Of a stretch of DNA of 64,000 bases, positions 1-64,000 are shown in pieces. Position 1 is the stretch's first letter; the number at the start of each line of letters is the position of its first letter. The notes beneath the pieces are model-generated. The model was given only the letters and a program-made list of their open reading frames with translations, was not told the DNA's origin and did no database searches. A program made the position numbers and the translations under genes. The stretch is from a virus: positions 124,001 to 188,000 of the IMG/VR virus record IMGVR_UViG_3300017917_001996; one strand, 5' to 3'.

Positions 1-1
1 C

Positions 2-1642
2 TATCAAAGCTCGTTACCCGAAGTCTACATTGGGCATCCTAACCGTTTAGAGCGTTATAATCAGTACGAACAAATGGATATGGACAGCGAAGTTAACGCA
101 GCTTTGGACATTTTAGCCGAATTTAGCAGCCAGCCCGAAGAGTCTACTGGTATGCCTTTTACTATCGATTATAAAGAAAAACCCACGGATACTGAAGTTG
201 AGATAATCAAAGAACAGCTACAACAATGGATAACATTAAATGATCTAAAAAAGAGAATTTTCAAGATTGTGCGTAACACCCTAAAATATGGCGATCAGGT
301 GTTTGTTCGCGATCCAGAAACATTCCAACTTTACTGGGTTGAAATGAGTAAAGTTGTTAAGATTATTGTTAACGAAGCCAAGGGCAAAGAGCCCGAGCAG
401 TATATTGTTAAAGAAGTTGCTCCTAACTTACAGAATTTAACTGTTACGGCAGTTACTACATCTGACACCTATATGAACCATCCACAAGTTGGTGGCCCAA
501 GCGGTGCTTATGTACAACCTAATGCACCTTTTGCTGGTGGTAGTCGCTTTACTCATGCACAAAATGAAACAGCAATTAATGCTGAACATATAGTTCATTT
601 AAGCCTAACTGAAGGGTTAGACCTATTCTGGCCATTTGGTAATAGCGTATTAGAAAACATCTTTAAAGTATTCAAACAAAAAGAATTGCTTGAAGATGCT
701 ATCATTATCTATCGTGTACAACGTGCTCCTGAGCGTAGAATCTTTAAGATTGATGTAGGTAACATGCCGAGTCACATGGCTATGGCTTATGTAGAACGCA
801 TTAAAAATGAAATATGGCAACGCCGTATTCCTACACAAACAGGCGGCGGTGCTAACATGATGGATGCAACTTACAATCCGTTAAGCACCAACGAAGATTA
901 CTTCTTTCCTGTAACAGCCGACGGACGAGGAAGTAGTGTAGACACACTACAGGGTGGAACAAATCTAGGCGAAATTACAGATTTACAATTCTTTACTAAC
1001 AAGTTATTCCGTGGTTTGCGTATTCCTAGCAGTTATTTGCCTACAGGCACAGATGATGGAACACAAGCAGTTAACGACGGGCGTGTAGGTACTGCACTTA
1101 TTCAAGAATGGCGCTTTAATCGCTATTGTATTCGTTTACAAAATATGATCTGCGGTAAACTAGACCAAGAGTTTAAGATGTTTATGCGTTGGAGAGGCAT
1201 TAACATTGATGGACAATTGTTTGAACTTAGGTTAAACGAACCGCAGAACTTTGCACAGTATCGTCAAACCGAAGTTGATGCAGCTAGAATTAGTACATAT
1301 GCACAATTAGAGCCTTTGCCTTACTTTAGTAAGCGTTTCTTAATGAAGCGTTATCTTGGTCTCAATGAGCAAGAGATGCAAGAAAACGAAGAAATGTGGC
1401 TAGAAGAGCAAGGCGAAACTAAGCCAGCAGACCAAATGGATGTTGGTCTAAGAAGCGTTGGAATTACACCTGGATCTATCAGTGGTGACCTATCGCAAGC
1501 TGAAGCATTACCAGCAGCTGGAGAAATGCCGCAGGGTGGTATGCCTGGCGAGATTGGTGCTCCAAGTGGAATGCCGGCTCCTGGTATTCAAGGTGGTGGC
1601 GCACCAGGCGGTATTCCAGCTGGCCCTACAGGCGTAATTTAA
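2..1642 (+). CDS. 20: Portal (head vertex) protein gp20, 5'-truncated by window edge
   Basis: Forms the dodecameric portal ring at the head vertex, which nucleates prohead assembly, is the channel for DNA packaging and is where neck and tail attach. The reading frame is open from base 2 without a stop, and the residues before the first Met (LPEVYIGHPNRLERY) look like portal sequence, so the true start lies outside the window. Diagnostic gp20 motifs are ALLxxA-type spacing around LLEDAIIIYRVQRAPERR, FKIDVGNMP, the NMM segment followed by EDYFFPV, and DTLQGGTNLGEITDLQFF. The last ~60 residues are a low-complexity Gly/Pro/Met tail after the conserved core. It opens the T4-type order 20-(small ORF)-core-21-22-23. 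Identification is by family motifs I know; the tail's role is unknown. Confidence 0.95.
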   Translation, partial: YQSSLPEVYIGHPNRLERYNQYEQMDMDSEVNAALDILAEFSSQPEESTGMPFTIDYKEKPTDTEVEIIKEQLQQWITLNDLKKRIFKIVRNTLKYGDQVFVRDPETFQLYWVEMSKVVKIIVNEAKGKEPEQYIVKEVAPNLQNLTVTAVTTSDTYMNHPQVGGPSGAYVQPNAPFAGGSRFTHAQNETAINAEHIVHLSLTEGLDLFWPFGNSVLENIFKVFKQKELLEDAIIIYRVQRAPERRIFKIDVGNMPSHMAMAYVERIKNEIWQRRIPTQTGGGANMMDATYNPLSTNEDYFFPVTADGRGSSVDTLQGGTNLGEITDLQFFTNKLFRGLRIPSSYLPTGTDDGTQAVNDGRVGTALIQEWRFNRYCIRLQNMICGKLDQEFKMFMRWRGINIDGQLFELRLNEPQNFAQYRQTEVDAARISTYAQLEPLPYFSKRFLMKRYLGLNEQEMQENEEMWLEEQGETKPADQMDVGLRSVGITPGSISGDLSQAEALPAAGEMPQGGMPGEIGAPSGMPAPGIQGGGAPGGIPAGPTGVI

Positions 1643-1650
1643 TTGCCTTT

Positions 1651-1658
1651 GGTAAATA
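1651..1658 (+). promoter_or_regulatory. Possible late promoter GGTAAATA
   Basis: Octamer ending in TAAATA, as in T4 late promoters (TATAAATA). It ends 6 bases before the next ATG, so the inferred transcription start falls at about the base before that ATG. The first two bases deviate from the T4 consensus. Confidence 0.35.
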
Positions 1659-1664
1659 CTTAAT

Positions 1665-1898
1665 ATGTTTCTTAACGAAGTTTTCCAGTCTACAGTCAAA
1701 GACCAGTACAGCACAGAAAAAGATGACAATTCTGTGCAAAAACTTTCTGACACTCGTAAGAGTAGGCTAACACTAGCTCAAATAAAACGCCTGCGTATTA
1801 TGAACGACATGCGTAAATTCGAACATCAAAAAGAGGTAGAAGGACTATCAAAACAGTATCGTCCAGCAGCACCTCCTGGCGCAATGCCAGGTCTATAA
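1665..1898 (+). CDS. Small basic protein between portal and prohead-core genes
   Basis: A 77-residue protein of unknown function. It is charged and probably helical (a K/R/E-rich stretch from about residue 28 to 63) and ends in a Pro/Ala/Gly-rich tail resembling the portal's tail. It lies 22 bases after the portal gene, where T4 carries the small core genes 67 and 68, so a role in the prohead core or in portal-scaffold contact is a positional inference. No Shine-Dalgarno sequence precedes the ATG; a TAAATA element ends six bases upstream, which would make its own mRNA leaderless. Readthrough from the portal gene could also express it. Confidence 0.75.
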   Translation: MFLNEVFQSTVKDQYSTEKDDNSVQKLSDTRKSRLTLAQIKRLRIMNDMRKFEHQKEVEGLSKQYRPAAPPGAMPGL

Positions 1899-1930
1899 CC
1901 TCAAAATCATTCAAAAAACCACCATTTAAC

Positions 1931-1952
1931 ACATAATATTAAGATATTATGT
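1931..1952. repeat. Perfect 9-bp inverted repeat in the gap before the core gene
   Basis: ACATAATAT and ATATTATGT are exact inverted copies around a 4-base spacer TAAG. The motif TAACACATAAT recurs about 40 bases further on (near 1967-1977), giving a direct repeat as well. The right arm runs into a TAAATA promoter-like element at 1950-1957. It is AT-only and lacks a following T run, so it is not a convincing terminator; it could be a binding site or a weak hairpin. Confidence 0.5.
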
Positions 1953-1957
1953 AAATA
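1950..1957 (+). promoter_or_regulatory. Possible late promoter TGTAAATA
   Basis: TAAATA-ending octamer 34 bases before the prohead-core ATG, which has a good ribosome site (AAGGAG at about 1981-1986). It overlaps the right arm of the inverted repeat. Confidence 0.4.
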
Positions 1958-1991
1958 TTATTAAGCTAACACATAATTCTAAGGAGCTCCT

Positions 1992-2921
1992 ATGAACAAA
2001 TACGAACAGCTGATTGAGTTTATTATCAATGAGCAAGAAGACAAAGCCCGTGAACTTTTCCACCAAATCGTGGTTGAAAAGTCGCGTGAAATCTACGAAA
2101 ACCTAATTGACGAAACCGACGTCGACGAGTCTTTTCGCGATGGCGATCAAGTTGAAGATCTAATGCAAGACGTTGATGCCGACGGCGCTGCTGGTTTACC
2201 AGAAGCCGACGATAACATGGACGATGCCGACGACCTACTAGGTATGGATGACGGCATGGACGATGGTATGGACGACGGCATGGGCGACGATGGCATGGGC
2301 GGTGAAATGGGCGGTGAAGAAGGCCTAGAAGATCGCGTTATGGATCTTGAAGACGCCCTAGACGAACTAAAAGCTGAATTTGACAAGCTAATGGCTGGTG
2401 AAGAAGGCGAAGAAGAACATGCCGATTCTGACTTTGATATGGACGATTCTGGTGAAGAAGGCGGCGATGAAGGCGGCGATGAAGAAGGTGAGAAAGAAGA
2501 CGACGTTGTTATGGAATATGTTAACAAGGTTGGTCATGACTGGGACAAAAACGCCAACAAACAAGAAGGCAAAGCAGTTGGTGCTCGTGCTGACAGCGTA
2601 ACTGGCGCTACTAACACAAGAACACCAACAGCCGGTAAAAACGACATGGGCGGTTCTGCTGGTAATATTGCTAAAGGTGGCGCAGAGTCTGCTCCAGACG
2701 GTCAGCGTCCAGGTGGCAAAGCTGGCGGCTTCCTAAAGAACCCACAAGAGATTGACGTTGCCAAGCGTAACGTAAACAAGCCAGGCGGCAACAAAGGCGC
2801 ACAAAACTACTATGATAAGAAGGAAACTTCTTACGAAAAAGCCAAAGGTGCTGAAGGACAAACTACAGATGGTAAGCTACCTGTAAATCCTAAGTCACTA
2901 CAAGGCGGTAAAGTTCGCTAA
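1992..2921 (+). CDS. Acidic prohead core protein (gp67/gp68-like position)
   Basis: 309 residues. The N-terminal ~45 residues (MNKYEQLIEFIINEQ onward) are a charged helix of the type seen in T4-like core proteins. Next comes a strongly acidic stretch (about 45-165) with four DDGM-type tandem units and a predicted coiled coil around residues 108-135 (LEDRVMDLEDALDELKAEFD). The C-terminal third is Gly/Lys/Asn-rich and basic. The charge reversal along the chain fits a temporary core component that is later degraded. T4 gp67 is also acidic but far shorter (~80 residues), so equivalence rests on position and composition. It is preceded by AAGGAG and followed 15 bases later by the gp21 protease gene, whose substrate it would be. 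The Asp/Gly/Met tandem looks like recent slippage expansion. Confidence 0.8.
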   Translation: MNKYEQLIEFIINEQEDKARELFHQIVVEKSREIYENLIDETDVDESFRDGDQVEDLMQDVDADGAAGLPEADDNMDDADDLLGMDDGMDDGMDDGMGDDGMGGEMGGEEGLEDRVMDLEDALDELKAEFDKLMAGEEGEEEHADSDFDMDDSGEEGGDEGGDEEGEKEDDVVMEYVNKVGHDWDKNANKQEGKAVGARADSVTGATNTRTPTAGKNDMGGSAGNIAKGGAESAPDGQRPGGKAGGFLKNPQEIDVAKRNVNKPGGNKGAQNYYDKKETSYEKAKGAEGQTTDGKLPVNPKSLQGGKVR

Positions 2922-2936
2922 TCAACAGAGACAGCA

Positions 2937-3572
2937 ATGGCTTATTTAAAAGAAAATTTAACTTTCGACCGTGCTCAGCTAGAAGTCCTCTATGAGGACA
3001 AAGCTGGCACTGGTACCAAAGAGTGCTACATGAAGGGCATCTTTATCGAAGGTGGAGTTCGCAACTTAAACGAACGTGTTTATCCAGTTAGCGAAATTAC
3101 CAAGGCCGTTTCTGCAATTAACGAACAACTAAAAGAAGGTTATAGCGTTTTAGGCGAAGTTGACCATCCAGATGATCTAAAAATTAATTTAGATCGTGTT
3201 TCACATATGATTCAACAAATGTGGATGGATGGTCCTTGCGGCCACGGTAAACTAAAGATTCTACCAACACCAATGGGACAACTTGTACAAGCTATGCTAA
3301 CAAGTGGTGTTAAGTTAGGTGTTTCAAGCCGCGGTAGCGGCAATGTCGATGATGCCACTGGGCACGTCAGTGACTTCGAGATTGTTACAGTTGATATCGT
3401 AGCACAGCCAAGTGCTCCACATGCATATCCAACGGCCATTTACGAAGGGCTGATGAATATGCGCCACGGACACCGTGTGCTCGAGGATGTACGTGACATT
3501 CAAGACGATAAAAAAGTGCAAAAGTATCTAAAAGAGCAGGTAACTCGCTTGATTAGAGACTTAAAATTATAA
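2937..3572 (+). CDS. 21: Prohead core protease gp21 (peptidase family S77)
   Basis: Serine protease that matures the prohead by cutting scaffold, core and capsid proteins after short Leu/Ile-x-Glu motifs and then digests itself. The 211-residue length matches the family. The family's catalytic His is visible as H77 in GEVDHP, and the Ser lies in the GVSSRG segment (S130/S131). The surrounding NxNERVYP and FEIVTVDIVAQPSAP stretches are typical gp21 landmarks. It sits between core and scaffold genes as in T4. It probably shares a transcript with both, since the gaps are 15 and 11 bases and AGGGGA precedes gene 22. Confidence 0.95.
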   Translation: MAYLKENLTFDRAQLEVLYEDKAGTGTKECYMKGIFIEGGVRNLNERVYPVSEITKAVSAINEQLKEGYSVLGEVDHPDDLKINLDRVSHMIQQMWMDGPCGHGKLKILPTPMGQLVQAMLTSGVKLGVSSRGSGNVDDATGHVSDFEIVTVDIVAQPSAPHAYPTAIYEGLMNMRHGHRVLEDVRDIQDDKKVQKYLKEQVTRLIRDLKL

Positions 3573-3583
3573 GGGGAACAGCT

Positions 3584-4681
3584 ATGTTTGATGCTATCAA
3601 ACCATTGCTAGAAAGTGGACTAGTTAACGAGGAGACTCGCACAGCTATCAATGAAGCTTGGGAATCCAAGCTAAATGAAGCTCGCGATCAGATCCGCGCT
3701 GAACTGCGCGAAGAAATGGCTACTCGTTACGAACACGATAAGAAGGTAATGGTAGAAGCTCTAGACAAAATGGTTACTGAAAGTCTTGCCAAAGAAATCG
3801 ATGAATTCGTTGGTGAGAAAAAAGCTGTCGTAGAAGATCGTGTGAGAGTAAAAAATCACATGATGGAGAGTGCTGGTCGTTTCAACGATTTTATGGTTAA
3901 CAAGTTAGCTGAAGAAATCAAGGAACTACACAAAGATCGTGAAATCCAAAAAGAAAACTATCAACGCCTTGAGAAGTTCATTGTTAAGGCATTGGCAGAA
4001 GAAATCAAAGAGTTCGCACAGGACAAGCAAGCCGTAGTTGAGACTAAGGTTCGTTTAGTTGCTGAAGCTAAGAAAAAGCTAGGCGAATTAAGATCACGTT
4101 TTGTTGAGAACAGTGCACGACTAGTTAAAGAGTCAGTTACTACTAAGCTAGATGCTGAGCTAACACAACTCAAAGAAGACGTTCAACATGCTCGCGAGAA
4201 CATGTTTGGTCGTCGTATCTTTGAAGCATTTGCTAGTGAGTTTTCGTTAACACATCTTAACGAGAACCGTGAATTAGCAAAGCTAAAAAAGGTTATTGAT
4301 CAACAACAAGAGCAACTTGCCGAAGCTGCACAAGCTAAAGCAGAAGCACAACAAATTGTTGAATCAAGAGAGCGCGAGATTCGCGTGATCAAGGAGAGTA
4401 TTAGTCGTAAGGAAGTGATGAACCAATTACTAGGTACTCTAAACAAAGAGAAAGCCACAGTGATGCGTGACTTACTCGAGTCGGTGCAGACAGAAAAATT
4501 AAAGTCTGCATTTGAAAAGTATCTACCAGCAGTACTTAACAATGGTACACCAGCTAAGGACAAAACCGTTCTTGCTGAAAGCCGCGTTGAAGTAACTGGA
4601 GATAAAACTGCTAAAAGTGCTGCACAACCAGCCGTTGACACCAACGTTGTTGAGCTTAGACGTTTAGCAGGGTTAAGATAA
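3584..4681 (+). CDS. 22: Prohead scaffold protein gp22
   Basis: Main internal scaffold around which the capsid shell assembles; it is removed by gp21. The 365-residue chain is almost wholly charged heptad-like helix (repeated KLAEEIKEL and KALAEEIKEF segments around residues 110-145, and a long coiled coil near 225-275). It has no enzyme motif and ends in a short segment (VVELRRLAGL) typical of scaffold C-termini that touch the capsid protein. Several L/I-x-E sites suit gp21 cleavage. The position between genes 21 and 23 matches T4. Identification rests on order, composition and the C-terminal motif. Confidence 0.92.
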   Translation: MFDAIKPLLESGLVNEETRTAINEAWESKLNEARDQIRAELREEMATRYEHDKKVMVEALDKMVTESLAKEIDEFVGEKKAVVEDRVRVKNHMMESAGRFNDFMVNKLAEEIKELHKDREIQKENYQRLEKFIVKALAEEIKEFAQDKQAVVETKVRLVAEAKKKLGELRSRFVENSARLVKESVTTKLDAELTQLKEDVQHARENMFGRRIFEAFASEFSLTHLNENRELAKLKKVIDQQQEQLAEAAQAKAEAQQIVESREREIRVIKESISRKEVMNQLLGTLNKEKATVMRDLLESVQTEKLKSAFEKYLPAVLNNGTPAKDKTVLAESRVEVTGDKTAKSAAQPAVDTNVVELRRLAGLR

Positions 4682-4708
4682 AATAGTTAAACCTTAAAGG
4701 AAAGAAAA

Positions 4709-5893
4709 ATGACACAAGAACTATTAGAAAGCCGTTGGGGCGAGACTAAAGATGCCCTGCTAGAAGGCCTACAAGGTAGCCGTCGCACTTCGATGAGCGT
4801 TATCCTTGAAAACACACGCAAGCACTTAACTGAAAGTGCTTCTGCTGGCGCTACTGCTGCTGGTAACGTTGCAACACTTAACCGTGTTATTCTTCCAGTT
4901 ATCCGCCGTGTAATGCCTACAGTTATTGCTAACGAAATCGTTGGTGTTCAGCCAATGACAGGACCTGTTGCACAGATCCACACTCTACGTGTTCGTTATG
5001 CAGAATCTGCAAACAGCTCTGGCGCAGCAGGTTTTGACACCGACGTTCTAGCTGGTGACGAAGCTCTAAGCCCATTCAAGATCGCTACAGCATACTCTGG
5101 TAGCCTAGCTACTGGTCGTGCTGATTCTACAGCCGCTCTAGAAGGCGTACCAGGTCGTAAGATCAACGTCCAGATTCTAAAGCAAGTTGTAGAAGCTAAG
5201 ACTCGTAAGTTAAGCGCTCGCTGGACTTTCGAAGCTGCTCAAGATGCACAAGCTATGCACGGTCTTGATGTTGAAGCAGAAATCATGGCTGCTCTAGCAC
5301 AAGAAATCACAGTAGAAATCGACCAAGAAGTTCTTGGTTCTCTACGTGCTCTAGCTGCTTCCGAGTTCACATACAACCAAGCCGCTGTATCTGGTACAGC
5401 TACTTTCGTTGGTGACGAGCACGCCGCTCTTGCAGTTCTAATCAACCGTTCCGCTAACCTAATTGCACAGCGTACACGTCGCGGTGCTGGTAACTGGGCA
5501 GTTGTTTCTCCAGCTGCATTGACTGTTCTACAGAGTGCAACAACTTCTGCTTTCGCTCGTACAACAGAAGGTACATTCGAAGCACCTACAAACACCAAGT
5601 TTGTTGGTACTCTAAACGGCGCAATGAAGATCTACGTTGACAGCTATGCTAGCGACAGCACTCCTGTTCTAGTTGGCTATAAGGGTTCTTCCGAGGCTGA
5701 TGCAGCAGCATTCTACTGCCCATACGTTCCTCTAATGAGCTCTGGCGTTGTTCTAGATCCAGCTACTTTCGAACCAGTAGTTGGCTTCATGACACGTTAT
5801 GGTTACGTAGAACTAACCAACACAGCTTCTTCTCTAGGTAACGCAGGTGACTACGTTTCTGAGATCGCTGTTTCTAACTTGTCTTTCAGCTAA
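4709..5893 (+). CDS. 23: Major capsid protein gp23
   Basis: Forms the hexameric shell of the head (HK97 fold). Landmarks include the N-terminal ILEN and HLTES segment and RVILPVIRRVMPTVIAN followed by IVGVQPMTGP, the most conserved gp23 stretch. DEALSPFKIA follows. Candidate gp21 cleavage motifs are ILE (residues 32-34) and LTE (40-42); cutting there would remove the N-terminal delta peptide. At 394 residues it is shorter than T4 gp23 (~521), as in many environmental T4-like phages, which usually means a smaller insertion domain. Leucine codons are strikingly biased to CTA and alanine to GCT, as expected of a heavily expressed gene. AAAGGA precedes the ATG and an intrinsic terminator follows 25 bases after the stop. 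Confidence 0.97.
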   Translation: MTQELLESRWGETKDALLEGLQGSRRTSMSVILENTRKHLTESASAGATAAGNVATLNRVILPVIRRVMPTVIANEIVGVQPMTGPVAQIHTLRVRYAESANSSGAAGFDTDVLAGDEALSPFKIATAYSGSLATGRADSTAALEGVPGRKINVQILKQVVEAKTRKLSARWTFEAAQDAQAMHGLDVEAEIMAALAQEITVEIDQEVLGSLRALAASEFTYNQAAVSGTATFVGDEHAALAVLINRSANLIAQRTRRGAGNWAVVSPAALTVLQSATTSAFARTTEGTFEAPTNTKFVGTLNGAMKIYVDSYASDSTPVLVGYKGSSEADAAAFYCPYVPLMSSGVVLDPATFEPVVGFMTRYGYVELTNTASSLGNAGDYVSEIAVSNLSFS

Positions 5894-5917
5894 TCAACCA
5901 GCTGGATCTCAAAAATC

Positions 5918-5942
5918 AAAAGGCCCTCCGGGGCCTTTTTGT
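5918..5942 (+). terminator. Intrinsic terminator after the capsid gene
   Basis: Stem AAAGGCCC/GGGCC+TTT with a TCCG loop (a C-UNCG-G tetraloop in RNA) followed by a T run. It ends the head operon just before the desaturase promoter. Confidence 0.92.
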
Positions 5943-5947
5943 TTTTC

Positions 5948-5955
5948 TATAAATA
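5948..5955 (+). promoter_or_regulatory. Late promoter TATAAATA
   Basis: Exact T4 late consensus. It starts only a few bases after the terminator and ends 5 bases before the desaturase ATG; with T4 spacing the transcript would begin at or next to that ATG. Confidence 0.65.
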
Positions 5956-5959
5956 TAAT

Positions 5960-6667
5960 ATGGTAGAATTAATTTATACATTGATTGTAACGCACATTAC
6001 AATCGTATGTGTTACCCTTTATCTACATAGAGGGCAGGCACATAGAGCAATTGTATTCCATCCTATACTAGAACATTTTATGCGATTCTGGCTTTGGCTA
6101 ACCACAGGCATGGTAACCAAGGAATGGGTAGCAGTACACAGGGCACATCATAGATTCTGTGAAGAAAACAAAGATCCGCACAGCCCACATGTTTATGGAA
6201 TTTTCAAGGTGCTATTCCAAGGCGCAATGCTATACTATACTGCATCAAAGGATCGCAACATGGTAGAACAATTTGGGGTAGGAACACCCGACGATTGGCT
6301 AGAAAATAAATTATATACACCACACAGTCGTCTAGGAATTTTAATTATGTTATTAATTAATATTCTTTTATTTGGGTCTATAGGATTATTAGTATGGGGC
6401 ATACAAATGATTTGGATTCCATTTCATGCTGCAGGGATAGTCAATGGATTAGGTCATTGGTGGGGTTATAGGAACACCAATACAAAAGATAAAAGCAGAA
6501 ATTTAATACCACTGGCAGTTTGGATTGGCGGTGAAGAATTACACAATAACCATCATGCTGATCCAGGAAATCCTAAACTAAGCCGTCGATGGTTTGAGTT
6601 TGATATCGGTTGGATGTGGCTAACTGTTTTCAGAGCATTCGGGTTAGCAAAAATCAAAAACTCATAA
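5960..6667 (+). CDS. Membrane fatty-acid (acyl-CoA/acyl-lipid) desaturase
   Basis: Diiron membrane enzyme that introduces a double bond into an acyl chain using O2 and reduced electron carrier. All three histidine boxes are intact: HRGQAH (residues 23-28), HRAHH (60-64) and HNNHH (195-199). Extra metal-ligand candidates lie in PFHAAG and NGLGHWWG, the last resembling the Asn/His segment of stearoyl-CoA desaturases. Hydrophobic stretches near 5-22, 41-53 and 125-160 fit membrane helices. At 235 residues it is compact but complete. I chose ATG 5960 over the in-frame TTG at 5939, which lies inside the terminator. It sits alone between terminator and next promoter, among virion genes, as an auxiliary metabolic gene. 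Desaturases are known in cyanophages; substrate and regiospecificity cannot be read here. Confidence 0.93.
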   Translation: MVELIYTLIVTHITIVCVTLYLHRGQAHRAIVFHPILEHFMRFWLWLTTGMVTKEWVAVHRAHHRFCEENKDPHSPHVYGIFKVLFQGAMLYYTASKDRNMVEQFGVGTPDDWLENKLYTPHSRLGILIMLLINILLFGSIGLLVWGIQMIWIPFHAAGIVNGLGHWWGYRNTNTKDKSRNLIPLAVWIGGEELHNNHHADPGNPKLSRRWFEFDIGWMWLTVFRAFGLAKIKNS

Positions 6668-6670
6668 ATA
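6663..6670 (+). promoter_or_regulatory. Late promoter CATAAATA
   Basis: TAAATA-ending octamer overlapping the desaturase stop codon. The inferred transcript would carry a ~68-base leader before the next gene. Confidence 0.5.
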
Positions 6671-6743
6671 TATTGTTCGCTCGAAAGAGAGTTTATGCGG
6701 TCCCCGCCGCGTAGGCCTAGAACGCTATTTTAAGGAGAAACAA
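6671..6743 (+). promoter_or_regulatory. Structured GC-rich leader of the virion protein gene
   Basis: The ~70-base leader contains a short hairpin ATGCGG/CCGCGT (6695-6712, one G-U pair, loop TCCCCG), followed by the palindrome TAGGCCTA (6712-6719) and then a strong ribosome site (AAGGAG near 6731-6736). Its GC content is clearly above its surroundings. No T run follows, so it is not a terminator. Function unknown. Confidence 0.4.
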
Positions 6744-7412
6744 ATGGGACGTCCAGTTAATAAGAGATATTTTGGATCAGGTGCAGGTAATCAGATCAAG
6801 GTTCGTGCTAAAATTGGAAGCAATGCTGAAGGTGACGGTTTTATCGTTGCACAAAAAGGTTCTAATAGATTCAAAGTTACAGTAGGTGCAAACACAGGCA
6901 TCTGCACATTAGTTAACAAGAACACTGGTAGCTTGTCTGCCAACGAAATGATCATCAACGTTGCAACAGATGCTAGTACTTGGCAACAAGTTACTAGATT
7001 GTACAATCGCACAGCGCAAGTAGAAGGTGGCCAAAAAGTTACTTGGAACTTTGCTACTAGCACATCTGATGGTGCAGTACAAGTTGCTGATGTTGAAGGC
7101 TCTAATGCTAAGACTATTACAATTAACACACAACCATCTAGTACAACAGCTAACGTAACAGCTAATGCTAACGTAACAGTGACATTTACTGTTGTTGCTA
7201 GCGGTGTAGGCGATTTGGCTTACCAGTGGCAGAAGCAAGAGTCCGGCGCAGGTGCTTGGGCTTCAATCAATGGTGCAACAGCAAGCTCTTACACAACTCC
7301 AATTTTAACAATTGGTGCTGATAATACAGATGCATATCGTGTTGTTGTTTCGTCTACAAGCGGCGCAGCACAGTCTGTTACTTCTAACGTAGCAGTACTA
7401 ACAGTTGTTTAA
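6744..7412 (+). CDS. Virion structural protein with C-terminal Ig-like domain
   Basis: 222 residues. The N-terminal part (MGRPVNKRYFGSGAGNQIKV onward, to ~115) has the signature of a virion protein common in marine and freshwater T4-like phages (FIVAQKGSNRF, CTLVNK, LYNRTAQVEGG). The C-terminal ~95 residues look like an Ig/PKD-type beta sandwich with Tyr-x-Trp in strand C (LAYQWQKQ) and the DAYRVVVSS strand F. Such domains decorate phage heads and tails (compare T4 Hoc) and bind surface glycans weakly. It has its own late promoter and terminator, so it is a single-gene unit placed directly after the capsid block, which suggests high-copy virion use. Capsid decoration is an inference. Confidence 0.75.
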   Translation: MGRPVNKRYFGSGAGNQIKVRAKIGSNAEGDGFIVAQKGSNRFKVTVGANTGICTLVNKNTGSLSANEMIINVATDASTWQQVTRLYNRTAQVEGGQKVTWNFATSTSDGAVQVADVEGSNAKTITINTQPSSTTANVTANANVTVTFTVVASGVGDLAYQWQKQESGAGAWASINGATASSYTTPILTIGADNTDAYRVVVSSTSGAAQSVTSNVAVLTVV

Positions 7413-7427
7413 TTTTTGACAACTAAC

Positions 7428-7457
7428 AAAAATAGCACCTCCGGGTGCTATTTTTTT
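7428..7457 (+). terminator. Intrinsic terminator with UNCG tetraloop
   Basis: Perfect 12-bp stem (AAAAATAGCACC with GGTGCTATTTTT) closed by TCCG, followed by more T. It uses the same C(UCCG)G loop as the terminator after the capsid gene and is likewise followed within a few bases by a late promoter. Confidence 0.95.
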
Positions 7458-7459
7458 AT

Positions 7460-7467
7460 GATAAATA
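7460..7467 (+). promoter_or_regulatory. Late promoter GATAAATA
   Basis: Immediately after the terminator. The inferred leader is ~14 bases and contains AAAACGGA, a motif also found in the leaders at 24,515 and 29,462. Confidence 0.6.
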
Positions 7468-7486
7468 TCTAAAACGGAATCTATTA

Positions 7487-8113
7487 ATGACCACAGTTAA
7501 TCGCGCATTTGGAGACTTGTATATAAAGTCTTTAAACGGCAATGTTTACATTGATGCACAGAACGGTAATGGTGTAACTACCATTACAGGCAATCTTGTG
7601 GTTATCGGTAAGCAGACAAATATTGGTTCGATTGAAACCATTATTAGTGATAACATCATTACATTAGCTGCAAATATAACATCAGGTCCTCCACTTCCGA
7701 ATGCTGGACTTGAAGTACGTCGCGGTGATGAACCAAACTCTGCATTTCAATGGATTGAAGCAGTTAAACGTTGGCAAGTATTTGATGGGTCATATTGGGC
7801 CAACGTAATGATTAGAGTAGAGGATGATCCAGATCCTCATTTAGGTGGTAATCTTAATGTTAACAACTTTTACGTGTACTCGCATCCTGACAAAAACATC
7901 GTTCTTTGGCCAGGTAAACAAGACGGAAAAAGCACAGCAGGAATAGAGATAAAATATACTGAAGAGAAAATGGATGTTGCGGCAAATGCCGTTGTGCTAT
8001 CTTCTATGGTTCCTGGAAATGGAAAGTCGGGTTTGTATGTAACAAATACTGTTTCAGATAACGAAGAATTGATCACTAAAAGAAAAGCAGTTGTTTACTC
8101 TTTAGTGTTGTAA
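7487..8113 (+). CDS. Tail-fibre-type virion protein
   Basis: 208 residues from ATG 7487; upstream in-frame codons fall inside the promoter and terminator. The segment SDNIITLAAN, NAGLEVRRGDEPNSAFQW and RWQVFDG is a module of T4-like cyanophage fibre and baseplate-wedge proteins (a beta unit describing 'identity and weight' strands). The rest is beta-rich without a recognisable enzyme motif. It starts a run of four closely packed genes (gaps 9, 2 and 3 bases) that probably make parts of one fibre or collar structure. No close functional assignment is possible. Confidence 0.7.
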   Translation: MTTVNRAFGDLYIKSLNGNVYIDAQNGNGVTTITGNLVVIGKQTNIGSIETIISDNIITLAANITSGPPLPNAGLEVRRGDEPNSAFQWIEAVKRWQVFDGSYWANVMIRVEDDPDPHLGGNLNVNNFYVYSHPDKNIVLWPGKQDGKSTAGIEIKYTEEKMDVAANAVVLSSMVPGNGKSGLYVTNTVSDNEELITKRKAVVYSLVL

Positions 8114-8122
8114 GGATTTATA

Positions 8123-9442
8123 ATGGCATTGGTTAGCACATCATTATCGGTTAACGTTGGTAACATTTATGTAAGTTCAAGTAGTAATGCAATTACTACT
8201 ATGTACTTTTGTAATACCAGCGACACAACTGCACATTTTACGGTTTATGCAGTTCCTGCCAGCCAGGCCCCAGATCCGACAAAAATAATTTATTTTCAAG
8301 TTCCGTTGGCAGCACACGACACATATGTAGTCGACACTGAAAAATTAATACTTGAAGACGGCGATAGATTGTGTGCTAACATTGTTGATCCGTCAACATT
8401 AGCAATTAAAGGATTGTTTGGGTCGGGCTGGGGATCTAATGTAGTCTATGCTTCTATGTGGGCCACAGATAGAACAGAATATATTATTGTCGGGGATAGC
8501 GGCAAAGTTGCTATAAGTCAGACTGGTGAAAGCTGGGACTATCAACCCGGGGTTAGTTTTCTAGGTTGGCCTGCTGATGTTAAAGCCAACGACATTACAC
8601 GTATTCCATTATTGAAATACGTAATGGTTGGAGATAAAGGGTGGATGGCCGCTAGTGCCGACGGTGTAAACTGGGGTTACCAGAATGCGTTATTAACGTC
8701 CAGCTGGGGACCAGCAAATATCAATGCAATAACAAATAACGGCTCTGTTTATGTTGCAGTAGGAGATGGCGGCCGCGTAGCAACTAGCACTAATGGATAT
8801 ATTTGGACAGTGCAATCTGGATTATCCTCAACTGCTTGGGGTATAGCGAATGTATATACAATTATTTGGGATGGTCAAAGATTTTTAGTCGGTGGCGACG
8901 AAGGAAGAATAGCAACTAGTACTGATGCAATTACTTGGACATACGTGTCTAGTTTAGCCACAAATCCGTCGTGGGGTGTATCAACTAGATTGACTACATT
9001 AGTGTACTCCGGTAGCGCAGCTCTCGGTTATCTAGCAGTGTCATACGATAACAATAAAGCCGCTACTAGTTTAAACGGAATAAACTGGACGTATGATGCC
9101 GGCTTAGCAGGTGTTGCCAGCGCCACTGTTCCTGGATCTGGTGGCGCAACATATAAGCCTGGTTTTGGTTTTTATGTTATAGGCAACAGTTCAGAAATAT
9201 ATCATAGAGATACTAGCGGAACATGGGCAATGTATAACGGTCTAAGGTATCCACCGTGGTTGGGCCATGCAGGTACAGATATTATTTGGAACGGCGAACG
9301 TGCTGAATTTATGGCAGTAGGTCACGGAGCTAGAGTTGCTACTAGTAACAATGGCGAAGATTGGACTTTCCGTAGCAGCGGCAATGACACTAACATTATT
9401 ATGCCTGAAGTAGTTGCAACAGTGTTTAGTATTGGTATTTAA
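8123..9442 (+). CDS. Seven-bladed Asp-box-type beta-propeller virion protein
   Basis: 439 residues. Residues 1-95 match the small beta-sandwich family found as separate proteins at 24.5, 32.9, 34.7 and 44.7 kb (N-terminal SxxVNVGNIYVS, an FxVYAVPA strand, then LILEDGDRLCA). Residues ~110-430 hold seven repeats of the form YxxVGDxGxVATSxxGxxW, as in BNR/Asp-box or photosystem-assembly-type propellers, e.g. VGDGGRVATSTNGYIWT. A sialidase active site (Arg triad) is not evident, so binding rather than cleavage is inferred. The fusion of cap domain and propeller in one chain suggests how the separate small proteins and adhesins elsewhere may pair. Confidence 0.8.
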   Translation: MALVSTSLSVNVGNIYVSSSSNAITTMYFCNTSDTTAHFTVYAVPASQAPDPTKIIYFQVPLAAHDTYVVDTEKLILEDGDRLCANIVDPSTLAIKGLFGSGWGSNVVYASMWATDRTEYIIVGDSGKVAISQTGESWDYQPGVSFLGWPADVKANDITRIPLLKYVMVGDKGWMAASADGVNWGYQNALLTSSWGPANINAITNNGSVYVAVGDGGRVATSTNGYIWTVQSGLSSTAWGIANVYTIIWDGQRFLVGGDEGRIATSTDAITWTYVSSLATNPSWGVSTRLTTLVYSGSAALGYLAVSYDNNKAATSLNGINWTYDAGLAGVASATVPGSGGATYKPGFGFYVIGNSSEIYHRDTSGTWAMYNGLRYPPWLGHAGTDIIWNGERAEFMAVGHGARVATSNNGEDWTFRSSGNDTNIIMPEVVATVFSIGI

Positions 9443-9444
9443 AC

Positions 9445-9858
9445 ATGGGAAGATATCTAAAAAATAGAGAGATACCTACTGCTAGTTATAGTGTTCGTAT
9501 TCCTATGGGTACTAATGCACTGGGGCCCGATGCTCCGGTTACGGGATTAATACGTTTTAACGAAACTGAAGACAATCCTCAGATTTATTTAAAAAATGCT
9601 TGGCGTAATTTTTTAGTTTCTTTAGAAACAATGATTTATCCATCCAAGGACACATTTTTTGGTGATGGTAATACAACAGACTTTGGCCCTATGCAGTACG
9701 GTTACCTGCAAGGTAATGAAATTATGATATTGGTGTTTATAGGTAACGTTTTTCAAAATCCTGGCGTAGCCTATATTGTATCGGATACGACAATTAGTTT
9801 TACTAGTCCACCACCTGATGGGCATCCAATTGTAATCTTACATGGATTTGCGAGATAA
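9445..9858 (+). CDS. Small virion protein with a GDG beta domain
   Basis: 137 residues, 2 bases after the propeller gene. The N-terminal half (MGRYLKNREIPTASYSVRIP, then GLIRFNETEDNPQIYLKNAW) follows a pattern common in T4-like cyanophage structural proteins, where a fibre describes its attachment to a partner. The C-terminal half has the unit DTFFGDGNTTDF, VFIGNVFQNPGVAY and SFTSPPPDGHPIVI, a ~65-residue beta domain. The same unit recurs once in the 33.3-kb protein and twice in the 42-kb protein. Probably a connector or base piece of a fibre. Confidence 0.72.
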   Translation: MGRYLKNREIPTASYSVRIPMGTNALGPDAPVTGLIRFNETEDNPQIYLKNAWRNFLVSLETMIYPSKDTFFGDGNTTDFGPMQYGYLQGNEIMILVFIGNVFQNPGVAYIVSDTTISFTSPPPDGHPIVILHGFAR

Positions 9859-9861
9859 ACA

Positions 9862-10686
9862 ATGGCAATAGGACGCATTACTGGCCCAATGCTTGTTCCA
9901 CATTTGGAACGACAAGGCATTGATTTGTATGTTGAAGACGGGTTACTTTACTTAAATGTAACTCAACGTAAAGTTGGTATTAACACCAAAACACCTAACG
10001 TTGAATTGGATGTTGTTGGCCGTGCAAACATTAGCTCTAACTTATTTGTTGGCGGCACAGTTACTGTTGGTAACTTGTATAGACTACCCACGGAAGCACC
10101 TTCTGGTGCTGGGCAGATTTTAACATCTGTTGGTTACGGCAATCTTGATACAGTCTGGGCACCCGGTCCCCCTGATCTATCGATACGTCGTAGAAGATAT
10201 GAAACTACTATAACCAGTTTACTAGGTTATGGCAGTGTTGATTTAGTTTTGAGCTTAGGTGTAAGTTCTATTGTTTATGGTGTTAGTGTTAGTAGACCGG
10301 TTAAAGTTGAAGTATTTGGGACTCCACAACGAGATGAGCCTAACCCTTATACTTTTATTGCTACACCAGATCATTTAACTGATGATGGAGTTGTAGTTCT
10401 CAACGACGGAAGTAGTTTTCAAAGTAGGCAATACAGTATTTTTTCAAATTTAGAAGAACCTGCACAACCAAATGTATATGTAACAGTGAGTAGTTTGGAT
10501 CCATTTGAAGCATCAACACCTGTTACATTAAGTTTGTGGTATTTCCCTGCTGTAACTGACAGTAGACCGGCAGTAGATGTAGTAACTGCGTTGCCAGCAG
10601 CCGGGTACGAAGGTAAAATGGTTTACAACACCTCTGACAGCAACCTTTACATTTGGGCTGAAGGGCAGTGGCGTCAAGGAAATTAA
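9862..10686 (+). CDS. Fibre/baseplate-type virion protein
   Basis: 274 residues. The start MAIGRITGPMLVPHLERQGI, then DLYVEDGLLYLNV and VGINTKTPNVELDVVGRANI, is the hallmark of a family of structural proteins present in most T4-like cyanophages. In tail-fibre proteins the VGINTxxPxxxLDVxG stretch resembles the sequence before intramolecular chaperone or trimer-forming domains. The C-terminus (GYEGKMVYNTSDSNLYIW then GQWRQG) is a short motif typical of phage fibre ends that displays a Trp-rich strand. The exact structure it joins is unknown. Confidence 0.75.
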   Translation: MAIGRITGPMLVPHLERQGIDLYVEDGLLYLNVTQRKVGINTKTPNVELDVVGRANISSNLFVGGTVTVGNLYRLPTEAPSGAGQILTSVGYGNLDTVWAPGPPDLSIRRRRYETTITSLLGYGSVDLVLSLGVSSIVYGVSVSRPVKVEVFGTPQRDEPNPYTFIATPDHLTDDGVVVLNDGSSFQSRQYSIFSNLEEPAQPNVYVTVSSLDPFEASTPVTLSLWYFPAVTDSRPAVDVVTALPAAGYEGKMVYNTSDSNLYIWAEGQWRQGN

Positions 10687-10710
10687 CTGAGATAAAGAAT
10701 CATTTACAGT

Positions 10711-10718
10711 GATAAATA
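10711..10718 (+). promoter_or_regulatory. Late promoter GATAAATA
   Basis: Lies in an 82-base gap; the inferred leader is ~45 bases and ends with AAGGAG near 10753 before the ATG at 10769. No terminator is visible in the gap. Confidence 0.55.
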
Positions 10719-10768
10719 AAATATAATCTGGTGCTTACTTTTGGCGCAAGATAAGGAGTATTATAACA

Positions 10769-12937
10769 ATGGCTACCATACGTACAATTTACGAAGTTTC
10801 TAAACCTCAGCAGCAATTTTATTCTGTTGAAAGGGTTGGATACACAGATTTAAGCACAGCAACATATCAGATTGTTAATGATCTATTGCAATTAGGCGCA
10901 TTTACAATTGCAAACGTTAACTTTAAATCTTTACAGTCTGGGTCCTTAAGTGCAGGATCTTGGCCAATTGGCGAAAGACAATACAGTTTAACATCCGGGG
11001 GCTCCGGTTACAAAGTTGGTGATGCACTAAAAGTCCAAGGCGGTGTTGGCACTACCCCTTACACTATACGAGTAGATTCAGTTAAAACAGAATCAAGACT
11101 TGGAGTAACTTATGGGGGTGTTATTAGTACATTTACGGTTACTGATGCAGGAACTTATACAGTTGATCCCGGTCCAGCCGACGATCTTCCTATTATCTAT
11201 ACTAATCCTTTGTATTCAGTTGCAACGCTAATAATCAGAGGTAATGTAACTAGTAGTACCGGTAATGTTGTTGTTCCGCCGGCTAGGAATTCTGCTCAAG
11301 TTAACGACACCGATTGGATTACGAGCTACGGCACTACCGGCGGAGGCGGTATTGATGGGTCACGTTGGCCTGAAGATGGAGCTTGGTGCTTTAACACAGA
11401 TTTTGATGCCAATGTTGTAATAGGTTCATTGGTTAGTTTTGAGTCGGGTAGCAACGATGCTTTGATCCCTGAAGGTACATATGTAACAAAGATTGTACCA
11501 ATCTCTGGAATTGTTAACGGCATATCGAGAGCAAGCTCCCTTGCTCCATATTATGAAAAAACAACAGAGGGATTCTACTTACAGTTTAGTCAACCTATAA
11601 CTATTAGAAAAGGAGATAGATTAAACTTTAGAGGTTTTGGTGCAACCGTAGAGAACCTTAATAAGAAAATTCCTAATCAATGGCAAGTTACACTCGAAGC
11701 TGGTGGTGCAGTTGATCCTCTCAATGATAACATTGGAGTGTTCGGCAATGTTGTAGCAGGTATAACCGACGGAAACGTCATCCAAGTTACTAACCTGGTA
11801 ACTTCTAATAATTATAATCCTGTTATATATGCAGGCCAAACTGTTACACAACCGCCTAATGCTATTGGTACCCCATTACCAGCTGGTGTATTAGTGAAGT
11901 CAGTAGACAACTATACGGAAGTAGTCGCAGGACAAAAAGTCTTTAAAGCAAATGTAACATTGAACACTAATGTAACGGTTCCTACAGATAAACAATTACA
12001 GTTTGTTTTCTCTAACCCGCAACCGTGGAGAGTCTGCTTCCAAGTTCTAGAAAACGTTACTACTCCAGCGTCAGGTTCTCAGATGTTATGTGTGTATGCT
12101 GCTACAGAGTTACAATTGCCAAACAACGGTGTCATTTACAAAGTAACTGATAGTTCAGGTACTCATGTAGACTGGGCAGGTTTAATAGGTAATGTTTGGT
12201 CTAACCCTGCAACTAAGAGACCAGACAGGTTCAGCTCTGATCAAGGTTTTTACAATAGAGAAGCTCGTATTAAAGATTCCCCAAACAACTATCCTATCAA
12301 CTACTCATTGACTATTACAAATAGAGGAATATTCCTTGGTATGTGGGAAGGTAACTGGAGTACTTTACAACTGAGCACTGTAGACACAACTAAAGATAAC
12401 TTTTTCAATTGGTTCTTGATTCAACGACCAGTAAACAGATTAACAGGGAAAGTTGTTACAACAGGTCGTTGCCCAGTATTCTGTATCAACGGTGTAGGAT
12501 TTAAGTATTGGAAATTTATTGTTCGCGAAGAGGATGTTTTACACCCAACTACAGGCCCAGTGAATTCTCAGTATAGAAAAGCTGACCCACTAAGTGATGC
12601 TATTTCTGACCCAGTAAACACACCTTACAGAGTACCAGCTGACTATCATACTATTGATAGTTTTGCAATACTTAACACTACTAGTCAAATTAGTTTAACT
12701 GAAGATAGTAAGTATCTGCTATCATTCTTGAATAATTTAACTACACCTAGATTCAGGTATCCTGATGAATTAGATATGATTGGACAGACATCAGCAGACG
12801 TTGTTGGACAAGGAGTTGAATTGTCGATTACTCCATATGGTCAGACTTTGCCTAGTACCTATCGCGCATTGCCTGCAAACAACAAATATAACACAGGTAT
12901 GAGAATTTGTGTTATCAAAGATATTCCAACAACATAA
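10769..12937 (+). CDS. Large virion protein, first of a tandem paralogous pair
   Basis: 722 residues. The N-terminal part contains a Gly-rich beta unit (SLTSGGSGYKVGDALKVQGG, then GVISTFTVTDAGTYTV) that occurs in many phage fibres. The C-terminal ~320 residues are homologous to the whole of the next protein: PWRVCFQV, NNGVI, TNRGIFLGMWEG, WFLIQRPVNRLTG, CPVFCINGVG, KFIVREEDV and RFRYPDELDMIG. This core is a conserved structural protein of T4-like marine phages with no solved function that I can name. The two genes are 16 bases apart with AGGAGA between them, so they are co-expressed and may assemble together. It differs from its partner by the extra ~400-residue N-terminal half. Confidence 0.75.
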   Translation: MATIRTIYEVSKPQQQFYSVERVGYTDLSTATYQIVNDLLQLGAFTIANVNFKSLQSGSLSAGSWPIGERQYSLTSGGSGYKVGDALKVQGGVGTTPYTIRVDSVKTESRLGVTYGGVISTFTVTDAGTYTVDPGPADDLPIIYTNPLYSVATLIIRGNVTSSTGNVVVPPARNSAQVNDTDWITSYGTTGGGGIDGSRWPEDGAWCFNTDFDANVVIGSLVSFESGSNDALIPEGTYVTKIVPISGIVNGISRASSLAPYYEKTTEGFYLQFSQPITIRKGDRLNFRGFGATVENLNKKIPNQWQVTLEAGGAVDPLNDNIGVFGNVVAGITDGNVIQVTNLVTSNNYNPVIYAGQTVTQPPNAIGTPLPAGVLVKSVDNYTEVVAGQKVFKANVTLNTNVTVPTDKQLQFVFSNPQPWRVCFQVLENVTTPASGSQMLCVYAATELQLPNNGVIYKVTDSSGTHVDWAGLIGNVWSNPATKRPDRFSSDQGFYNREARIKDSPNNYPINYSLTITNRGIFLGMWEGNWSTLQLSTVDTTKDNFFNWFLIQRPVNRLTGKVVTTGRCPVFCINGVGFKYWKFIVREEDVLHPTTGPVNSQYRKADPLSDAISDPVNTPYRVPADYHTIDSFAILNTTSQISLTEDSKYLLSFLNNLTTPRFRYPDELDMIGQTSADVVGQGVELSITPYGQTLPSTYRALPANNKYNTGMRICVIKDIPTT

Positions 12938-12953
12938 TTAGGAGATTTATAAT

Positions 12954-14219
12954 ATGGCTTGTTTTTCAGTCACAAAAATAGGAATTTTAACAATTCCTGA
13001 ACTAGTTACTAACATTGTCAATGAAATGACCGGTAACGTCGCCGGTGGCGCAACTAATTCTATTCAATATTTTGATAAAGTATACGAAGGTAACAGCACA
13101 ACATATACTAGTAACAAAATTGTTATTTTAAAGTCTAATGTTGCAGTTGATCCATTGGCTAATGCATCGGTAGTAGGATCTTCGTTTGTGTCGAACACTT
13201 CACCTGGCTGGAGAATATGTTTTAACATTGATTCAACTCAAAAACGTATGCACGTTCATGTTGGAACAGATCTACAGTTGTCTAACAATGGTGCAATTGC
13301 AAGATTGAGCGATAGAGATACATCTTCTGCTCAGCCTATTGAACCAGTTGGAAACCTAACAGACACTTGGACAAATAATGGCCAGCCTGATCCAGATAAG
13401 TTTAATGAATTCTGGATAAACAGAAATGCAACTGGTACTGGTTATGAAGGTGCATATCCAATGAGCTACCTTCTTACTATGACTAATAGAGGCATTTTCT
13501 TAGGAGTATGGGAAGGAAGCCAAGAAGAAAATCCTCAAGGATTATCAGGGCCGTTTAAAAATGAAAACACTAACCCAGACTCTAACGCCGGTTATGGTAA
13601 TTCTCCGTTACGTTGGTTCTTAGTTCAAAGACCAGTTGACCGTTTGACAGGGCATGTTCGCGGTGGCGGCGCCCTTAGAGGCAGTAACGACCCAGCAGAC
13701 GAAAAGAGTAGATGTCCAGTTATTGCAATATCTGGATATGGTGCTCCGCAGAGATATAAAAAGTTTGTAGTCAGAGAAGTTGACATTCCGGTTCCGAGTC
13801 GTAAGAGACTTGCAGATGTGCAAACCGAAGACCAGCCTGCTATGTTAAATCCATATCAGCAACAGTCTTTAACTGAAACTGGTGAATTTATTGTTACGTT
13901 TATTAATTCAATTAATACATCACGTTTCCGTTATGCCGACGAGCTTGATATGCTAGGTACAGTAAGTGCTCGAGTAGTAGGTCCAGGTACGTCAATTACT
14001 GTTCGTGTATACGACGAGACTGACGATGGTACTCCTACTGGTATGCCAATGTATAGACAATACACAGCATTGTACTCGACTGAACGATATGGTGTTGGTA
14101 TGAGATTAATGGTTCTTACTAAGGTCGGTGTTGACATTAATGATCCTACCGATAATAGCCCTGCAGCAATACAACGAGCTATTGATGTCGAGAATCGCCA
14201 CGTGTTGCATTCAACTTGA
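12954..14219 (+). CDS. Virion protein, second of the tandem paralogous pair
   Basis: 421 residues. It shares the ordered blocks PGWRICFNI, NNGAI, TNRGIFLGVWEG, WFLVQRPVDRLTG, CPVIAISGYG, KFVVREVDI and RFRYADELDMLG with the C-terminal half of the preceding protein, plus SARVVG and MRLMVLTKVG at the end. The long N-terminal extension of the partner is missing, so this may be the minimal form of the family. The shared blocks show an old duplication, because synonymous and many amino-acid positions differ. Likely a repeated ring or collar component; that role is an inference. Confidence 0.75.
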   Translation: MACFSVTKIGILTIPELVTNIVNEMTGNVAGGATNSIQYFDKVYEGNSTTYTSNKIVILKSNVAVDPLANASVVGSSFVSNTSPGWRICFNIDSTQKRMHVHVGTDLQLSNNGAIARLSDRDTSSAQPIEPVGNLTDTWTNNGQPDPDKFNEFWINRNATGTGYEGAYPMSYLLTMTNRGIFLGVWEGSQEENPQGLSGPFKNENTNPDSNAGYGNSPLRWFLVQRPVDRLTGHVRGGGALRGSNDPADEKSRCPVIAISGYGAPQRYKKFVVREVDIPVPSRKRLADVQTEDQPAMLNPYQQQSLTETGEFIVTFINSINTSRFRYADELDMLGTVSARVVGPGTSITVRVYDETDDGTPTGMPMYRQYTALYSTERYGVGMRLMVLTKVGVDINDPTDNSPAAIQRAIDVENRHVLHST

Positions 14220-14264
14220 TTTGAAAAGGAAAGTCTTTGAAACTTTTCAGTGTAACAGGGGTGC

Positions 14265-17200
14265 ATGATGTTCAGCAGCGCCTCGTCATGCATTCCTGAG
14301 TCACTAGTATCAGTTGACTTTGTTAGCCTTAAAGATCAAGTTCTTGATATCTCCATTGACGTAACTATCACAGTCAATGGAGAAATTATTTCTGATCGTC
14401 CAATTAATTTACTAATCGGCGACAGAGTTAAAGCCGAAGTAGTCAGTCCTCTAGGTTATTTACAATACCAGTTTTACGAATATTTTCTCGACGGACAAAA
14501 ACATCATTTTGCTGTAGTTAATAAAAGCTATTACGCACCTACTGTCAAAACAGCCGACGTTCCTAAAAAATGGTTCAACTATAATGTTTCTGATCTACGT
14601 ATAAGTTTCTACGACCCAGATGATGCAATAACCTATCCAATTGGTTTTGCTAAAAATTTTGTTGACATACAATCCTCGCATATCGTTCTAGACCACATAA
14701 ACAATACAGTTGGTTTCTATGGCGTTAATCATAATATGATTACAATGGTTACATTGCCAGGCGGACCAATTGAATATAAAAAGTTTTCCTATCAAATACC
14801 ACAAACAGATATTACAACCACCGATGTATTGGTACTTTGTTCTAATAGAAGATTATACCGTATTAGGTTTGATAACCGCTATTCGGATAACGGTGAATTT
14901 ACTCCTACTGTAATTCCTCTATTTAACTTAGGTAACCTTTGGTTTGATCAGGATATGCCTACAGGAGAGTCGTTTATTGAGTTCAGGCGTCAACGACTAT
15001 TGAATAAGTTATCTCCTGTATTAACAGCAATCGATATAGGTAACAATTACATCTGGCTAGCAGGCTACGACAGTATCTTTATTTTAAGTAAATCAAATTT
15101 TTCTCTTTTAAACACAATTAAGATAAATTTTGGAACAATAATATCAATATGTGCGATCAACAACGATGCTATTGCTACAACAAGGGACGGTAAGGTTCTT
15201 TATATTAATTACGCAGGAACAGTTACTACATTACATACTACCAGAGTTCTAGGAATGCCCTCCTCGATCAACAATAATACCGCTGTAGCGGTTCCTGACC
15301 CTGACAATAGATATATCTTAATTTTTGAGGATGATACGGGCAACTATACAACTTGGAACACTGAAGATTTTGCTCCTGCCTATGCCAGAGAATTTGAAGG
15401 ACAACTTTGGGTGACCGGGCACGATAACAATACAGTTCTACGATTTAATTCTCCCACCGACGTTTCAAAATTTAGTTTTGAAAATAAAGTTACTACAGTT
15501 TCAGTAGTTGGCAAATCAATACTAGCAACACATTACTTGCAAAACGTAACTACTTTAAACTTGGACGGTGTTGAAAAAATAATCTCGATGTCCTTTGAAA
15601 CTAAAAAAGGACCCATGAGTCATGTTGGTTCGGAACCTAATCGAGTAACTATGATAGGACAGGAAGGTATACTGCCCAAAACAAGTCCTGGACTAACTTG
15701 TTGGACTAACGGAATAATCAACGAGCCAACAAAGACAGGGGATTATGTAGGAGTTAGTTATCGAGGAGAAGCGGTCGGTAAATTCCGCTCGGTTTTAATT
15801 CTAGGTGAAACAGCTATCGATTACGATGTAGAAATAGCAGAAACTCCTGCAGAGTTTAAGTGTAGGAATTTTACACCTAAGGTAATTACATCAGACCAAA
15901 TAAGTACAACCACAGTTATTGTGTATATTGATCAAGATATTGAGTTAGAATCAAACATATTAGTGTCGGCAACGTTTGGCTACTTGTCTGTAAATAATGC
16001 AAGTTATTACGGTAAAGATTTTATAACTAAAAGTAGTTTTATTACACTTAAAGTTCCGTTTAACGATTCTTTAAGAGCAATTGCACCGATACTTAGCATT
16101 GGTACACATCAGATTGCTATTCCAATTAAATCATCGATCAACTCGCAGACAGAACTTGAATCATTATTACCTAGCAACATAACAAGTCTGACAGATCTTC
16201 TACCTAATGTAGTAGTCAATGGTTCTTTAATAATTCCTGTGACAGACAGTTACTTTATTCCTGATTATTATAGAGTTTCTACTGATCCAAACATTGGAGA
16301 TATAAATTTTACCTTAATAAGAGAAACTGAAGAAACTGTTCTTACTAAAGGTTTTACCTATGACCTTATGGCAGGCGATGAAGTTTTTGTTAGCAACATC
16401 GTTACATCTCCTAGCATCCATGACAAAAGACAGACTTTATTAGTGGGATCATTTGTAACAGGGCTATCCTGGCAAACAGCCGGTCCACCTCTAATAGACA
16501 CGTTGACTTTTGACACTTTAGTTGAACCATTCAAAAGCAATAATGAATATATCTTAATAGATGGTATTGTTTACGATGTTGGTTATAGATTATATGAATC
16601 TTCAATTGCAACGATAACATCTTCGAGTGCAATTACATGCAACCTTTATGTTAATAACAGCAATGCCGGTATGATCATTGATGGTAATACGGTCAACGGT
16701 TATTATGCCATTGATGTGCCAATTAGCTCGACAATTTCGTTAACTAGAAATATTACAGATTTCTTTCAAGAAGCTATTAATTTATACCAAGTTTTTTATG
16801 ATAATGAAATCTCAAGTAATGTTTATATCTCTGTGGGCAATTGGGACATTCAAAATAAGTACGGAACATCCTCAGATTTAGATACTAAGAATTTGGTACT
16901 AGAAGATATAAATTCTTCAATCATCGACGAACAGAATTTATTACATATAGCAATTACTCCAGAATCTCTAGCCGATTTATATACTCAGTTGGGAATTAAG
17001 ATCAGCGCACTGAATGTAAAATTTACAGAAATTCTTAAAGAGATTTCTGGGTTCGTATCACAGAGTCAAGATGCAATAATAGCTACACCACTCTCAGTAA
17101 TTCTTGAAAAATATAACGATGATTTAAAAACGGGTCAGAACTTCTTATCTTTCCAACAAATAAGTTTGTTTGATGTTAAACTTTCGATTGAAAATATATT

Positions 17201-19985
17201 AGAAAAATTTAAACAGACTGTTATATCTAAGAATCTTAGTGTTGAACTAATTCCTGGAACGTATGGACAAAATTTAGTTGCCAGTAGCGAACAACCTGTG
17301 TTGTTATCTGGTGCATCAGGTAGCAGTTTAATAGTAGGGGATATATTCGATAGTATATTTGTCCCTGAAAGAATAATCTCAACGCAACAAGATTACCTCA
17401 AAGTAAAGAACAACACTTATAAGAATACATTATTTAATGTAAGAATTATCAATGACCAAACCCCAGTTAGTAACAAGAATACATTATTTAATGTAAGAAT
17501 TATCAATGACCAAACTCCAGTTAGTGACAGGAGTTCTTTGTTTACAAAGAAAATTATCAATAATCAAATTCCAGTCAGTGACAGGAGTTCTTTGTTTACA
17601 AAGAAAATTATCAACGACTGGGTACCTGCTACTGATAGAATAACACTAACCAACGATCGAATTATCAACAATCAATTTCCTGATACAAGTAAAAGAACTG
17701 TATTCTCTGCTCGCATAATCAACGACCAAGTACCTGCCACTGATAGAACAACAGTGGTTAACGATCGAATTATTAACAATCAATTTCCTGACACAAGTAA
17801 AAGAACCGTATTCTCTGCTCGCATAATCAACGACTGGGTACCTGCTTCATATAAAAGAACAGTTGTTGTAAATGCTATCAATAACGAAACAATACCAGAA
17901 TCTAACAGAAAAACTGTAGTTACCACTCGAATTAATAATGATCGAATACCTGAATCGTATAAAAGAACAGTTGTTAATTACCAAATAATTAATAATCAAG
18001 TAACTGAAAGTTTTGGAAAAACTGTAATAAGTGGACGTTACCGTGCAGTTGAATTACCAGAGAGTTCTAAAAAGACATTAATTAGTGTTCATCTTATATC
18101 TGATCAGATACCTGAGAACTTCGGCAAAACAATAATCAGTAGCAGCATTAAATCTAACCAGATACCCGAGAACTTCGGCAAAACAATAATCAATGGTAGT
18201 ATCAAGAATAAGCAAATACTTGAAAGTTCTGATAAATCGTTAGTTTTTAATAGACTTTATTCTGATTACTTACCTACGCCTTGGTTGTCAAAAATCAAAT
18301 TGAAATCAACATCATCTATTTCGCCAACTTTTGTTAAATTTAAGAAAGACAGCTCTTTAATACCAGAAACTCAAAGCAAGACTCTGGTTAAAAATAGATT
18401 AAATCAAGCAGTAACATTTAGACAAAATTTAGTATTGTTAAAAACTACAGCTACTATTCCTAAAAAATCAACGGCCATTGGATTCGAGTTCAACTCAAAA
18501 ATTTTAAATCCTTTCTCTAGTTTTAAAAATCAACAGTCGCCAGTTACTGGCAACGGTTCTGGTATTTTAACTAGTAAATTATCGATTCAAGCACCAAAGA
18601 ATTTCAAATTGATTTACGCAAAATGGAATTTTATTCGAACTAAAGAAAATCTTTACGATTTTAAAAATAAAACAACCATTGATTTTATTGGTAGTTATTT
18701 CTTTAACAAGACCTTATTTGAAATATCGTCTACTAATTTTTATAACGATAGAGTTAAAATTCAAGTTGACAAATACAATGAATTTACAGACAGATTTGAT
18801 ATCAACAGAGATATAGATGTAACATTATTGACTACAAAGAATAAATCGGTTGTAGATTTAAAAAATGAGATGTTTCTAGCGTTGGAAAAAAATCTCATAG
18901 TTAATCATACTGAGGTATCAAGTGACAATCCGGTAGAGGTTAATATCGATAATCTATCGTCGAGTAAACTTGATTCTGAAGTTGACAGCAACAAAAAACT
19001 GTTAATTAACCAATTGGAAAAAGTTAGAGAACCTCTGTATAACATAATTGAATATAAAAATAAAACAGAAATTGATTTAACAGAGGTAATCATATCTAAG
19101 AGTGATCCAGTTGCTTACTTTAATCCCAGCCTCTTAAATGGCACTTTAGATCTGATCCTTGATTTGAATAATTTGTTAAAATCTCGTTACACTCTAGATA
19201 TACTGCTCAACCCAGCTGGATCAATAACACAACTTGGAGTCATTATAGACAGCTTGTCTACAGCGTACATACAATTACAAAGTCTAATCTCAGGAACCGA
19301 GTCCTCATTGTTATCAAAGATTAATGAAACTATGGATAGCACTGCGTCACAAATTAATTCAATGCTGATTAGAATTGATGGCGTATACACTCAGATACTA
19401 AAGACGTTAGACTCTTACAATGATGTTGCGTCAATGGTTCAGCAACCGTTGACATTAATCGATGATGTGTTAACAGCATATACTGTAAACAGTCTACCAC
19501 CGTTAATGGATGCACCGACACAAATTAATCAACCATTGGATCCGATGCTCGATCAACCAACAAGAATCTTTAAGCTATTGGATATACTAAAAGATGAAGC
19601 TACGACAATCTTTAAACCAATGGTAGTTAAACTAGATGAAGACCAAATTTGGGTATCGGGCGAACTAAACAAAACTGGAGCATATACGACATTAATACAA
19701 GTATATGCTGACGATGGCCGAGGTGGTGATAAAGTAACAAATCGAGGACATCCGCCATCAAACTTGCCTTTTGTTCTTTACAGTAAAGAATACAACTATG
19801 GATATGGTAGTTACTTGACCTTTGGAGAAGCTCAGGCAGCAGCCGATAAATACGCTTCAGCAACACCAATTCCTATTGTTGATACAAATTACTGGAATTA
19901 CAGAATTTATTTCAATAATAAACATTATTGTGTTCCAAAGAAGGGATTGGTATTCCCTGTTAAATGGTACATCCGCGGAGGCTAA
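14265..19985 (+). CDS. Giant virion protein: propeller-like N-half, 18-residue repeat spine, coiled-coil tail
   Basis: 1906 residues; an in-frame TAA lies four codons upstream, so ATG 14265 or the adjacent ATG is the start. Residues ~150-450 look like an NHL/YVTN-type propeller (repeats such as NYIWLAGYDSIFIL and QLWVTGHDNNTVLRF). Residues ~1053-1340 are sixteen consecutive 18-residue units of the pattern R/K-T-x-V-x-x-x-x-I-I-N-x-x-x-P-x-S. Residues ~1640-1790 contain heptad-like helices with repeated QPL and PTRIFKLLD motifs. A compact C-terminal domain with Trp/Tyr (NYWNYRIYFNN) ends the chain. No catalytic motif is seen. Together this suggests a long tail fibre or tail-associated filament. 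It is followed 6 bases later by the SGNH/GG protein, a likely partner. Confidence 0.8.
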   Translation: MMFSSASSCIPESLVSVDFVSLKDQVLDISIDVTITVNGEIISDRPINLLIGDRVKAEVVSPLGYLQYQFYEYFLDGQKHHFAVVNKSYYAPTVKTADVPKKWFNYNVSDLRISFYDPDDAITYPIGFAKNFVDIQSSHIVLDHINNTVGFYGVNHNMITMVTLPGGPIEYKKFSYQIPQTDITTTDVLVLCSNRRLYRIRFDNRYSDNGEFTPTVIPLFNLGNLWFDQDMPTGESFIEFRRQRLLNKLSPVLTAIDIGNNYIWLAGYDSIFILSKSNFSLLNTIKINFGTIISICAINNDAIATTRDGKVLYINYAGTVTTLHTTRVLGMPSSINNNTAVAVPDPDNRYILIFEDDTGNYTTWNTEDFAPAYAREFEGQLWVTGHDNNTVLRFNSPTDVSKFSFENKVTTVSVVGKSILATHYLQNVTTLNLDGVEKIISMSFETKKGPMSHVGSEPNRVTMIGQEGILPKTSPGLTCWTNGIINEPTKTGDYVGVSYRGEAVGKFRSVLILGETAIDYDVEIAETPAEFKCRNFTPKVITSDQISTTTVIVYIDQDIELESNILVSATFGYLSVNNASYYGKDFITKSSFITLKVPFNDSLRAIAPILSIGTHQIAIPIKSSINSQTELESLLPSNITSLTDLLPNVVVNGSLIIPVTDSYFIPDYYRVSTDPNIGDINFTLIRETEETVLTKGFTYDLMAGDEVFVSNIVTSPSIHDKRQTLLVGSFVTGLSWQTAGPPLIDTLTFDTLVEPFKSNNEYILIDGIVYDVGYRLYESSIATITSSSAITCNLYVNNSNAGMIIDGNTVNGYYAIDVPISSTISLTRNITDFFQEAINLYQVFYDNEISSNVYISVGNWDIQNKYGTSSDLDTKNLVLEDINSSIIDEQNLLHIAITPESLADLYTQLGIKISALNVKFTEILKEISGFVSQSQDAIIATPLSVILEKYNDDLKTGQNFLSFQQISLFDVKLSIENILEKFKQTVISKNLSVELIPGTYGQNLVASSEQPVLLSGASGSSLIVGDIFDSIFVPERIISTQQDYLKVKNNTYKNTLFNVRIINDQTPVSNKNTLFNVRIINDQTPVSDRSSLFTKKIINNQIPVSDRSSLFTKKIINDWVPATDRITLTNDRIINNQFPDTSKRTVFSARIINDQVPATDRTTVVNDRIINNQFPDTSKRTVFSARIINDWVPASYKRTVVVNAINNETIPESNRKTVVTTRINNDRIPESYKRTVVNYQIINNQVTESFGKTVISGRYRAVELPESSKKTLISVHLISDQIPENFGKTIISSSIKSNQIPENFGKTIINGSIKNKQILESSDKSLVFNRLYSDYLPTPWLSKIKLKSTSSISPTFVKFKKDSSLIPETQSKTLVKNRLNQAVTFRQNLVLLKTTATIPKKSTAIGFEFNSKILNPFSSFKNQQSPVTGNGSGILTSKLSIQAPKNFKLIYAKWNFIRTKENLYDFKNKTTIDFIGSYFFNKTLFEISSTNFYNDRVKIQVDKYNEFTDRFDINRDIDVTLLTTKNKSVVDLKNEMFLALEKNLIVNHTEVSSDNPVEVNIDNLSSSKLDSEVDSNKKLLINQLEKVREPLYNIIEYKNKTEIDLTEVIISKSDPVAYFNPSLLNGTLDLILDLNNLLKSRYTLDILLNPAGSITQLGVIIDSLSTAYIQLQSLISGTESSLLSKINETMDSTASQINSMLIRIDGVYTQILKTLDSYNDVASMVQQPLTLIDDVLTAYTVNSLPPLMDAPTQINQPLDPMLDQPTRIFKLLDILKDEATTIFKPMVVKLDEDQIWVSGELNKTGAYTTLIQVYADDGRGGDKVTNRGHPPSNLPFVLYSKEYNYGYGSYLTFGEAQAAADKYASATPIPIVDTNYWNYRIYFNNKHYCVPKKGLVFPVKWYIRGG
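17422..18286 (+). repeat. Sixteen 54-bp tandem repeats coding for 18-residue units
   Basis: Each unit reads roughly (K/R)(T/N)x(L/V)(F/V)xxxIIN(D/N)xxPxSx. The first four copies are two nearly identical pairs at the DNA level, and a two-unit block containing NNQFPDTSKRTVFSARIIND is duplicated, showing recent unit duplication on top of an older array. The fixed 18-residue period suits one turn of a beta-solenoid or a fibrous triple beta structure. Confidence 0.88.
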
Positions 19986-19991
19986 TTTTTA

Positions 19992-22900
19992 ATGATACTT
20001 GGTCAAAATCATCACGTTATTGTACCTGATACAAAAGACGAAGTTGCTATTGTAGAAAAAGTCTACTCTTTAACTTCAGCTGAGCTCGATAAAGATCTAA
20101 TTAGAATCGAGATGTACGGTGATGATTTTATGTTCGGAAGGAATCCAGATGATCTTCCTCCTGAGCCCGGTGTTGGTATATTAGATGATTTTACAGCAAG
20201 AGTGCCGACTCCGCCACATGAGCTAATTAAAGTTTTCTTGCCGCAATTTCAAATCGAATCAGTTAATCGTGCAATTGGAAATACAGCTAGTGCTGATTTA
20301 CTAAACGGAACCAATGGTATCAGTAGCATATGGCCAGACAACGTTAACGGAAATATTATAGTTATAAATTATGGTTTACACGATGCCAAAGCAAACATTG
20401 ACATTCAAACTTATAAAAATAATTTAATATCGTTACGTCAGGGTTTGGCAGAAGAACAAATTTTAGTTTGGCAAACACCATCACCTACACTTACAGTTAA
20501 TACTGCTCCTTATGCTGATGCAATGATTGAAGTAGCTGCACAGTTCAACGACATAGTTTCAGATACCAGGAAAATTTCAAATTGGACTGATGAATTGCCC
20601 GACGGTGAGTACCCACGTCAGTTAGGTTATTCTCGTTGGGTTGATTTAGTATTGTCTGAAAAAATAAACTTGGCAATTTTAAAACATTTAGGATCTGACA
20701 GACATAGGTATTATAGACTTGACTACCAGGAAAAATTTATTTTAGATAATCAAAATCAAATTGATTTATCATTTACCCCTTTGTCAACTAGTTGGGTTGA
20801 AATATATCACAGAAAAAATACAGCTTTTTATGCAGTGTCAAGAGGCAATGTTGACATTATAACCAATCCAATTAACAATGTAAGCGGACATTTAGCCGGT
20901 GGCCTGCACAGTATAGAAACTGGCGAGCAGTTAGTATCTGTAACCAACGGATATACTTTAATTAAAATTCGTAGAGAAACCGGGCAAGTAATCTATCATA
21001 AAACATTTAATTTTGAAGCGGATATACAAAATGCCAAAGCATTGGCTACAGCGTTAAACGAAACATCGAGCGATTACATTGTTGTAGTAACAACATACAA
21101 TGAACCAAAATCTAATAGACTTATATTTGAATTAGCAGATGCTATGTGTCGCTGCGGTGCAAGTACTGAGATATTTGGCAATCCAGAATTTAGACAAAGT
21201 GCAGCTTATATATTAATTGGTATTCCTGGCGTAGGTGCTGGCGGAGGTATGGAAGCATACGCAGGAATGATAGATAATGACAGGTATGCATATTGCGAAA
21301 TTGATTTTGAAATAGCATCCAACGGTGTACCATATGCTCGGGATATCTTTCCTCCAGTGGCCCAAATACGAAATTTAGATGATGAAGTTATACCTTTAAT
21401 TAATCCTGTCTACGATTTAATTGCTGGAGTACCGCCCATTAACGGAGAACGAATTCTTAACCCTAGGTATGCAACATTCTTTACTCCAGGTGTAACCAAT
21501 GAAACCTTTGTAATACAAGGAAACAAGATTATTTTTAGCTCTCAGTTAACTGGTATCGTTACAGTAATTTGTGATACGCAACCAGAAACGTCGGCTAACG
21601 GTGTGGTAATCAACATTGACAACATTCACAACGTTACAAATTATATACATAGATTTAACCCAGCAAGATGGGCGCCTGGGAAGCTAACAACAACTTATCC
21701 TCCAGCTGGCACGGATCCTTTATCGCCACCACAAGTTGTAAGTGCCGCAGGAGTTAATGCATTAGGACTATACAACACATCATTGGCTGCAAGAGTAGGC
21801 GATTCTTTTTATTGTGAACCAATAGTTATCAATCAGCCAAACTTTGGTTATGTACGAATTACCTCAGACCGTAAAAAGATGATTTACTACCCATTTCCTA
21901 ACTATATAGGAATGGACAGCTTTTCATACACGTTAATGACACAGCACGGCCAGGCTGGAATGACCAAAGCAGTTTATGTTAAAGTCACTTCGACTCCAGT
22001 GCCAACTTATATGTTAACTTCTAATGTAAATGAAATCGAAGAAGGTGGTAATGTTAAGATCACGTTGACAACAACTTTGATAAGCAACGGAACAAGAGTA
22101 CCGTACATGATATACGGAGTTAATAAGGATGACCTCGTTAGTCAAAATTTAACTGGAGAATTTGTTGTACAAAATAACCAGTCGATACTTGTAATAACTG
22201 CGGCTAGTGATTTTTTAACAGAAGGCCCTGAGTATTTAACGCTTGCTTTGACTGGTGTTTACCCAACTAAAAAGATTCAGATCAAAATAAAAGATACGTC
22301 TAGAACTCCTGTTTATCGACTAACTTCCAATTTGGCAGTAGCAAACGAGGGCGATGTAGTTAGATTTACAGCAAATGCTAATTATGTGTTAGATGGGACA
22401 ACAGTAGGTTTCTTAATCACTGGTATATCTCCTCAAGATATTGTACAACCACTGTCGGGCAACTTTACTTTTTTATCAAATGTGGCCTATAAAGATATTC
22501 AGATAGCCAGAGATGCCAAGACTGAAGGCTCAGAGACAATGACAATGTCTCTAATAGGTCCTCTTCCTACAGTAAGTAATAGTGTGTTTATAACAGACAC
22601 CTCGTTAGATCCATCTTACAAATTATATTCTAATATTAATATATCTGGGGAAGGCGATACAATTAAGTTTTATGTAGAGACTACTGAAGTTCAAAACGGT
22701 ACAACAATACCTTATGTAATCACCGGTATACAACCCGATGACATCCTTTCGCCTCTCAGCGGAAACTTTACAATTCAAAATCACTATGCTGAGCAACTAA
22801 TAACTTCGAGAAAAGACAGAACCACAGAAGGCCCAGAAGTATTGGTTATGTCTTTACAAGGAATACCTCAGTCTAACGCAAATGTTATAACCACTAGCGT

Positions 22901-24467
22901 TCTGATCAATGATACATCGATTGATCCGACTTATAAACTATTCTCTAATGTTAATGTAATCGACGAAGGAAATTCAATTAAGTTCTATATTCAAACTACT
23001 GATGCACTCAATGGAGACATTGTACCGTATGAAATAACTGGAATTTCCTCATCTGACATAGTCCAGTCGTTGTCTGGGGTGTTCTCAATAAACAATAATT
23101 ATGCCGAGACTGTAATTACTACACGAGAAGATAGGACCACCGAAGGCGCAGAAACTATTACATTTAAAATATCTGGAGTTTTAGAATCTTCTGCAAATAT
23201 AACATCAGCTAATGTAACAATAAATGATACGTCGCTAACACCAAATTATATTTTAAGCTCTAATGTTAGCTCTGTTAACGAAGGCAATAGCGTTAAGTTT
23301 ATACTTTCTACATCTAATGTTCCTAACGGAGAAAAAGTGTATTATTCAATTGATAATATGACAATCGCTGATATAAATCAACCTCTGTCTGGTTATTTTG
23401 AAATTAATAGCAACATTGGTGAAGTAGTAATTACTACCAAGAAAGATTTAAATACCGAAGGTGACGAACAACTTACGTTATCTCTTGACACTATATCAAC
23501 GGTTGGAAATGTTACTAGTCATACAGTTACAGTTATAGATACTTCTTTATCGCCGCTTATGTCTTTTACTTCAAACAGGACAGTGATGATGGAGTCTAGT
23601 ACAGTTAAATTTACGGTGACTGTAGTATCTCAAAACGTTCCAGACGGTACTCAAATTCTTTACTCATTGGAGGGATTAGACGGTTTTAATGTAAGCGAAG
23701 ATTTGGTAGGATCATATGAAGGACCTAATTATTTAACGATCAATAATAATCAGGCAGAGCTGTTGTTTACAACTGTGTCTGATAGACGTACTGAGAACAC
23801 CGAGATTTTACGTGTTTCGATATTACCAATATTTAATGCAGTCTGGGTCGACCAACGATCATCTATAGATGTATCAGTGATTGATTCATCCAAGGGCTTA
23901 ACGTACAGCATTTCTTTTAGTGCTTCAACGATATTTGAGGGTGCTAGCACTGTAGCTACAATTGTGTGTACTGGATTATTCCCGGGCGAAACAATTAACT
24001 ATTCTATATCAGGTACAAATGTAGGAGCAACATTGGTAACATCAGCAATTGGAACGTTAACGCCTGTTAACGGTATCGCAACATTAAATATCCAAACAAA
24101 AATTGATGGTGTAAAATCTGGTGCAAGACCTGTTATGCTTTATATCTCAGGCCCTGGCGGCAGTTCTGCTTCTGCATCGTTTACCTTAGATGATTACTAT
24201 ACCTGTAACAACACTATCAGTCAATTTGGAACTTACACGATCGATTTTGGAACCAGAACAGGAGTCATTGGTATCAATTACGATTCATATGGCGCACCGG
24301 ATTCATATTCGTTAACTTGGAATGGAATTACAAGATCTGGAATTCTAAGATCCGGAACAGGATCTTTGCGTATTACTAAAACTACAGCATATCCTACTAC
24401 TGCAACTTTTACAATGACTTCTGGGTCTGCAGGTAGTCAAGCAGAAGCAACAATTTATTGCGGCTAA
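19992..24467 (+). CDS. SGNH-like pseudohydrolase + GG/ILEI domain + Calx-beta array; possible tail-fibre hinge protein
   Basis: 1491 residues. Residues ~35-225 follow the SGNH-hydrolase block order, but the catalytic residues are replaced: block I GDS is GDD (residues 43-45), block III GxND is GLHD (128-131) and block V DxxH is DGEY (204-207). Residues ~315-425 form a GG/ILEI domain (LIKIRRETGQVIYHKTFN and YIVVVTTYN, then CGASTEIFG and ILIGIPGVGAGGGMEAYAG), known from T4 gp35 and animal FAM3/POMGnT1 proteins. A cadherin-like segment (YYPFPNYIGMDSFSYTL) precedes six ~100-residue Calx-beta-like domains (~671-1230). A more divergent copy and a short C-terminal beta domain with cysteines follow. 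The GG domain suggests a gp35-like hinge or receptor-contacting fibre. Inactive SGNH chemistry is inferred from the missing Ser and His. Confidence 0.85.
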   Translation: MILGQNHHVIVPDTKDEVAIVEKVYSLTSAELDKDLIRIEMYGDDFMFGRNPDDLPPEPGVGILDDFTARVPTPPHELIKVFLPQFQIESVNRAIGNTASADLLNGTNGISSIWPDNVNGNIIVINYGLHDAKANIDIQTYKNNLISLRQGLAEEQILVWQTPSPTLTVNTAPYADAMIEVAAQFNDIVSDTRKISNWTDELPDGEYPRQLGYSRWVDLVLSEKINLAILKHLGSDRHRYYRLDYQEKFILDNQNQIDLSFTPLSTSWVEIYHRKNTAFYAVSRGNVDIITNPINNVSGHLAGGLHSIETGEQLVSVTNGYTLIKIRRETGQVIYHKTFNFEADIQNAKALATALNETSSDYIVVVTTYNEPKSNRLIFELADAMCRCGASTEIFGNPEFRQSAAYILIGIPGVGAGGGMEAYAGMIDNDRYAYCEIDFEIASNGVPYARDIFPPVAQIRNLDDEVIPLINPVYDLIAGVPPINGERILNPRYATFFTPGVTNETFVIQGNKIIFSSQLTGIVTVICDTQPETSANGVVINIDNIHNVTNYIHRFNPARWAPGKLTTTYPPAGTDPLSPPQVVSAAGVNALGLYNTSLAARVGDSFYCEPIVINQPNFGYVRITSDRKKMIYYPFPNYIGMDSFSYTLMTQHGQAGMTKAVYVKVTSTPVPTYMLTSNVNEIEEGGNVKITLTTTLISNGTRVPYMIYGVNKDDLVSQNLTGEFVVQNNQSILVITAASDFLTEGPEYLTLALTGVYPTKKIQIKIKDTSRTPVYRLTSNLAVANEGDVVRFTANANYVLDGTTVGFLITGISPQDIVQPLSGNFTFLSNVAYKDIQIARDAKTEGSETMTMSLIGPLPTVSNSVFITDTSLDPSYKLYSNINISGEGDTIKFYVETTEVQNGTTIPYVITGIQPDDILSPLSGNFTIQNHYAEQLITSRKDRTTEGPEVLVMSLQGIPQSNANVITTSVLINDTSIDPTYKLFSNVNVIDEGNSIKFYIQTTDALNGDIVPYEITGISSSDIVQSLSGVFSINNNYAETVITTREDRTTEGAETITFKISGVLESSANITSANVTINDTSLTPNYILSSNVSSVNEGNSVKFILSTSNVPNGEKVYYSIDNMTIADINQPLSGYFEINSNIGEVVITTKKDLNTEGDEQLTLSLDTISTVGNVTSHTVTVIDTSLSPLMSFTSNRTVMMESSTVKFTVTVVSQNVPDGTQILYSLEGLDGFNVSEDLVGSYEGPNYLTINNNQAELLFTTVSDRRTENTEILRVSILPIFNAVWVDQRSSIDVSVIDSSKGLTYSISFSASTIFEGASTVATIVCTGLFPGETINYSISGTNVGATLVTSAIGTLTPVNGIATLNIQTKIDGVKSGARPVMLYISGPGGSSASASFTLDDYYTCNNTISQFGTYTIDFGTRTGVIGINYDSYGAPDSYSLTWNGITRSGILRSGTGSLRITKTTAYPTTATFTMTSGSAGSQAEATIYCG
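22002..23890 (+). repeat. Six tandem Calx-beta-like domain repeats
   Basis: Each ~310-bp unit encodes Y-x-L-x-SN, then an EG-x-x-V/I-K-F strand, G-x-x-V-P-Y-x-I-x-G, LSG-x-F, D-x-x-TEG-x-E and I-x-DTS at the end. Starts are marked by SNVNEIEEG, SNLAVANEG, SNINISGEG, SNVNVIDEG, SNVSSVNEG and SNRTVMMES. The last copy loses the EG, and a further degenerate copy follows. Confidence 0.85.
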
Positions 24468-24492
24468 CCAAAAATAAAAGATTTCCGAACTT

Positions 24493-24500
24493 AATAAATA
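24493..24500 (+). promoter_or_regulatory. Late promoter AATAAATA
   Basis: In the 70-base gap between the Calx-beta protein and the next gene. The leader contains GAAACGGAT shortly before the ATG instead of a standard ribosome site. Confidence 0.55.
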
Positions 24501-24537
24501 CATAATATCTTGACAAAGATCGAAACGGATTTAACCA

Positions 24538-24894
24538 ATGGCCGCGCCAAATTTAACCACAACTACGTCTATTATAGGCAAAACTAAAGCAGATTGGATT
24601 CCAGCTACGCTAACAGCCATTCTTACTAATACGGCCAACAGTTCACAAGCATACAGAATAAACGTACTATATGTAACAAACTTGAGCGCATCAGATTCAA
24701 CAGTAACTGTAGATCTTTATAGGAATTCAATTAGTATTAAATTAGCCAATAATATTCCAGCACCTACACAAACATCATTGGTAGTTATCGGTAAAGATAC
24801 CAGCATTTATCTCGAAGAGGGCGATTCTTTACGTATTTCCGCAGGCTCAGCTAGTACGTTACAGTATGTTATTTCCTACGAAATTATGAGTTAA
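24538..24894 (+). CDS. Small beta-sandwich virion protein (cap family, copy A)
   Basis: 118 residues, MAAPNLTTTTSIIGKTKAD at the start. A family repeated in this window (also 32,948, 34,683, 44,700 and the first 95 residues of the protein at 8,123) shares a T-rich start with SIIGxT, then RINxLYVTNLS, a strand of charged ligands, VxxxTxxxVIGKDTSIYLEEGDSLR and a closing ISYEIMS. The pattern suggests a small all-beta protein, probably trimeric. It lies 7 bases before the long collagen-like fibre gene, so it may cap, bind or be co-assembled with it. No activity is predicted. Confidence 0.75.
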   Translation: MAAPNLTTTTSIIGKTKADWIPATLTAILTNTANSSQAYRINVLYVTNLSASDSTVTVDLYRNSISIKLANNIPAPTQTSLVVIGKDTSIYLEEGDSLRISAGSASTLQYVISYEIMS

Positions 24895-24901
24895 TTAGAA
24901 A

Positions 24902-27900
24902 ATGACGATACGTTACCTACGTCAGCCGCCGGTATTAAACAACCTAAGTAAATCGTCGAATGTAAGTTCGACAGTACTAGGAACGCCCCTACGAATTACC
25001 AATGCTGCTGCTAGTACGTCGTTTACAACTGGTGCATTGATTGTCACCGGTGGCGTAGGTATTTCGGGTAACTTAAACGTTGCTAACGTAAGAGCCAATA
25101 CTGTTAGCGGAACTATTACCACTGCAAATCAACCCAATATTACTAATATTGGTGTGCAGCAAAATTTTACAGCAGTTAATGTAACTATTACTGGTAACCT
25201 AGTTTTAGCTGGTAACCTTTCTACTGTTAGTTCTGAAAATTTATCTGTTTCGGATTCTCTATTAGAAATCCACACCAGTGGAACAGCATTAACTGTTGAC
25301 GACGGCAGAGACTTAGGTCTTGCTATTCATTACTATAAAACTGGTGACCAAACTGCGTTTTTAGTCTGGGACAATGCCACTGGCAGTTTGAAGTATTACG
25401 CCGATGGTTCAGCTAGCGTTAGTGGTGTTGTATCCGGTACACTGGGTACAATTAACGCTGGCGAATTTATTGCGTCGAATATTACACCTTCGACTAGTAC
25501 ATTAACTGGTGCTTTACAAGTAGCTGGTGGTGCTGGTATTCAAGGTAATGTTTTTGCTGGTGCAGTATATACAAACAATTTATATTACGCCAATGGTAGT
25601 CCGTACAGTTCTTCCATGGGTGCAACTGGTGCCCAGGGTCCGATTGGTGCAACTGGTGCCCAAGGTGCTACAGGCGCTGGCTACACAGGAAGTCGAGGTG
25701 ACACTGGTTTAACTGGTGCAACTGGACCAATTGGTGCAACTGGTTTTGGTGTTCCAGGACAAGCAGGTTACACGGGTAGCCAAGGTATACCAGGTATAGC
25801 TGGTGTACAAGGTGCAACTGGCGCAAGCGGTATAGCAGGACCTGTAGGCGGCCTTGGCGCTACAGGTGCAACTGGACCAGCTGGCGCACCAGGAACTATT
25901 GGCCAGACAGGTTATACTGGTAGTGCAGGCTCAGCAGGCTCAGCAGGCGCACAAGGTGCAACTGGTGCAAGCGGCATAGCAGGACCAGCTGGTAGTACTG
26001 GACCTACTGGTTACACAGGTAGTCGGGGCATTGCCGGAACAGCAGGTACAGCCGGCGCAACTGGTGCCACGGGACCAGCCGGTTTACCTGGCGCAGCAGG
26101 TATTGATGGTGCAACAGGTGCAACAGGCTCTGTGGGACCTGCAGGTCCTGCGGGCGAAACTGGTGCTACGGGCTTACCTGGATTACCTGGCGCAGCAGGC
26201 CTAGACGGAGCAACCGGTGCCACAGGTATTGCTGGACCTGCAGGTCCTATAGGAGAAACGGGTGCAACTGGTCCAATTGGATTACCTGGTACAGCAGGTA
26301 TTGATGGTGCTACTGGCGCTACGGGTATAGCAGGTCCCGTTGGACCAGCAGGCGAAACGGGTGCAACAGGACCGGCTGGTTTATCTGGCGCAGCAGGCCT
26401 AGACGGAGCAACCGGTGCCACAGGTATTGCAGGTCCAGCCGGTCCTGTTGGTGAAACAGGTGCAACTGGTCCAATTGGATTACCTGGTACAGCAGGTATT
26501 GATGGTGCTACTGGTGCTACGGGTATTGCCGGTCCAGTGGGTCCGTTAGGTTCAACAGGTGCTACGGGTTTAACTGGTGCTACTGGTACACCTGGCAATG
26601 TTGGTTACACAGGTAGCCAAGGTTTAGCGGGTACAGCAGGACGTGATGGGGAAGCCGGTGCAACTGGTCCAATTGGATTACCTGGCGCAGCGGGCCGCGA
26701 TGGTTCTACAGGTGCAACTGGTATAGCTGGTCCAGTAGGTCCTGCAGGTCTAACAGGAGCAACAGGCCCTGCAGGTTTACAAGGTACAGCAGGTATTGAT
26801 GGTGCTACTGGTGCTACGGGTATTGCCGGTCCCGTTGGACCAGCAGGCGAAACGGGCGCAACTGGTCCAATTGGATTACCAGGCGCAGCAGGTATTGATG
26901 GTGCCACCGGTGCTACAGGTATTGCCGGTCCAGTGGGTCAAGATGGCGCAACAGGAGCAACAGGACCCGCAGGACAAATAGGTTTGTCAGGGCAAGATGG
27001 TGCTACTGGTGCTACGGGCATTGCTGGACCAGTTGGCCCTGCAGGTGAAACAGGTGCAACAGGACCTGCAGGATTACAAGGTGTAGCAGGAACAGACGGT
27101 GCTACCGGTGCCACAGGTATTGCAGGTCCAGTAGGTCCTGCAGGTGAAACAGGTGCAACTGGTCCAATTGGATTACCTGGTACAGCAGGCCGCGATGGAG
27201 CAACAGGTGCCACAGGTATTGCTGGACCAGTAGGTCAAGACGGTGCTACTGGTGCTACTGGTCCTGCTGGACAAATTGGCTTACCAGGTCAAGACGGTGC
27301 TACTGGTGCTACAGGTATTGCAGGTCCAGTTGGTCCTATAGGAGAAACAGGTGCAACTGGTCCAATTGGTTTACCTGGCGCAGCGGGCCGCGATGGTTCT
27401 ACAGGTGCAACTGGTATAGCTGGTCCGGTTGGCCAAGACGGTGCTACTGGTGCAACTGGTCCAATTGGTTTAACAGGTTCTCCTGGTATAGATGGAGCAA
27501 CAGGTGCCACAGGTATTGCAGGTCCAGTAGGTCCAATTGGTTTAACTGGTTCTACAGGACCTCAGGGCCCAGCGGGCGTTAATGGAAGAGATGGCGCCAC
27601 GGGTGCTACAGGTATTGCAGGTCCAGTGGGGCAAGACGGTGCTACAGGTGCAACTGGTCCTGCTGGACAGATTGGTTTAACAGGTAGAGATGGTTCCACT
27701 GGTGCAACTGGTGTTGCTGGACCAGTTGGTCCTATAGGAGAAACAGGTGCCACTGGCCCGATTGGTCAAACAGGTCTTCCGGGCAGGGATGGTTCCACTG
27801 GTGCAACTGGCCCAGTGGGCCCAGTAGGACAAAATGGAGCCACTGGTGCAACCGGTCCAATTGGTCAAACGGGTCTTCCGGGTCGTGATGGCTCAACGGG

Positions 27901-29449
27901 TGCAACTGGCCCAGTGGGCCCAGTGGGTCAGAGCGGTGCTACAGGTGCCACTGGCCCTATAGGTTTACCTGGTATAGCAGGTATTGATGGTGCTACTGGT
28001 GCTACGGGTATAGCAGGTCCAGTAGGTCCTATTGGTCCAGCTGGTGCAACAGGCTTGATAGGAGCTACAGGTCTACAAGGTGATCTAGGTTACACTGGTA
28101 GTCAAGGTATTCCAGGATCACCAGGTGGCGCAACTGGCCCAATTGGTTTTACAGGTAGTTCGGGCAGTACTGGCCCAATTGGTTTTACAGGTAGTCGAGG
28201 ACTATCTGGATTTGTTGGATCGTCGGGCGATTTTGGAGCAACTGGTTTAACTGGTTATACAGGTAGTCAAGGTTTACCAGGCGCAGCAGCAGATAAAGGT
28301 TTCACTGGTAGTCAAGGTGAAGTAGGTTTTACTGGTAGTTCGGGTATAAACGGGTATACAGGTAGTCAGGGTATACCTGGTGCTTATGCAGCAATTGGTT
28401 ATACTGGTAGCCAAGGAGACCTAGGTTATACTGGAAGTCAGGGTATCCCTGGCGAGTTTGCAGCATTAGGTTATACTGGATCTAAGGGTGACACAGCTAC
28501 TAACTTTACTGGCCCTCAAGATATCGGAGTCATTGGTGGCAATAGTTATACACTAGCGACATTTGATGCTGGTAATTTACTAAAATTAGACAGTACACAA
28601 GAGTTTACCTTAACAATTCCAACAAACGACCAAGAGCCATTTTTAATTGGACAGCGTGTTGATATTCAACAAGCAAACATTGGTTCTATAAACATAGTTA
28701 CAAGTACTGGCGTTACACTGCAATCAGTTGGAATTTCAGGATTAGTTACACGATATTCTGTTGGTACACTGTTTAAGGTTGATTTTAACGAATGGTTGTT
28801 TGTTGGACCAGAATCAACAGGTTACACAGGTAGCCGGGGAGATTTAGGTTACACAGGTAGCCGGGGCGAAAAAGGTGATACAGGGTTAACAGGGTATACA
28901 GGTAGTCAAGGTATACCTGGTGCTTATGCAGCAATTGGTTATACGGGCAGTATAGGTTATACTGGATCCGTTGGTGAACAAGGGCTCAGAGGATATGTAG
29001 GAAGCTCTGCAACTATAGCAGTAGGATTACTTGATTCTAATAACCAACTTGGTAATGTTGTAACACAAATAAACACTATCCAATTTGATCAAGAATCTGG
29101 TTTTAGCGTAACTGATTTAGGTTCAGGTGCAGTAAGAATTTCGGGCGGAGCAGGTGGCACAACTGGCAATGTTTCGTCATTCAGATTCTGGGAAGTCGAT
29201 GGGCAAAATACGCTGGTTGCCAGCGGTTCTGACACTGTTAAATTTGTTGCCGGTAGCGGTATTACTATAGAAACAGATGATTCAACAAACCCAAAAACTA
29301 TAATCTTTTCTGCTCCTAGATTTACTGTTAATTTGGATGCAAATGGTGTTAATAGACCTTACGGGTTAGATGCTTATTATGATGGCGGATATCCGGACAG
29401 CGTTTACGGAGGCATTGTTCCGCTTGATGCAGGCGGTATTGACTTTTGA
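24902..29449 (+). CDS. Long collagen-like tail fibre
   Basis: 1515 residues. Residues 1-238 are beta-rich fibre-base modules: [19 protein letters not shown], a [27 protein letters not shown] unit, [16 protein letters not shown] and the hinge YANGSPY. Residues ~239-1200 are almost pure Gly-X-Y triplets, forming an extended triple helix on trimerisation. A 33-residue unit ([20 protein letters not shown] plus 13 more) is repeated through the middle. A globular beta domain (~1205-1300, [16 protein letters not shown] and [10 protein letters not shown]) interrupts it, then a short YTGS collagen stretch. The C-terminal ~140 residues are beta-rich and end in DAGGIDF. No charged collagen stabilisers beyond occasional Asp/Arg/Glu are present. 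Function: distal reach of a receptor-binding fibre. Confidence 0.9.
25617..28500 (+). repeat. Collagen-like Gly-X-Y tract with 99-bp higher-order repeats
   Basis: About 960 codons of G-X-Y triplets. From about 26,100 to 28,050 a 99-bp unit (33 residues, eleven triplets) recurs with [12 protein letters not shown] and [13 protein letters not shown] cores. Variants replace GPAGETG with GQDGATG. Copies share long identical DNA stretches, so copy-number change by recombination is expected. The ends use YTGSQG-type triplets instead. Confidence 0.93.
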
Positions 29450-29456
29450 ATAAATA
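29449..29456 (+). promoter_or_regulatory. Late promoter AATAAATA
   Basis: Overlaps the stop region of the collagen fibre. The leader carries ATAAACGGAT before the ATG at 29,480, the same motif as at 7,471 and 24,522. Confidence 0.55.
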
Positions 29457-29479
29457 GAGTATAAACGGATCGAATCTTT

Positions 29480-29923
29480 ATGGCAGTTCAGATACAATTA
29501 CGGAGAGGCACATCAGCTGAGTGGTCTTCAGTTAACCCTGTTATCGCACAGGGTGAATTTGTCATTGAACTCGACACAGGGCGTTTTAAGTTAGGTAACG
29601 GCGTAGATCGCTGGAATAACTTAAATTATAACGGATTTATAGGACACGGCAGCGACCCAAGTAACTGGAATACTAATGTAAAACTTGGCTTGTACGATGT
29701 AAATAGGCTTAGCTGGAGCGGAACTTTAGGTTCCCCTACTGATGCCGTCCCTAAAGGTTTACTAGCAGTTTATGTTAGTGGAACTAGCATCGTTCAGAGA
29801 TATCAACCTACTAATGATGCATTAGTTACAGTTGAGTATGTTCGTACAAAATTTGGAATTGAAGATTGGAGCCCATGGTCTCAAGCAACCGATGGTGCTA
29901 AAGTTGATGGTGGCACTTTCTGA
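29480..29923 (+). CDS. Mtd_N-like tail-fibre protein
   Basis: 147 residues. The start (VQIQLRRGTSAEWSSVNPVI, then GEFVIELDTGRFKLGNGVD, RWNNL) is the N-terminal beta-prism domain named for Bordetella phage major tropism determinant, used by many phage fibres to trimerise and attach. The remainder (NTNVKLGLYDVNRLSW and LLAVYVSGTSIVQRYQ) is beta-rich, and the chain ends in TDGAKVDGGTF, resembling the ends of its two neighbours. No C-type lectin fold or reverse-transcriptase cassette follows, so this is not a diversity-generating system. Probably a short fibre or a tip adaptor. Confidence 0.82.
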   Translation: MAVQIQLRRGTSAEWSSVNPVIAQGEFVIELDTGRFKLGNGVDRWNNLNYNGFIGHGSDPSNWNTNVKLGLYDVNRLSWSGTLGSPTDAVPKGLLAVYVSGTSIVQRYQPTNDALVTVEYVRTKFGIEDWSPWSQATDGAKVDGGTF

Positions 29924-29931
29924 CCGTTTTT

Positions 29932-29939
29932 TATAAATA
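29932..29939 (+). promoter_or_regulatory. Late promoter TATAAATA
   Basis: Exact T4 late consensus, 22 bases upstream of the next ATG with a purine-rich AAGAGGAAA ribosome site between. Confidence 0.65.
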
Positions 29940-29961
29940 TAGAATAAGAGGAAACTAACAA

Positions 29962-31263
29962 ATGGCAAATAAGATTATACTTAAAAGGGCAAATACCACC
30001 GGTAAAATACCATTGGTTACTGATATTGACCTTGGCGAATTGGCTATTAACACCTTCGATGGTAGACTATTCGCCAAGAAAAACGATGGTACAGCCAGCA
30101 TTATTGACTTAAAACAAAACGACCCTATTCGTGTTTTAGGCGACGCAACAAGCGCATATGCTTGGGACCAAAGTACATATACCAGTAACGTCACAATGAC
30201 GTTAAACACCGTTAATGCCAATGTTGGCACATACGGTGGTAAAGCTGGTGGTGTTATTGAAATCCCTATTTTCACCGTTAACGAAAAAGGTTTAGTTACT
30301 AGCGTAACAACAACTACCTATTCTGCATCTGGCGATTTAGGTACAATGGCCAGCCAAAATGCTAATGCTGTCGCTATTACTGGTGGTACAATTGATGGTA
30401 CCGCAATTGGTCAGACAACAAGAGCAGCTGGTAATTTTACAGACATTGACACCACTGGTAACGTAACCATTGGCGGTAAGTTATTCAGTAATGACTTAAC
30501 TGCAACAAGTATTACAGTTGATGGTGACACCGTAATTTCGGGTAACTTAACTGTTCAAGGTGTAACAACAACTGTTAACTCTAACACAGTTAGTGTTGGA
30601 GACCTAAACATCCAATTAGCTAAAGATGCGCTAAACGCAGCTCAAGCAAACGGCGGCGGTATTACCGTTGTTGGGCCAGCGACACCGGCTACGATTACAT
30701 ATGCTAGCCTAGATGATAGCTGGAACCTTAACAAAGCGTTAAACGGTGTTTCTGCAGACTTCACAGGTAACGTAGGTGCTGATTTTGGTGATTTCAGTAG
30801 CAACGTTTCTGTCGGCGATAGCTTATCTGTTGCTAATTCGGCTACAATTGGTAATTTAACAATTACAGGAACAACCAGCTTAGGTTCTATTACTACCAGC
30901 GGTGTATCAGCAGGAAGAATAGTTTATGGTGGCACAGGCGGTGTTTTAACTTCTGAATCTGCCCTAACTTATAATGCTACTAGCAATACACTGACGTTGA
31001 CCAACTTAGTTGGTACAACAGCTAATTTATCTAACACTCTAGATGTTTCTGGTGTTACTACACTAAAGAGTACTGTAAACCTTACAGACATTAGCACATA
31101 TACTGTGGCTAATTATACAACTGGTGCATTCACCGTTGCCGGTGATGCAAGTTTTGCCAAGAGTATTCAGGTTCAAACTGATATCCGTGCAGCAGGTACA
31201 ATTTATAAAGCTGGTTTAGAAGTTCTAAATACCGGAGATACAATCGACGGCGGATCTTATTAA
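29962..31263 (+). CDS. Tail-fibre protein with RANTTG N-terminus and T-rich beta repeats
   Basis: 433 residues. The start KIILKRANTTGKIPLVTDID, then LGELAINTFDGRLFAKKNDG, is the same Mtd_N-like attachment domain as in its neighbours. Then come serial fibre modules: AITGGTIDGTAIGQTTRAAG, the IDTTGNVTIGGKLFSNDL unit, VDGDTVISGNLTVQGVTTT, and a last third of 15-to-20-residue beta repeats. The end NTGDTIDGGSY repeats the DGGx(F/Y) C-terminal motif. This module order is widespread in T4-like cyanophage long fibres. It has its own promoter and terminator and forms a one-gene unit. Confidence 0.85.
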   Translation: MANKIILKRANTTGKIPLVTDIDLGELAINTFDGRLFAKKNDGTASIIDLKQNDPIRVLGDATSAYAWDQSTYTSNVTMTLNTVNANVGTYGGKAGGVIEIPIFTVNEKGLVTSVTTTTYSASGDLGTMASQNANAVAITGGTIDGTAIGQTTRAAGNFTDIDTTGNVTIGGKLFSNDLTATSITVDGDTVISGNLTVQGVTTTVNSNTVSVGDLNIQLAKDALNAAQANGGGITVVGPATPATITYASLDDSWNLNKALNGVSADFTGNVGADFGDFSSNVSVGDSLSVANSATIGNLTITGTTSLGSITTSGVSAGRIVYGGTGGVLTSESALTYNATSNTLTLTNLVGTTANLSNTLDVSGVTTLKSTVNLTDISTYTVANYTTGAFTVAGDASFAKSIQVQTDIRAAGTIYKAGLEVLNTGDTIDGGSY

Positions 31264-31265
31264 AG

Positions 31266-31273
31266 ACTAAATA
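31266..31273 (+). promoter_or_regulatory. TAAATA element (ACTAAATA) upstream of a terminator
   Basis: Promoter-like octamer just after the fibre stop codon. A strong terminator starts ~30 bases downstream, so if used it would mainly give a ~60-base RNA. Read-through to 31,376 is possible. Confidence 0.3.
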
Positions 31274-31303
31274 AGTGTATTGAAGTTTTAATACGCACAA
31301 GTA

Positions 31304-31337
31304 ATTGGGAGACTTCAATAGTCTCCCAATTTTATTT
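31304..31337 (+). terminator. Intrinsic terminator
   Basis: 11-bp perfect stem (ATTGGGAGACT with AGTCTCCCAAT), 5-base loop TCAAT, then TTTTATTT. It separates the 29,962 fibre from the beta-helix fibre. Confidence 0.93.
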
Positions 31338-31375
31338 GTACGTTAGCTTTCTAGCTTTTAGGACAGACCATAACT

Positions 31376-32941
31376 ATGGCAAACATAATCAAATTAAAAC
31401 GATCTAGTGTTCCAGGAAAAATTCCGGATCCAAATGATTTAAGCGTTGGCGAAATTGCTATTAACACCGCCGACGGGGTTTTATACACAAAACATAGCGA
31501 TAACACAATTAAGTCGATTGGCAACGTTCAGTCGTTTATTAGCAATGTAACATTAGACACAGTTACACTTGCAGGAAATTTTAGCAATCAAGCAATTGAT
31601 ATTAAAGATACTACTATTAGTGCCAATGTATTAACTGGTGCACTAACAGTAGCAGGCGGTGTTGGTGTGCAAGGAAATATCAATGCTGGTAATGTTAATA
31701 CCACTCATATCGGTGCTAGCTCCATTTTAGCTAGCACTGTTTATACCAATAGTTTATTGTTTAGTAATGGTGCTCCTTACATTGCACCAGTTACTGGTAG
31801 CTCAAACATTCTTCACGTTGCAAAAAACGGCAGTGATACCAACGATGGCTCAATTAACAAGCCATTCCTTACTATTAAAGCAGCACTAGCAGCAGCTACA
31901 ACAGGACAAGCAGTTAATGTTGCTCCTGGTACGTATATTGAAGATAATCCTGTAACTATTCCAGCAGGTGTAAGTCTTAAAGGCGATGACCTACGCACGG
32001 TATTTGTTAAACCACTAAATCCTAGCAGCGATTTATTTTATGTTAAAAATGCCAGTTATGTTTGGGGATTAACAATCATTGATTATTTGGCCAACGGATT
32101 TGCATTTGATCCATCGACTCCGACGCAAAACATCTACGTAAGTCCTTATATTCAAAACGTTACCAGCAGTACTACAACAGGCACCTGTGTTAAGATTGAC
32201 GGTAGCTTGAATAGTTCTGTTAGTACCAAGGCAATGATCCTAGGGTTTTTAACAATAATCAATCGTGGCGGCAAAGGTGTACACCTTATAAACAAAGCAT
32301 ACAGTCAAGCAGTTAACGTATACACTATTGCGGCTGATGTGGGTGTGTTAGCCGAAAGCGGATCGTTTATTACACTCAACGGTAGCGACAACGGAATTGG
32401 TAATTATGGTCTAAAAGCCGACGGTAAAGGTCCTGAAGAGTTATCTGGTCAAACCTACGGAACAAGTATTCAAGGGATATTCCAAATTAGAAATCTAGCA
32501 GGTCAACCAAAAGTTAATCAGGTCATGACCATTGATGGCGATTCCAATTATTACAGTATTGATACTGTTTCTCAAGTTGATGGGTTAACTTGGCAAGTAA
32601 GCATACAAGAGGTTTATACTGATACTCTAGCTGCTAATACCACTGTTCGTTTTTACCAGCGCAGTGCTATTATTGCCAGCGCACATACTTTTGAGTATGT
32701 AGGTGCCGGTACCAATCCTGCTACAGCATTACCTCAATATGGTGGTATTCCAGTTGAAGCTAATGAAGTTGTACAGGTCAATGGCGGTAAAGTGACATTC
32801 ACTTCAACTGACCACAAAGGAAATTTTAAAATTGGTGCAAATTTAGTCATCAATCAAACCACAGGAATTATTAACGGCGATAGTTTTAACAGAAGTATGT
32901 TTGCCTTAATGACTCCATATATTCTAGCATTGGAAGGTTAA
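31376..32941 (+). CDS. Tail-fibre protein with parallel beta-helix (pectate-lyase-like) domain
   Basis: 521 residues. Start MANIIKLKRSSVPGKIPDPN then GEIAINTADGVLYTK is the Mtd_N-like base. The hinge region has VLTGALTVAGGVGVQGNI and VYTNSLLFSNGAPY. From ~140, HVAKNGSDTNDGSINKPFLT and AALAAA, then VAPGTYIEDNPVTIPAGVSL, is the standard entry to a right-handed beta-helix (DUF1565 type) shared by phage depolymerases and inert fibres. Repeated coils continue to ~330 (GFLTIINRGGKGVHL). The C-terminal ~130 residues form a separate beta domain. No acidic catalytic cluster can be assigned from sequence, so polysaccharide cleavage is possible but unproven. Confidence 0.85.
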   Translation: MANIIKLKRSSVPGKIPDPNDLSVGEIAINTADGVLYTKHSDNTIKSIGNVQSFISNVTLDTVTLAGNFSNQAIDIKDTTISANVLTGALTVAGGVGVQGNINAGNVNTTHIGASSILASTVYTNSLLFSNGAPYIAPVTGSSNILHVAKNGSDTNDGSINKPFLTIKAALAAATTGQAVNVAPGTYIEDNPVTIPAGVSLKGDDLRTVFVKPLNPSSDLFYVKNASYVWGLTIIDYLANGFAFDPSTPTQNIYVSPYIQNVTSSTTTGTCVKIDGSLNSSVSTKAMILGFLTIINRGGKGVHLINKAYSQAVNVYTIAADVGVLAESGSFITLNGSDNGIGNYGLKADGKGPEELSGQTYGTSIQGIFQIRNLAGQPKVNQVMTIDGDSNYYSIDTVSQVDGLTWQVSIQEVYTDTLAANTTVRFYQRSAIIASAHTFEYVGAGTNPATALPQYGGIPVEANEVVQVNGGKVTFTSTDHKGNFKIGANLVINQTTGIINGDSFNRSMFALMTPYILALEG

Positions 32942-32947
32942 ACCAAA

Positions 32948-33280
32948 ATGGCAGTCGCAATTAATATTTTTAAAACAGTTACAGCAAACGTAACCACAGT
33001 TGGAACTACAATTTATACTGCACCTGCAGGTTATACTTCTGTTGTCTTGCTAGCACAGGTTAGTAACATTGGTGGTAGTACTATTACAGTTGAAGCCAAC
33101 CATCTAAGAAATGGAAACCAGACTAGTATTATTAAAGGAATTTCGTTACCCACAGCTGACTCTCTTAGCTTGGTACAAGGAAAGATGATCCTGGAAACAG
33201 GCGATGGATTTGAAATTTCTGCTAGTGCAAATGCCGCAGCTCAAATTGTATTAAGCCTATTAGAAACTGCAAACCCATAA
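32948..33280 (+). CDS. Small beta-sandwich virion protein (cap family, copy B)
   Basis: 110 residues, 6 bases after the beta-helix fibre and 1 base before the next fibre gene. The pattern TVGTTIYTAPAGYTSVVLLA, an EANHLRNGN strand, ISLPTADSLSLVQGKMILET and GDGFEISASANAA matches the small cap family, and is also a pattern found in many phage fibre-adjacent proteins. Its N-terminus differs from the MAxPNL copies, so it is a more distant member. Likely part of the fibre it lies beside. Confidence 0.7.
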   Translation: MAVAINIFKTVTANVTTVGTTIYTAPAGYTSVVLLAQVSNIGGSTITVEANHLRNGNQTSIIKGISLPTADSLSLVQGKMILETGDGFEISASANAAAQIVLSLLETANP

Positions 33281-33281
33281 T

Positions 33282-34673
33282 ATGAAACAGATAAGCAAAT
33301 TATCCAGCGGACGGGTACCAGTTAAAGGCCCGTTAGAGGTCGGTTCAGAAAGATATGAATTTCTGGACTTGGCCAGTGCTGAACCAAATTTGGGTACAGC
33401 AGCCAACGGTTCAGTTTTAACAACTAATACGTCAGGGCAAAGAACTTGGACAAAAAACTTGTCTGTGGACAATGTCACTGTATCAACTAATGTAGTTGCC
33501 GATCGTGTTTATACAGACAGTTTGTTATTTGCTAACGGCGATCCTTATATCTCGGAAAGTACTCAAACTAACATATACAACGGTAATATTACAGTAGGAA
33601 CTACGGTTACTCTTGTTGACACGGTACCAGTTACTGGAACTAGTAGCGTTAGATGGTCTATTACAGCAAAAGATACGGTTAATGGAACACTACGATCTTC
33701 CACTATCGATAGTGTTAATGACGGTTCTAACACTTACTATAATGAATATGGTGTAGTACTCAGCAACAATGACTACGAAGTTGCAGTCTTTACCAGCAAC
33801 ATATCAGCTGGTAGTGTTAATTTATATGCCTTGGGCGAAAGCTCGGATGTAGTGGTAACATACCAGCGTGTGACCTTAGGAGATAATACTATTCCTGGTT
33901 ATATCGCCGGTGCTGGATATATTCAAAATGTAGTAGGTTCAGGAACAGCAACTACTTGTGTAGTTGACTCATTTGTTGGCACAGGATCACAAACTAATTA
34001 TACTTTAAGCGCAACACCCACTGACGAAGATCAAGTAATTGCAGTGGTTGCTGGTATTGTACAACCTAAATCTGCGTACACAGTAGCCGGACCAGTATTG
34101 ACTTTTAGTGCAGCACCTGACGTAAATGTACCAGTTGAATTTACAACATTTGTTACAACTACGGTAACCGGCTATACAGGGTCAGCGGGTGCCCAAGGTC
34201 CGATTGGTTATACAGGTAGTGCAGCCAGTGGTGTCATTGGTTATTCTGGCAGTGCCGGCGGCGGCGCAATTGACGGCAGCTTATATGTCAGTGATGTTCT
34301 TACAGTAAATAACACAATACTTCCAACTACTAGCAATGTTATTGACATTGGTAGTCCGACTATGCGCTTTGGTGCATTGTATTTGGCAGGTAATACCATT
34401 GACCTTGGCGGCACACAGATTACCACCAGCCAGACCGGCGAATTAGTATTTTCTACACAAGCTGGAAATGTTAGCTTGTCGGCAAACACGATTAGCTTTT
34501 TGAGTAGTGTAGCAGAAACTGCACAAACACAAGGGGATCTTACAGTTACCGGTAATATTACAGCTGGCGCATACTTTTATTCAAACGGTCAGCCGTTGTC
34601 ATCAGGCGGCAGTGGTAGCGGTGGCGGAAGTTCTCAAGCAACTACTATAATATTAGGAATGATATTTAATTAA
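33282..34673 (+). CDS. Mosaic tail-fibre protein
   Basis: 463 residues. N-terminus: MKQISKLSSGRVPVKGPLEV with GSERYEFLDLASAEPNLGT, a base module. VYTDSLLFANGDPYISES hinge follows. A middle beta domain (GTSSVRWSITAKDTVNG, NNDYEVAVFTSNISAGSVNL) is followed by the GTGSQTNYTLSATPTD/VVAGIVQPKSAYTV domain and a short YTGS collagen stretch. The C-terminus has TTSNVIDIGSPTMRFGALYL and NTIDLGGTQITTSQTGELVF, ending in a Gly/Ser tail and IILGMIFN. Essentially every block also occurs in another protein of the window, so this gene reads as a collage of fibre parts. Confidence 0.8.
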   Translation: MKQISKLSSGRVPVKGPLEVGSERYEFLDLASAEPNLGTAANGSVLTTNTSGQRTWTKNLSVDNVTVSTNVVADRVYTDSLLFANGDPYISESTQTNIYNGNITVGTTVTLVDTVPVTGTSSVRWSITAKDTVNGTLRSSTIDSVNDGSNTYYNEYGVVLSNNDYEVAVFTSNISAGSVNLYALGESSDVVVTYQRVTLGDNTIPGYIAGAGYIQNVVGSGTATTCVVDSFVGTGSQTNYTLSATPTDEDQVIAVVAGIVQPKSAYTVAGPVLTFSAAPDVNVPVEFTTFVTTTVTGYTGSAGAQGPIGYTGSAASGVIGYSGSAGGGAIDGSLYVSDVLTVNNTILPTTSNVIDIGSPTMRFGALYLAGNTIDLGGTQITTSQTGELVFSTQAGNVSLSANTISFLSSVAETAQTQGDLTVTGNITAGAYFYSNGQPLSSGGSGSGGGSSQATTIILGMIFN

Positions 34674-34682
34674 GGAATAACT

Positions 34683-35039
34683 ATGGCTAATCCAAATTTG
34701 GGAACAGCAACATCAATTATAGGCGATACAACAACTGCCGCCCTTACAACTACAGTAACAACAGCATTACTATCGGGTGTGTCCAATAAACTATTAAAGG
34801 TTAATAGCATAATTATTGCTAACGTAAACGGAACTAACGCTGCTAGTTGTACATTTAGTTTTTACGATGGTACCAACGATAGATATTTTGCCTATCAGAT
34901 TACAGTACCGGCAGGAAGTACGGTTGTGCTAATAGATAAGAATTCAGGTTTTTACGTCAAAGAAGGTTGTGAAATACGTGGTGGCGCAAGTTTAAATTCG
35001 TACCTTACAGCTTTAATTAGCTATGAAACACTAAGCTAA
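34683..35039 (+). CDS. Small beta-sandwich virion protein (cap family, copy C)
   Basis: 118 residues, MANPNLGTATSIIGDTTTA at the start, KVNSIIIANVNG, VPAGSTVVLIDKNSGFYVKE, GCEIRGGAS and a final LISYETLS. Close paralogue of copies at 24,538 and 44,700. It precedes the 7-bladed propeller gene by 9 bases, so both are probably translated together. AAGGAA just upstream serves as its ribosome site. Confidence 0.78.
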   Translation: MANPNLGTATSIIGDTTTAALTTTVTTALLSGVSNKLLKVNSIIIANVNGTNAASCTFSFYDGTNDRYFAYQITVPAGSTVVLIDKNSGFYVKEGCEIRGGASLNSYLTALISYETLS

Positions 35040-35048
35040 GGAATAGAG

Positions 35049-36203
35049 ATGCCTAGGATAAATGGCGGAATAATTGGTAATTCAAATAAACCTCAGTACT
35101 GGCAAACTGGTGGTGTCTGGACTCCGGCTGATGTAGACGTAGCCAGACGAACCGGCCAATGGCCTTTAGCTATTTCTAATATTTCTCTGGCAATCGGACA
35201 TTCTAGCAGTCCTTATGTATCAGCTTATCCGTGGTACCCGTCAATTGGATTTGGGACAAAATATAGTAACCCAGTGGCGTTGCCGGCTGGTATTGCGTAT
35301 GGACTTTCATTTAGTCCGTCTGGCGAGGATGTAGCAGTACCACATGCTACTACTCCTTTTATATCAGTTTATAAATGGTCGAGTAACGGTTTTGGGACTA
35401 AGTACAGCGATCCTGGAACATTACCGGCTAACACAGGATACTCTGCATCGTTTAACTCAATTGGATCCGAAGTAATTATAGCAAATGCAGGAGTACCACA
35501 GGTAACAGCGTATCCGTGGTCACGCAATGTCGGCTTTGGTACAAAATATAATAATCCAGCAACAACACCTTTTGCTGCTGGTAACGGCTTAATGGCACGG
35601 TTTAGTAAAGACGATGATGCTGCATTTGTATCGGGTACTTACACTCCTACTATTGTGGCATATTCTTGGACACGCGGTGTTGGCTTTGGCACAAAATATA
35701 CAGACCCGTCGATTAGTAACTCAGGTGTTGAAGATTTTGCAGTTAATCCAGTTAACAATGATCTAGTATTTCCACTTAATGGTTCTGGTTATGTTTCGGC
35801 ATGGCCCTGGTCAACTCTTGGCGGGTTTGGTTCAAGATATACGGCACCTGCGGTTTATCCTGGTGGAAGTGGTAGTTCGTGTTATTCGGCAGCATTTACT
35901 CCTAGCGGTCTTGATGTAGCCATTGGCGCTAGTTTTAGTCCTCAAATTCATGCATATACGTGGAATATAGGAGCAGGTTGGGGATCAAAATATTCAAATC
36001 CTTCTACAGCGCCTGCAGGCAACGGAATTTCAGTGTCGTTTAGTCCGACTGGCAAGGATCTGGCTGTAGCGCATCCAACGACTCCTTTTGTATCGTCATA
36101 TCCGTGGACTTCGGGATCAGGATTCGGTACAAAATATGCAAATCCAAATAGTTTGCCGACCGGAAGCGGTAACGGTATTGCATTCACAGCTATAGCAGCT
36201 TAA
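35049..36203 (+). CDS. Seven-bladed beta-propeller adhesin (GFGTKY repeats)
   Basis: 384 residues. A 40-residue N-terminal attachment motif (RINGGIIGNSNKPQYW, then QWPL) is shared with the polyglycine adhesin at 45,071. The rest is seven repeats of ~45 residues with the pattern SFSPSGxDVAVxH, TPFxSxYPW, GFGTKYxxP, followed by a Pro/Gly loop; the last one finishes with GNGIAFTAIAA, closing the ring. The Trp-Gly-Phe-Gly-Thr-Lys-Tyr core is highly regular, which favours recent internal duplication. This kind of propeller usually binds a sugar or protein receptor on its face. No hydrolase motif is seen. Confidence 0.85.
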   Translation: MPRINGGIIGNSNKPQYWQTGGVWTPADVDVARRTGQWPLAISNISLAIGHSSSPYVSAYPWYPSIGFGTKYSNPVALPAGIAYGLSFSPSGEDVAVPHATTPFISVYKWSSNGFGTKYSDPGTLPANTGYSASFNSIGSEVIIANAGVPQVTAYPWSRNVGFGTKYNNPATTPFAAGNGLMARFSKDDDAAFVSGTYTPTIVAYSWTRGVGFGTKYTDPSISNSGVEDFAVNPVNNDLVFPLNGSGYVSAWPWSTLGGFGSRYTAPAVYPGGSGSSCYSAAFTPSGLDVAIGASFSPQIHAYTWNIGAGWGSKYSNPSTAPAGNGISVSFSPTGKDLAVAHPTTPFVSSYPWTSGSGFGTKYANPNSLPTGSGNGIAFTAIAA

Positions 36204-36223
36204 ATTTACAAAGGAAAACCAAA

Positions 36224-36598
36224 ATGGAATTTTATACAATAAGTCAACAAAAACATTACGAAACAGTAGCAGAAGCTATTGTGGGACGTGAGCAAGAGAT
36301 CTATCATTATGATCTCAATATTACCAACTACGAAGCAATGCTTGCAGCATTACCCGCAGACGACTGGCCAGAAAACCTAGCACAGTATCAAAGATCCACA
36401 TTAGATCAGGTTCCTGATGAGCACGATCAAACAGTTAGCGATTATCAGTACCGCGACCGTCTTCGTTTATTGTTAAAAACAGAACGCCTAGAGCGCAGCA
36501 AGAGCTACAGAGTTTATCAAGCTCTACTAGCACAGCTACCAGCAGATCAACGCGACACTTTGATAGCCGAAGCACACGCTAGAATGCAAACGCTTTAA
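36224..36598 (+). CDS. Helical fibre-accessory protein, function unknown
   Basis: 124 residues, predicted mainly helical and acidic (HYDLNITNYEAMLAALPADD, a Glu/Gln/Arg-rich C-half ending HARMQTL). It is unlike its beta-rich neighbours, so it is more likely an assembly factor or chaperone for the propeller adhesin upstream than a virion part. AAAGGAAAA is the ribosome site. I do not recognise a named family. Confidence 0.7.
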   Translation: MEFYTISQQKHYETVAEAIVGREQEIYHYDLNITNYEAMLAALPADDWPENLAQYQRSTLDQVPDEHDQTVSDYQYRDRLRLLLKTERLERSKSYRVYQALLAQLPADQRDTLIAEAHARMQTL

Positions 36599-36614
36599 TT
36601 ACTAGACTATCGCC

Positions 36615-36622
36615 GGTAAATA
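36615..36622 (+). promoter_or_regulatory. Possible late promoter GGTAAATA
   Basis: TAAATA octamer in the gap between the helical protein and the next adhesin; the inferred leader is ~12 bases. Confidence 0.4.
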
Positions 36623-36639
36623 TGTAAAAAGGTTTTTGA

Positions 36640-37221
36640 ATGGCTATTTTAAAAGTTGAACCAAGTGCAATTAACACAGAAGCAGAATTCTCTTTTGCTA
36701 ACATTTCTGTTACTGGAAACATTTCTGTTGGTACATCAGTAATCTCAGCCACTGAAATCGGCGACATAGTCTTTAGTACTCCTACTGGTCCAGTTGAATT
36801 TAATTCAAATACAGTTAATTTTTTAAGTAATATTGCCATTGAAGGTCCGCAAGGGGCCATTGGATATACAGGCAGTGCTGGTGCAAATGGCAGCATAGGC
36901 TATACCGGAAGCCAAGGTGTTATTGGATATACTGGTAGCGCAGGTACGACCGGAGGAGCAACAATATATTCAGCTTCGGTACCCAGTGGTTCATGGACCG
37001 GATCTGGACCTTATACACAAATAGTAAGTATTGTTGGGTTAACATCTGCAACTAACGTAATTCTTGATCTAGATTTATCTGCGGTATCTTTTGGTAATGT
37101 TTCTTCAGTTCAAACAAGTTATGCTCTTGTTTACCGTGCGGTCACAGGAACTGATCAAATAACACTATATGCAACTAGTGTTCCTGCAAATTCTTTTAAT
37201 ATTTTTGTGGCGGTAATTTAA
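36640..37221 (+). CDS. Short YTGS adhesin, paralogue of the 40,986 gene
   Basis: 193 residues. Residues 1-72 (MAILKVEPSAINTEAEFSFA, NISVGTSVISATE, NSNTVNFLSNIAIEG) are nearly identical to the start of the protein at 40,986, also at DNA level. A short collagen-like stretch ([21 protein letters not shown]) links to a C-terminal ~85-residue beta domain (SGPYTQIVSIVGLTSATNVI, then YRAVTGTDQITLYATSVP) found at the ends of other phage fibres. The stop overlaps the next ATG by one base (TAATG), which indicates translational coupling. Confidence 0.82.
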   Translation: MAILKVEPSAINTEAEFSFANISVTGNISVGTSVISATEIGDIVFSTPTGPVEFNSNTVNFLSNIAIEGPQGAIGYTGSAGANGSIGYTGSQGVIGYTGSAGTTGGATIYSASVPSGSWTGSGPYTQIVSIVGLTSATNVILDLDLSAVSFGNVSSVQTSYALVYRAVTGTDQITLYATSVPANSFNIFVAVI

Positions 37222-40200
37222 TGGATGCTTTAATTATTCGTAGGGGTGGAGGTACTACTAGCACAGCAACTGTGAGTATTTCTAATGTTGTTATTGCAGA
37301 TTTGCAAACCGTGTCGCCGACTGCGGTTAATATCGATTCTGTTGCTAATGTGACTGTAAATGGTTCAGGATTCAGTAACATCAGCTCAATTTCAATTGGC
37401 GGTGAAACAGTAACTAATTATACCGTACTAAGCACTTCTCAGATAAGAATCAACCAATTACCTTCTCTTGCCAGCGGGTTATATGATCTTGTATTAAAAT
37501 ATTCAAGTGGACAACAAGCTGTTATTTTTTCTATACAGTACCAAAACGAAAAACCGGTCTGGAGCACTCAACCGTCATCAATATATATTATTCCCGGGGA
37601 ATCTGTAAGTTCTAGCATTCTCTCAGATTACAGCAATTCTTTTGGAGAAACCTACGAGTTATCGGCAAATACTTCGTTACCTACAGGATTGTCTTTATCG
37701 TCAAACGGAGCATTAACAGGAACAGTTAGCGTGTCCAATGTTGGTACTTATCCTATAACAGTGTTATCAAAAGATGCTTTTAATCAAACAACTGCTCAAA
37801 CATTCAACATAGTTGTACGAGATAATAGGTATGACGCATCAAATTTAGCAATATCTACAGACTATGGAAATTTCAGATCTTATCAACAGATCAGTAAGGT
37901 CAGTAGTGTTGATTACCTAACAACAGTTTTTCAAGGTAGCGGCTATTCTGACAGCAACCCTAAAATACACGATGTTAGGTTTTCTACAGACGGGTATTAC
38001 ATGTACTCCGTATCTTCAATTATACACTCATTGGTTCAATATTATTGTACAACACCATGGGCAGTTTCAACAGCCCGTGTAATTTCATATGTTGACCTAA
38101 GCAGTCTGCTTCAGCCTGGATCCTTTTCTTGGACCGGTGGTATCTATTTCAAACCGGACGGTTCTAAATTATACATCGCCGGTCGTACCAGTGGTAATTC
38201 AGGAATATTGTACGAATGTAATTTATCAAGAAGTTGGATGATCTCTTCGATTATGTATTCCGGGTCTCAATCTATAAGCGCCTATAACAGCACGCCTGGA
38301 TCTGTGTATTTTAAACCTGATGGAACAAGAGCATGGATTTTTGACGCTTTTACTAGCAGCGTCAAGGAATGGAATTTATCTCAAGCCTGGAACATATCTA
38401 CATTGACTTATTCCAAGTCGTTGCAGTTTAGTCCCTCTGATAATGCATATCCTCCGAACGTTAGTTTATCGATAAACGATATTGGAACAATTTTTTATTA
38501 CTCATCTGGTACCGGTTTGAATATTGTTAATTTCAGAGGATGCACAATGTCGCCAGCATGGACATTGCCTGCCTCTCTGAGCGTAACTACTAATATCAAT
38601 TACACACTTCCATCTAATGGCGTAGCCGATCAGACTCCGTCTGGTGTAGTAGTAATTAACGACACTCCATTGGTCGCAATAACTGAAAGATTTTTTTATG
38701 ATCTAACAGCATCTCCGTATTCTTTTTACAGTCCTAGAAATATGGTAAATTTTAAAGATAACGATAATATAAACGGAAATGCATATACCCTGTCAGGATC
38801 TATTTTAGTTAGTTTAGGATCATTGGCACCTGCTCAATTACCGGTAATCGGAACAGCGTCTTCTTTTTGTTTTGACGCATATGGCAAAAATGCTTATATA
38901 GTATCAGTATCTGGATCTGAAAAAATTATCACGAGATTAACAGGATCCACTTCCCAGTGGTCGGTATCCGAGTATGCTAAAGTGTCTCAGTCGATGGGGG
39001 ATGTGGCTAAAATTGCAATTAGCAGGGACGGAGGAAAATTATTTTTACTTGAAGCTGCTGCTAAAAAGATTCATTTGTTTAATTTAACCAACAAATATAG
39101 TATTTCAAAGATTCAATATAGTCAAGCATACACATTAAATCTTAAAGGCACCATAAAGTCATTTCAATTTTCCAAAGACGGCAAAGAGGTTAATTTTTTA
39201 GTTAATTCTATCATATATAGATATCCTTTGACAGTGGCTTGGGATCTATCTACTATGACGTCGGCTACTAGTTTTAGAACTGTTGATTCAGCGGCAACCA
39301 GTTTTACCATTGATTATCAAACAAAAAGTTTGGTCACTGTTTCGTCATCAAAAATAGAAACTTATTCTAATTTTACCAGCATTGATCTAGCAGGCTGGAC
39401 TATTGATACTTCTGTAATAGATGGTTCTAGTTCTAGTTTAAATTTTAGTACCGACGGAACAAAAATGTATATATACGGAACTTCTGACAATTCATTGGTA
39501 CAATTTGAGTTACAAACAGCATGGGATCCAACCACAGCTCAATCTTTTTATAAATTAACAGCAAACGAATTGTTTGAGCAAGCAGTAGGAGCACTGATAG
39601 CCTTTGCATTTAAGAGCGATGGGTCCAAATTATTTGCAGTATTTAATACGGGTGATGTTGTTAAACAGTACACACTTACCAGACCTTGGGAAATTGCATC
39701 GTTAACGTATGATAATATATCATTTAGTATTACTTCACAGGAAACTACACCAACAGGAATTTATGTTAGTCCGGACGGCACACGAATGTATGTAATTGGA
39801 TCAACTGGTGATAAAGTAAATGAGTACGCACTATCAGTTGGTTGGGATCTCAGTACTGCTAGTTTCACTAGATCGATAAGCATTGCAACACAAGAATCCG
39901 CATCAAGTGATGTGTATTTTAAATCCGACGGCACACGAATGTATGTAATTGGTACTGGCAGTGACAACGTAAATGAGTATAGTTTGTCAACGGCTTGGAA
40001 TGTCAGTACTGCTAGCTATGTAAGAGCATTTAGTGTCGCTACACAAGAAACAAACTCCTCGGGATTTGCTTTTAATTCCGACGGTACTCGAATGTATCTA
40101 CTCGGAACAACAGCTGACACAGTATTTGTTTACAATCTAGGTACAGGTTGGGATATGTCAACAGCGTCTTATTCTGGTAGTTCTTATAAAATAATCCAGC

Positions 40201-40928
40201 CTGACACAACCTATAATGGAATGCGTTTTAAACCAGACGGAACCTCAGTATTTTTAATTGGAACACTTAGAGATACCATAACCGAATATCGATTAAGTAC
40301 ACCATGGATGATTTCCACGGCCAAATACTATAAAACTGCTGGAACTACAGTTGCCGCACAAGATACTACATCTACAGGATTGTTTTTTAAACCAGATGGA
40401 TTACAGGTATTTGTTGTTGGGTCGACCAACGATTCGGTATACTCATACACATTGTCTTCTGCCTGGGAAATACAAACCCTAACATTTTCGGCAAACGTCA
40501 GTGTTGCAGCAAAAGAAACCACGCCAAGAGATGTATATTTTAAAACAGACGGCACAAAGATGTACATATTAGGTTCGGCTAGCGACAATGTTCACGAATA
40601 CACACTATCAACACCCTGGGATATAACTACAGCAGTGTTTAGCCAATCTTTATCCATATCTGCAAAAGAAATTAATTCCAGCGGAATAAAGTTTAATAAC
40701 GATGGTACAAAAATGTACATAATTGGAACTACCAGTGACAGTGTTATTGAATACAATCTTTCGTCTGCATGGAACATCAGCACTGCAACATTTGCAAGAC
40801 AATCTGCTGCAATAACATTGTACCAAGGAGCACCAGAATCAATCGACATTGATGATAGCGGAAAATATTGCTACGTAATCGGGTCAAGTAATACTAATAC
40901 CACGCTGATACAAATGAAGTTTGAATGA
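37221..40928 (+). CDS. IPT/TIG + Ig-like + long beta-propeller repeat adhesin
   Basis: 1235 residues. Residues ~30-105 form an IPT/TIG-type domain (VTVNGSGFSNISSISIGGET). Residues ~110-200 are a putative Ig domain (LPTGLSLSSNGALTGTVS, AFNQTTAQTFNIVV). From ~240 to the end, ~46-residue repeats of the type FxxDGTxMYVxGxxxDxVxEYxLSxxWxxSTA recur, with at least nine consecutive strong copies after ~790 and degenerate copies before. That is too many for one ring, so two or more propellers in series are likely. The first Met is coupled to the preceding gene. The repeats are the sort that bind cell-surface carbohydrate; no active site is seen. Confidence 0.85.
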   Translation: MDALIIRRGGGTTSTATVSISNVVIADLQTVSPTAVNIDSVANVTVNGSGFSNISSISIGGETVTNYTVLSTSQIRINQLPSLASGLYDLVLKYSSGQQAVIFSIQYQNEKPVWSTQPSSIYIIPGESVSSSILSDYSNSFGETYELSANTSLPTGLSLSSNGALTGTVSVSNVGTYPITVLSKDAFNQTTAQTFNIVVRDNRYDASNLAISTDYGNFRSYQQISKVSSVDYLTTVFQGSGYSDSNPKIHDVRFSTDGYYMYSVSSIIHSLVQYYCTTPWAVSTARVISYVDLSSLLQPGSFSWTGGIYFKPDGSKLYIAGRTSGNSGILYECNLSRSWMISSIMYSGSQSISAYNSTPGSVYFKPDGTRAWIFDAFTSSVKEWNLSQAWNISTLTYSKSLQFSPSDNAYPPNVSLSINDIGTIFYYSSGTGLNIVNFRGCTMSPAWTLPASLSVTTNINYTLPSNGVADQTPSGVVVINDTPLVAITERFFYDLTASPYSFYSPRNMVNFKDNDNINGNAYTLSGSILVSLGSLAPAQLPVIGTASSFCFDAYGKNAYIVSVSGSEKIITRLTGSTSQWSVSEYAKVSQSMGDVAKIAISRDGGKLFLLEAAAKKIHLFNLTNKYSISKIQYSQAYTLNLKGTIKSFQFSKDGKEVNFLVNSIIYRYPLTVAWDLSTMTSATSFRTVDSAATSFTIDYQTKSLVTVSSSKIETYSNFTSIDLAGWTIDTSVIDGSSSSLNFSTDGTKMYIYGTSDNSLVQFELQTAWDPTTAQSFYKLTANELFEQAVGALIAFAFKSDGSKLFAVFNTGDVVKQYTLTRPWEIASLTYDNISFSITSQETTPTGIYVSPDGTRMYVIGSTGDKVNEYALSVGWDLSTASFTRSISIATQESASSDVYFKSDGTRMYVIGTGSDNVNEYSLSTAWNVSTASYVRAFSVATQETNSSGFAFNSDGTRMYLLGTTADTVFVYNLGTGWDMSTASYSGSSYKIIQPDTTYNGMRFKPDGTSVFLIGTLRDTITEYRLSTPWMISTAKYYKTAGTTVAAQDTTSTGLFFKPDGLQVFVVGSTNDSVYSYTLSSAWEIQTLTFSANVSVAAKETTPRDVYFKTDGTKMYILGSASDNVHEYTLSTPWDITTAVFSQSLSISAKEINSSGIKFNNDGTKMYIIGTTSDSVIEYNLSSAWNISTATFARQSAAITLYQGAPESIDIDDSGKYCYVIGSSNTNTTLIQMKFE
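39600..40920 (+). repeat. ~138-bp tandem propeller repeats
   Basis: Successive units carry the coding core DGTRMYVIG or DGTKMYIxG followed by EY-LST-W-STA. The run from about 39,600 to 40,920 contains roughly nine units with a fixed ~46-residue period. Confidence 0.75.
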
Positions 40929-40952
40929 GATAAATTACTTTTTTAATAAATT

Positions 40953-40960
40953 AATAAATA
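40953..40960 (+). promoter_or_regulatory. Late promoter AATAAATA
   Basis: In the 57-base gap; followed by GGAGATAT near 40,971 ahead of a GTG start. The same GGAGATAT...GTG layout occurs at 41,959-41,973. Confidence 0.6.
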
Positions 40961-40985
40961 TCCATAATATGGAGATATCTGGACC

Positions 40986-41921
40986 GTGTCTATTTTAAAA
41001 GTTGAACCAAGTGCAATAAACACAGAAGCAGAATTCTCTTTTGCTAACATCTCTGTAGAAGGAAACATTACTGTTGGTACAGCAGTAATTTCAGCCACAG
41101 AAACAGGTGATATTGCTTTTACGACACCTGCTGGTGCAATTGAATTTAATTCAAATACCGTTAACTTTTTAAGCAATGTTGCTGTTGAAGGACCGCAAGG
41201 TACTGTCGGTTATACAGGCAGTGCTGGTGCAAATGGCACGATTGGTGTTGATGGCTATACTGGCAGCGCGGGTACAAATGGATTTACAGGTAGTATTGGT
41301 TACACAGGCAGCGCAGCCACTACAGGCATTATTACAACAAGCAACACGGCACCAGTAAGCCCTTCGGCCGGCGATTGGTGGTATTATACTACCAGCGATG
41401 TTTTACTTCGTTACATGAATGTTGGAACAGGAACACACTGGATTGATGTATCTGGCCCAACTTATAATTTTGGAATTAGTTCAGTGACTACAACCGAGAT
41501 TAATTTGTCAGCAGGAATTCCAACTTCAATTGAATACTTGATCGTTGCCGGCGGCGGAGGTGGTGGTACAGGAAGCTGGACTCAATATGGCGGCGGTGGC
41601 GGCGGATCTTACACTACCTATAGAGGAACAGGTGGCGGAGGCGTTGGTATTCTTGGACAAGGTGCAAACGGCGCCGCCGGTACATCTGTATATACATCTG
41701 GAGCACCTACTGCCGGCGGTGGTGGATCGGGCGGAACTAACGGAACAGTAACATTAGGTAACGATCTTAAAACAGGCGGCCCGTACGGTGGTGCAGGGGG
41801 ATCTTTTGCAACAGGGTTTTCTTCCGCTAACGCAGGTTGGCTAGCAGGCGCAGCAGGTGCAGTTCGTATTATTTGGGGTACAGGCAGGGCGTTTCCGTCA
41901 ACAAACACAGCAGATATATGA
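40986..41921 (+). CDS. Polyglycine-type adhesin with shared N-terminal module
   Basis: 311 residues, GTG start preceded by GGAGATAT. Residues 1-72 (MSILKVEPSAINTEAEFSFA) duplicate the 36,640 protein. A YTGS collagen linker follows, then a short module with PSAGDWWYYTTSDVLLRY. The C-terminal ~140 residues are glycine-rich (SIEYLIVAGGGGGG, YGGGGGGSYTTY, TAGGGGSGGTNG) and finish GAAGAVRIIWGTGRAFPS. Glycine-run domains of this style are seen in T4-like receptor-binding adhesins such as the S16 gp38 polyglycine sandwich; equivalence here is inferred. The C-terminal end differs from the other two Gly-rich proteins. Confidence 0.82.
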   Translation: MSILKVEPSAINTEAEFSFANISVEGNITVGTAVISATETGDIAFTTPAGAIEFNSNTVNFLSNVAVEGPQGTVGYTGSAGANGTIGVDGYTGSAGTNGFTGSIGYTGSAATTGIITTSNTAPVSPSAGDWWYYTTSDVLLRYMNVGTGTHWIDVSGPTYNFGISSVTTTEINLSAGIPTSIEYLIVAGGGGGGTGSWTQYGGGGGGSYTTYRGTGGGGVGILGQGANGAAGTSVYTSGAPTAGGGGSGGTNGTVTLGNDLKTGGPYGGAGGSFATGFSSANAGWLAGAAGAVRIIWGTGRAFPSTNTADI

Positions 41922-41933
41922 TAAAAATTTATA

Positions 41934-41941
41934 GCTAAATA
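41934..41941 (+). promoter_or_regulatory. Possible late promoter GCTAAATA
   Basis: Lies ~32 bases before the GTG start; separates the polyglycine adhesin from the YTGS fibre. Confidence 0.45.
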
Positions 41942-41972
41942 AGTAATAACGCCAATAGGGAGATATGGAACT

Positions 41973-44684
41973 GTGGCAAACAAGAACTTTGTAGTTAAGA
42001 ATGGCCTTACGGTTGGTAACTTAACTATCGATGCCGATTCAGGCAATATAACAACAACTGGTAACATTGTAACTTCAGGGATTCAAACTGATTCCTATTT
42101 CTTTGCCAACGGCGCTCCGTTTACTAATTTAGGCTATACTGGTAGTATCGGATTCACCGGAAGCACTGGTTCACAAGGGTCTATTGGATTTACTGGCAGT
42201 GTAGGACCGGGAGTGCCAGCTGGTGGCGCAGCAGGCACTTACCTAGTAAAAAATTCAATTACAGATTACGACACAGGTTGGACAGATAGAGTAAATGCTA
42301 AAACTATCTACGAAACTGTTAAAAATACTACTTTAAGCACAATTAATAAAGGCACGCCGGTCTATCAATCCGGAATGGCAGGCAACACAGTTACTGTGGG
42401 TCTAGCTCGTGCCGATGACCCAAATAAACTAGCCATTGGTGTACTTGACGAAAACATACTCCCTGAAGCTGAAGGTAGGATGTTGGTCCTGGGCGAAATT
42501 AAAGGTGTTGACACTTCGGCTTTTACTGTCGGTGACGAAGTATATCTGGGCGAAACTGGTGGATATACTAATGTTCCGCCCACTGGCGCTAACGTAGCTA
42601 GACAATTCTTAGGTGTAGTATTTAGAGTAAGTGACACCAATGGTTCTGGATACATTACGGGAACGTTAACACCAGACAGCATCAAATACACCAATGGTAG
42701 TTTCTACGGTTGGACTGGTACTCAGTGGGACTTATTAGAAACACAAGGCAACGTTGGTTATACTGGTAGCGCAGGTATTAATGGGTATACTGGTAGTCGA
42801 GGTGATACAGGTCTTGGATTTACTATTGCTAAGACATATGCTAGTGTTGCAGCATTAACAGCAGATACTAGCCCCACAGGAATAGTTGCTGGTCAATTTG
42901 CTATTATCGATACAGGTAATGTTAACGACACAGAAAATAGTAGACTTTATATTTGGAATGGGTCAAGCTATCAATACGTAAACGATTTATCGGGTGCAAT
43001 CGGTCTAACCGGTCCGCAAGGAACTGCTGGTTATACAGGTAGCAAAGGAGCCGATGGTACGATTGGTGTAGATGGCTACACAGGTAGCAAGGGTGACTTG
43101 GGTTACACAGGTAGCCAAGGTGTTCAAGGAACTACAGGTTATACTGGTAGTGTTGGGTACGCTGGTAGTAGCGGAGCTCTAAATAATTGGACAGTTATCA
43201 GTTCAAACTATACTACAGCAGACAAAGATAGATTAATATTAAACGCATCAGCTGGAACATTTACTGTAACTTTACCGGCTACTCCGAGTACTGGGTCTTA
43301 CATACAAATGACATCGGCATCGGATTTATCTGTTACCGATGTTACAGTTAACCCAAATGGTAATACCATTGAAGGTGACGCATCTGACATATTATTGGAT
43401 GTACCTAATTCTACCTTTGAGTTTATCTATGATGGCTCCACCTGGCAAATAACCAGTACCGCTGGCCCAAGAGGTTACCTAGGATCTGTTGGATACACAG
43501 GTAGCGCAGGATATACAGGTAGCGCCGGTGTAGGAGGCTATACTGGTAGCCGAGGTGATACTGGACTCGGATTTACCATTGCTAAAACTTATGCTAGTGT
43601 TGCAGCATTAACAGCAGACACAAGTCCTACAAGTATTGTTGCAGGTCAGTTTGCTATTATTGAAACTGGTAATGTTGATGATGCAGAAAATTCTAGACTA
43701 TATCTTTGGAATGGTTCTAGTTATTCGTATGTAAATGACTTATCGGGCGCTGTTGGTTTAACTGGTCCTCAAGGATCTGCAGGTTACACAGGTAGTGCAG
43801 GCTCGCAAGGAACTATTGGTTACACAGGTAGCAAAGGAGCCGATGGTACTATAGGTGTAGATGGTTACACAGGTAGCAAAGGAGACTTAGGTTACACCGG
43901 TAGCAAAGGAGCCGATGGTACTATAGGTGTAGATGGTTATGCCGGCAGTCGAGGTGATACTGGTTATACAGGATCTAACGGTACCTTAGGATACACAGGC
44001 AGTTCTGGAAGTGGATATACCGGTAGTCAAGGTATACCGGGTGTAGTAACTAGCAGTTTAGTAGTTAACAACTTTACTGGAACAGGATCTCAAACGGTGT
44101 TTACGTTAACAGTAACACCAACTGATATCAATCAGACTTTAGTAGTAGTTGATGGTGTTGCACAACTTAGAAATGCATATTCCTTAAGCGGCACAACGTT
44201 GACATTTACTGAAGCCCCAGTTAACGATGCCCAAATCGAAGTTACGATTTTTGTTTACGGAACTTCGACTTTTGTAAATAGACTTTATACAGGTGACGGT
44301 TCTGCTAATGCGTTTACAGTTACTAGTGGAGTTACAAACAATAGCGTTATAGTAACTGATAACGGTATCGTTCAACGACCGGTTACTGATTACACTGTTT
44401 CTGGATCAACAATAACTTTTGTAACTACACCAGCAAACGGATCAAGTATTCAAATTAGAGAGATTCCGGCCGGTGTTGTAGGATATACTGGTAGTGCTGG
44501 TACAAATGGGTACACTGGTTCAGCTGGTACCGATGGATACACAGGTAGTGCTGGTGCAAATGGGTACACTGGTTCAGCTGGTACCAATGGATACACAGGT
44601 AGTGCTGGTGTAGGATATACAGGTAGTGTTGGATCAGGGTCTATGGCAGCAACTGTAGGTTATTCATTGGTATTTGGATTATAA
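41973..44684 (+). CDS. YTGS collagen-like mosaic tail fibre
   Basis: 903 residues, GTG start. Order of modules: KNFVVKNGLTVGNLTIDADS base; ANGAPF hinge; YTGS triplets; a ~150-residue domain (KGTPVYQSGMAGNTVTVGLA, then VDTSAFTVGDEVYLGETGGY) common in phage fibres. Then two copies of the ~65-residue unit [16 protein letters not shown]... (starts ~residue 285 and 533), separated by YTGS stretches and a ~90-residue domain (SSNYTTADKDRLILNASAGT). Two copies of the GTGSQT/GDGSAN beta domain and a final YTGS run end the chain. A receptor-binding fibre assembled from repeated parts. Confidence 0.87.
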   Translation: MANKNFVVKNGLTVGNLTIDADSGNITTTGNIVTSGIQTDSYFFANGAPFTNLGYTGSIGFTGSTGSQGSIGFTGSVGPGVPAGGAAGTYLVKNSITDYDTGWTDRVNAKTIYETVKNTTLSTINKGTPVYQSGMAGNTVTVGLARADDPNKLAIGVLDENILPEAEGRMLVLGEIKGVDTSAFTVGDEVYLGETGGYTNVPPTGANVARQFLGVVFRVSDTNGSGYITGTLTPDSIKYTNGSFYGWTGTQWDLLETQGNVGYTGSAGINGYTGSRGDTGLGFTIAKTYASVAALTADTSPTGIVAGQFAIIDTGNVNDTENSRLYIWNGSSYQYVNDLSGAIGLTGPQGTAGYTGSKGADGTIGVDGYTGSKGDLGYTGSQGVQGTTGYTGSVGYAGSSGALNNWTVISSNYTTADKDRLILNASAGTFTVTLPATPSTGSYIQMTSASDLSVTDVTVNPNGNTIEGDASDILLDVPNSTFEFIYDGSTWQITSTAGPRGYLGSVGYTGSAGYTGSAGVGGYTGSRGDTGLGFTIAKTYASVAALTADTSPTSIVAGQFAIIETGNVDDAENSRLYLWNGSSYSYVNDLSGAVGLTGPQGSAGYTGSAGSQGTIGYTGSKGADGTIGVDGYTGSKGDLGYTGSKGADGTIGVDGYAGSRGDTGYTGSNGTLGYTGSSGSGYTGSQGIPGVVTSSLVVNNFTGTGSQTVFTLTVTPTDINQTLVVVDGVAQLRNAYSLSGTTLTFTEAPVNDAQIEVTIFVYGTSTFVNRLYTGDGSANAFTVTSGVTNNSVIVTDNGIVQRPVTDYTVSGSTITFVTTPANGSSIQIREIPAGVVGYTGSAGTNGYTGSAGTDGYTGSAGANGYTGSAGTNGYTGSAGVGYTGSVGSGSMAATVGYSLVFGL
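42823..43020 (+). repeat. [16 protein letters not shown] module, copy 1
   Basis: One of three ~200-bp copies of the same unit (others at about 43,567 and 52,858). The DNA is very similar, with mostly synonymous differences, and each copy is followed by DLSGAxGLTGPQG and collagen triplets. Confidence 0.85.
43567..43770 (+). repeat. [16 protein letters not shown] module, copy 2
   Basis: Second copy within the same fibre; it has [17 protein letters not shown] where copy 1 has [17 protein letters not shown]. Confidence 0.85.
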
Positions 44685-44699
44685 AGGATATAAAATAAA

Positions 44700-45071
44700 A
44701 TGGCAGCACCAAATTTAATCGGCGCAACAACAATTAACGGTAAGACAACAGGAGCAAACTTGACAACCACAAGCGCAACTACTGTTTTGAACAATCCTGC
44801 AAGTAGTGGTAAATGTTTAAAAGTTAATACATTAAACGTTGCTAACTATGGAGCTTCTGCTGCAAATATTTCTATAGCTTGGAATAACGCAGCAAACTTA
44901 AGTGGTACCGATTTCGCTATTGCCGGAAACATTTCAGTTCCCGGCGGCAGTACACTAAATATCATCGATAAAACAAGTCAATACTACTTAGAAGAAAATC
45001 AGAGTTTAGGGGCAACTGCAGGCACAGCAAATACATTAGTGGTTACGTGTAGTTACGAGGATATAAGTTAA
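44700..45071 (+). CDS. Small beta-sandwich virion protein (cap family, copy D)
   Basis: 123 residues, MAAPNLIGATTINGKTTGAN at the start, LKVNTLNVANYGAS, the VPGGSTLNIIDKTSQYYLEE strand and a final VTCSYEDIS. Paralogue of the copies at 24,538 and 34,683. Its stop overlaps the next ATG by one base (TAATG), so the pairing with the polyglycine adhesin downstream is translationally coupled. Confidence 0.8.
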   Translation: MAAPNLIGATTINGKTTGANLTTTSATTVLNNPASSGKCLKVNTLNVANYGASAANISIAWNNAANLSGTDFAIAGNISVPGGSTLNIIDKTSQYYLEENQSLGATAGTANTLVVTCSYEDIS

Positions 45072-46000
45072 TGGTTAAAAGATATTTTGCTGGCGTTATT
45101 AGTGCGACACAACCGACACCAAATAACATTGTTGCAAGTGGATTTTTTAATACGACTCAGCAAACGCAATTACAGCAATCAAATCAGTGGCCTCTTCCTA
45201 TTCCCCCTTTTGATTCAGTAGAATATTTAGTTGTCGCAGGCGGCGGATCAGGAGGACGAGGACAGTCAGGTGGAGGAGGCGCGGGTGGTCTACGCACAGG
45301 AACTTTGTCTGGTATTTCTACTGGAGTAACATATACAGTTACGGTAGGAGCCGGTGGCGCCGCCCAAGCTACGTCAGAGGCACGAGGAAACAACGGTAAT
45401 GATAGTGTATTCCATACTATAACAAGCACTGGTGGCGGTGGTGGCGGATCGTATGGTACTGGCCCGGGTAAATCAGGAGGTTCAGGTGGTGGTGCCGGCT
45501 CTGCCCCCGGTGGACCACATTCCGGTGGAACTGCAACAAGTGGTCAAGGTAACAACGGTGGCGGAACACCTTCATACTCTGCACCGTACCGCGGCGGCGG
45601 TGGCGGTGGCGCCGGCGCAGCAGGCGCAGCAGGTAATGTGTCTGGAAACGGTGGAATTGGTTTGCAATCTAGTATAACTGGAACCGCTACTTATTATGCG
45701 GGTGGCGGAGGAGGCGGCGCTTATTCCGACACATCGGGTACAGGCGGTCAGGGAGGAGGCGGCGGCGGATCCCTTACTAATAATGGCGACGGTATCAGTG
45801 GCACTGCTAACACAGGTGGAGGTGGCGGTGGTACAGGTTACCCTGGCGGCAACGGCGCAGCTGGTGGATCGGGTATAGTTGTTATAAGATATTCGGCCGT
45901 TCATCCTTTAGCTTCTTCGACTACTGGTTCTCCTACTGTTACAACCTCGGGTGGATATAGAATATATACATTTACTAGTTCAGGATCAATAACTTTTTAA
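45071..46000 (+). CDS. Polyglycine-rich receptor-binding adhesin 1
   Basis: 309 residues. The N-terminal ~43 residues (VKRYFAGVISATQPTP, then NQWPLPIPP) share the attachment pattern of the 35,049 propeller. From ~52, SVEYLVVAGGGSGG begins a glycine-run domain (about half the residues Gly) ending with YRIYTFTSSGSITF. Tight Gly-rich sandwich domains with exposed loops act as host-range tips in several T4-like phages. The short DxGxRGY-like loops between glycine runs are likely variable contacts. The closing SGSIxF motif matches the 46,383 protein. Confidence 0.85.
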   Translation: MVKRYFAGVISATQPTPNNIVASGFFNTTQQTQLQQSNQWPLPIPPFDSVEYLVVAGGGSGGRGQSGGGGAGGLRTGTLSGISTGVTYTVTVGAGGAAQATSEARGNNGNDSVFHTITSTGGGGGGSYGTGPGKSGGSGGGAGSAPGGPHSGGTATSGQGNNGGGTPSYSAPYRGGGGGGAGAAGAAGNVSGNGGIGLQSSITGTATYYAGGGGGGAYSDTSGTGGQGGGGGGSLTNNGDGISGTANTGGGGGGTGYPGGNGAAGGSGIVVIRYSAVHPLASSTTGSPTVTTSGGYRIYTFTSSGSITF

Positions 46001-46012
46001 AAGGATACATAA

Positions 46013-46381
46013 ATGGCACATTTTGCACAAATAGATGAAAACAACATTGTTCAACAAGTTATCGTTGTACACAATAACGAACTGTTAGACGAGAACGGTA
46101 TCGAACGAGAAATAAAAGGTATACAATTCTGCCAATCATTGCTTGGTGGTAATTGGGTACAAACTAGCTATAATGCTAATTTCAGAAAAAATTATGCTGG
46201 TCAAGGGTATACGTATGATTCAGTGAGAGATGCATTCATTCCACCGAAACCATACAATTCTTGGGTATTGAATGAAGATACATGTAACTGGGAAGCACCT
46301 GTTACTCACCCGACTGACGGAAAACTGTATGTTTGGGACGAAAGCACAGTGTCTTGGGTAGAAATAGCTCAAGGGGAATAA
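46013..46381 (+). CDS. MAHFAQI-type fibre-associated protein, copy 1
   Basis: 122 residues. MAHFAQIDENNIVQQVIVVH, KNYAGQGYTYD, AFIPPKPYNSWVLNE, TCNWEAPV and YVWDESTVSWVEI are a pattern widely repeated next to fibre genes in aquatic phages; its function is not known to me. It is Trp- and Tyr-rich, and placed right after each of the two SGSIxF adhesins (see the second copy at 47,355). A role as adhesin chaperone or tip partner is inferred from that pairing. Confidence 0.82.
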   Translation: MAHFAQIDENNIVQQVIVVHNNELLDENGIEREIKGIQFCQSLLGGNWVQTSYNANFRKNYAGQGYTYDSVRDAFIPPKPYNSWVLNEDTCNWEAPVTHPTDGKLYVWDESTVSWVEIAQGE

Positions 46382-46382
46382 T

Positions 46383-47342
46383 ATGGATATAGGACCGGGA
46401 ATTACAATAGGTGCAGGAATTTCTTACGTCGAATCGCCGGCACTTGCGTCAGTTGAATATTTAGTAGTTGCTGGCGGGGGTGGTGCCGGCGGAGCAGACA
46501 ATGGCCGCGGGGGCGGCGGCGGAGGCGGTGCAGGAGGATATCGATTATCGTCCTTATCAGTGACACCGGGTGTTGCGTACACTATTACTGTTGGTGCAGG
46601 GGGCGCAGGCGGCTCATATAATGCAGCTAATGGATCACAGGGCGGCGACTCTATATTTTCTACTATAACATCTACGGGTGGTGGATACGGCGGTAGAGCA
46701 GTCGTTAACGGTGGTAACGGAGGTTCTGGTGGCGGTGGTGGTGGTCGCCCTGGTCAGTCCGGAGGAACAGGAATAGCAGGTCAAGGTAACAACGGTGGCG
46801 CTAGTGGAGGAAACGGCGCTGCAGGCGGAGGCGGCGGCGCAGGCGCCGCAGGCGGAAATGCTGACACTAACGGTGGTTCAGGTGGCAACGGTCTTCAAAC
46901 AAGTATCAGCGGATCTGCAACATATTATGCAGGTGGCGGCTACGGTGGTACACCAGGTGGCGGTGGCGGTGCAGGCGGTGTAGGGGGCGCCCCGGCTCAG
47001 TCTGGTAATGGCGGCGTCGGCTTACAATGGGTTGACGGAAACTACTACGCAGGCGGCGGTGGCGGTTCCTATGGCACTGGCGGTAATGGTGGAGGTGGTG
47101 CTGGTGGTGGATTAGCACCAACTGGCAATGGTAAGAACGGTACTGCTAATACCGGAGGTGGAGCAGGTGCCGGATACAGTGTTGGAAGTACCGCTGGTGG
47201 CACCGGCGGCTCGGGTGTTGTAATTGTTAGATACTCAACTGCCTATGCACAAGCATCATCAACTACAGGATCCCCGACATATTCAGTTGTTGGGAATTAT
47301 AGATATTATAAATTTACTACCTCAGGTAGCATAAAATTCTAA
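46383..47342 (+). CDS. Polyglycine-rich receptor-binding adhesin 2
   Basis: 319 residues, only 1 base after the upstream gene. The short N-terminus MDIGPGITIGAGISYV replaces the attachment module of adhesin 1, while SVEYLVVAGGGGAGG, long GGGGG runs, YYAGGGYGG, TANTGGGAGAGY and the closing YRYYKFTTSGSIKF match it closely. So the two adhesins share the distal domain but not the base. Followed by its own MAHFAQI protein 12 bases on. Confidence 0.85.
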   Translation: MDIGPGITIGAGISYVESPALASVEYLVVAGGGGAGGADNGRGGGGGGGAGGYRLSSLSVTPGVAYTITVGAGGAGGSYNAANGSQGGDSIFSTITSTGGGYGGRAVVNGGNGGSGGGGGGRPGQSGGTGIAGQGNNGGASGGNGAAGGGGGAGAAGGNADTNGGSGGNGLQTSISGSATYYAGGGYGGTPGGGGGAGGVGGAPAQSGNGGVGLQWVDGNYYAGGGGGSYGTGGNGGGGAGGGLAPTGNGKNGTANTGGGAGAGYSVGSTAGGTGGSGVVIVRYSTAYAQASSTTGSPTYSVVGNYRYYKFTTSGSIKF

Positions 47343-47354
47343 TTAGGAGAAAAA

Positions 47355-47738
47355 ATGGCACATTTTGCACAAATCGATGATAACAATGTAGTAACACAAG
47401 TAATTGTAGTAGAACAAGATGTAATTGATACAGGCTTGTTTGGTGATCCAGCTAAGTGGATTCAAACCAGCTACAACACACGTGGTGGCTTACACTACGG
47501 CCCGGACGGAAATCCCGACGGCGGCGTTGCACTAAGAAAAAACTATGCAGGTATTGGTTACACTTATGATGCAGCTAGAGATGCATTTATTCCACCAAAA
47601 CCCTACGCAAGCTGGGTCCTAGACGAAGCAACATGTTGGTGGACTGCACCAGTAGCACAGCCAGCACCCCAAGAAGGTATAATATATACCTGGAACGAAG
47701 AAAATCAAACTTGGGATTCTATAACACTACCTGCTTAA
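47355..47738 (+). CDS. MAHFAQI-type fibre-associated protein, copy 2
   Basis: 127 residues, paralogue of the 46,013 protein: MAHFAQIDDNNVVTQVIVVE, KNYAGIGYTYDAARDAFIPP, PYASWVLDEATCWWTAPV and the end YTWNEENQTWDSITLPA. The DNA is clearly diverged from copy 1 although the protein blocks are conserved, so the duplication is not recent. AGGAGAAA is the ribosome site. Confidence 0.82.
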   Translation: MAHFAQIDDNNVVTQVIVVEQDVIDTGLFGDPAKWIQTSYNTRGGLHYGPDGNPDGGVALRKNYAGIGYTYDAARDAFIPPKPYASWVLDEATCWWTAPVAQPAPQEGIIYTWNEENQTWDSITLPA

Positions 47739-47751
47739 TTGAGAACAAAAA

Positions 47752-50700
47752 ATGGCACAGTATATTACAGCAAACAACATTGAACCCGCAACTCTTACTA
47801 CATTGTCTGGACCCAAGATACAAAGTATTACCTATCCTGGCAACGATACGGCAGTGAATGTAGCCGGTGGTGACACAGTTACTTTAACTGGTACAGGATT
47901 TGTCAGCGGCTGTACTATACTGGTCAACGGTTCGGCAGCACCGTCAGTTACTTTTAATAGCTCAACCAGTGTGCAGTTTACTACTCCAGCATTGAGTGCA
48001 GGTGGATATGTTGTATACTTAATTAATCCCGACGGTGGAACAGCTATTGCAGTGCCGGGCTTACAGTACAGTGGTGTGCCCGCGTGGTCAACCGCAGCAG
48101 GTACGCTAGGCACAGTTTATGAAACTAGTTCTATTAATACCACAGTCGCAGCCACAGGTGATGCACCAATCACCTACACATTGCAAAGTGGTAGTTTACC
48201 AACAGGTGCCAATTTAAATAGTTCAACAGGTTTGATCAGTGGTACTAGTCCAATTACTGCCAACTCTACTACTTACAGTTTTACTATACGTGCCACAGAT
48301 GGACAAAATCAAGATACAGATCGTGCATTTAGTATTACTATTAATCCTGATGTGGTCACATGGTCATCACCGGCTGACGGCACCGCCTATTCTGTAGGCG
48401 TTGATTCGGCTATTAGTAATGTTTCACTGGTGGCTAGTAGTGCTGCTGGCAACGGAGTTCAATATACTGCAAACACATTACCTACTGGTTTGACTTTGAC
48501 GGGTAATGTCATAAGTGGAACACCTACAGTTACAGGAAATGTCAGCACACTGTTAACTGCAACAGCCAATGTTTCTAACAGGTCTGCAACTAGAACTATC
48601 AGCTGGGTGGTTAATGTCAGTGGCGATACAAATTGGAACTATGTAACCACTCTCTTAAGTGCTAATATGGCAGTTGCTCCCTTTAATGATGACGCAAGTA
48701 CAAATAATTTTGCAGTGACAATTAATGGTGACACACGACCAAACAATTTTAATCCGTATACTCCAGGATACTATAGTAATTATTTTGATGGTAATGGAGA
48801 TTATTTAACTGTTGCAACTTCTGCTAGTATGGTGGCATCTGGGGATTTTACTTTTGCGGCTTGGGTATATCCAACAGCAGCTTCCCCAATCAGAGGATGG
48901 TTATTCAACAATGCAGGAAGTGGATCAACTGCTAGCCATGAAATATTTGGGGTATCTCTCAGCGACACCCTTGCAATAGGAGTTTGGTATAATGATTTTT
49001 CAAATATTAAATTAGGTACTAACAGTAACACAGTACCGATCAACCGATGGTCATATATATCTGTGGTAAGGTCTGGTTCATCTGTTACAATTTATATAAA
49101 TGGAGTCTTGTCATCAACCTCAACTGGAACTAGAACAGGAAACATTGGTTCTAGCACAGTAAATGGAACGATTGGCGCGTATCAGGTTTCACAATATTTT
49201 ATAGGGTATATTGCTGATCTGAGTTGGACTAATGATAGTGTTATAACTACAGTTCCTACTAGCCCTAAATCATCAACTGGTACAAGTTTATTAACCTGTC
49301 AATCAAACAGATTTATAGATAATTCAACAAACAATTTTACAGTTACTAGAAATGGTGACACTAGAATAAGTTCATTTGATCCATTTGTACCAAACAGTAG
49401 TTACAGTACCTATGGTAGTACATACTTTGATGGTACTGGGGATTATTTAATAGTTAACGGTAATTCAAATTTAGCATTAGGCTCAGGCGATTTTACAGTA
49501 GAGGGTTGGTTCTATATTGGAACCAACACATCAATTTGGCGTGCTCTTGTTATTATTGGTAATTCCAACGATAACGGAATATATTTAAGCACTAGTAATA
49601 CGCTTACTTGGTTTGAAAGTGGCGCTCAGGCATCGTCGGCTACAGTGATACCTAGCAGTTGGAATCATTTTGCAGTATCTAGACAAGGTACAACGTTAAG
49701 ATTATTTCTAAACGGAGTTAAATCATCAAGTGATTATACAACTTCTACTAATTATACAAGAACCTCAGTGTATATTGGTTCCAACGGTACTGGAGGAGAG
49801 CCTTACACGGGATATTTGTCAGATATTAGAGTAGTCAAAGGAACCGCAGTCTATACCTCAGCATTCACACCACCTACTGCACCACTAACAGCAATAGCAA
49901 ACACAAGTCTATTAACCTGTCAAACAAACCAACCATTTAACAATAACATATTCTTAGACAACAGTACTAATAATTTCTTAATTACAAGAGCAGGTAACAC
50001 CACACAAGGTACATTTAGTCCTTATGGTGCAGGTTGGAGCGGCAACTTTAACGGTTTAAATTCAATGATAGATATAGGATTTACTGGCGTAGCACCAACC
50101 GCAGATTTTACCATCGAAATGTGGTTCTATGGTAATTCTTTTACAGCACAAACTGGTGGTGATACAGGATTGACTTTCATTGGATTGGCTACCGACACCA
50201 GTGGCAGACTTAACTTGTTTGTAACTGCCGCCGGCGAAATTAAAGCGTCGATGACAAACAACAGTGGAACAGTTGTAATTAACTTATCATCGAATACCGG
50301 TGTAGTTAACAAAACTACATGGTATCATGCGGCATTTGTCAGAAACGGAAATAATTATAACATTTATTTAAATGGAACATCGGTGGCTTCAACTACAAGT
50401 GCGACAGCAATGACTTATGCACAAGATATGTTGTATGTAGGTATTAACAGACCCGGCGGATCTGGAACAAGTTCTCACCCCTGGGATGGATACATTAGTA
50501 ATTATAGGTATACCAAGTCTGCGGTTTACACCGGTAATTTTACGCCAAGTGCAGTACCATTACAACCAATTACAAATACAGTTTTAATGCTATTGCAGGA
50601 TTCTAGGTTTGTTGACAACTCAGTAACACGGTACCCTGTTACTCCTACTAATGTTACAGTTCAACGCTTTAGTCCATTTGCAGGAACAATATTACCCGCT

Positions 50701-52476
50701 CCTGCTTACAGTGCTTATTTTGATGGCACTGGAGATTTCTTAACAATGCCGGCAACATCGCCGGCTATATTTGCATTTGGTGCAAACGATTTTACAATTG
50801 AAACATGGGTTTATTTCAATGATGTCACAACATCTCAGAATATATATGAGTCAAGACCCGATGTTGGTGATGGTTTGTATCCTACAATATACATATCTTC
50901 GGGGACAATAAAATTTTATACCAATGGTTCTAACCGTATAACATCTTCCTCTGTTGTTGTTGGTCAGTGGTATCACTTGGCAGTGTCCAAGAACTCAGGT
51001 ACCACAAAAATGTTTTTAAATGGTGCTCAGGTGGGTAGCTCATATGCTGATACAAACACTTATATAAACGGGTCTGCGTATCGTCCTTGCATTGCAACAT
51101 ATAATGGAAGTACAGGATACCTTAACGGATATCTGTCAAATTTAAGAGTGTTAAACGGTACAGGCTTGTACACATCTACATTTACTCCGCCGACTTCACC
51201 GCTAACAGCGATAACAAACACAATTTTATTAACTTGTCAAAGTGCAACATTCGTTGATAATTCAACTAATGCATTTAGCATAATTGTCAATGGCAACAGT
51301 CGCCCAACAACCTTTACGCCATTCACAGTCTCGTACTCAACAAAACAAAGTTACACACCTGAAGTATTTGGTGGTAGTATGTACTTTGATGGTACTGGGG
51401 ATTATTTGAATATTGCCAGCCAGGCAACACTAGCTCCAGGATCAGGTAATTTTACATTAGAATTCTGGATTTATTTAACTGCTACGCCAGGCGTTCTTGC
51501 AGGAATTTATGATAACAGACCAGCAAGCACACAAGGAGCCTATATATTTTTATATCTTAATAGTGATAGAACTGTAAGATTATGGGTAAGTGGTGCTGAT
51601 AGAATTACCAGTTCAGCACTAGCATTAAACACTTGGTATCATCTAGCGGTAGTTAAAAATTCTGGAACTACTACCATGTATTTGAATGGTGTGGTTACTG
51701 GATCAACTTATAGTGATTCTACTACCTATTTACAAAACGGAACCCTTATTGGAGCTAGTTATGGTGGAGGAGCATCAGTATCAAGTTATTTGACTGGTTA
51801 TTTGTGTGATGTAAGAATGACAATAGGAACCGCAGTCTATGCCTCAAACTTTGTAACACAAAATGCTCCACTAACCGCAGTACAAAATTCTGTATTGTTG
51901 TTAAACGGTACTAGTGCTAGCATCTATGATTCCAGCGGCATGAATGCGTTTGAAACTGTAGCTGATGCAAAATTAAGCACAAGTGTTGTTAAGTACGGAA
52001 ATACCAGTATGTATTTTGATGGTACTGGGGATTATTTAAGTATACCTTCGTCGCCGAATTTAAACTTAGGTCCGGGCAATTTTACAATAGAAATGTGGGC
52101 ATACAAATCAAATACTACTGATACTTTTTCGCTTTTTCAGAAAAGCAGTAGTTATGAATTAAAATGTGATGCCGGAAGATGGGTATGGCAAATTAATACA
52201 GGAACAAATGTGTTTGTAACTAATGGTAATTTGACTCAGGGCACCTGGAGTCATGTTGCATTAGTAAGAAACGGCGCAACAACTACTCTTTATGTTAACG
52301 GTAGTTCAGCAGCTTCAGGGTCGTCATCTAATCCTACCGATAATACCAGCGCTCTATTGATAGGTACCGGTGCCGTTGCATTTAATGGTTACATTTCTGA
52401 TTTTAGAATTACCAAAGGTGTCGCACGTTACACTGCCAACTTCACCCCACCAACAGCAGCATTCTTTAAGAATTGA
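47752..52476 (+). CDS. TIG/Ig + six LamG-domain adhesin
   Basis: 1574 residues. Residues ~20-105 are an IPT/TIG domain (GDTVTLTGTGFVSGCTILVNG) and ~110-290 two putative-Ig repeats (SLPTGANLNSSTGLISGTSP; TLPTGLTLTGNVISGTPT). Six LamG/concanavalin-like domains of ~210 residues follow, each opening YFDGxGDYLxx and FTxExWxY, with a mid-domain GxWxHxAxxRxGxxxxxxxNG strand and ending NTxLLTCQSxxFxDNSTNxF. Such domains bind sugars or glycoproteins with Ca2+ in eukaryotes; in phages they decorate fibres. No catalytic residues are visible. Repeat starts lie near 48,775, 49,414, 50,038, 50,713, 51,376 and 52,008. Confidence 0.88.
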   Translation: MAQYITANNIEPATLTTLSGPKIQSITYPGNDTAVNVAGGDTVTLTGTGFVSGCTILVNGSAAPSVTFNSSTSVQFTTPALSAGGYVVYLINPDGGTAIAVPGLQYSGVPAWSTAAGTLGTVYETSSINTTVAATGDAPITYTLQSGSLPTGANLNSSTGLISGTSPITANSTTYSFTIRATDGQNQDTDRAFSITINPDVVTWSSPADGTAYSVGVDSAISNVSLVASSAAGNGVQYTANTLPTGLTLTGNVISGTPTVTGNVSTLLTATANVSNRSATRTISWVVNVSGDTNWNYVTTLLSANMAVAPFNDDASTNNFAVTINGDTRPNNFNPYTPGYYSNYFDGNGDYLTVATSASMVASGDFTFAAWVYPTAASPIRGWLFNNAGSGSTASHEIFGVSLSDTLAIGVWYNDFSNIKLGTNSNTVPINRWSYISVVRSGSSVTIYINGVLSSTSTGTRTGNIGSSTVNGTIGAYQVSQYFIGYIADLSWTNDSVITTVPTSPKSSTGTSLLTCQSNRFIDNSTNNFTVTRNGDTRISSFDPFVPNSSYSTYGSTYFDGTGDYLIVNGNSNLALGSGDFTVEGWFYIGTNTSIWRALVIIGNSNDNGIYLSTSNTLTWFESGAQASSATVIPSSWNHFAVSRQGTTLRLFLNGVKSSSDYTTSTNYTRTSVYIGSNGTGGEPYTGYLSDIRVVKGTAVYTSAFTPPTAPLTAIANTSLLTCQTNQPFNNNIFLDNSTNNFLITRAGNTTQGTFSPYGAGWSGNFNGLNSMIDIGFTGVAPTADFTIEMWFYGNSFTAQTGGDTGLTFIGLATDTSGRLNLFVTAAGEIKASMTNNSGTVVINLSSNTGVVNKTTWYHAAFVRNGNNYNIYLNGTSVASTTSATAMTYAQDMLYVGINRPGGSGTSSHPWDGYISNYRYTKSAVYTGNFTPSAVPLQPITNTVLMLLQDSRFVDNSVTRYPVTPTNVTVQRFSPFAGTILPAPAYSAYFDGTGDFLTMPATSPAIFAFGANDFTIETWVYFNDVTTSQNIYESRPDVGDGLYPTIYISSGTIKFYTNGSNRITSSSVVVGQWYHLAVSKNSGTTKMFLNGAQVGSSYADTNTYINGSAYRPCIATYNGSTGYLNGYLSNLRVLNGTGLYTSTFTPPTSPLTAITNTILLTCQSATFVDNSTNAFSIIVNGNSRPTTFTPFTVSYSTKQSYTPEVFGGSMYFDGTGDYLNIASQATLAPGSGNFTLEFWIYLTATPGVLAGIYDNRPASTQGAYIFLYLNSDRTVRLWVSGADRITSSALALNTWYHLAVVKNSGTTTMYLNGVVTGSTYSDSTTYLQNGTLIGASYGGGASVSSYLTGYLCDVRMTIGTAVYASNFVTQNAPLTAVQNSVLLLNGTSASIYDSSGMNAFETVADAKLSTSVVKYGNTSMYFDGTGDYLSIPSSPNLNLGPGNFTIEMWAYKSNTTDTFSLFQKSSSYELKCDAGRWVWQINTGTNVFVTNGNLTQGTWSHVALVRNGATTTLYVNGSSAASGSSSNPTDNTSALLIGTGAVAFNGYISDFRITKGVARYTANFTPPTAAFFKN
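48775..52460 (+). repeat. Six tandem LamG-domain repeats
   Basis: Period about 600-670 bases. Units 2, 5 and 6 share the identical coding stretch TTTGATGGTACTGGGGATTA at the start. Unit 3 has the degenerate entry GNFNGLNSMIDI, and unit 1 is the most divergent in its middle. Confidence 0.85.
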
Positions 52477-52481
52477 CAATA

Positions 52482-52489
52482 GATAAATA
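52482..52489 (+). promoter_or_regulatory. Late promoter GATAAATA
   Basis: Ends 6 bases before the ATG at 52,496; T4-type spacing puts the transcript start at the base just before it. No ribosome site is present in between. Confidence 0.55.
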
Positions 52490-52495
52490 TTGAAT

Positions 52496-55165
52496 ATGGC
52501 ATTAACTAAGATTACCTCATCAGGGCTAACCGGGAACCTAATACTCGGTAATGTAACTATTGCCGGTAGTTTGCGTGACAGTAACGGCGCAGTATTTTCC
52601 AGCGGCATTAGCTCAGGATACACCGGATCTGCTGGTGCAGGTTATACTGGATCTGCTGGTAGTGCTGGATACACCGGATCAGCTGGAACCAATGGATTCA
52701 CTGGTAGTCAAGGTAATGTTGGATTCACCGGTAGTGCTGGAACTAATGGATTCACCGGATCAGCTGGAACTAGTGGATTCACCGGTAGCACTGGTGTAGG
52801 TTACTCAGGTAGTCAAGGCGATGCTGGTTATACTGGTAGTCGTGGTGACACTGGCTTAGGTTTTGCCATTGCTAAGACATATGTTAGTGTTGCTGCATTA
52901 ACCGCAGATACTAGTCCAACCGGAATAGTTGCAGGACAGTTTGCTATTATTGATACAGGTAATGTTGATGATGCAGAAAATTCAAGATTGTATCTTTGGA
53001 ATGGATCAACGTATCAATATGTAAATGATTTATCAGGTGCTATAGGTCTAACTGGGCCGCAGGGCAATGCAGGTTATACAGGTAGTGCGGGTACAGATGG
53101 ATATACTGGTAGTCAGGGTGATTTAGGTTATACTGGTAGTCAGGGTGATTTAGGTTATACTGGTAGTGCAGGCGCTGATGGATATGTTGGTAGTCGGGGC
53201 AATTTAGGCTACACTGGTAGTGCAGGTACAGATGGCTATACTGGTAGTCAAGGCGATTTAGGTTACACAGGTAGTCAAGGTGCACCTGGTGAATATGCAG
53301 GTGTAGGCTATACAGGTAGTCAAGGTGATACAGGCTATGTAGGCAGTCAAGGTGATTTAGGTTATACTGGCAGTCAAGGACTTACTGGTTTTACAGGTAG
53401 CCAAGGTATTCCTGGAGAATATGCAGCCATTGGATACACAGGTAGTCAAGGTGATACAGGCTATGTAGGCAGTCAAGGGGTGCGTGGATACACAGGTAGT
53501 CATGGAGATACTGGCGCAACTGGGCCTCAAGGTGCAACAGGGCCAACAGGTGCAACCGGAGTACAAGGACCAATTGGTGCAACTGGACCAGAAGGCGTTC
53601 AGGGCATTCAAGGTATACAAGGTTACACAGGTAGTCAAGGTGATCCTGGCGAGCAAGGTAATATTGGTTATACAGGTAGCCAAGGTACAGCCGGTACCAA
53701 CGGAGCCGACGGTGCAACTGGTCCTACTGGAGCAACTGGTCCTACTGGTCCAACTGGTTACACGGGTAGCCAAGGAGAAGCAGGTACCAACGGTTACACG
53801 GGTAGCCAAGGAGAAGCAGGTACTAATGGCTATACAGGTAGCCGAGGTACATTTTCTGGAACTACTTCGGATGCAATTATTACCACCAACACTACACCAT
53901 CAACAGGTACTAGCTCAGGTGCACTACAAGTAGCTGGCGGTGCTGGCATTCAAGGAACATTATATGTTGGTCAAGATGCCTATGTCACAGGCAACTTGTA
54001 TGTATCCAATTCTTTTTCTATATCATCACAAACAATTACAGTTACTGATCCGTTATTGTATCTTCAAACTAGCCAAGTTTATCCATACAATTACGACATT
54101 GGTTTTTACAGCCATTTCAGAGGCGGCCCTGCAAATGCCTATGTTCATACAGGTGTTGTACGAGATCATCAGTCTGAAATTTGGGGGTTCTTCAGTAACA
54201 TACACACAGAACCCACAAACAACGGCATAAGCTGGACCGACACTGGACTTATTTGGGACACAATTAAGACCGGTGATCATATTATTGCCAACAATACACC
54301 ATCAACTAGCACAACCACTGGAGCTTTACGTGTTGCTGGTGGCGCCGGAATCGAAGGTAATGTTTACGCAACCGCAGTTTATACATCGGGTTTATTTTAC
54401 CCAAATAGTACCCCATACAGCACAGGCGGAACTGGAGATGGCTACACTGGAAGCCGAGGTGATCTAGGTTATACAGGTAGTCAAGGAAGTCAAGGCAGTG
54501 TAGGTTATACAGGAAGCCAAGGCGACACGGGTAATAGCGGTTATACTGGAAGCCGAGGTGATTCGGGTTATACAGGTAGCCATGGCGATTTGGGTTACAC
54601 AGGTAGTATTGGTTACACAGGTAGCCAAGGTGTACAAGGACTAATTGGTGCTACTGGACCCGAAGGTGTACAAGGTATTCAAGGCGTACAAGGTTACACA
54701 GGTAGTCAAGGTGTTGAAGGTTACACAGGTAGCCGAGGTGCTGAAGGTTATACAGGTAGTCAAGGTATTCCTGGAGAAGCAACGGCCATTGGATACACAG
54801 GTAGTGCTGGTACATCTGGTGTACTTTCCCAAGTTAGAATCGGTAGCAATGAATTTGCTACATCGGGTAATATTACACCAACTTCGGATACTGTAGACCA
54901 ATATAATATATTAGGACTAACTGGAAATATCACAATGTTGCCTCCTAGCGGAACTCCAACTGATGGACAGCGTCTCTTATTAAGATTCAGAGATAATGGA
55001 ACTGCTAGGACAATAACATGGACAACAACTGGAAATGCTAGCTATCGAGCAATTGGTACAACTTTACCGGAAATAACTACAATTAATAAAATAATTTATG
55101 TAGGTTGTGTTTACAATTCTCAAGATACTTTCTGGGATGTAATAGCAGTTACAATTCAATCATAA
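52496..55165 (+). CDS. YTGS collagen-like fibre with fibre-tip domain
   Basis: 889 residues from ATG 52,496; the upstream TTG at 52,490 overlaps the promoter. Module order: base [28 protein letters not shown] triplets; copy 3 of the [16 protein letters not shown] unit; a ~270-residue run of [16 protein letters not shown]-type triplets. Then [18 protein letters not shown] with the [30 protein letters not shown] and EIWGFFSNI domain (also in the 24,902 fibre); [20 protein letters not shown]; the FYPNSTPY hinge; and more triplets. The C-terminal ~100 residues ([35 protein letters not shown]) form a globular tip used by other phage fibres. Confidence 0.88.
52858..53055 (+). repeat. [16 protein letters not shown] module, copy 3
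   Basis: Third copy of the ~200-bp unit of the 41,973 fibre, here in a different gene ~9.3 kb downstream, with [20 protein letters not shown] and [13 protein letters not shown]. Confidence 0.85.
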
Positions 55166-55176
55166 AAGGTTCAATA

Positions 55177-55365
55177 ATGCAAATCAGATTTAGTTACGAA
55201 ACAAAATACGGTACATTCAGCGATGCTCTTAACTTACCTGATGATCATGGGTACACTGATACAGAACTTGAAGCAATGAAAGAACAACGCAGGGATGCCT
55301 GGGTTGCCTATATAGACAGTACTCAAGTTGCTGCTACAACAGAAACAATAATAGAAACGCCATAA
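55177..55365 (+). CDS. Small MQIRFSY protein
   Basis: 62 residues from ATG 55,177 (AAAAGG near 55,163), not from the longer frame opened within the preceding gene. MQIRFSYETKYGTFSDALNL, PDDHGYTDTELEAMKEQRRD and WVAYID recall a small protein frequent beside fibre genes of T4-like aquatic phages. It has a short beta start and an acidic helix. Function unknown; a clamp or assembly helper is possible. Confidence 0.75.
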   Translation: MQIRFSYETKYGTFSDALNLPDDHGYTDTELEAMKEQRRDAWVAYIDSTQVAATTETIIETP

Positions 55366-55373
55366 AAATTAAA

Positions 55374-55381
55374 AGTAAATA
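55374..55381 (+). promoter_or_regulatory. Possible late promoter AGTAAATA
   Basis: Precedes the giant LamG/beta-helix gene by ~32 bases; AGGA near 55,402 may serve as ribosome site. Confidence 0.4.
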
Positions 55382-55412
55382 CTATATTAGAAGTAATCGA
55401 TTAGGATTTTAA

Positions 55413-58400
55413 ATGGCTGATAGATATTGGGTAGGCGGCACAGGAACCTGGAATACATTAAGTACAACCAACTGGAGTGCTACTAGCGGTGGGTCTGGCG
55501 GAGCCAGTGTGCCAACAGCAGCCGATAGTGTTTTCTTTGATCAAGCTACTACGTACACAGTTACAATGACTGGTGCATTAAACTGTTTGGACATAACAGT
55601 AAGTGCAGGCACGGTAACATTTGCAACAGGAACTACCCCTACATTAAGTGTTGCCGGAAATTGGAGTACAATTGCTAACACTGTTTGGAACAGCACAGGT
55701 ACTATTACATTTACATCAAGGACAGCCAGAACAATAAATTCTAATAATATTACTATAGCTGCGCCAGTAATATTTAATGGAATAGATGGTTCATGGACAT
55801 TACAAAATAATTTTATCACATCAAGTACATCAGGAACCACATTAACTAATGGTACTTTGTCTTTAGACACTTATACATTACAAACTTCAGCATTCTCCAG
55901 TAGTAATAGTAATAATAGAACAATTAATTTTAACACAGGCAAGATATCCATAGTAGCCTCTGCTAACGCAACAGTATGGAACACGTCTACTGTCACTAAC
56001 TTTAGTTACAACGGTACTCCAACAGTAGAATTTTCAGGCGGCGGAGTTTCTCCAGTAACTAAAACAATCAACACCGGTGTAATGTCTGAAGCGCAGGCTT
56101 TAGATTTTAGAATAATCGACACCGGAGGCTCACCTAGATACGCATTTACTACTGGAAACACTGTTGGTAATTTAACCATTAACGGTGCTCAAACTATAAA
56201 CAATATTGCAATAACGATTTTAAAATCGTTTACTCATGAAACCACCAACGGAACTACGTCATTTACTGGTGGTGCTAATGCCTGGACCTTTGCTGCTACC
56301 AGTGGCAATCATACAATTAACAATATTTCTGGGTTTTCGTACGCATTCCCTTGGACTTTTGGTAGTGCCTCGAGTACCGCAACCTGGACATTGGCAAATA
56401 ATTTAAATATCTCAACAAGTAATTTAACATTAACCAATGGTACATTAGATTTTAATAGTAAAACATTAACTGCCGGCGGTATCGTTATATTAACAGGAAC
56501 CCCAAGTATTGCTAATACTGGTACAGGCAGCTTTACAACTTCAGTACCAATAACACATACCAGTGGAACTTTTACACTTCCATTTAATGTTACTACAACT
56601 AGTGCATCAGGGTATACACTTACCGCTGGTACATTGGCATTGGGAACTAATACGTTAACTACTACAATATTCTCTAGTAGTAATTCAAATACAAGAACAC
56701 TGAACTTTGGTACAGGTAAAATTATTCTTACTGCCGGAGGAACAGTTACTCTTTGGAATACTGCAACAGTTACAAACTTATCAGTCTCGGGAACTCCTCT
56801 GGTTGAATCGATTGCACCTGGCACTTCGGTGACTAAAACAATTAATACAGGCGCACTGAGCGAAGCCAATGCAATTAGTTTTAGTTTATTAACTGGGGGT
56901 GGTAGCACAGGGGTAACTTATGCATTTACCTCAGGCAATACTGTAAAAGATTTGGTTATTAACGGTTCTGGCCAGATAATCAGTAACATAAGTATTCTCA
57001 TTTACGGTTCTTTTACCCATAGCACTGCAAACGGAACTACTACATTTACCGCTGGTACAAGCGCATGGACATTTGCAGCAACAAGTGGAAACTACAACAT
57101 TAATAACATTGCCGGCTTTACCTACGACTTCCCTTGGACCTTTGGTAGTGCCGCGAGTACAGCCACATGGACATTGGCAAATAATTTAACACTAGGTGCA
57201 ACACGACAATTAACTTTAACCAATGGCACGTTGGATTTTAATAGTAAAACGTTAAGCGCCGCAGGTATTACTATACAAACCGGGTCGCCAACTATTGCCA
57301 ATACAGGTACAGGTAGTTTTACTACAACATTACCGTTTACACATACCAGTGGTACTTTTACATTACCATTTAATGTTACCACAAGCTCAGCAACCGGTTA
57401 TACTTTAACTGCCGGTACTCTAGCATTGGGTACAAATACATTGACTACTCTGGTATTCTCTAGTAGCAACTCAAATTCAAGAACATTAAATTTTGGTAAT
57501 GGTAAAATTGTATTGAACGGATCAGTAACCGCAACTATCTGGAATACCTCCACAGTTACCGGTATGACAGTAACTGGAACATCATTGGTTGAATCTATCG
57601 GTGGAGGATCTGGTGTAACAAAAACCATCACACCAGGCGGACTGAGTGAAGCCAATGCAATTAATTTTAGTTTGTTAAATACTTCTGGTACAGTGACTTA
57701 CACAATTACTGCAGGCGCAGTTAGCAATTTAATAGTTAATGGAGTACAAACTCTAAACAATACTGCATTAACAATTTATGATAATTTTACTCACCTAACA
57801 ACAAACGGTACTACAACTTTCACTGCTGGCACTAATGCCTGGACTTTTGCTGCTACTTCAGGTACACATAATCTAGGATTTATTCAAGGCTTCACTTACG
57901 ACTTTCCGTGGACATTTAACGGCATTGGCGGAACTTGGGTATTGCCCAATAACCTAACCCTCGGTGCTACTCGTGCATTAACACTAACCAATGGTACTGT
58001 TGATTTTAATAGTAAGACCGTTTCTGCCAGCGGTATCACGGTAGTAACTGGATCTGCCACAGCTACTAACTTAACTACTACTCTAAACCTTACTCATACC
58101 AGTGGTACTCTTACACTAGGATCGGCAACTACTGTTAACAACTATACTTTAACCGCTGGTACAATAAATCTTAACTTTGATTTAACTTGTGCTACGTTTT
58201 CTAGCAACAATACAAATACAAGAACTATAGTAATCCCGCCACAATCTGCGTTGACAATTTTTGTAACAGGTAGTAATGCTACCATAGTAGATGTATCAAA
58301 CGCCACTAACTTTTCATTCTCTGGAGTTTTCAAGTTTGCTAGCACCTACACCGGATCAACTGGCACCAGAGTTTTTAACTACGGAAGTAGTGGAATTACA

Positions 58401-61400
58401 AGTTATGCTTTACAAGTTGTTGGAATGGGTGTAAGCGTTAATACTACTGGCGCAACAACAGGTTTTGTAATTCAATCGACATCAACTGACACCGTAACTT
58501 TCACTGGAAGTTATGACGATTTTGATCTTAGCGGATTTGCTGGAACATTGTCAAATACTGCTAGAAGTATCTACGGTAATTTAGTTATTCCAGCCTCGGT
58601 TACACTATCGTCGGGTACTGCTGTTACTACTTTTGCATCTCTAACCGGTCAAAATGCCGCCACTAAAACAATTACAACCAACGGCAAGACTATACCATTT
58701 CCTGTTACCGTTAACAGTGCCGCCAGTGGTTACTCGTTCCAATTAGCCGACAATTTAACTTTAAACACCGCAGTTGCAACTAACATCTTGACATTAACAG
58801 CCGGAACTTTAGATCTTAGTAATCAAGTAGTAACTGCATATGCCTTGAGTTCTAATAACTCAAATGTTAGATCTATTAACTTTGGTGCATCAGGACAAAT
58901 TATTTTAACCGCTAGTGCAGCAACAGTGGTTGATTTTACCACCGCTTCAAATTTTACATACACTGGAATTCCCTATATCTATACTAACTACGCCGGTGCT
59001 ACTGGAACTAGAACGATCAACTTTGGCGGCACTGCTGGCGCAATTACAACAAATGTTTTTGACATTACATCTAACATTTCCGGTCCAGGTTTAGTTATCG
59101 ATCCAACCGCAACTGATACAATAAGTTTAACCGGCGGCTTTGGCGCAGTTAACCTTACCGGAATATCTGCAACCATTGGTAATGCTGCTAGAACTATCTA
59201 TGGTAATTTGACCGTTCCGGCCTCAGGCGGCGCACTAACAGCAGGCACCGCAACAACTACATTATCTTCTGCAGCACTGCCTCGGAACGACAGTTACAGC
59301 ACATACTTCAGCGGAACGTCTAGAGCAACTATACCAAATTCTCCAACTTTTAATTTTGGATCGGACGCTTTTACTATAGAAGCCTGGATTTATCTTACCG
59401 GAGACCTAACAGGCGAAAACCTAATAGTCAGCTTATACGGTTACACCGATAATAGAAGATCTTGGTATTTTGGAACGCGGCTCGGAGTACTTGAATTTAG
59501 GTACGACAATGATGGAACTCTTGCAACATCAGTTAATGGAGCCACTCCGCTTTCTTTAAGAGTATGGTACCATGTAGCTGTGGTAAGGTCAACCGGAGTT
59601 AAAATATATTTAAATGGTGTACTGGATGGATCTCGCGCTACTATGGCATCCACATTGTACAATAACACTGTAGACCCTGTTTTGATAGGTGCAGTAGGAC
59701 CAAACTTAGCTGGACATTTCCCTGGCTATATTTCAAACCTACGGATAGTACGCGGTGTTGAAGTTTACACTGGTAATTTTACAGTACCAACTGGCCCATT
59801 GGGGGTTACACAACCTGCAGATACAAACATTAGCGAAATTACTGGTACACAGACAATTTTATTAACTTGCCGCAAACCTACCTTTGTTGATGATAGTACC
59901 TATGGTTGGTCAATAACACCGGTTTCAACTAGTCAGTCAGTTACCAGCCCATTTGTCTTAATAGCCTCTACTTCTGTGATAACAACTAATGAAAGAACAT
60001 TAGACTTTCCGGTCACAGTTGACCCAACTGCCGCCGGAGCAGTTCAACTTTCGGGTAACCTAACATTAGGCAGTACCAGATCACTTACCTTAACACAAGG
60101 ATCGTTGTTGCTTAACGAGAAATCTTTAACAGCACAAACATTTATTTCTAGTAACTCGAATACAAGATCAATTGATTTTGGTTTAACTGGTCGAATAATT
60201 GTAACAGGCAATGCAGCAACATTAGTCAATTTTACCACCGCAACCAATTTTACTTATTCTGGCGTGCCCTACATCTACAGTAATTACACAGGAGCCACTG
60301 GCACAAGAACTTTTAACTTTGGTGGTACAGCTGGTGCAAGTTCTAGTAATGCTTTTGATGTTACAACCAGCACTGCTGGCACAGGATTAATTATTGGGTC
60401 TACTGCTACCGATACTGTGGCACTAACTGGTGTGTTTGACAATGTTGATCTAACAGGGCTAACTTCTGTGCTCAGCAATACTGCGAGAACTGTTTACGGC
60501 AATTTAACAATTCCGGCAACAGGAGGAACATTAACAGCCGGTGCAGCAGCAACTACGCTATCATCAATATCTCTTCCTAACATTAACGGATACAGTGTTT
60601 ATTTTAATGGACTGTCATACCTTCAAGTAGAACATGACTCTTCGTTAGAATTTGGCACGGGTGCATTTACAGCAGAAGCTTGGATTTTTATCAACTTAGT
60701 AGGAAGCCCTCAAACCATTTTTAATAAAGCACCAGACTCAACACCACAGTCAGGTTGGCTCTTACAAGTATCTAGGGCAATGACACTTATTACTCGAGTC
60801 GGAGCCATACCTTACGCTAGTGGAATTTCGTTATCTTTATTTACTTGGTATCATGTTGCATTAATAAGAGACAATGCTGGTAATGTGTATCTAAGCGTAA
60901 ACGGAGCAGTTTCGCAAGTGGGGGTATCGAGTGCTAACTTGAGTCAAGTTACTCCGTTGAGAGTCGGAACAGCCATTTCTAGTGGTGCAGAGTTCCGTGG
61001 TTACATCAGCAACGCAAGACTTGTTAAAGGTGTGGCTCTCTATACTTCAAACTTTACACCTAGTACATCTCCACTGACGGCCTCAGCCGAAACAGTCTTC
61101 TTAGGATTACAAAATATCACGTTTGTTGATAATAGCACCTATGCAAAGACAATAAATGTAATTTCAGGAGCAGTTACTTCGACAAGCTCTCCTTTTCCAC
61201 TTTCTGAAATTAGTACCTCGTTGATAACTACAAACGGTCGCACACTAGATTTTCCGATTATTGTTGGTGATCCTGCAAATACCACTAACGTTGTTAAACT
61301 AGCAGGCAATCTTACACTAGGATCTACTAGGGCCCTAACGTTTAGTTACGGAACGTTAAATCTCAATGACTCTGTACTGACAGCTAGTGCATTTAGTTCA

Positions 61401-63434
61401 AGCAACAGCAATGGCAGAGACTTAGTTTTTGGAACATCTGGTCGACTACAATTAACCGGTAGCAGTGCCACCATTCTGGATATCAGCACAATCACTAACT
61501 TTAGTTATTCGGGAACTCCATATATTCAAAGTAGCTACACCGGATCGGTAGGCACTAGAACGTTTAACGTTGGAACATCTGGTGCTTTAGTTTCACAAGT
61601 CTTTGACGTAGCGACCAGTGGTACCACTGGTATAGTAATTGGTGTAGCAACAGACACAGTTGCGCTAACTGGTACATTTAACAACGTAAACTTAACTGGG
61701 TTAACAAACACTTTAAGTAATACTGTTAGAACCATTTATGGTAACTTGATTGTTCCGGCAACAGGCGGAACACTAACCGCTGGAACATCGGCAACTACAA
61801 TAGGAGCACCGACGGTACCTAATGTCAATGGTTACAGTGTTTATTTCAACGGAACTGGTACTTATTTAACAGCTCCGGCAGAAGCAGGTAATTTTGCAGG
61901 AGCGTTTACGGTTGAGGGATGGGTATATATACCCGCAGCAACCCATGCTCTGAGACTTTTTGTAAGCACATATCTTAATTCTACTACCGGTTGGTCAATA
62001 GGCACGGATGCAAACGGATATCTATCAGCGTGGCTAACTGGCGATGTAGCAGACATAACCGGAAGCACATCAATGACTTTGAATGCTTGGCATCATTTTG
62101 CATTATCTGGTCAAACAGGATCTATTAATTTATTTTTAAATGGAATACAGCAAGGAGCAACTTATACAGGTGGAACAACTATCAGTTCTGGCGGATTACT
62201 AACCCTGGGTGTAACGTCAACGGCTTTTCAAAATCTTTTGACAGGCTATTTAAGTAACATACGAATACTTAAAGGACAGGCGTTATATACATCGAATTTT
62301 ACCGTTCCTACTGCACCACTAACAGCAATTGAAAATACAAGTTTGTTGACCTGCCAAAATACTACAATAGTAGATAACAGTACCAATAATTATACTATTA
62401 CAAAAACAGGTTCTCCGTCTGTAAGTAGTCTAAGTCCTTTTGCAGTAGAGCCCGGTACGGTTCAATTGACAACCAATGGACGAACTCTTGATTTCCCTAT
62501 CACTTTCGGTGAATTAACTAACGGATCAGGTGTAGTAAAATTAGATGGTGCGTTAACATTAGGAAGTACCAGATCTGTTACTCATACTATTGGTACCTTA
62601 GATTTAAATGATTTTACTTTAACTGCATTAACGTATGTTTCTAATATTGGCAACAACAGATCTATTAATTTTAGATCAACGGGTCTAATTGTGTTGTCTG
62701 GTAGCGCCGCAACAGTATGGGACACATCTACAGGTACAGGTTTCTCCTGGTCGGGTAACTTTCAAGTTAATTCAACATACGCCGGATCCACTGGAACTAG
62801 AACATTTAACTTTGGAAATATCTCCGAAACATATGCACCTAATGTTAAGGTTAGCACAGGAGCAGGCGTGTTTAGTTTAGGTACTGCTGCTGATGTAAAA
62901 GTAGTTACAGGATCTATAAATGACTTTGACCTAACTAGTTTTGCTGGTAACTTAAACAACAGCACAAGAACTATTTACGGTAATTTAACTATACCATCAA
63001 CTGGGGGAAATATAATTGCTGGTACTTCGACAACCACATTTGGTTCAACTTCAGGTGTAGTTAAAACTGTTAACACCAATGCTAGAACAACGGATTTTCC
63101 GTATACCTTTGACGGAGTTGGTGGTAACTGGCAGCTGACAAATAATTTAGTAACTAGCGCAAGTCGTATAGTAACACTAACCAATGGTACTGTTGATTTT
63201 AATCAGAAATCAGTAACCGCTGCTAACATTAGAGTATTAACTGGAAATGCTGCACTAACCAATTTATCAACGACATTAAATATTGTACACACCAGTGGAA
63301 ATTTAACAATCAATTCAGGAACCATCAATAGCGCAACAACTGGTACATATACATTAACAGCAGGTAATTTAATTTTGAGCGGACCTTTAAGCACTGGAGC
63401 ATTTACCAATAACGGTGGGGGAATTTTGTTATGA
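55413..63434 (+). CDS. 2673-residue repetitive adhesin with LamG insertions
   Basis: Largest gene here. The start MADRYWVGGTGTWNTLSTTN, then WSxxSGGxxGASVPTAADSV, is a beta-helix entry common to phage and bacterial adhesins. Residues ~30-910 contain about three ~200-residue units (SSSNSNTRTLNFGTGKI, WNTxTVTN, VTKTINTG-LSEANAI, THxTxNGTTTFTAGTxAWTFAATSGN, FPWTFGS). From ~910 a second unit type (SNNSNxRxINFGxSGQIxLT, SYTGSTGTRTFN, TARTIYGNLTVPAxGG) repeats. LamG domains are inserted at bases ~59,290, ~60,588 and ~61,832. Serine/threonine/asparagine richness and unbroken beta character suggest a long solenoid stalk carrying lectin heads. The chain stops at TGA overlapping the next ATG (ATGA). 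Confidence 0.85.
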   Translation: MADRYWVGGTGTWNTLSTTNWSATSGGSGGASVPTAADSVFFDQATTYTVTMTGALNCLDITVSAGTVTFATGTTPTLSVAGNWSTIANTVWNSTGTITFTSRTARTINSNNITIAAPVIFNGIDGSWTLQNNFITSSTSGTTLTNGTLSLDTYTLQTSAFSSSNSNNRTINFNTGKISIVASANATVWNTSTVTNFSYNGTPTVEFSGGGVSPVTKTINTGVMSEAQALDFRIIDTGGSPRYAFTTGNTVGNLTINGAQTINNIAITILKSFTHETTNGTTSFTGGANAWTFAATSGNHTINNISGFSYAFPWTFGSASSTATWTLANNLNISTSNLTLTNGTLDFNSKTLTAGGIVILTGTPSIANTGTGSFTTSVPITHTSGTFTLPFNVTTTSASGYTLTAGTLALGTNTLTTTIFSSSNSNTRTLNFGTGKIILTAGGTVTLWNTATVTNLSVSGTPLVESIAPGTSVTKTINTGALSEANAISFSLLTGGGSTGVTYAFTSGNTVKDLVINGSGQIISNISILIYGSFTHSTANGTTTFTAGTSAWTFAATSGNYNINNIAGFTYDFPWTFGSAASTATWTLANNLTLGATRQLTLTNGTLDFNSKTLSAAGITIQTGSPTIANTGTGSFTTTLPFTHTSGTFTLPFNVTTSSATGYTLTAGTLALGTNTLTTLVFSSSNSNSRTLNFGNGKIVLNGSVTATIWNTSTVTGMTVTGTSLVESIGGGSGVTKTITPGGLSEANAINFSLLNTSGTVTYTITAGAVSNLIVNGVQTLNNTALTIYDNFTHLTTNGTTTFTAGTNAWTFAATSGTHNLGFIQGFTYDFPWTFNGIGGTWVLPNNLTLGATRALTLTNGTVDFNSKTVSASGITVVTGSATATNLTTTLNLTHTSGTLTLGSATTVNNYTLTAGTINLNFDLTCATFSSNNTNTRTIVIPPQSALTIFVTGSNATIVDVSNATNFSFSGVFKFASTYTGSTGTRVFNYGSSGITSYALQVVGMGVSVNTTGATTGFVIQSTSTDTVTFTGSYDDFDLSGFAGTLSNTARSIYGNLVIPASVTLSSGTAVTTFASLTGQNAATKTITTNGKTIPFPVTVNSAASGYSFQLADNLTLNTAVATNILTLTAGTLDLSNQVVTAYALSSNNSNVRSINFGASGQIILTASAATVVDFTTASNFTYTGIPYIYTNYAGATGTRTINFGGTAGAITTNVFDITSNISGPGLVIDPTATDTISLTGGFGAVNLTGISATIGNAARTIYGNLTVPASGGALTAGTATTTLSSAALPRNDSYSTYFSGTSRATIPNSPTFNFGSDAFTIEAWIYLTGDLTGENLIVSLYGYTDNRRSWYFGTRLGVLEFRYDNDGTLATSVNGATPLSLRVWYHVAVVRSTGVKIYLNGVLDGSRATMASTLYNNTVDPVLIGAVGPNLAGHFPGYISNLRIVRGVEVYTGNFTVPTGPLGVTQPADTNISEITGTQTILLTCRKPTFVDDSTYGWSITPVSTSQSVTSPFVLIASTSVITTNERTLDFPVTVDPTAAGAVQLSGNLTLGSTRSLTLTQGSLLLNEKSLTAQTFISSNSNTRSIDFGLTGRIIVTGNAATLVNFTTATNFTYSGVPYIYSNYTGATGTRTFNFGGTAGASSSNAFDVTTSTAGTGLIIGSTATDTVALTGVFDNVDLTGLTSVLSNTARTVYGNLTIPATGGTLTAGAAATTLSSISLPNINGYSVYFNGLSYLQVEHDSSLEFGTGAFTAEAWIFINLVGSPQTIFNKAPDSTPQSGWLLQVSRAMTLITRVGAIPYASGISLSLFTWYHVALIRDNAGNVYLSVNGAVSQVGVSSANLSQVTPLRVGTAISSGAEFRGYISNARLVKGVALYTSNFTPSTSPLTASAETVFLGLQNITFVDNSTYAKTINVISGAVTSTSSPFPLSEISTSLITTNGRTLDFPIIVGDPANTTNVVKLAGNLTLGSTRALTFSYGTLNLNDSVLTASAFSSSNSNGRDLVFGTSGRLQLTGSSATILDISTITNFSYSGTPYIQSSYTGSVGTRTFNVGTSGALVSQVFDVATSGTTGIVIGVATDTVALTGTFNNVNLTGLTNTLSNTVRTIYGNLIVPATGGTLTAGTSATTIGAPTVPNVNGYSVYFNGTGTYLTAPAEAGNFAGAFTVEGWVYIPAATHALRLFVSTYLNSTTGWSIGTDANGYLSAWLTGDVADITGSTSMTLNAWHHFALSGQTGSINLFLNGIQQGATYTGGTTISSGGLLTLGVTSTAFQNLLTGYLSNIRILKGQALYTSNFTVPTAPLTAIENTSLLTCQNTTIVDNSTNNYTITKTGSPSVSSLSPFAVEPGTVQLTTNGRTLDFPITFGELTNGSGVVKLDGALTLGSTRSVTHTIGTLDLNDFTLTALTYVSNIGNNRSINFRSTGLIVLSGSAATVWDTSTGTGFSWSGNFQVNSTYAGSTGTRTFNFGNISETYAPNVKVSTGAGVFSLGTAADVKVVTGSINDFDLTSFAGNLNNSTRTIYGNLTIPSTGGNIIAGTSTTTFGSTSGVVKTVNTNARTTDFPYTFDGVGGNWQLTNNLVTSASRIVTLTNGTVDFNQKSVTAANIRVLTGNAALTNLSTTLNIVHTSGNLTINSGTINSATTGTYTLTAGNLILSGPLSTGAFTNNGGGILL
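55600..63400 (+). repeat. Two families of internal repeats within the giant adhesin
   Basis: Family 1: ~600-bp units with LTxGTLDFNSKTL, SSNSNTRTLNFG and AWTFAATSGN landmarks (about 55,600-58,150). Family 2: ~450-bp units with NLTxPAxGGxLTAG, SSxNSNxRSI, TNFTYxGxPYI and TGTRTFNFG landmarks (58,150 onward), interrupted by three LamG domains. Confidence 0.75.
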
Positions 63435-64000
63435 GTGACTTAACAGTTACTTCTTTTGTATCAACAGGAACCACTGCACGTAGCATTGATTTTAGTACTG
63501 GCAATATAATAGTGGCCAACAATGCAGGTGGTACATTAATTAATATGACTGCCACTGGTTTAACCGCTACCGGAGAGAGCACCGGCAATGGATTTATCGT
63601 TCAAAACAATAGCGCGAATGCTACAACATTAACCTTTGGGGCATTTACAGAACCCAACGCAATGAACTTGTCTATTGACCGTGGTACATATGCATTAACC
63701 CTAGCATCCAGTGGCGCATATAGAAACTTAAATTTTACTGGATTTGCAGGTTCTCTAACTAACGTAGCAAGTTCTATATATGGAAACTTGATATTGTCTA
63801 CTGGAATGACTCTAGTAGCTGGTACCGCTGCTTGGACACTAGCTGCAACAACAGACAATTGGACTGTCACCACAAATGGCAAAACTCTTGATTTCCCTCT
63901 TACCTTCGGTACTGCTACTAGTGCATTGGCTACCTGGATCTTACAAGATGCACTTACACTAGGAACAACCAGACTTTTAACTCTTACCGGCGGTAATTTA
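63431..64000 (+). CDS. Next repetitive adhesin chain, 3' end outside window
   Basis: At least 190 residues, starting by ATGA overlap with the giant adhesin and open to the right edge. MSDLTVTSFVSTGTTARSID, FSTGNIIVANNAG, FTGFAGSLTNVASSIYGNLI and NGKTLDFPLTFGTATSA repeat exactly the landmarks of family-2 units of the preceding protein (SNNSNxRSINF; TARTIYGNLT; TLDFPIT), but in the -1 frame. GGGGGA about 9 bases upstream could act as ribosome site, so it may be a separate subunit that re-initiates. Alternatively the pair is one ancestral gene broken here. The missing 3' end prevents a decision. Confidence 0.82.
   Translation, partial: MSDLTVTSFVSTGTTARSIDFSTGNIIVANNAGGTLINMTATGLTATGESTGNGFIVQNNSANATTLTFGAFTEPNAMNLSIDRGTYALTLASSGAYRNLNFTGFAGSLTNVASSIYGNLILSTGMTLVAGTAAWTLAATTDNWTVTTNGKTLDFPLTFGTATSALATWILQDALTLGTTRLLTLTGGNL

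Follow-up and report, generated by a model that had tools for sequence, protein, structure and literature searches.

Gene context and domain layout

The window analysed here, a 64,000-nucleotide stretch of the IMG/VR virus record IMGVR_UViG_3300017917_001996, carries on its plus strand, to which all coordinates below refer, a single ATG-to-stop open reading frame (ORF) for a virion protein of 1,491 amino acids (19992..24467); five further phage contigs carry a syntenic orthologue of it. Two tail sheath genes lie upstream (10769..14219; phrog_12249, conserved synteny), and genes for a 118-aa protein and a collagen-like fibre protein, likewise syntenic, follow downstream (24538..29449). From gene order and homologues, we infer that the 1,491-aa protein is part of the virion; a long-tail-fibre gene order, as for gp35, is not seen around the ORF.

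From the N- to the C-terminus, the protein consists of a pseudo-SGNH domain, a GG/ILEI domain, a conserved beta region, six repeats of ~104 aa and a C-terminal domain. The linker between the first two domains (residues 236–305; 20697..20906) is conserved with the orthologues, at 53–62% identity over the aligned part, and the beta-rich region (21291..22016), which is Big_9-like in one orthologue, shares 40–53% identity with them. The six repeats (22017..23897) are spaced 101–115 aa apart on the alignment and carry a D..TEG.E motif. A preliminary description of the sequence had called them Calx-beta domains; the repeats exist, but the likeness is by eye only, and the Calx-beta profile PF03160 did not match the protein at E 10 or at E 1.

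An SGNH fold that lacks all but one of its catalytic residues

When an SGNH domain occurs in a phage tail, it is usually interpreted as an active deacetylase with a part in setting host range. In the 1,491-aa protein, an SGNH-fold domain that is predicted to be catalytically dead occupies residues 35–235 (20094..20696). On its own, this domain matches PF13472 weakly (E 0.0012, below the cut-off), and its profile match to 9d80, the Shigella phage Moo19 fibre, has an E value of 2.2e-6. An AlphaFold2 model computed from an alignment of 31 sequences, preferred to a single-sequence model with a pLDDT of only 32, reaches a pLDDT of mostly 88–98 across the domain and follows the alpha/beta/alpha order of SGNH proteins. 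Foldseek matched the model to GDSL esterases, phage tail-fibre esterases (9d81/9d84), FAM3B and FAM3C, the POMGnT1 stem and gp35. The alignment, the model and Foldseek thus agree on an SGNH fold with the block order I-II-III-V, as the preliminary description had proposed.

Block I reads GDD (residues 43–45; codons GGT GAT GAT), block III GLHD (128–131) and block V DGEY (204–207), such that Asp45 (20124..20126) replaces the nucleophilic Ser of GDS, His130 (20379..20381) the oxyanion Asn of GxND, and Tyr207 (20610..20612) the catalytic His of DGxH. The block II glycine, Gly96 (20277..20279), is kept according to the orthologue alignment, as is the catalytic acid Asp204 (20601..20603), which is retained in 30 of the 31 members of the family tree. 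A single change of Ser, Asn or His to Ala was enough each time to abolish the activity of the SGNH lipase SrL (PMC10779480); because all three are replaced here, the domain is predicted to be dead and probably no longer hydrolyses esters.

Orthologues with intact catalytic residues

The five syntenic orthologues (L016/L036, L017/L038, L020/L035, L022/L034 and L023/L037) come from uncultured large phages, and their SGNH domains are 44–51% identical to that of the 1,491-aa protein. The alignment is gap-free at the catalytic sites, where all five carry GDS, G[LM]ND and DGxH; the replaced residues therefore occupy the family positions and have no counterpart elsewhere in the alignment, and inactivation is specific to the lineage of the 1,491-aa protein. 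Descent from an esterase of the active type, another element of the preliminary description, gains support from these intact relatives. The two orthologues tested pass PF13472 (43–44 bits versus a cut-off of 32.9), and the orthologues also pass the Pfam ILEI cut-off. The order SGNH-linker-ILEI and the gene position are the same throughout, and that order recurs in the UniProt entry A0A6J5T0B2. The orthologues differ, however, by their intact catalytic residues and by extra modules between ILEI and the beta-rich region; these modules, LamG in the two scanned, are absent from the 1,491-aa protein. Intact and dead orthologues at one gene position amount to a natural experiment: can an adsorption enzyme become a purely structural or binding part?

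Among orthologue-invariant SGNH sites, 27% are changed in the 1,491-aa protein versus 0–14% in the other orthologues, and its ILEI domain shows a similar excess (22%). Most of the other changes at these SGNH sites are conservative, and several flank the pocket (I46F, C48F and H127Y). The catalytic blocks are not significantly enriched in changes over the rest of the domain (11/32 versus 13/57; Fisher p 0.32), and therefore no targeted change of these blocks is claimed. A single-protein scan of viral contigs found no relatives of the 1,491-aa protein, nor did two scans of genome contigs, and no close one turned up in the collections searched. A weak tblastn match to Microbacterium phage Fizzles looks like chance.

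Repeated loss in a wider phage family

The combination of SGNH and ILEI is not unique: it occurs in ~17 distinct phage contigs, and one database protein, which bears the annotation SGNH esterase, has it as well. Members of the same SGNH family, with ILEI downstream, also lie within virion proteins of ~4,000 aa (phrog_10938) that other large phages encode. On a 31-row tree, the 1,491-aa protein falls in a clade with the intact orthologues (support 100/99), on the longest branch of that clade (0.93). This long branch, together with the 27% of changed SGNH sites, leaves room for decay of the protein's own domain, though the excess in ILEI is similar.

Across the tree, the state of the Ser position has changed at least six times, and 11 of the 31 members lack Ser; annotation by fold alone would thus mislead for a sizeable share of the family. 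The other dead members have Gly or Asn at the Ser position and Tyr, Phe or Ile at the His position. An error of sequencing or assembly, or misaligned catalytic blocks, is scarcely credible as the source of the dead domain, given that other phages have independently lost the residues at these very positions. The protein does come from a single viral record with no near relative, but such an error would have to account for three separate in-frame replacements and for a gap-free alignment at blocks separated by over 70 residues. It is also highly improbable that the chemistry was altered and not lost, with Asp45, His130, Asp131, Asp204 and Tyr207 making up a new metal or nucleophile site. The replacing residues are polar and catalytically capable, and by their positions in the family they surround one pocket; yet no relative on the tree shares this residue set, and the other dead members carry the Gly or Asn and the Tyr, Phe or Ile named above.

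It is important to note that, in dead sister copies, loss of the catalytic residues has not meant loss of constraint. In the dead relatives L057, L059 and L061 (GDG, GLYD and DP[IM]FP), dN/dS is 0.08–0.14 versus 0.11 in an intact pair, values that describe dead sister copies and not the domain of the 1,491-aa protein itself. Purifying selection on them is thus no weaker than on active copies. Judging from the sequences, switched-off SGNH domains have evidently arisen repeatedly in sister phages and are still maintained.

The GG/ILEI domain has lost its sugar triad

Residues 306–430 (20907..21281) form a GG/ILEI domain, which the preliminary description had also recognized: PF15711 scores 27.8 bits against a cut-off of 27, Foldseek returns FAM3B, FAM3C and POMGnT1, and the profile match to FAM3B has an E value of 5.5e-4. 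The GG domains of POMGnT1 and the FAM3 proteins bind GlcNAc via an Arg/Asp/Arg triad (Arg129, Asp179 and Arg207 in POMGnT1). The triad was mapped via FAM3B, in which the R-D-R spacing (50 and 28) is that of POMGnT1. On this mapping, Asn319 (20946..20948) replaces the equivalent of Arg129, Asn370 (21099..21101) that of Asp179 and Ser403 (21198..21200) that of Arg207, setting the domain apart from the carbohydrate-binding GG/ILEI domains of the POMGnT1/FAM3C type. Of 50 phage ILEI domains, 35 keep R/D/R, and this conservation yields a testable prediction of which of them bind sugar. No clear coupling between SGNH death and triad loss emerges among the phage members: L078 and L080, for example, combine a dead SGNH domain with R/D/R, and L092, L093 and L096 have kept Ser and His and lost the triad.

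The earlier proposal that the esterase was turned into a sugar-binding module gains no support here, and the residues that contact sugar in GG domains of the POMGnT1/FAM3 type are replaced in the 1,491-aa protein, though most phage GG domains keep them. It is possible, if doubtful, that the SGNH pocket became a lectin in the sense of this proposal, binding the host's acylated glycan in a reversible, non-cutting way. Fold, pocket glycine and acid have been retained, the gene lies in a tail-adsorption cluster, dead relatives are still constrained, and the replacements remove the chemistry but leave an Asp/His/Tyr-rich pocket that could favour binding. Against this stand the changes in pocket-flanking residues, and the missing ILEI triad speaks against preserved glycan recognition. 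Relaxed decay, in which SGNH-ILEI became unneeded after a receptor switch and is drifting toward loss, would fit the joint loss of both functional sites, the long branch and the missing modules between ILEI and the C-terminal region. It is nevertheless unlikely: the 1,491-codon frame is intact, the remaining changes at SGNH sites invariant among the orthologues are mostly conservative, the share of such sites kept (73%) is near that of ILEI (78%), and purifying selection on dead sister copies is strong.

Origin and likely role of the module

We consider it likely that the pseudo-SGNH and GG/ILEI domains are a non-catalytic module of a tail-associated adsorption protein in a large, uncultured T4-like phage, descended from an SGNH carbohydrate esterase and a carbohydrate-binding GG/ILEI domain. 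The ancestor would have fused the two, deacylating and binding glycans. In the lineage of the 1,491-aa protein, the esterase has been stripped of its nucleophile, its oxyanion Asn and its general base; the canonical sugar triad of the ILEI domain is gone as well, with fold and gene position retained. The module may now act as a non-catalytic folded part of a tail fibre or baseplate, either as a structural or protein–protein spacer or with an altered ligand-binding surface, and host-glycan processing may have been lost or shifted to other fibre proteins. This suggests that phages reuse a cutting enzyme as a component of their adsorption machinery that does not cut. There is about as much to be said for as against a broader reading, namely a phage-specific SGNH-ILEI family whose esterase modules in virion proteins were repeatedly switched off and kept under selection; dead SGNH would be a recurrent, functional, non-catalytic tail building block, with the 1,491-aa protein, its sugar triad gone too, as the extreme case.

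SGNH folds in phage tail proteins are also known from coliphage G7C gp63.1, Klebsiella prophage fibres (PMC13123978) and the Shigella phage Moo19 fibre (PDB 9d80/9d81). G7C gp63.1 and two of the Klebsiella fibres are demonstrated active esterases, in contrast with the 1,491-aa protein, where Ser, Asn and His are gone and the SGNH domain is joined to GG/ILEI. Closer in composition are the giant phrog_10938 proteins, in which a single polypeptide carries SGNH and ILEI domains belonging to the same families and catalytic residues have been lost repeatedly; they are different, far larger proteins, however, with SGNH and ILEI more than 1,000 residues apart, and an insert of ~170–200 aa usually separates their SGNH block I from the rest, unlike here. 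The ILEI domain shares its fold and sequence family with FAM3B/C, the POMGnT1 stem, TMEM2, T4-type gp35 and the streptococcal phage Tal CBM_1 (PMC9437275). RB16 gp35 is a structural match at rank 28, over about one domain only; the gp35-like hinge of the preliminary description thus stands as a similarity of fold, but its identity as a hinge is not accepted. A precedent for a pseudo-SGNH domain only, from an unrelated context, is arthropod Oskar, a eukaryotic germ-granule protein in whose C-terminal SGNH domain the catalytic Ser and His are disrupted and which is thought to be non-catalytic (PMC2848206).

Genomic setting of the gene

The viral record containing the window comprises 250,289 bases, and the window takes up bases 124001-188000 of it. 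T4-type head genes, among them those for the portal (phrog_213) and the major head protein (phrog_138), stand at the window start. They are followed by two tail-sheath genes, a gene for a 1,906-aa protein, the gene under study at 19992-24467 (+), and genes for a 118-aa protein and a collagen-like fibre protein, after which come more fibre genes. The studied gene is a clean frame of 1,491 aa; it sits at the position of tail and adsorption genes, and its protein presumably resides in the virion. Elsewhere in the window, an Mtd_N (major tropism determinant N-terminal) domain is present in a 147-aa protein (29480-29923), an SMP-30/lactonase-like beta-propeller and He_PIG domains in a 1,235-aa protein (37221-40928), and six stretches of Laminin_G_3 (ConA-like lectin) in a 1,574-aa protein (47752-52476).

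Scans of IMG/VR recovered the same gene in five distinct contigs, represented by the loci L016/L021/L036, L017/L018/L038, L020/L035, L022/L034 and L023/L037. Where flanking sequence is available, the orthologue contigs share the order sheath, sheath, long protein and studied gene, and three of them have the 118-aa and collagen-like genes as well. A LamG domain is present inside the orthologues L016 and L017 and is absent from the window copy.

An SGNH domain without its catalytic Ser, Asn and His

The preliminary description held that the SGNH domain lacks the catalytic Ser, Asn and His, and the evidence from relatives, which is decisive on this point, bears it out. The five orthologues are 44-51% identical to the window copy over the SGNH domain; GDS, G[LM]ND and DGxH are present in all five, and at these positions, which are ungapped in the alignment, GDD, GLHD and DGEY occur only in the window. 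The case for calling the window domain a pseudoenzyme is strong. Ordinary SGNH catalysis has very likely been lost, because single replacement of Ser, Asn or His by Ala in an SGNH lipase abolished activity in each case (PMC10779480). The window SGNH domain taken alone matches the Pfam family Lipase_GDSL_2 below threshold (E 0.0012), and the ILEI domain of the same protein lies above the Pfam cut-off; the two orthologues scanned exceed both cut-offs.

An AlphaFold2 model computed from window residues 31-470 and 30 relatives has a mean pLDDT of 78, with the SGNH domain mostly at 88-98. The linkers are of low confidence, and the model therefore does not predict how the domains are arranged. A Foldseek comparison with the PDB gave FAM3B, GDSL lipases, FAM3C and an acetyl-xylooligosaccharide esterase as top matches, followed by the phage tail fibres 9d84 and 9d81, TMEM2 and the stem domain of POMGnT1. 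Of the viral models, the best match is a protein of an uncultured phage that carries an SGNH esterase annotation (48% identity); phage G gp431 and Dickeya ILEI proteins come next, and RB16 gp35 ranks lower.

The sugar-binding triad of the ILEI domain

GlcNAc is a ligand of FAM3C, of Fam3L2 and of the POMGnT1 stem; Arg129, Asp179 and Arg207 of POMGnT1 take a direct part in this binding and are conserved in FAM3 members (PMC9802357). In a Tal domain of a streptococcal phage, the first and second residues of the triad are retained (PMC9437275). The triad positions were transferred to the phage domains via FAM3B, with a residue spacing of 50 and 28 that is the same as in POMGnT1. R/D/R is found in 35 of 50 phage ILEI domain sequences, near-identical copies being counted individually. 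Most of the ILEI domains at loci L073-L126 keep the triad of FAM3 and POMGnT1, and some groups have lost it jointly (A/G/E, A/G/G).

Unlike FAM3 and POMGnT1, the window ILEI domain has N/N/S in place of R/D/R. It had been proposed that the esterase module was turned into a sugar-binding module; since the ILEI triad is N/N/S, this proposal finds no support at either known site, and sugar binding by other surfaces of the module is possible. On the best-supported reading, the module belongs to the tail and derives from an esterase and carbohydrate-binding pair, in which both known sites have been disabled and the fold has been kept; the window domain would then serve a new role.

Repeated loss in the wider SGNH family

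An alignment-based scan yielded 34 loci, and 18 of the ILEI loci (about 17 distinct) have SGNH and ILEI in one frame. Relatives other than the orthologues form part of giant virion proteins (phrog_10938) or occur in proteins of small size, about 235-283 aa. The gap from block I to block II in the giant proteins is usually about 170-200 residues; L028, L029, L042 and others have block I (GDS) and block II split in this manner, which is unusual for a catalytic domain.

Motifs are intact in the small members and in those like Vibrio K354. Several members differ only at the Asn, where they have Met, Thr, Glu or Arg, and other states are seen at further loci: GDG, GMID and NGVYP in L040; GDG and GLMD in L050, where a recognisable DxxH is absent; GDG and DPVYP in L056 and L080; GDG, GLYD and DP[IM]FP in L057/L059/L061; GDN and DPMIP in L064; and GDG only in L052/L053/L114. 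When the catalytic columns are left out, the family tree clusters the window with its orthologues (support 100/99), and the state changes on it amount to at least six for Ser, four for His, seven for Asn and one for Asp, counts that are approximate because some deep nodes are open. Disabling of this kind has taken place several times in the family.

Selection keeps the dead SGNH domains in this family, as measured on L057/L059/L061: these dead cores give dN/dS of 0.08, 0.14 and 0.13. The intact SGNH pair L035/L036 gives 0.11, and its ILEI domains give 0.10. The window protein itself retains 73% (SGNH) and 78% (ILEI) of the sites that are invariant among the five orthologues.

The SGNH and ILEI domains seem to move between the giant virion protein and the studied protein. 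In the phage's own record, the product of a 3,740-aa frame (L070, G000:C1:101869-105204 (-)) is related to the giant SGNH and ILEI virion protein of other phages, and neither an SGNH nor an ILEI match falls at this locus. The same phage has a second SGNH-like ORF outside the window (L019, G000:C1:7998-8318 (+), about 140 aa), in which GDS, GTND and DAIHP are intact.
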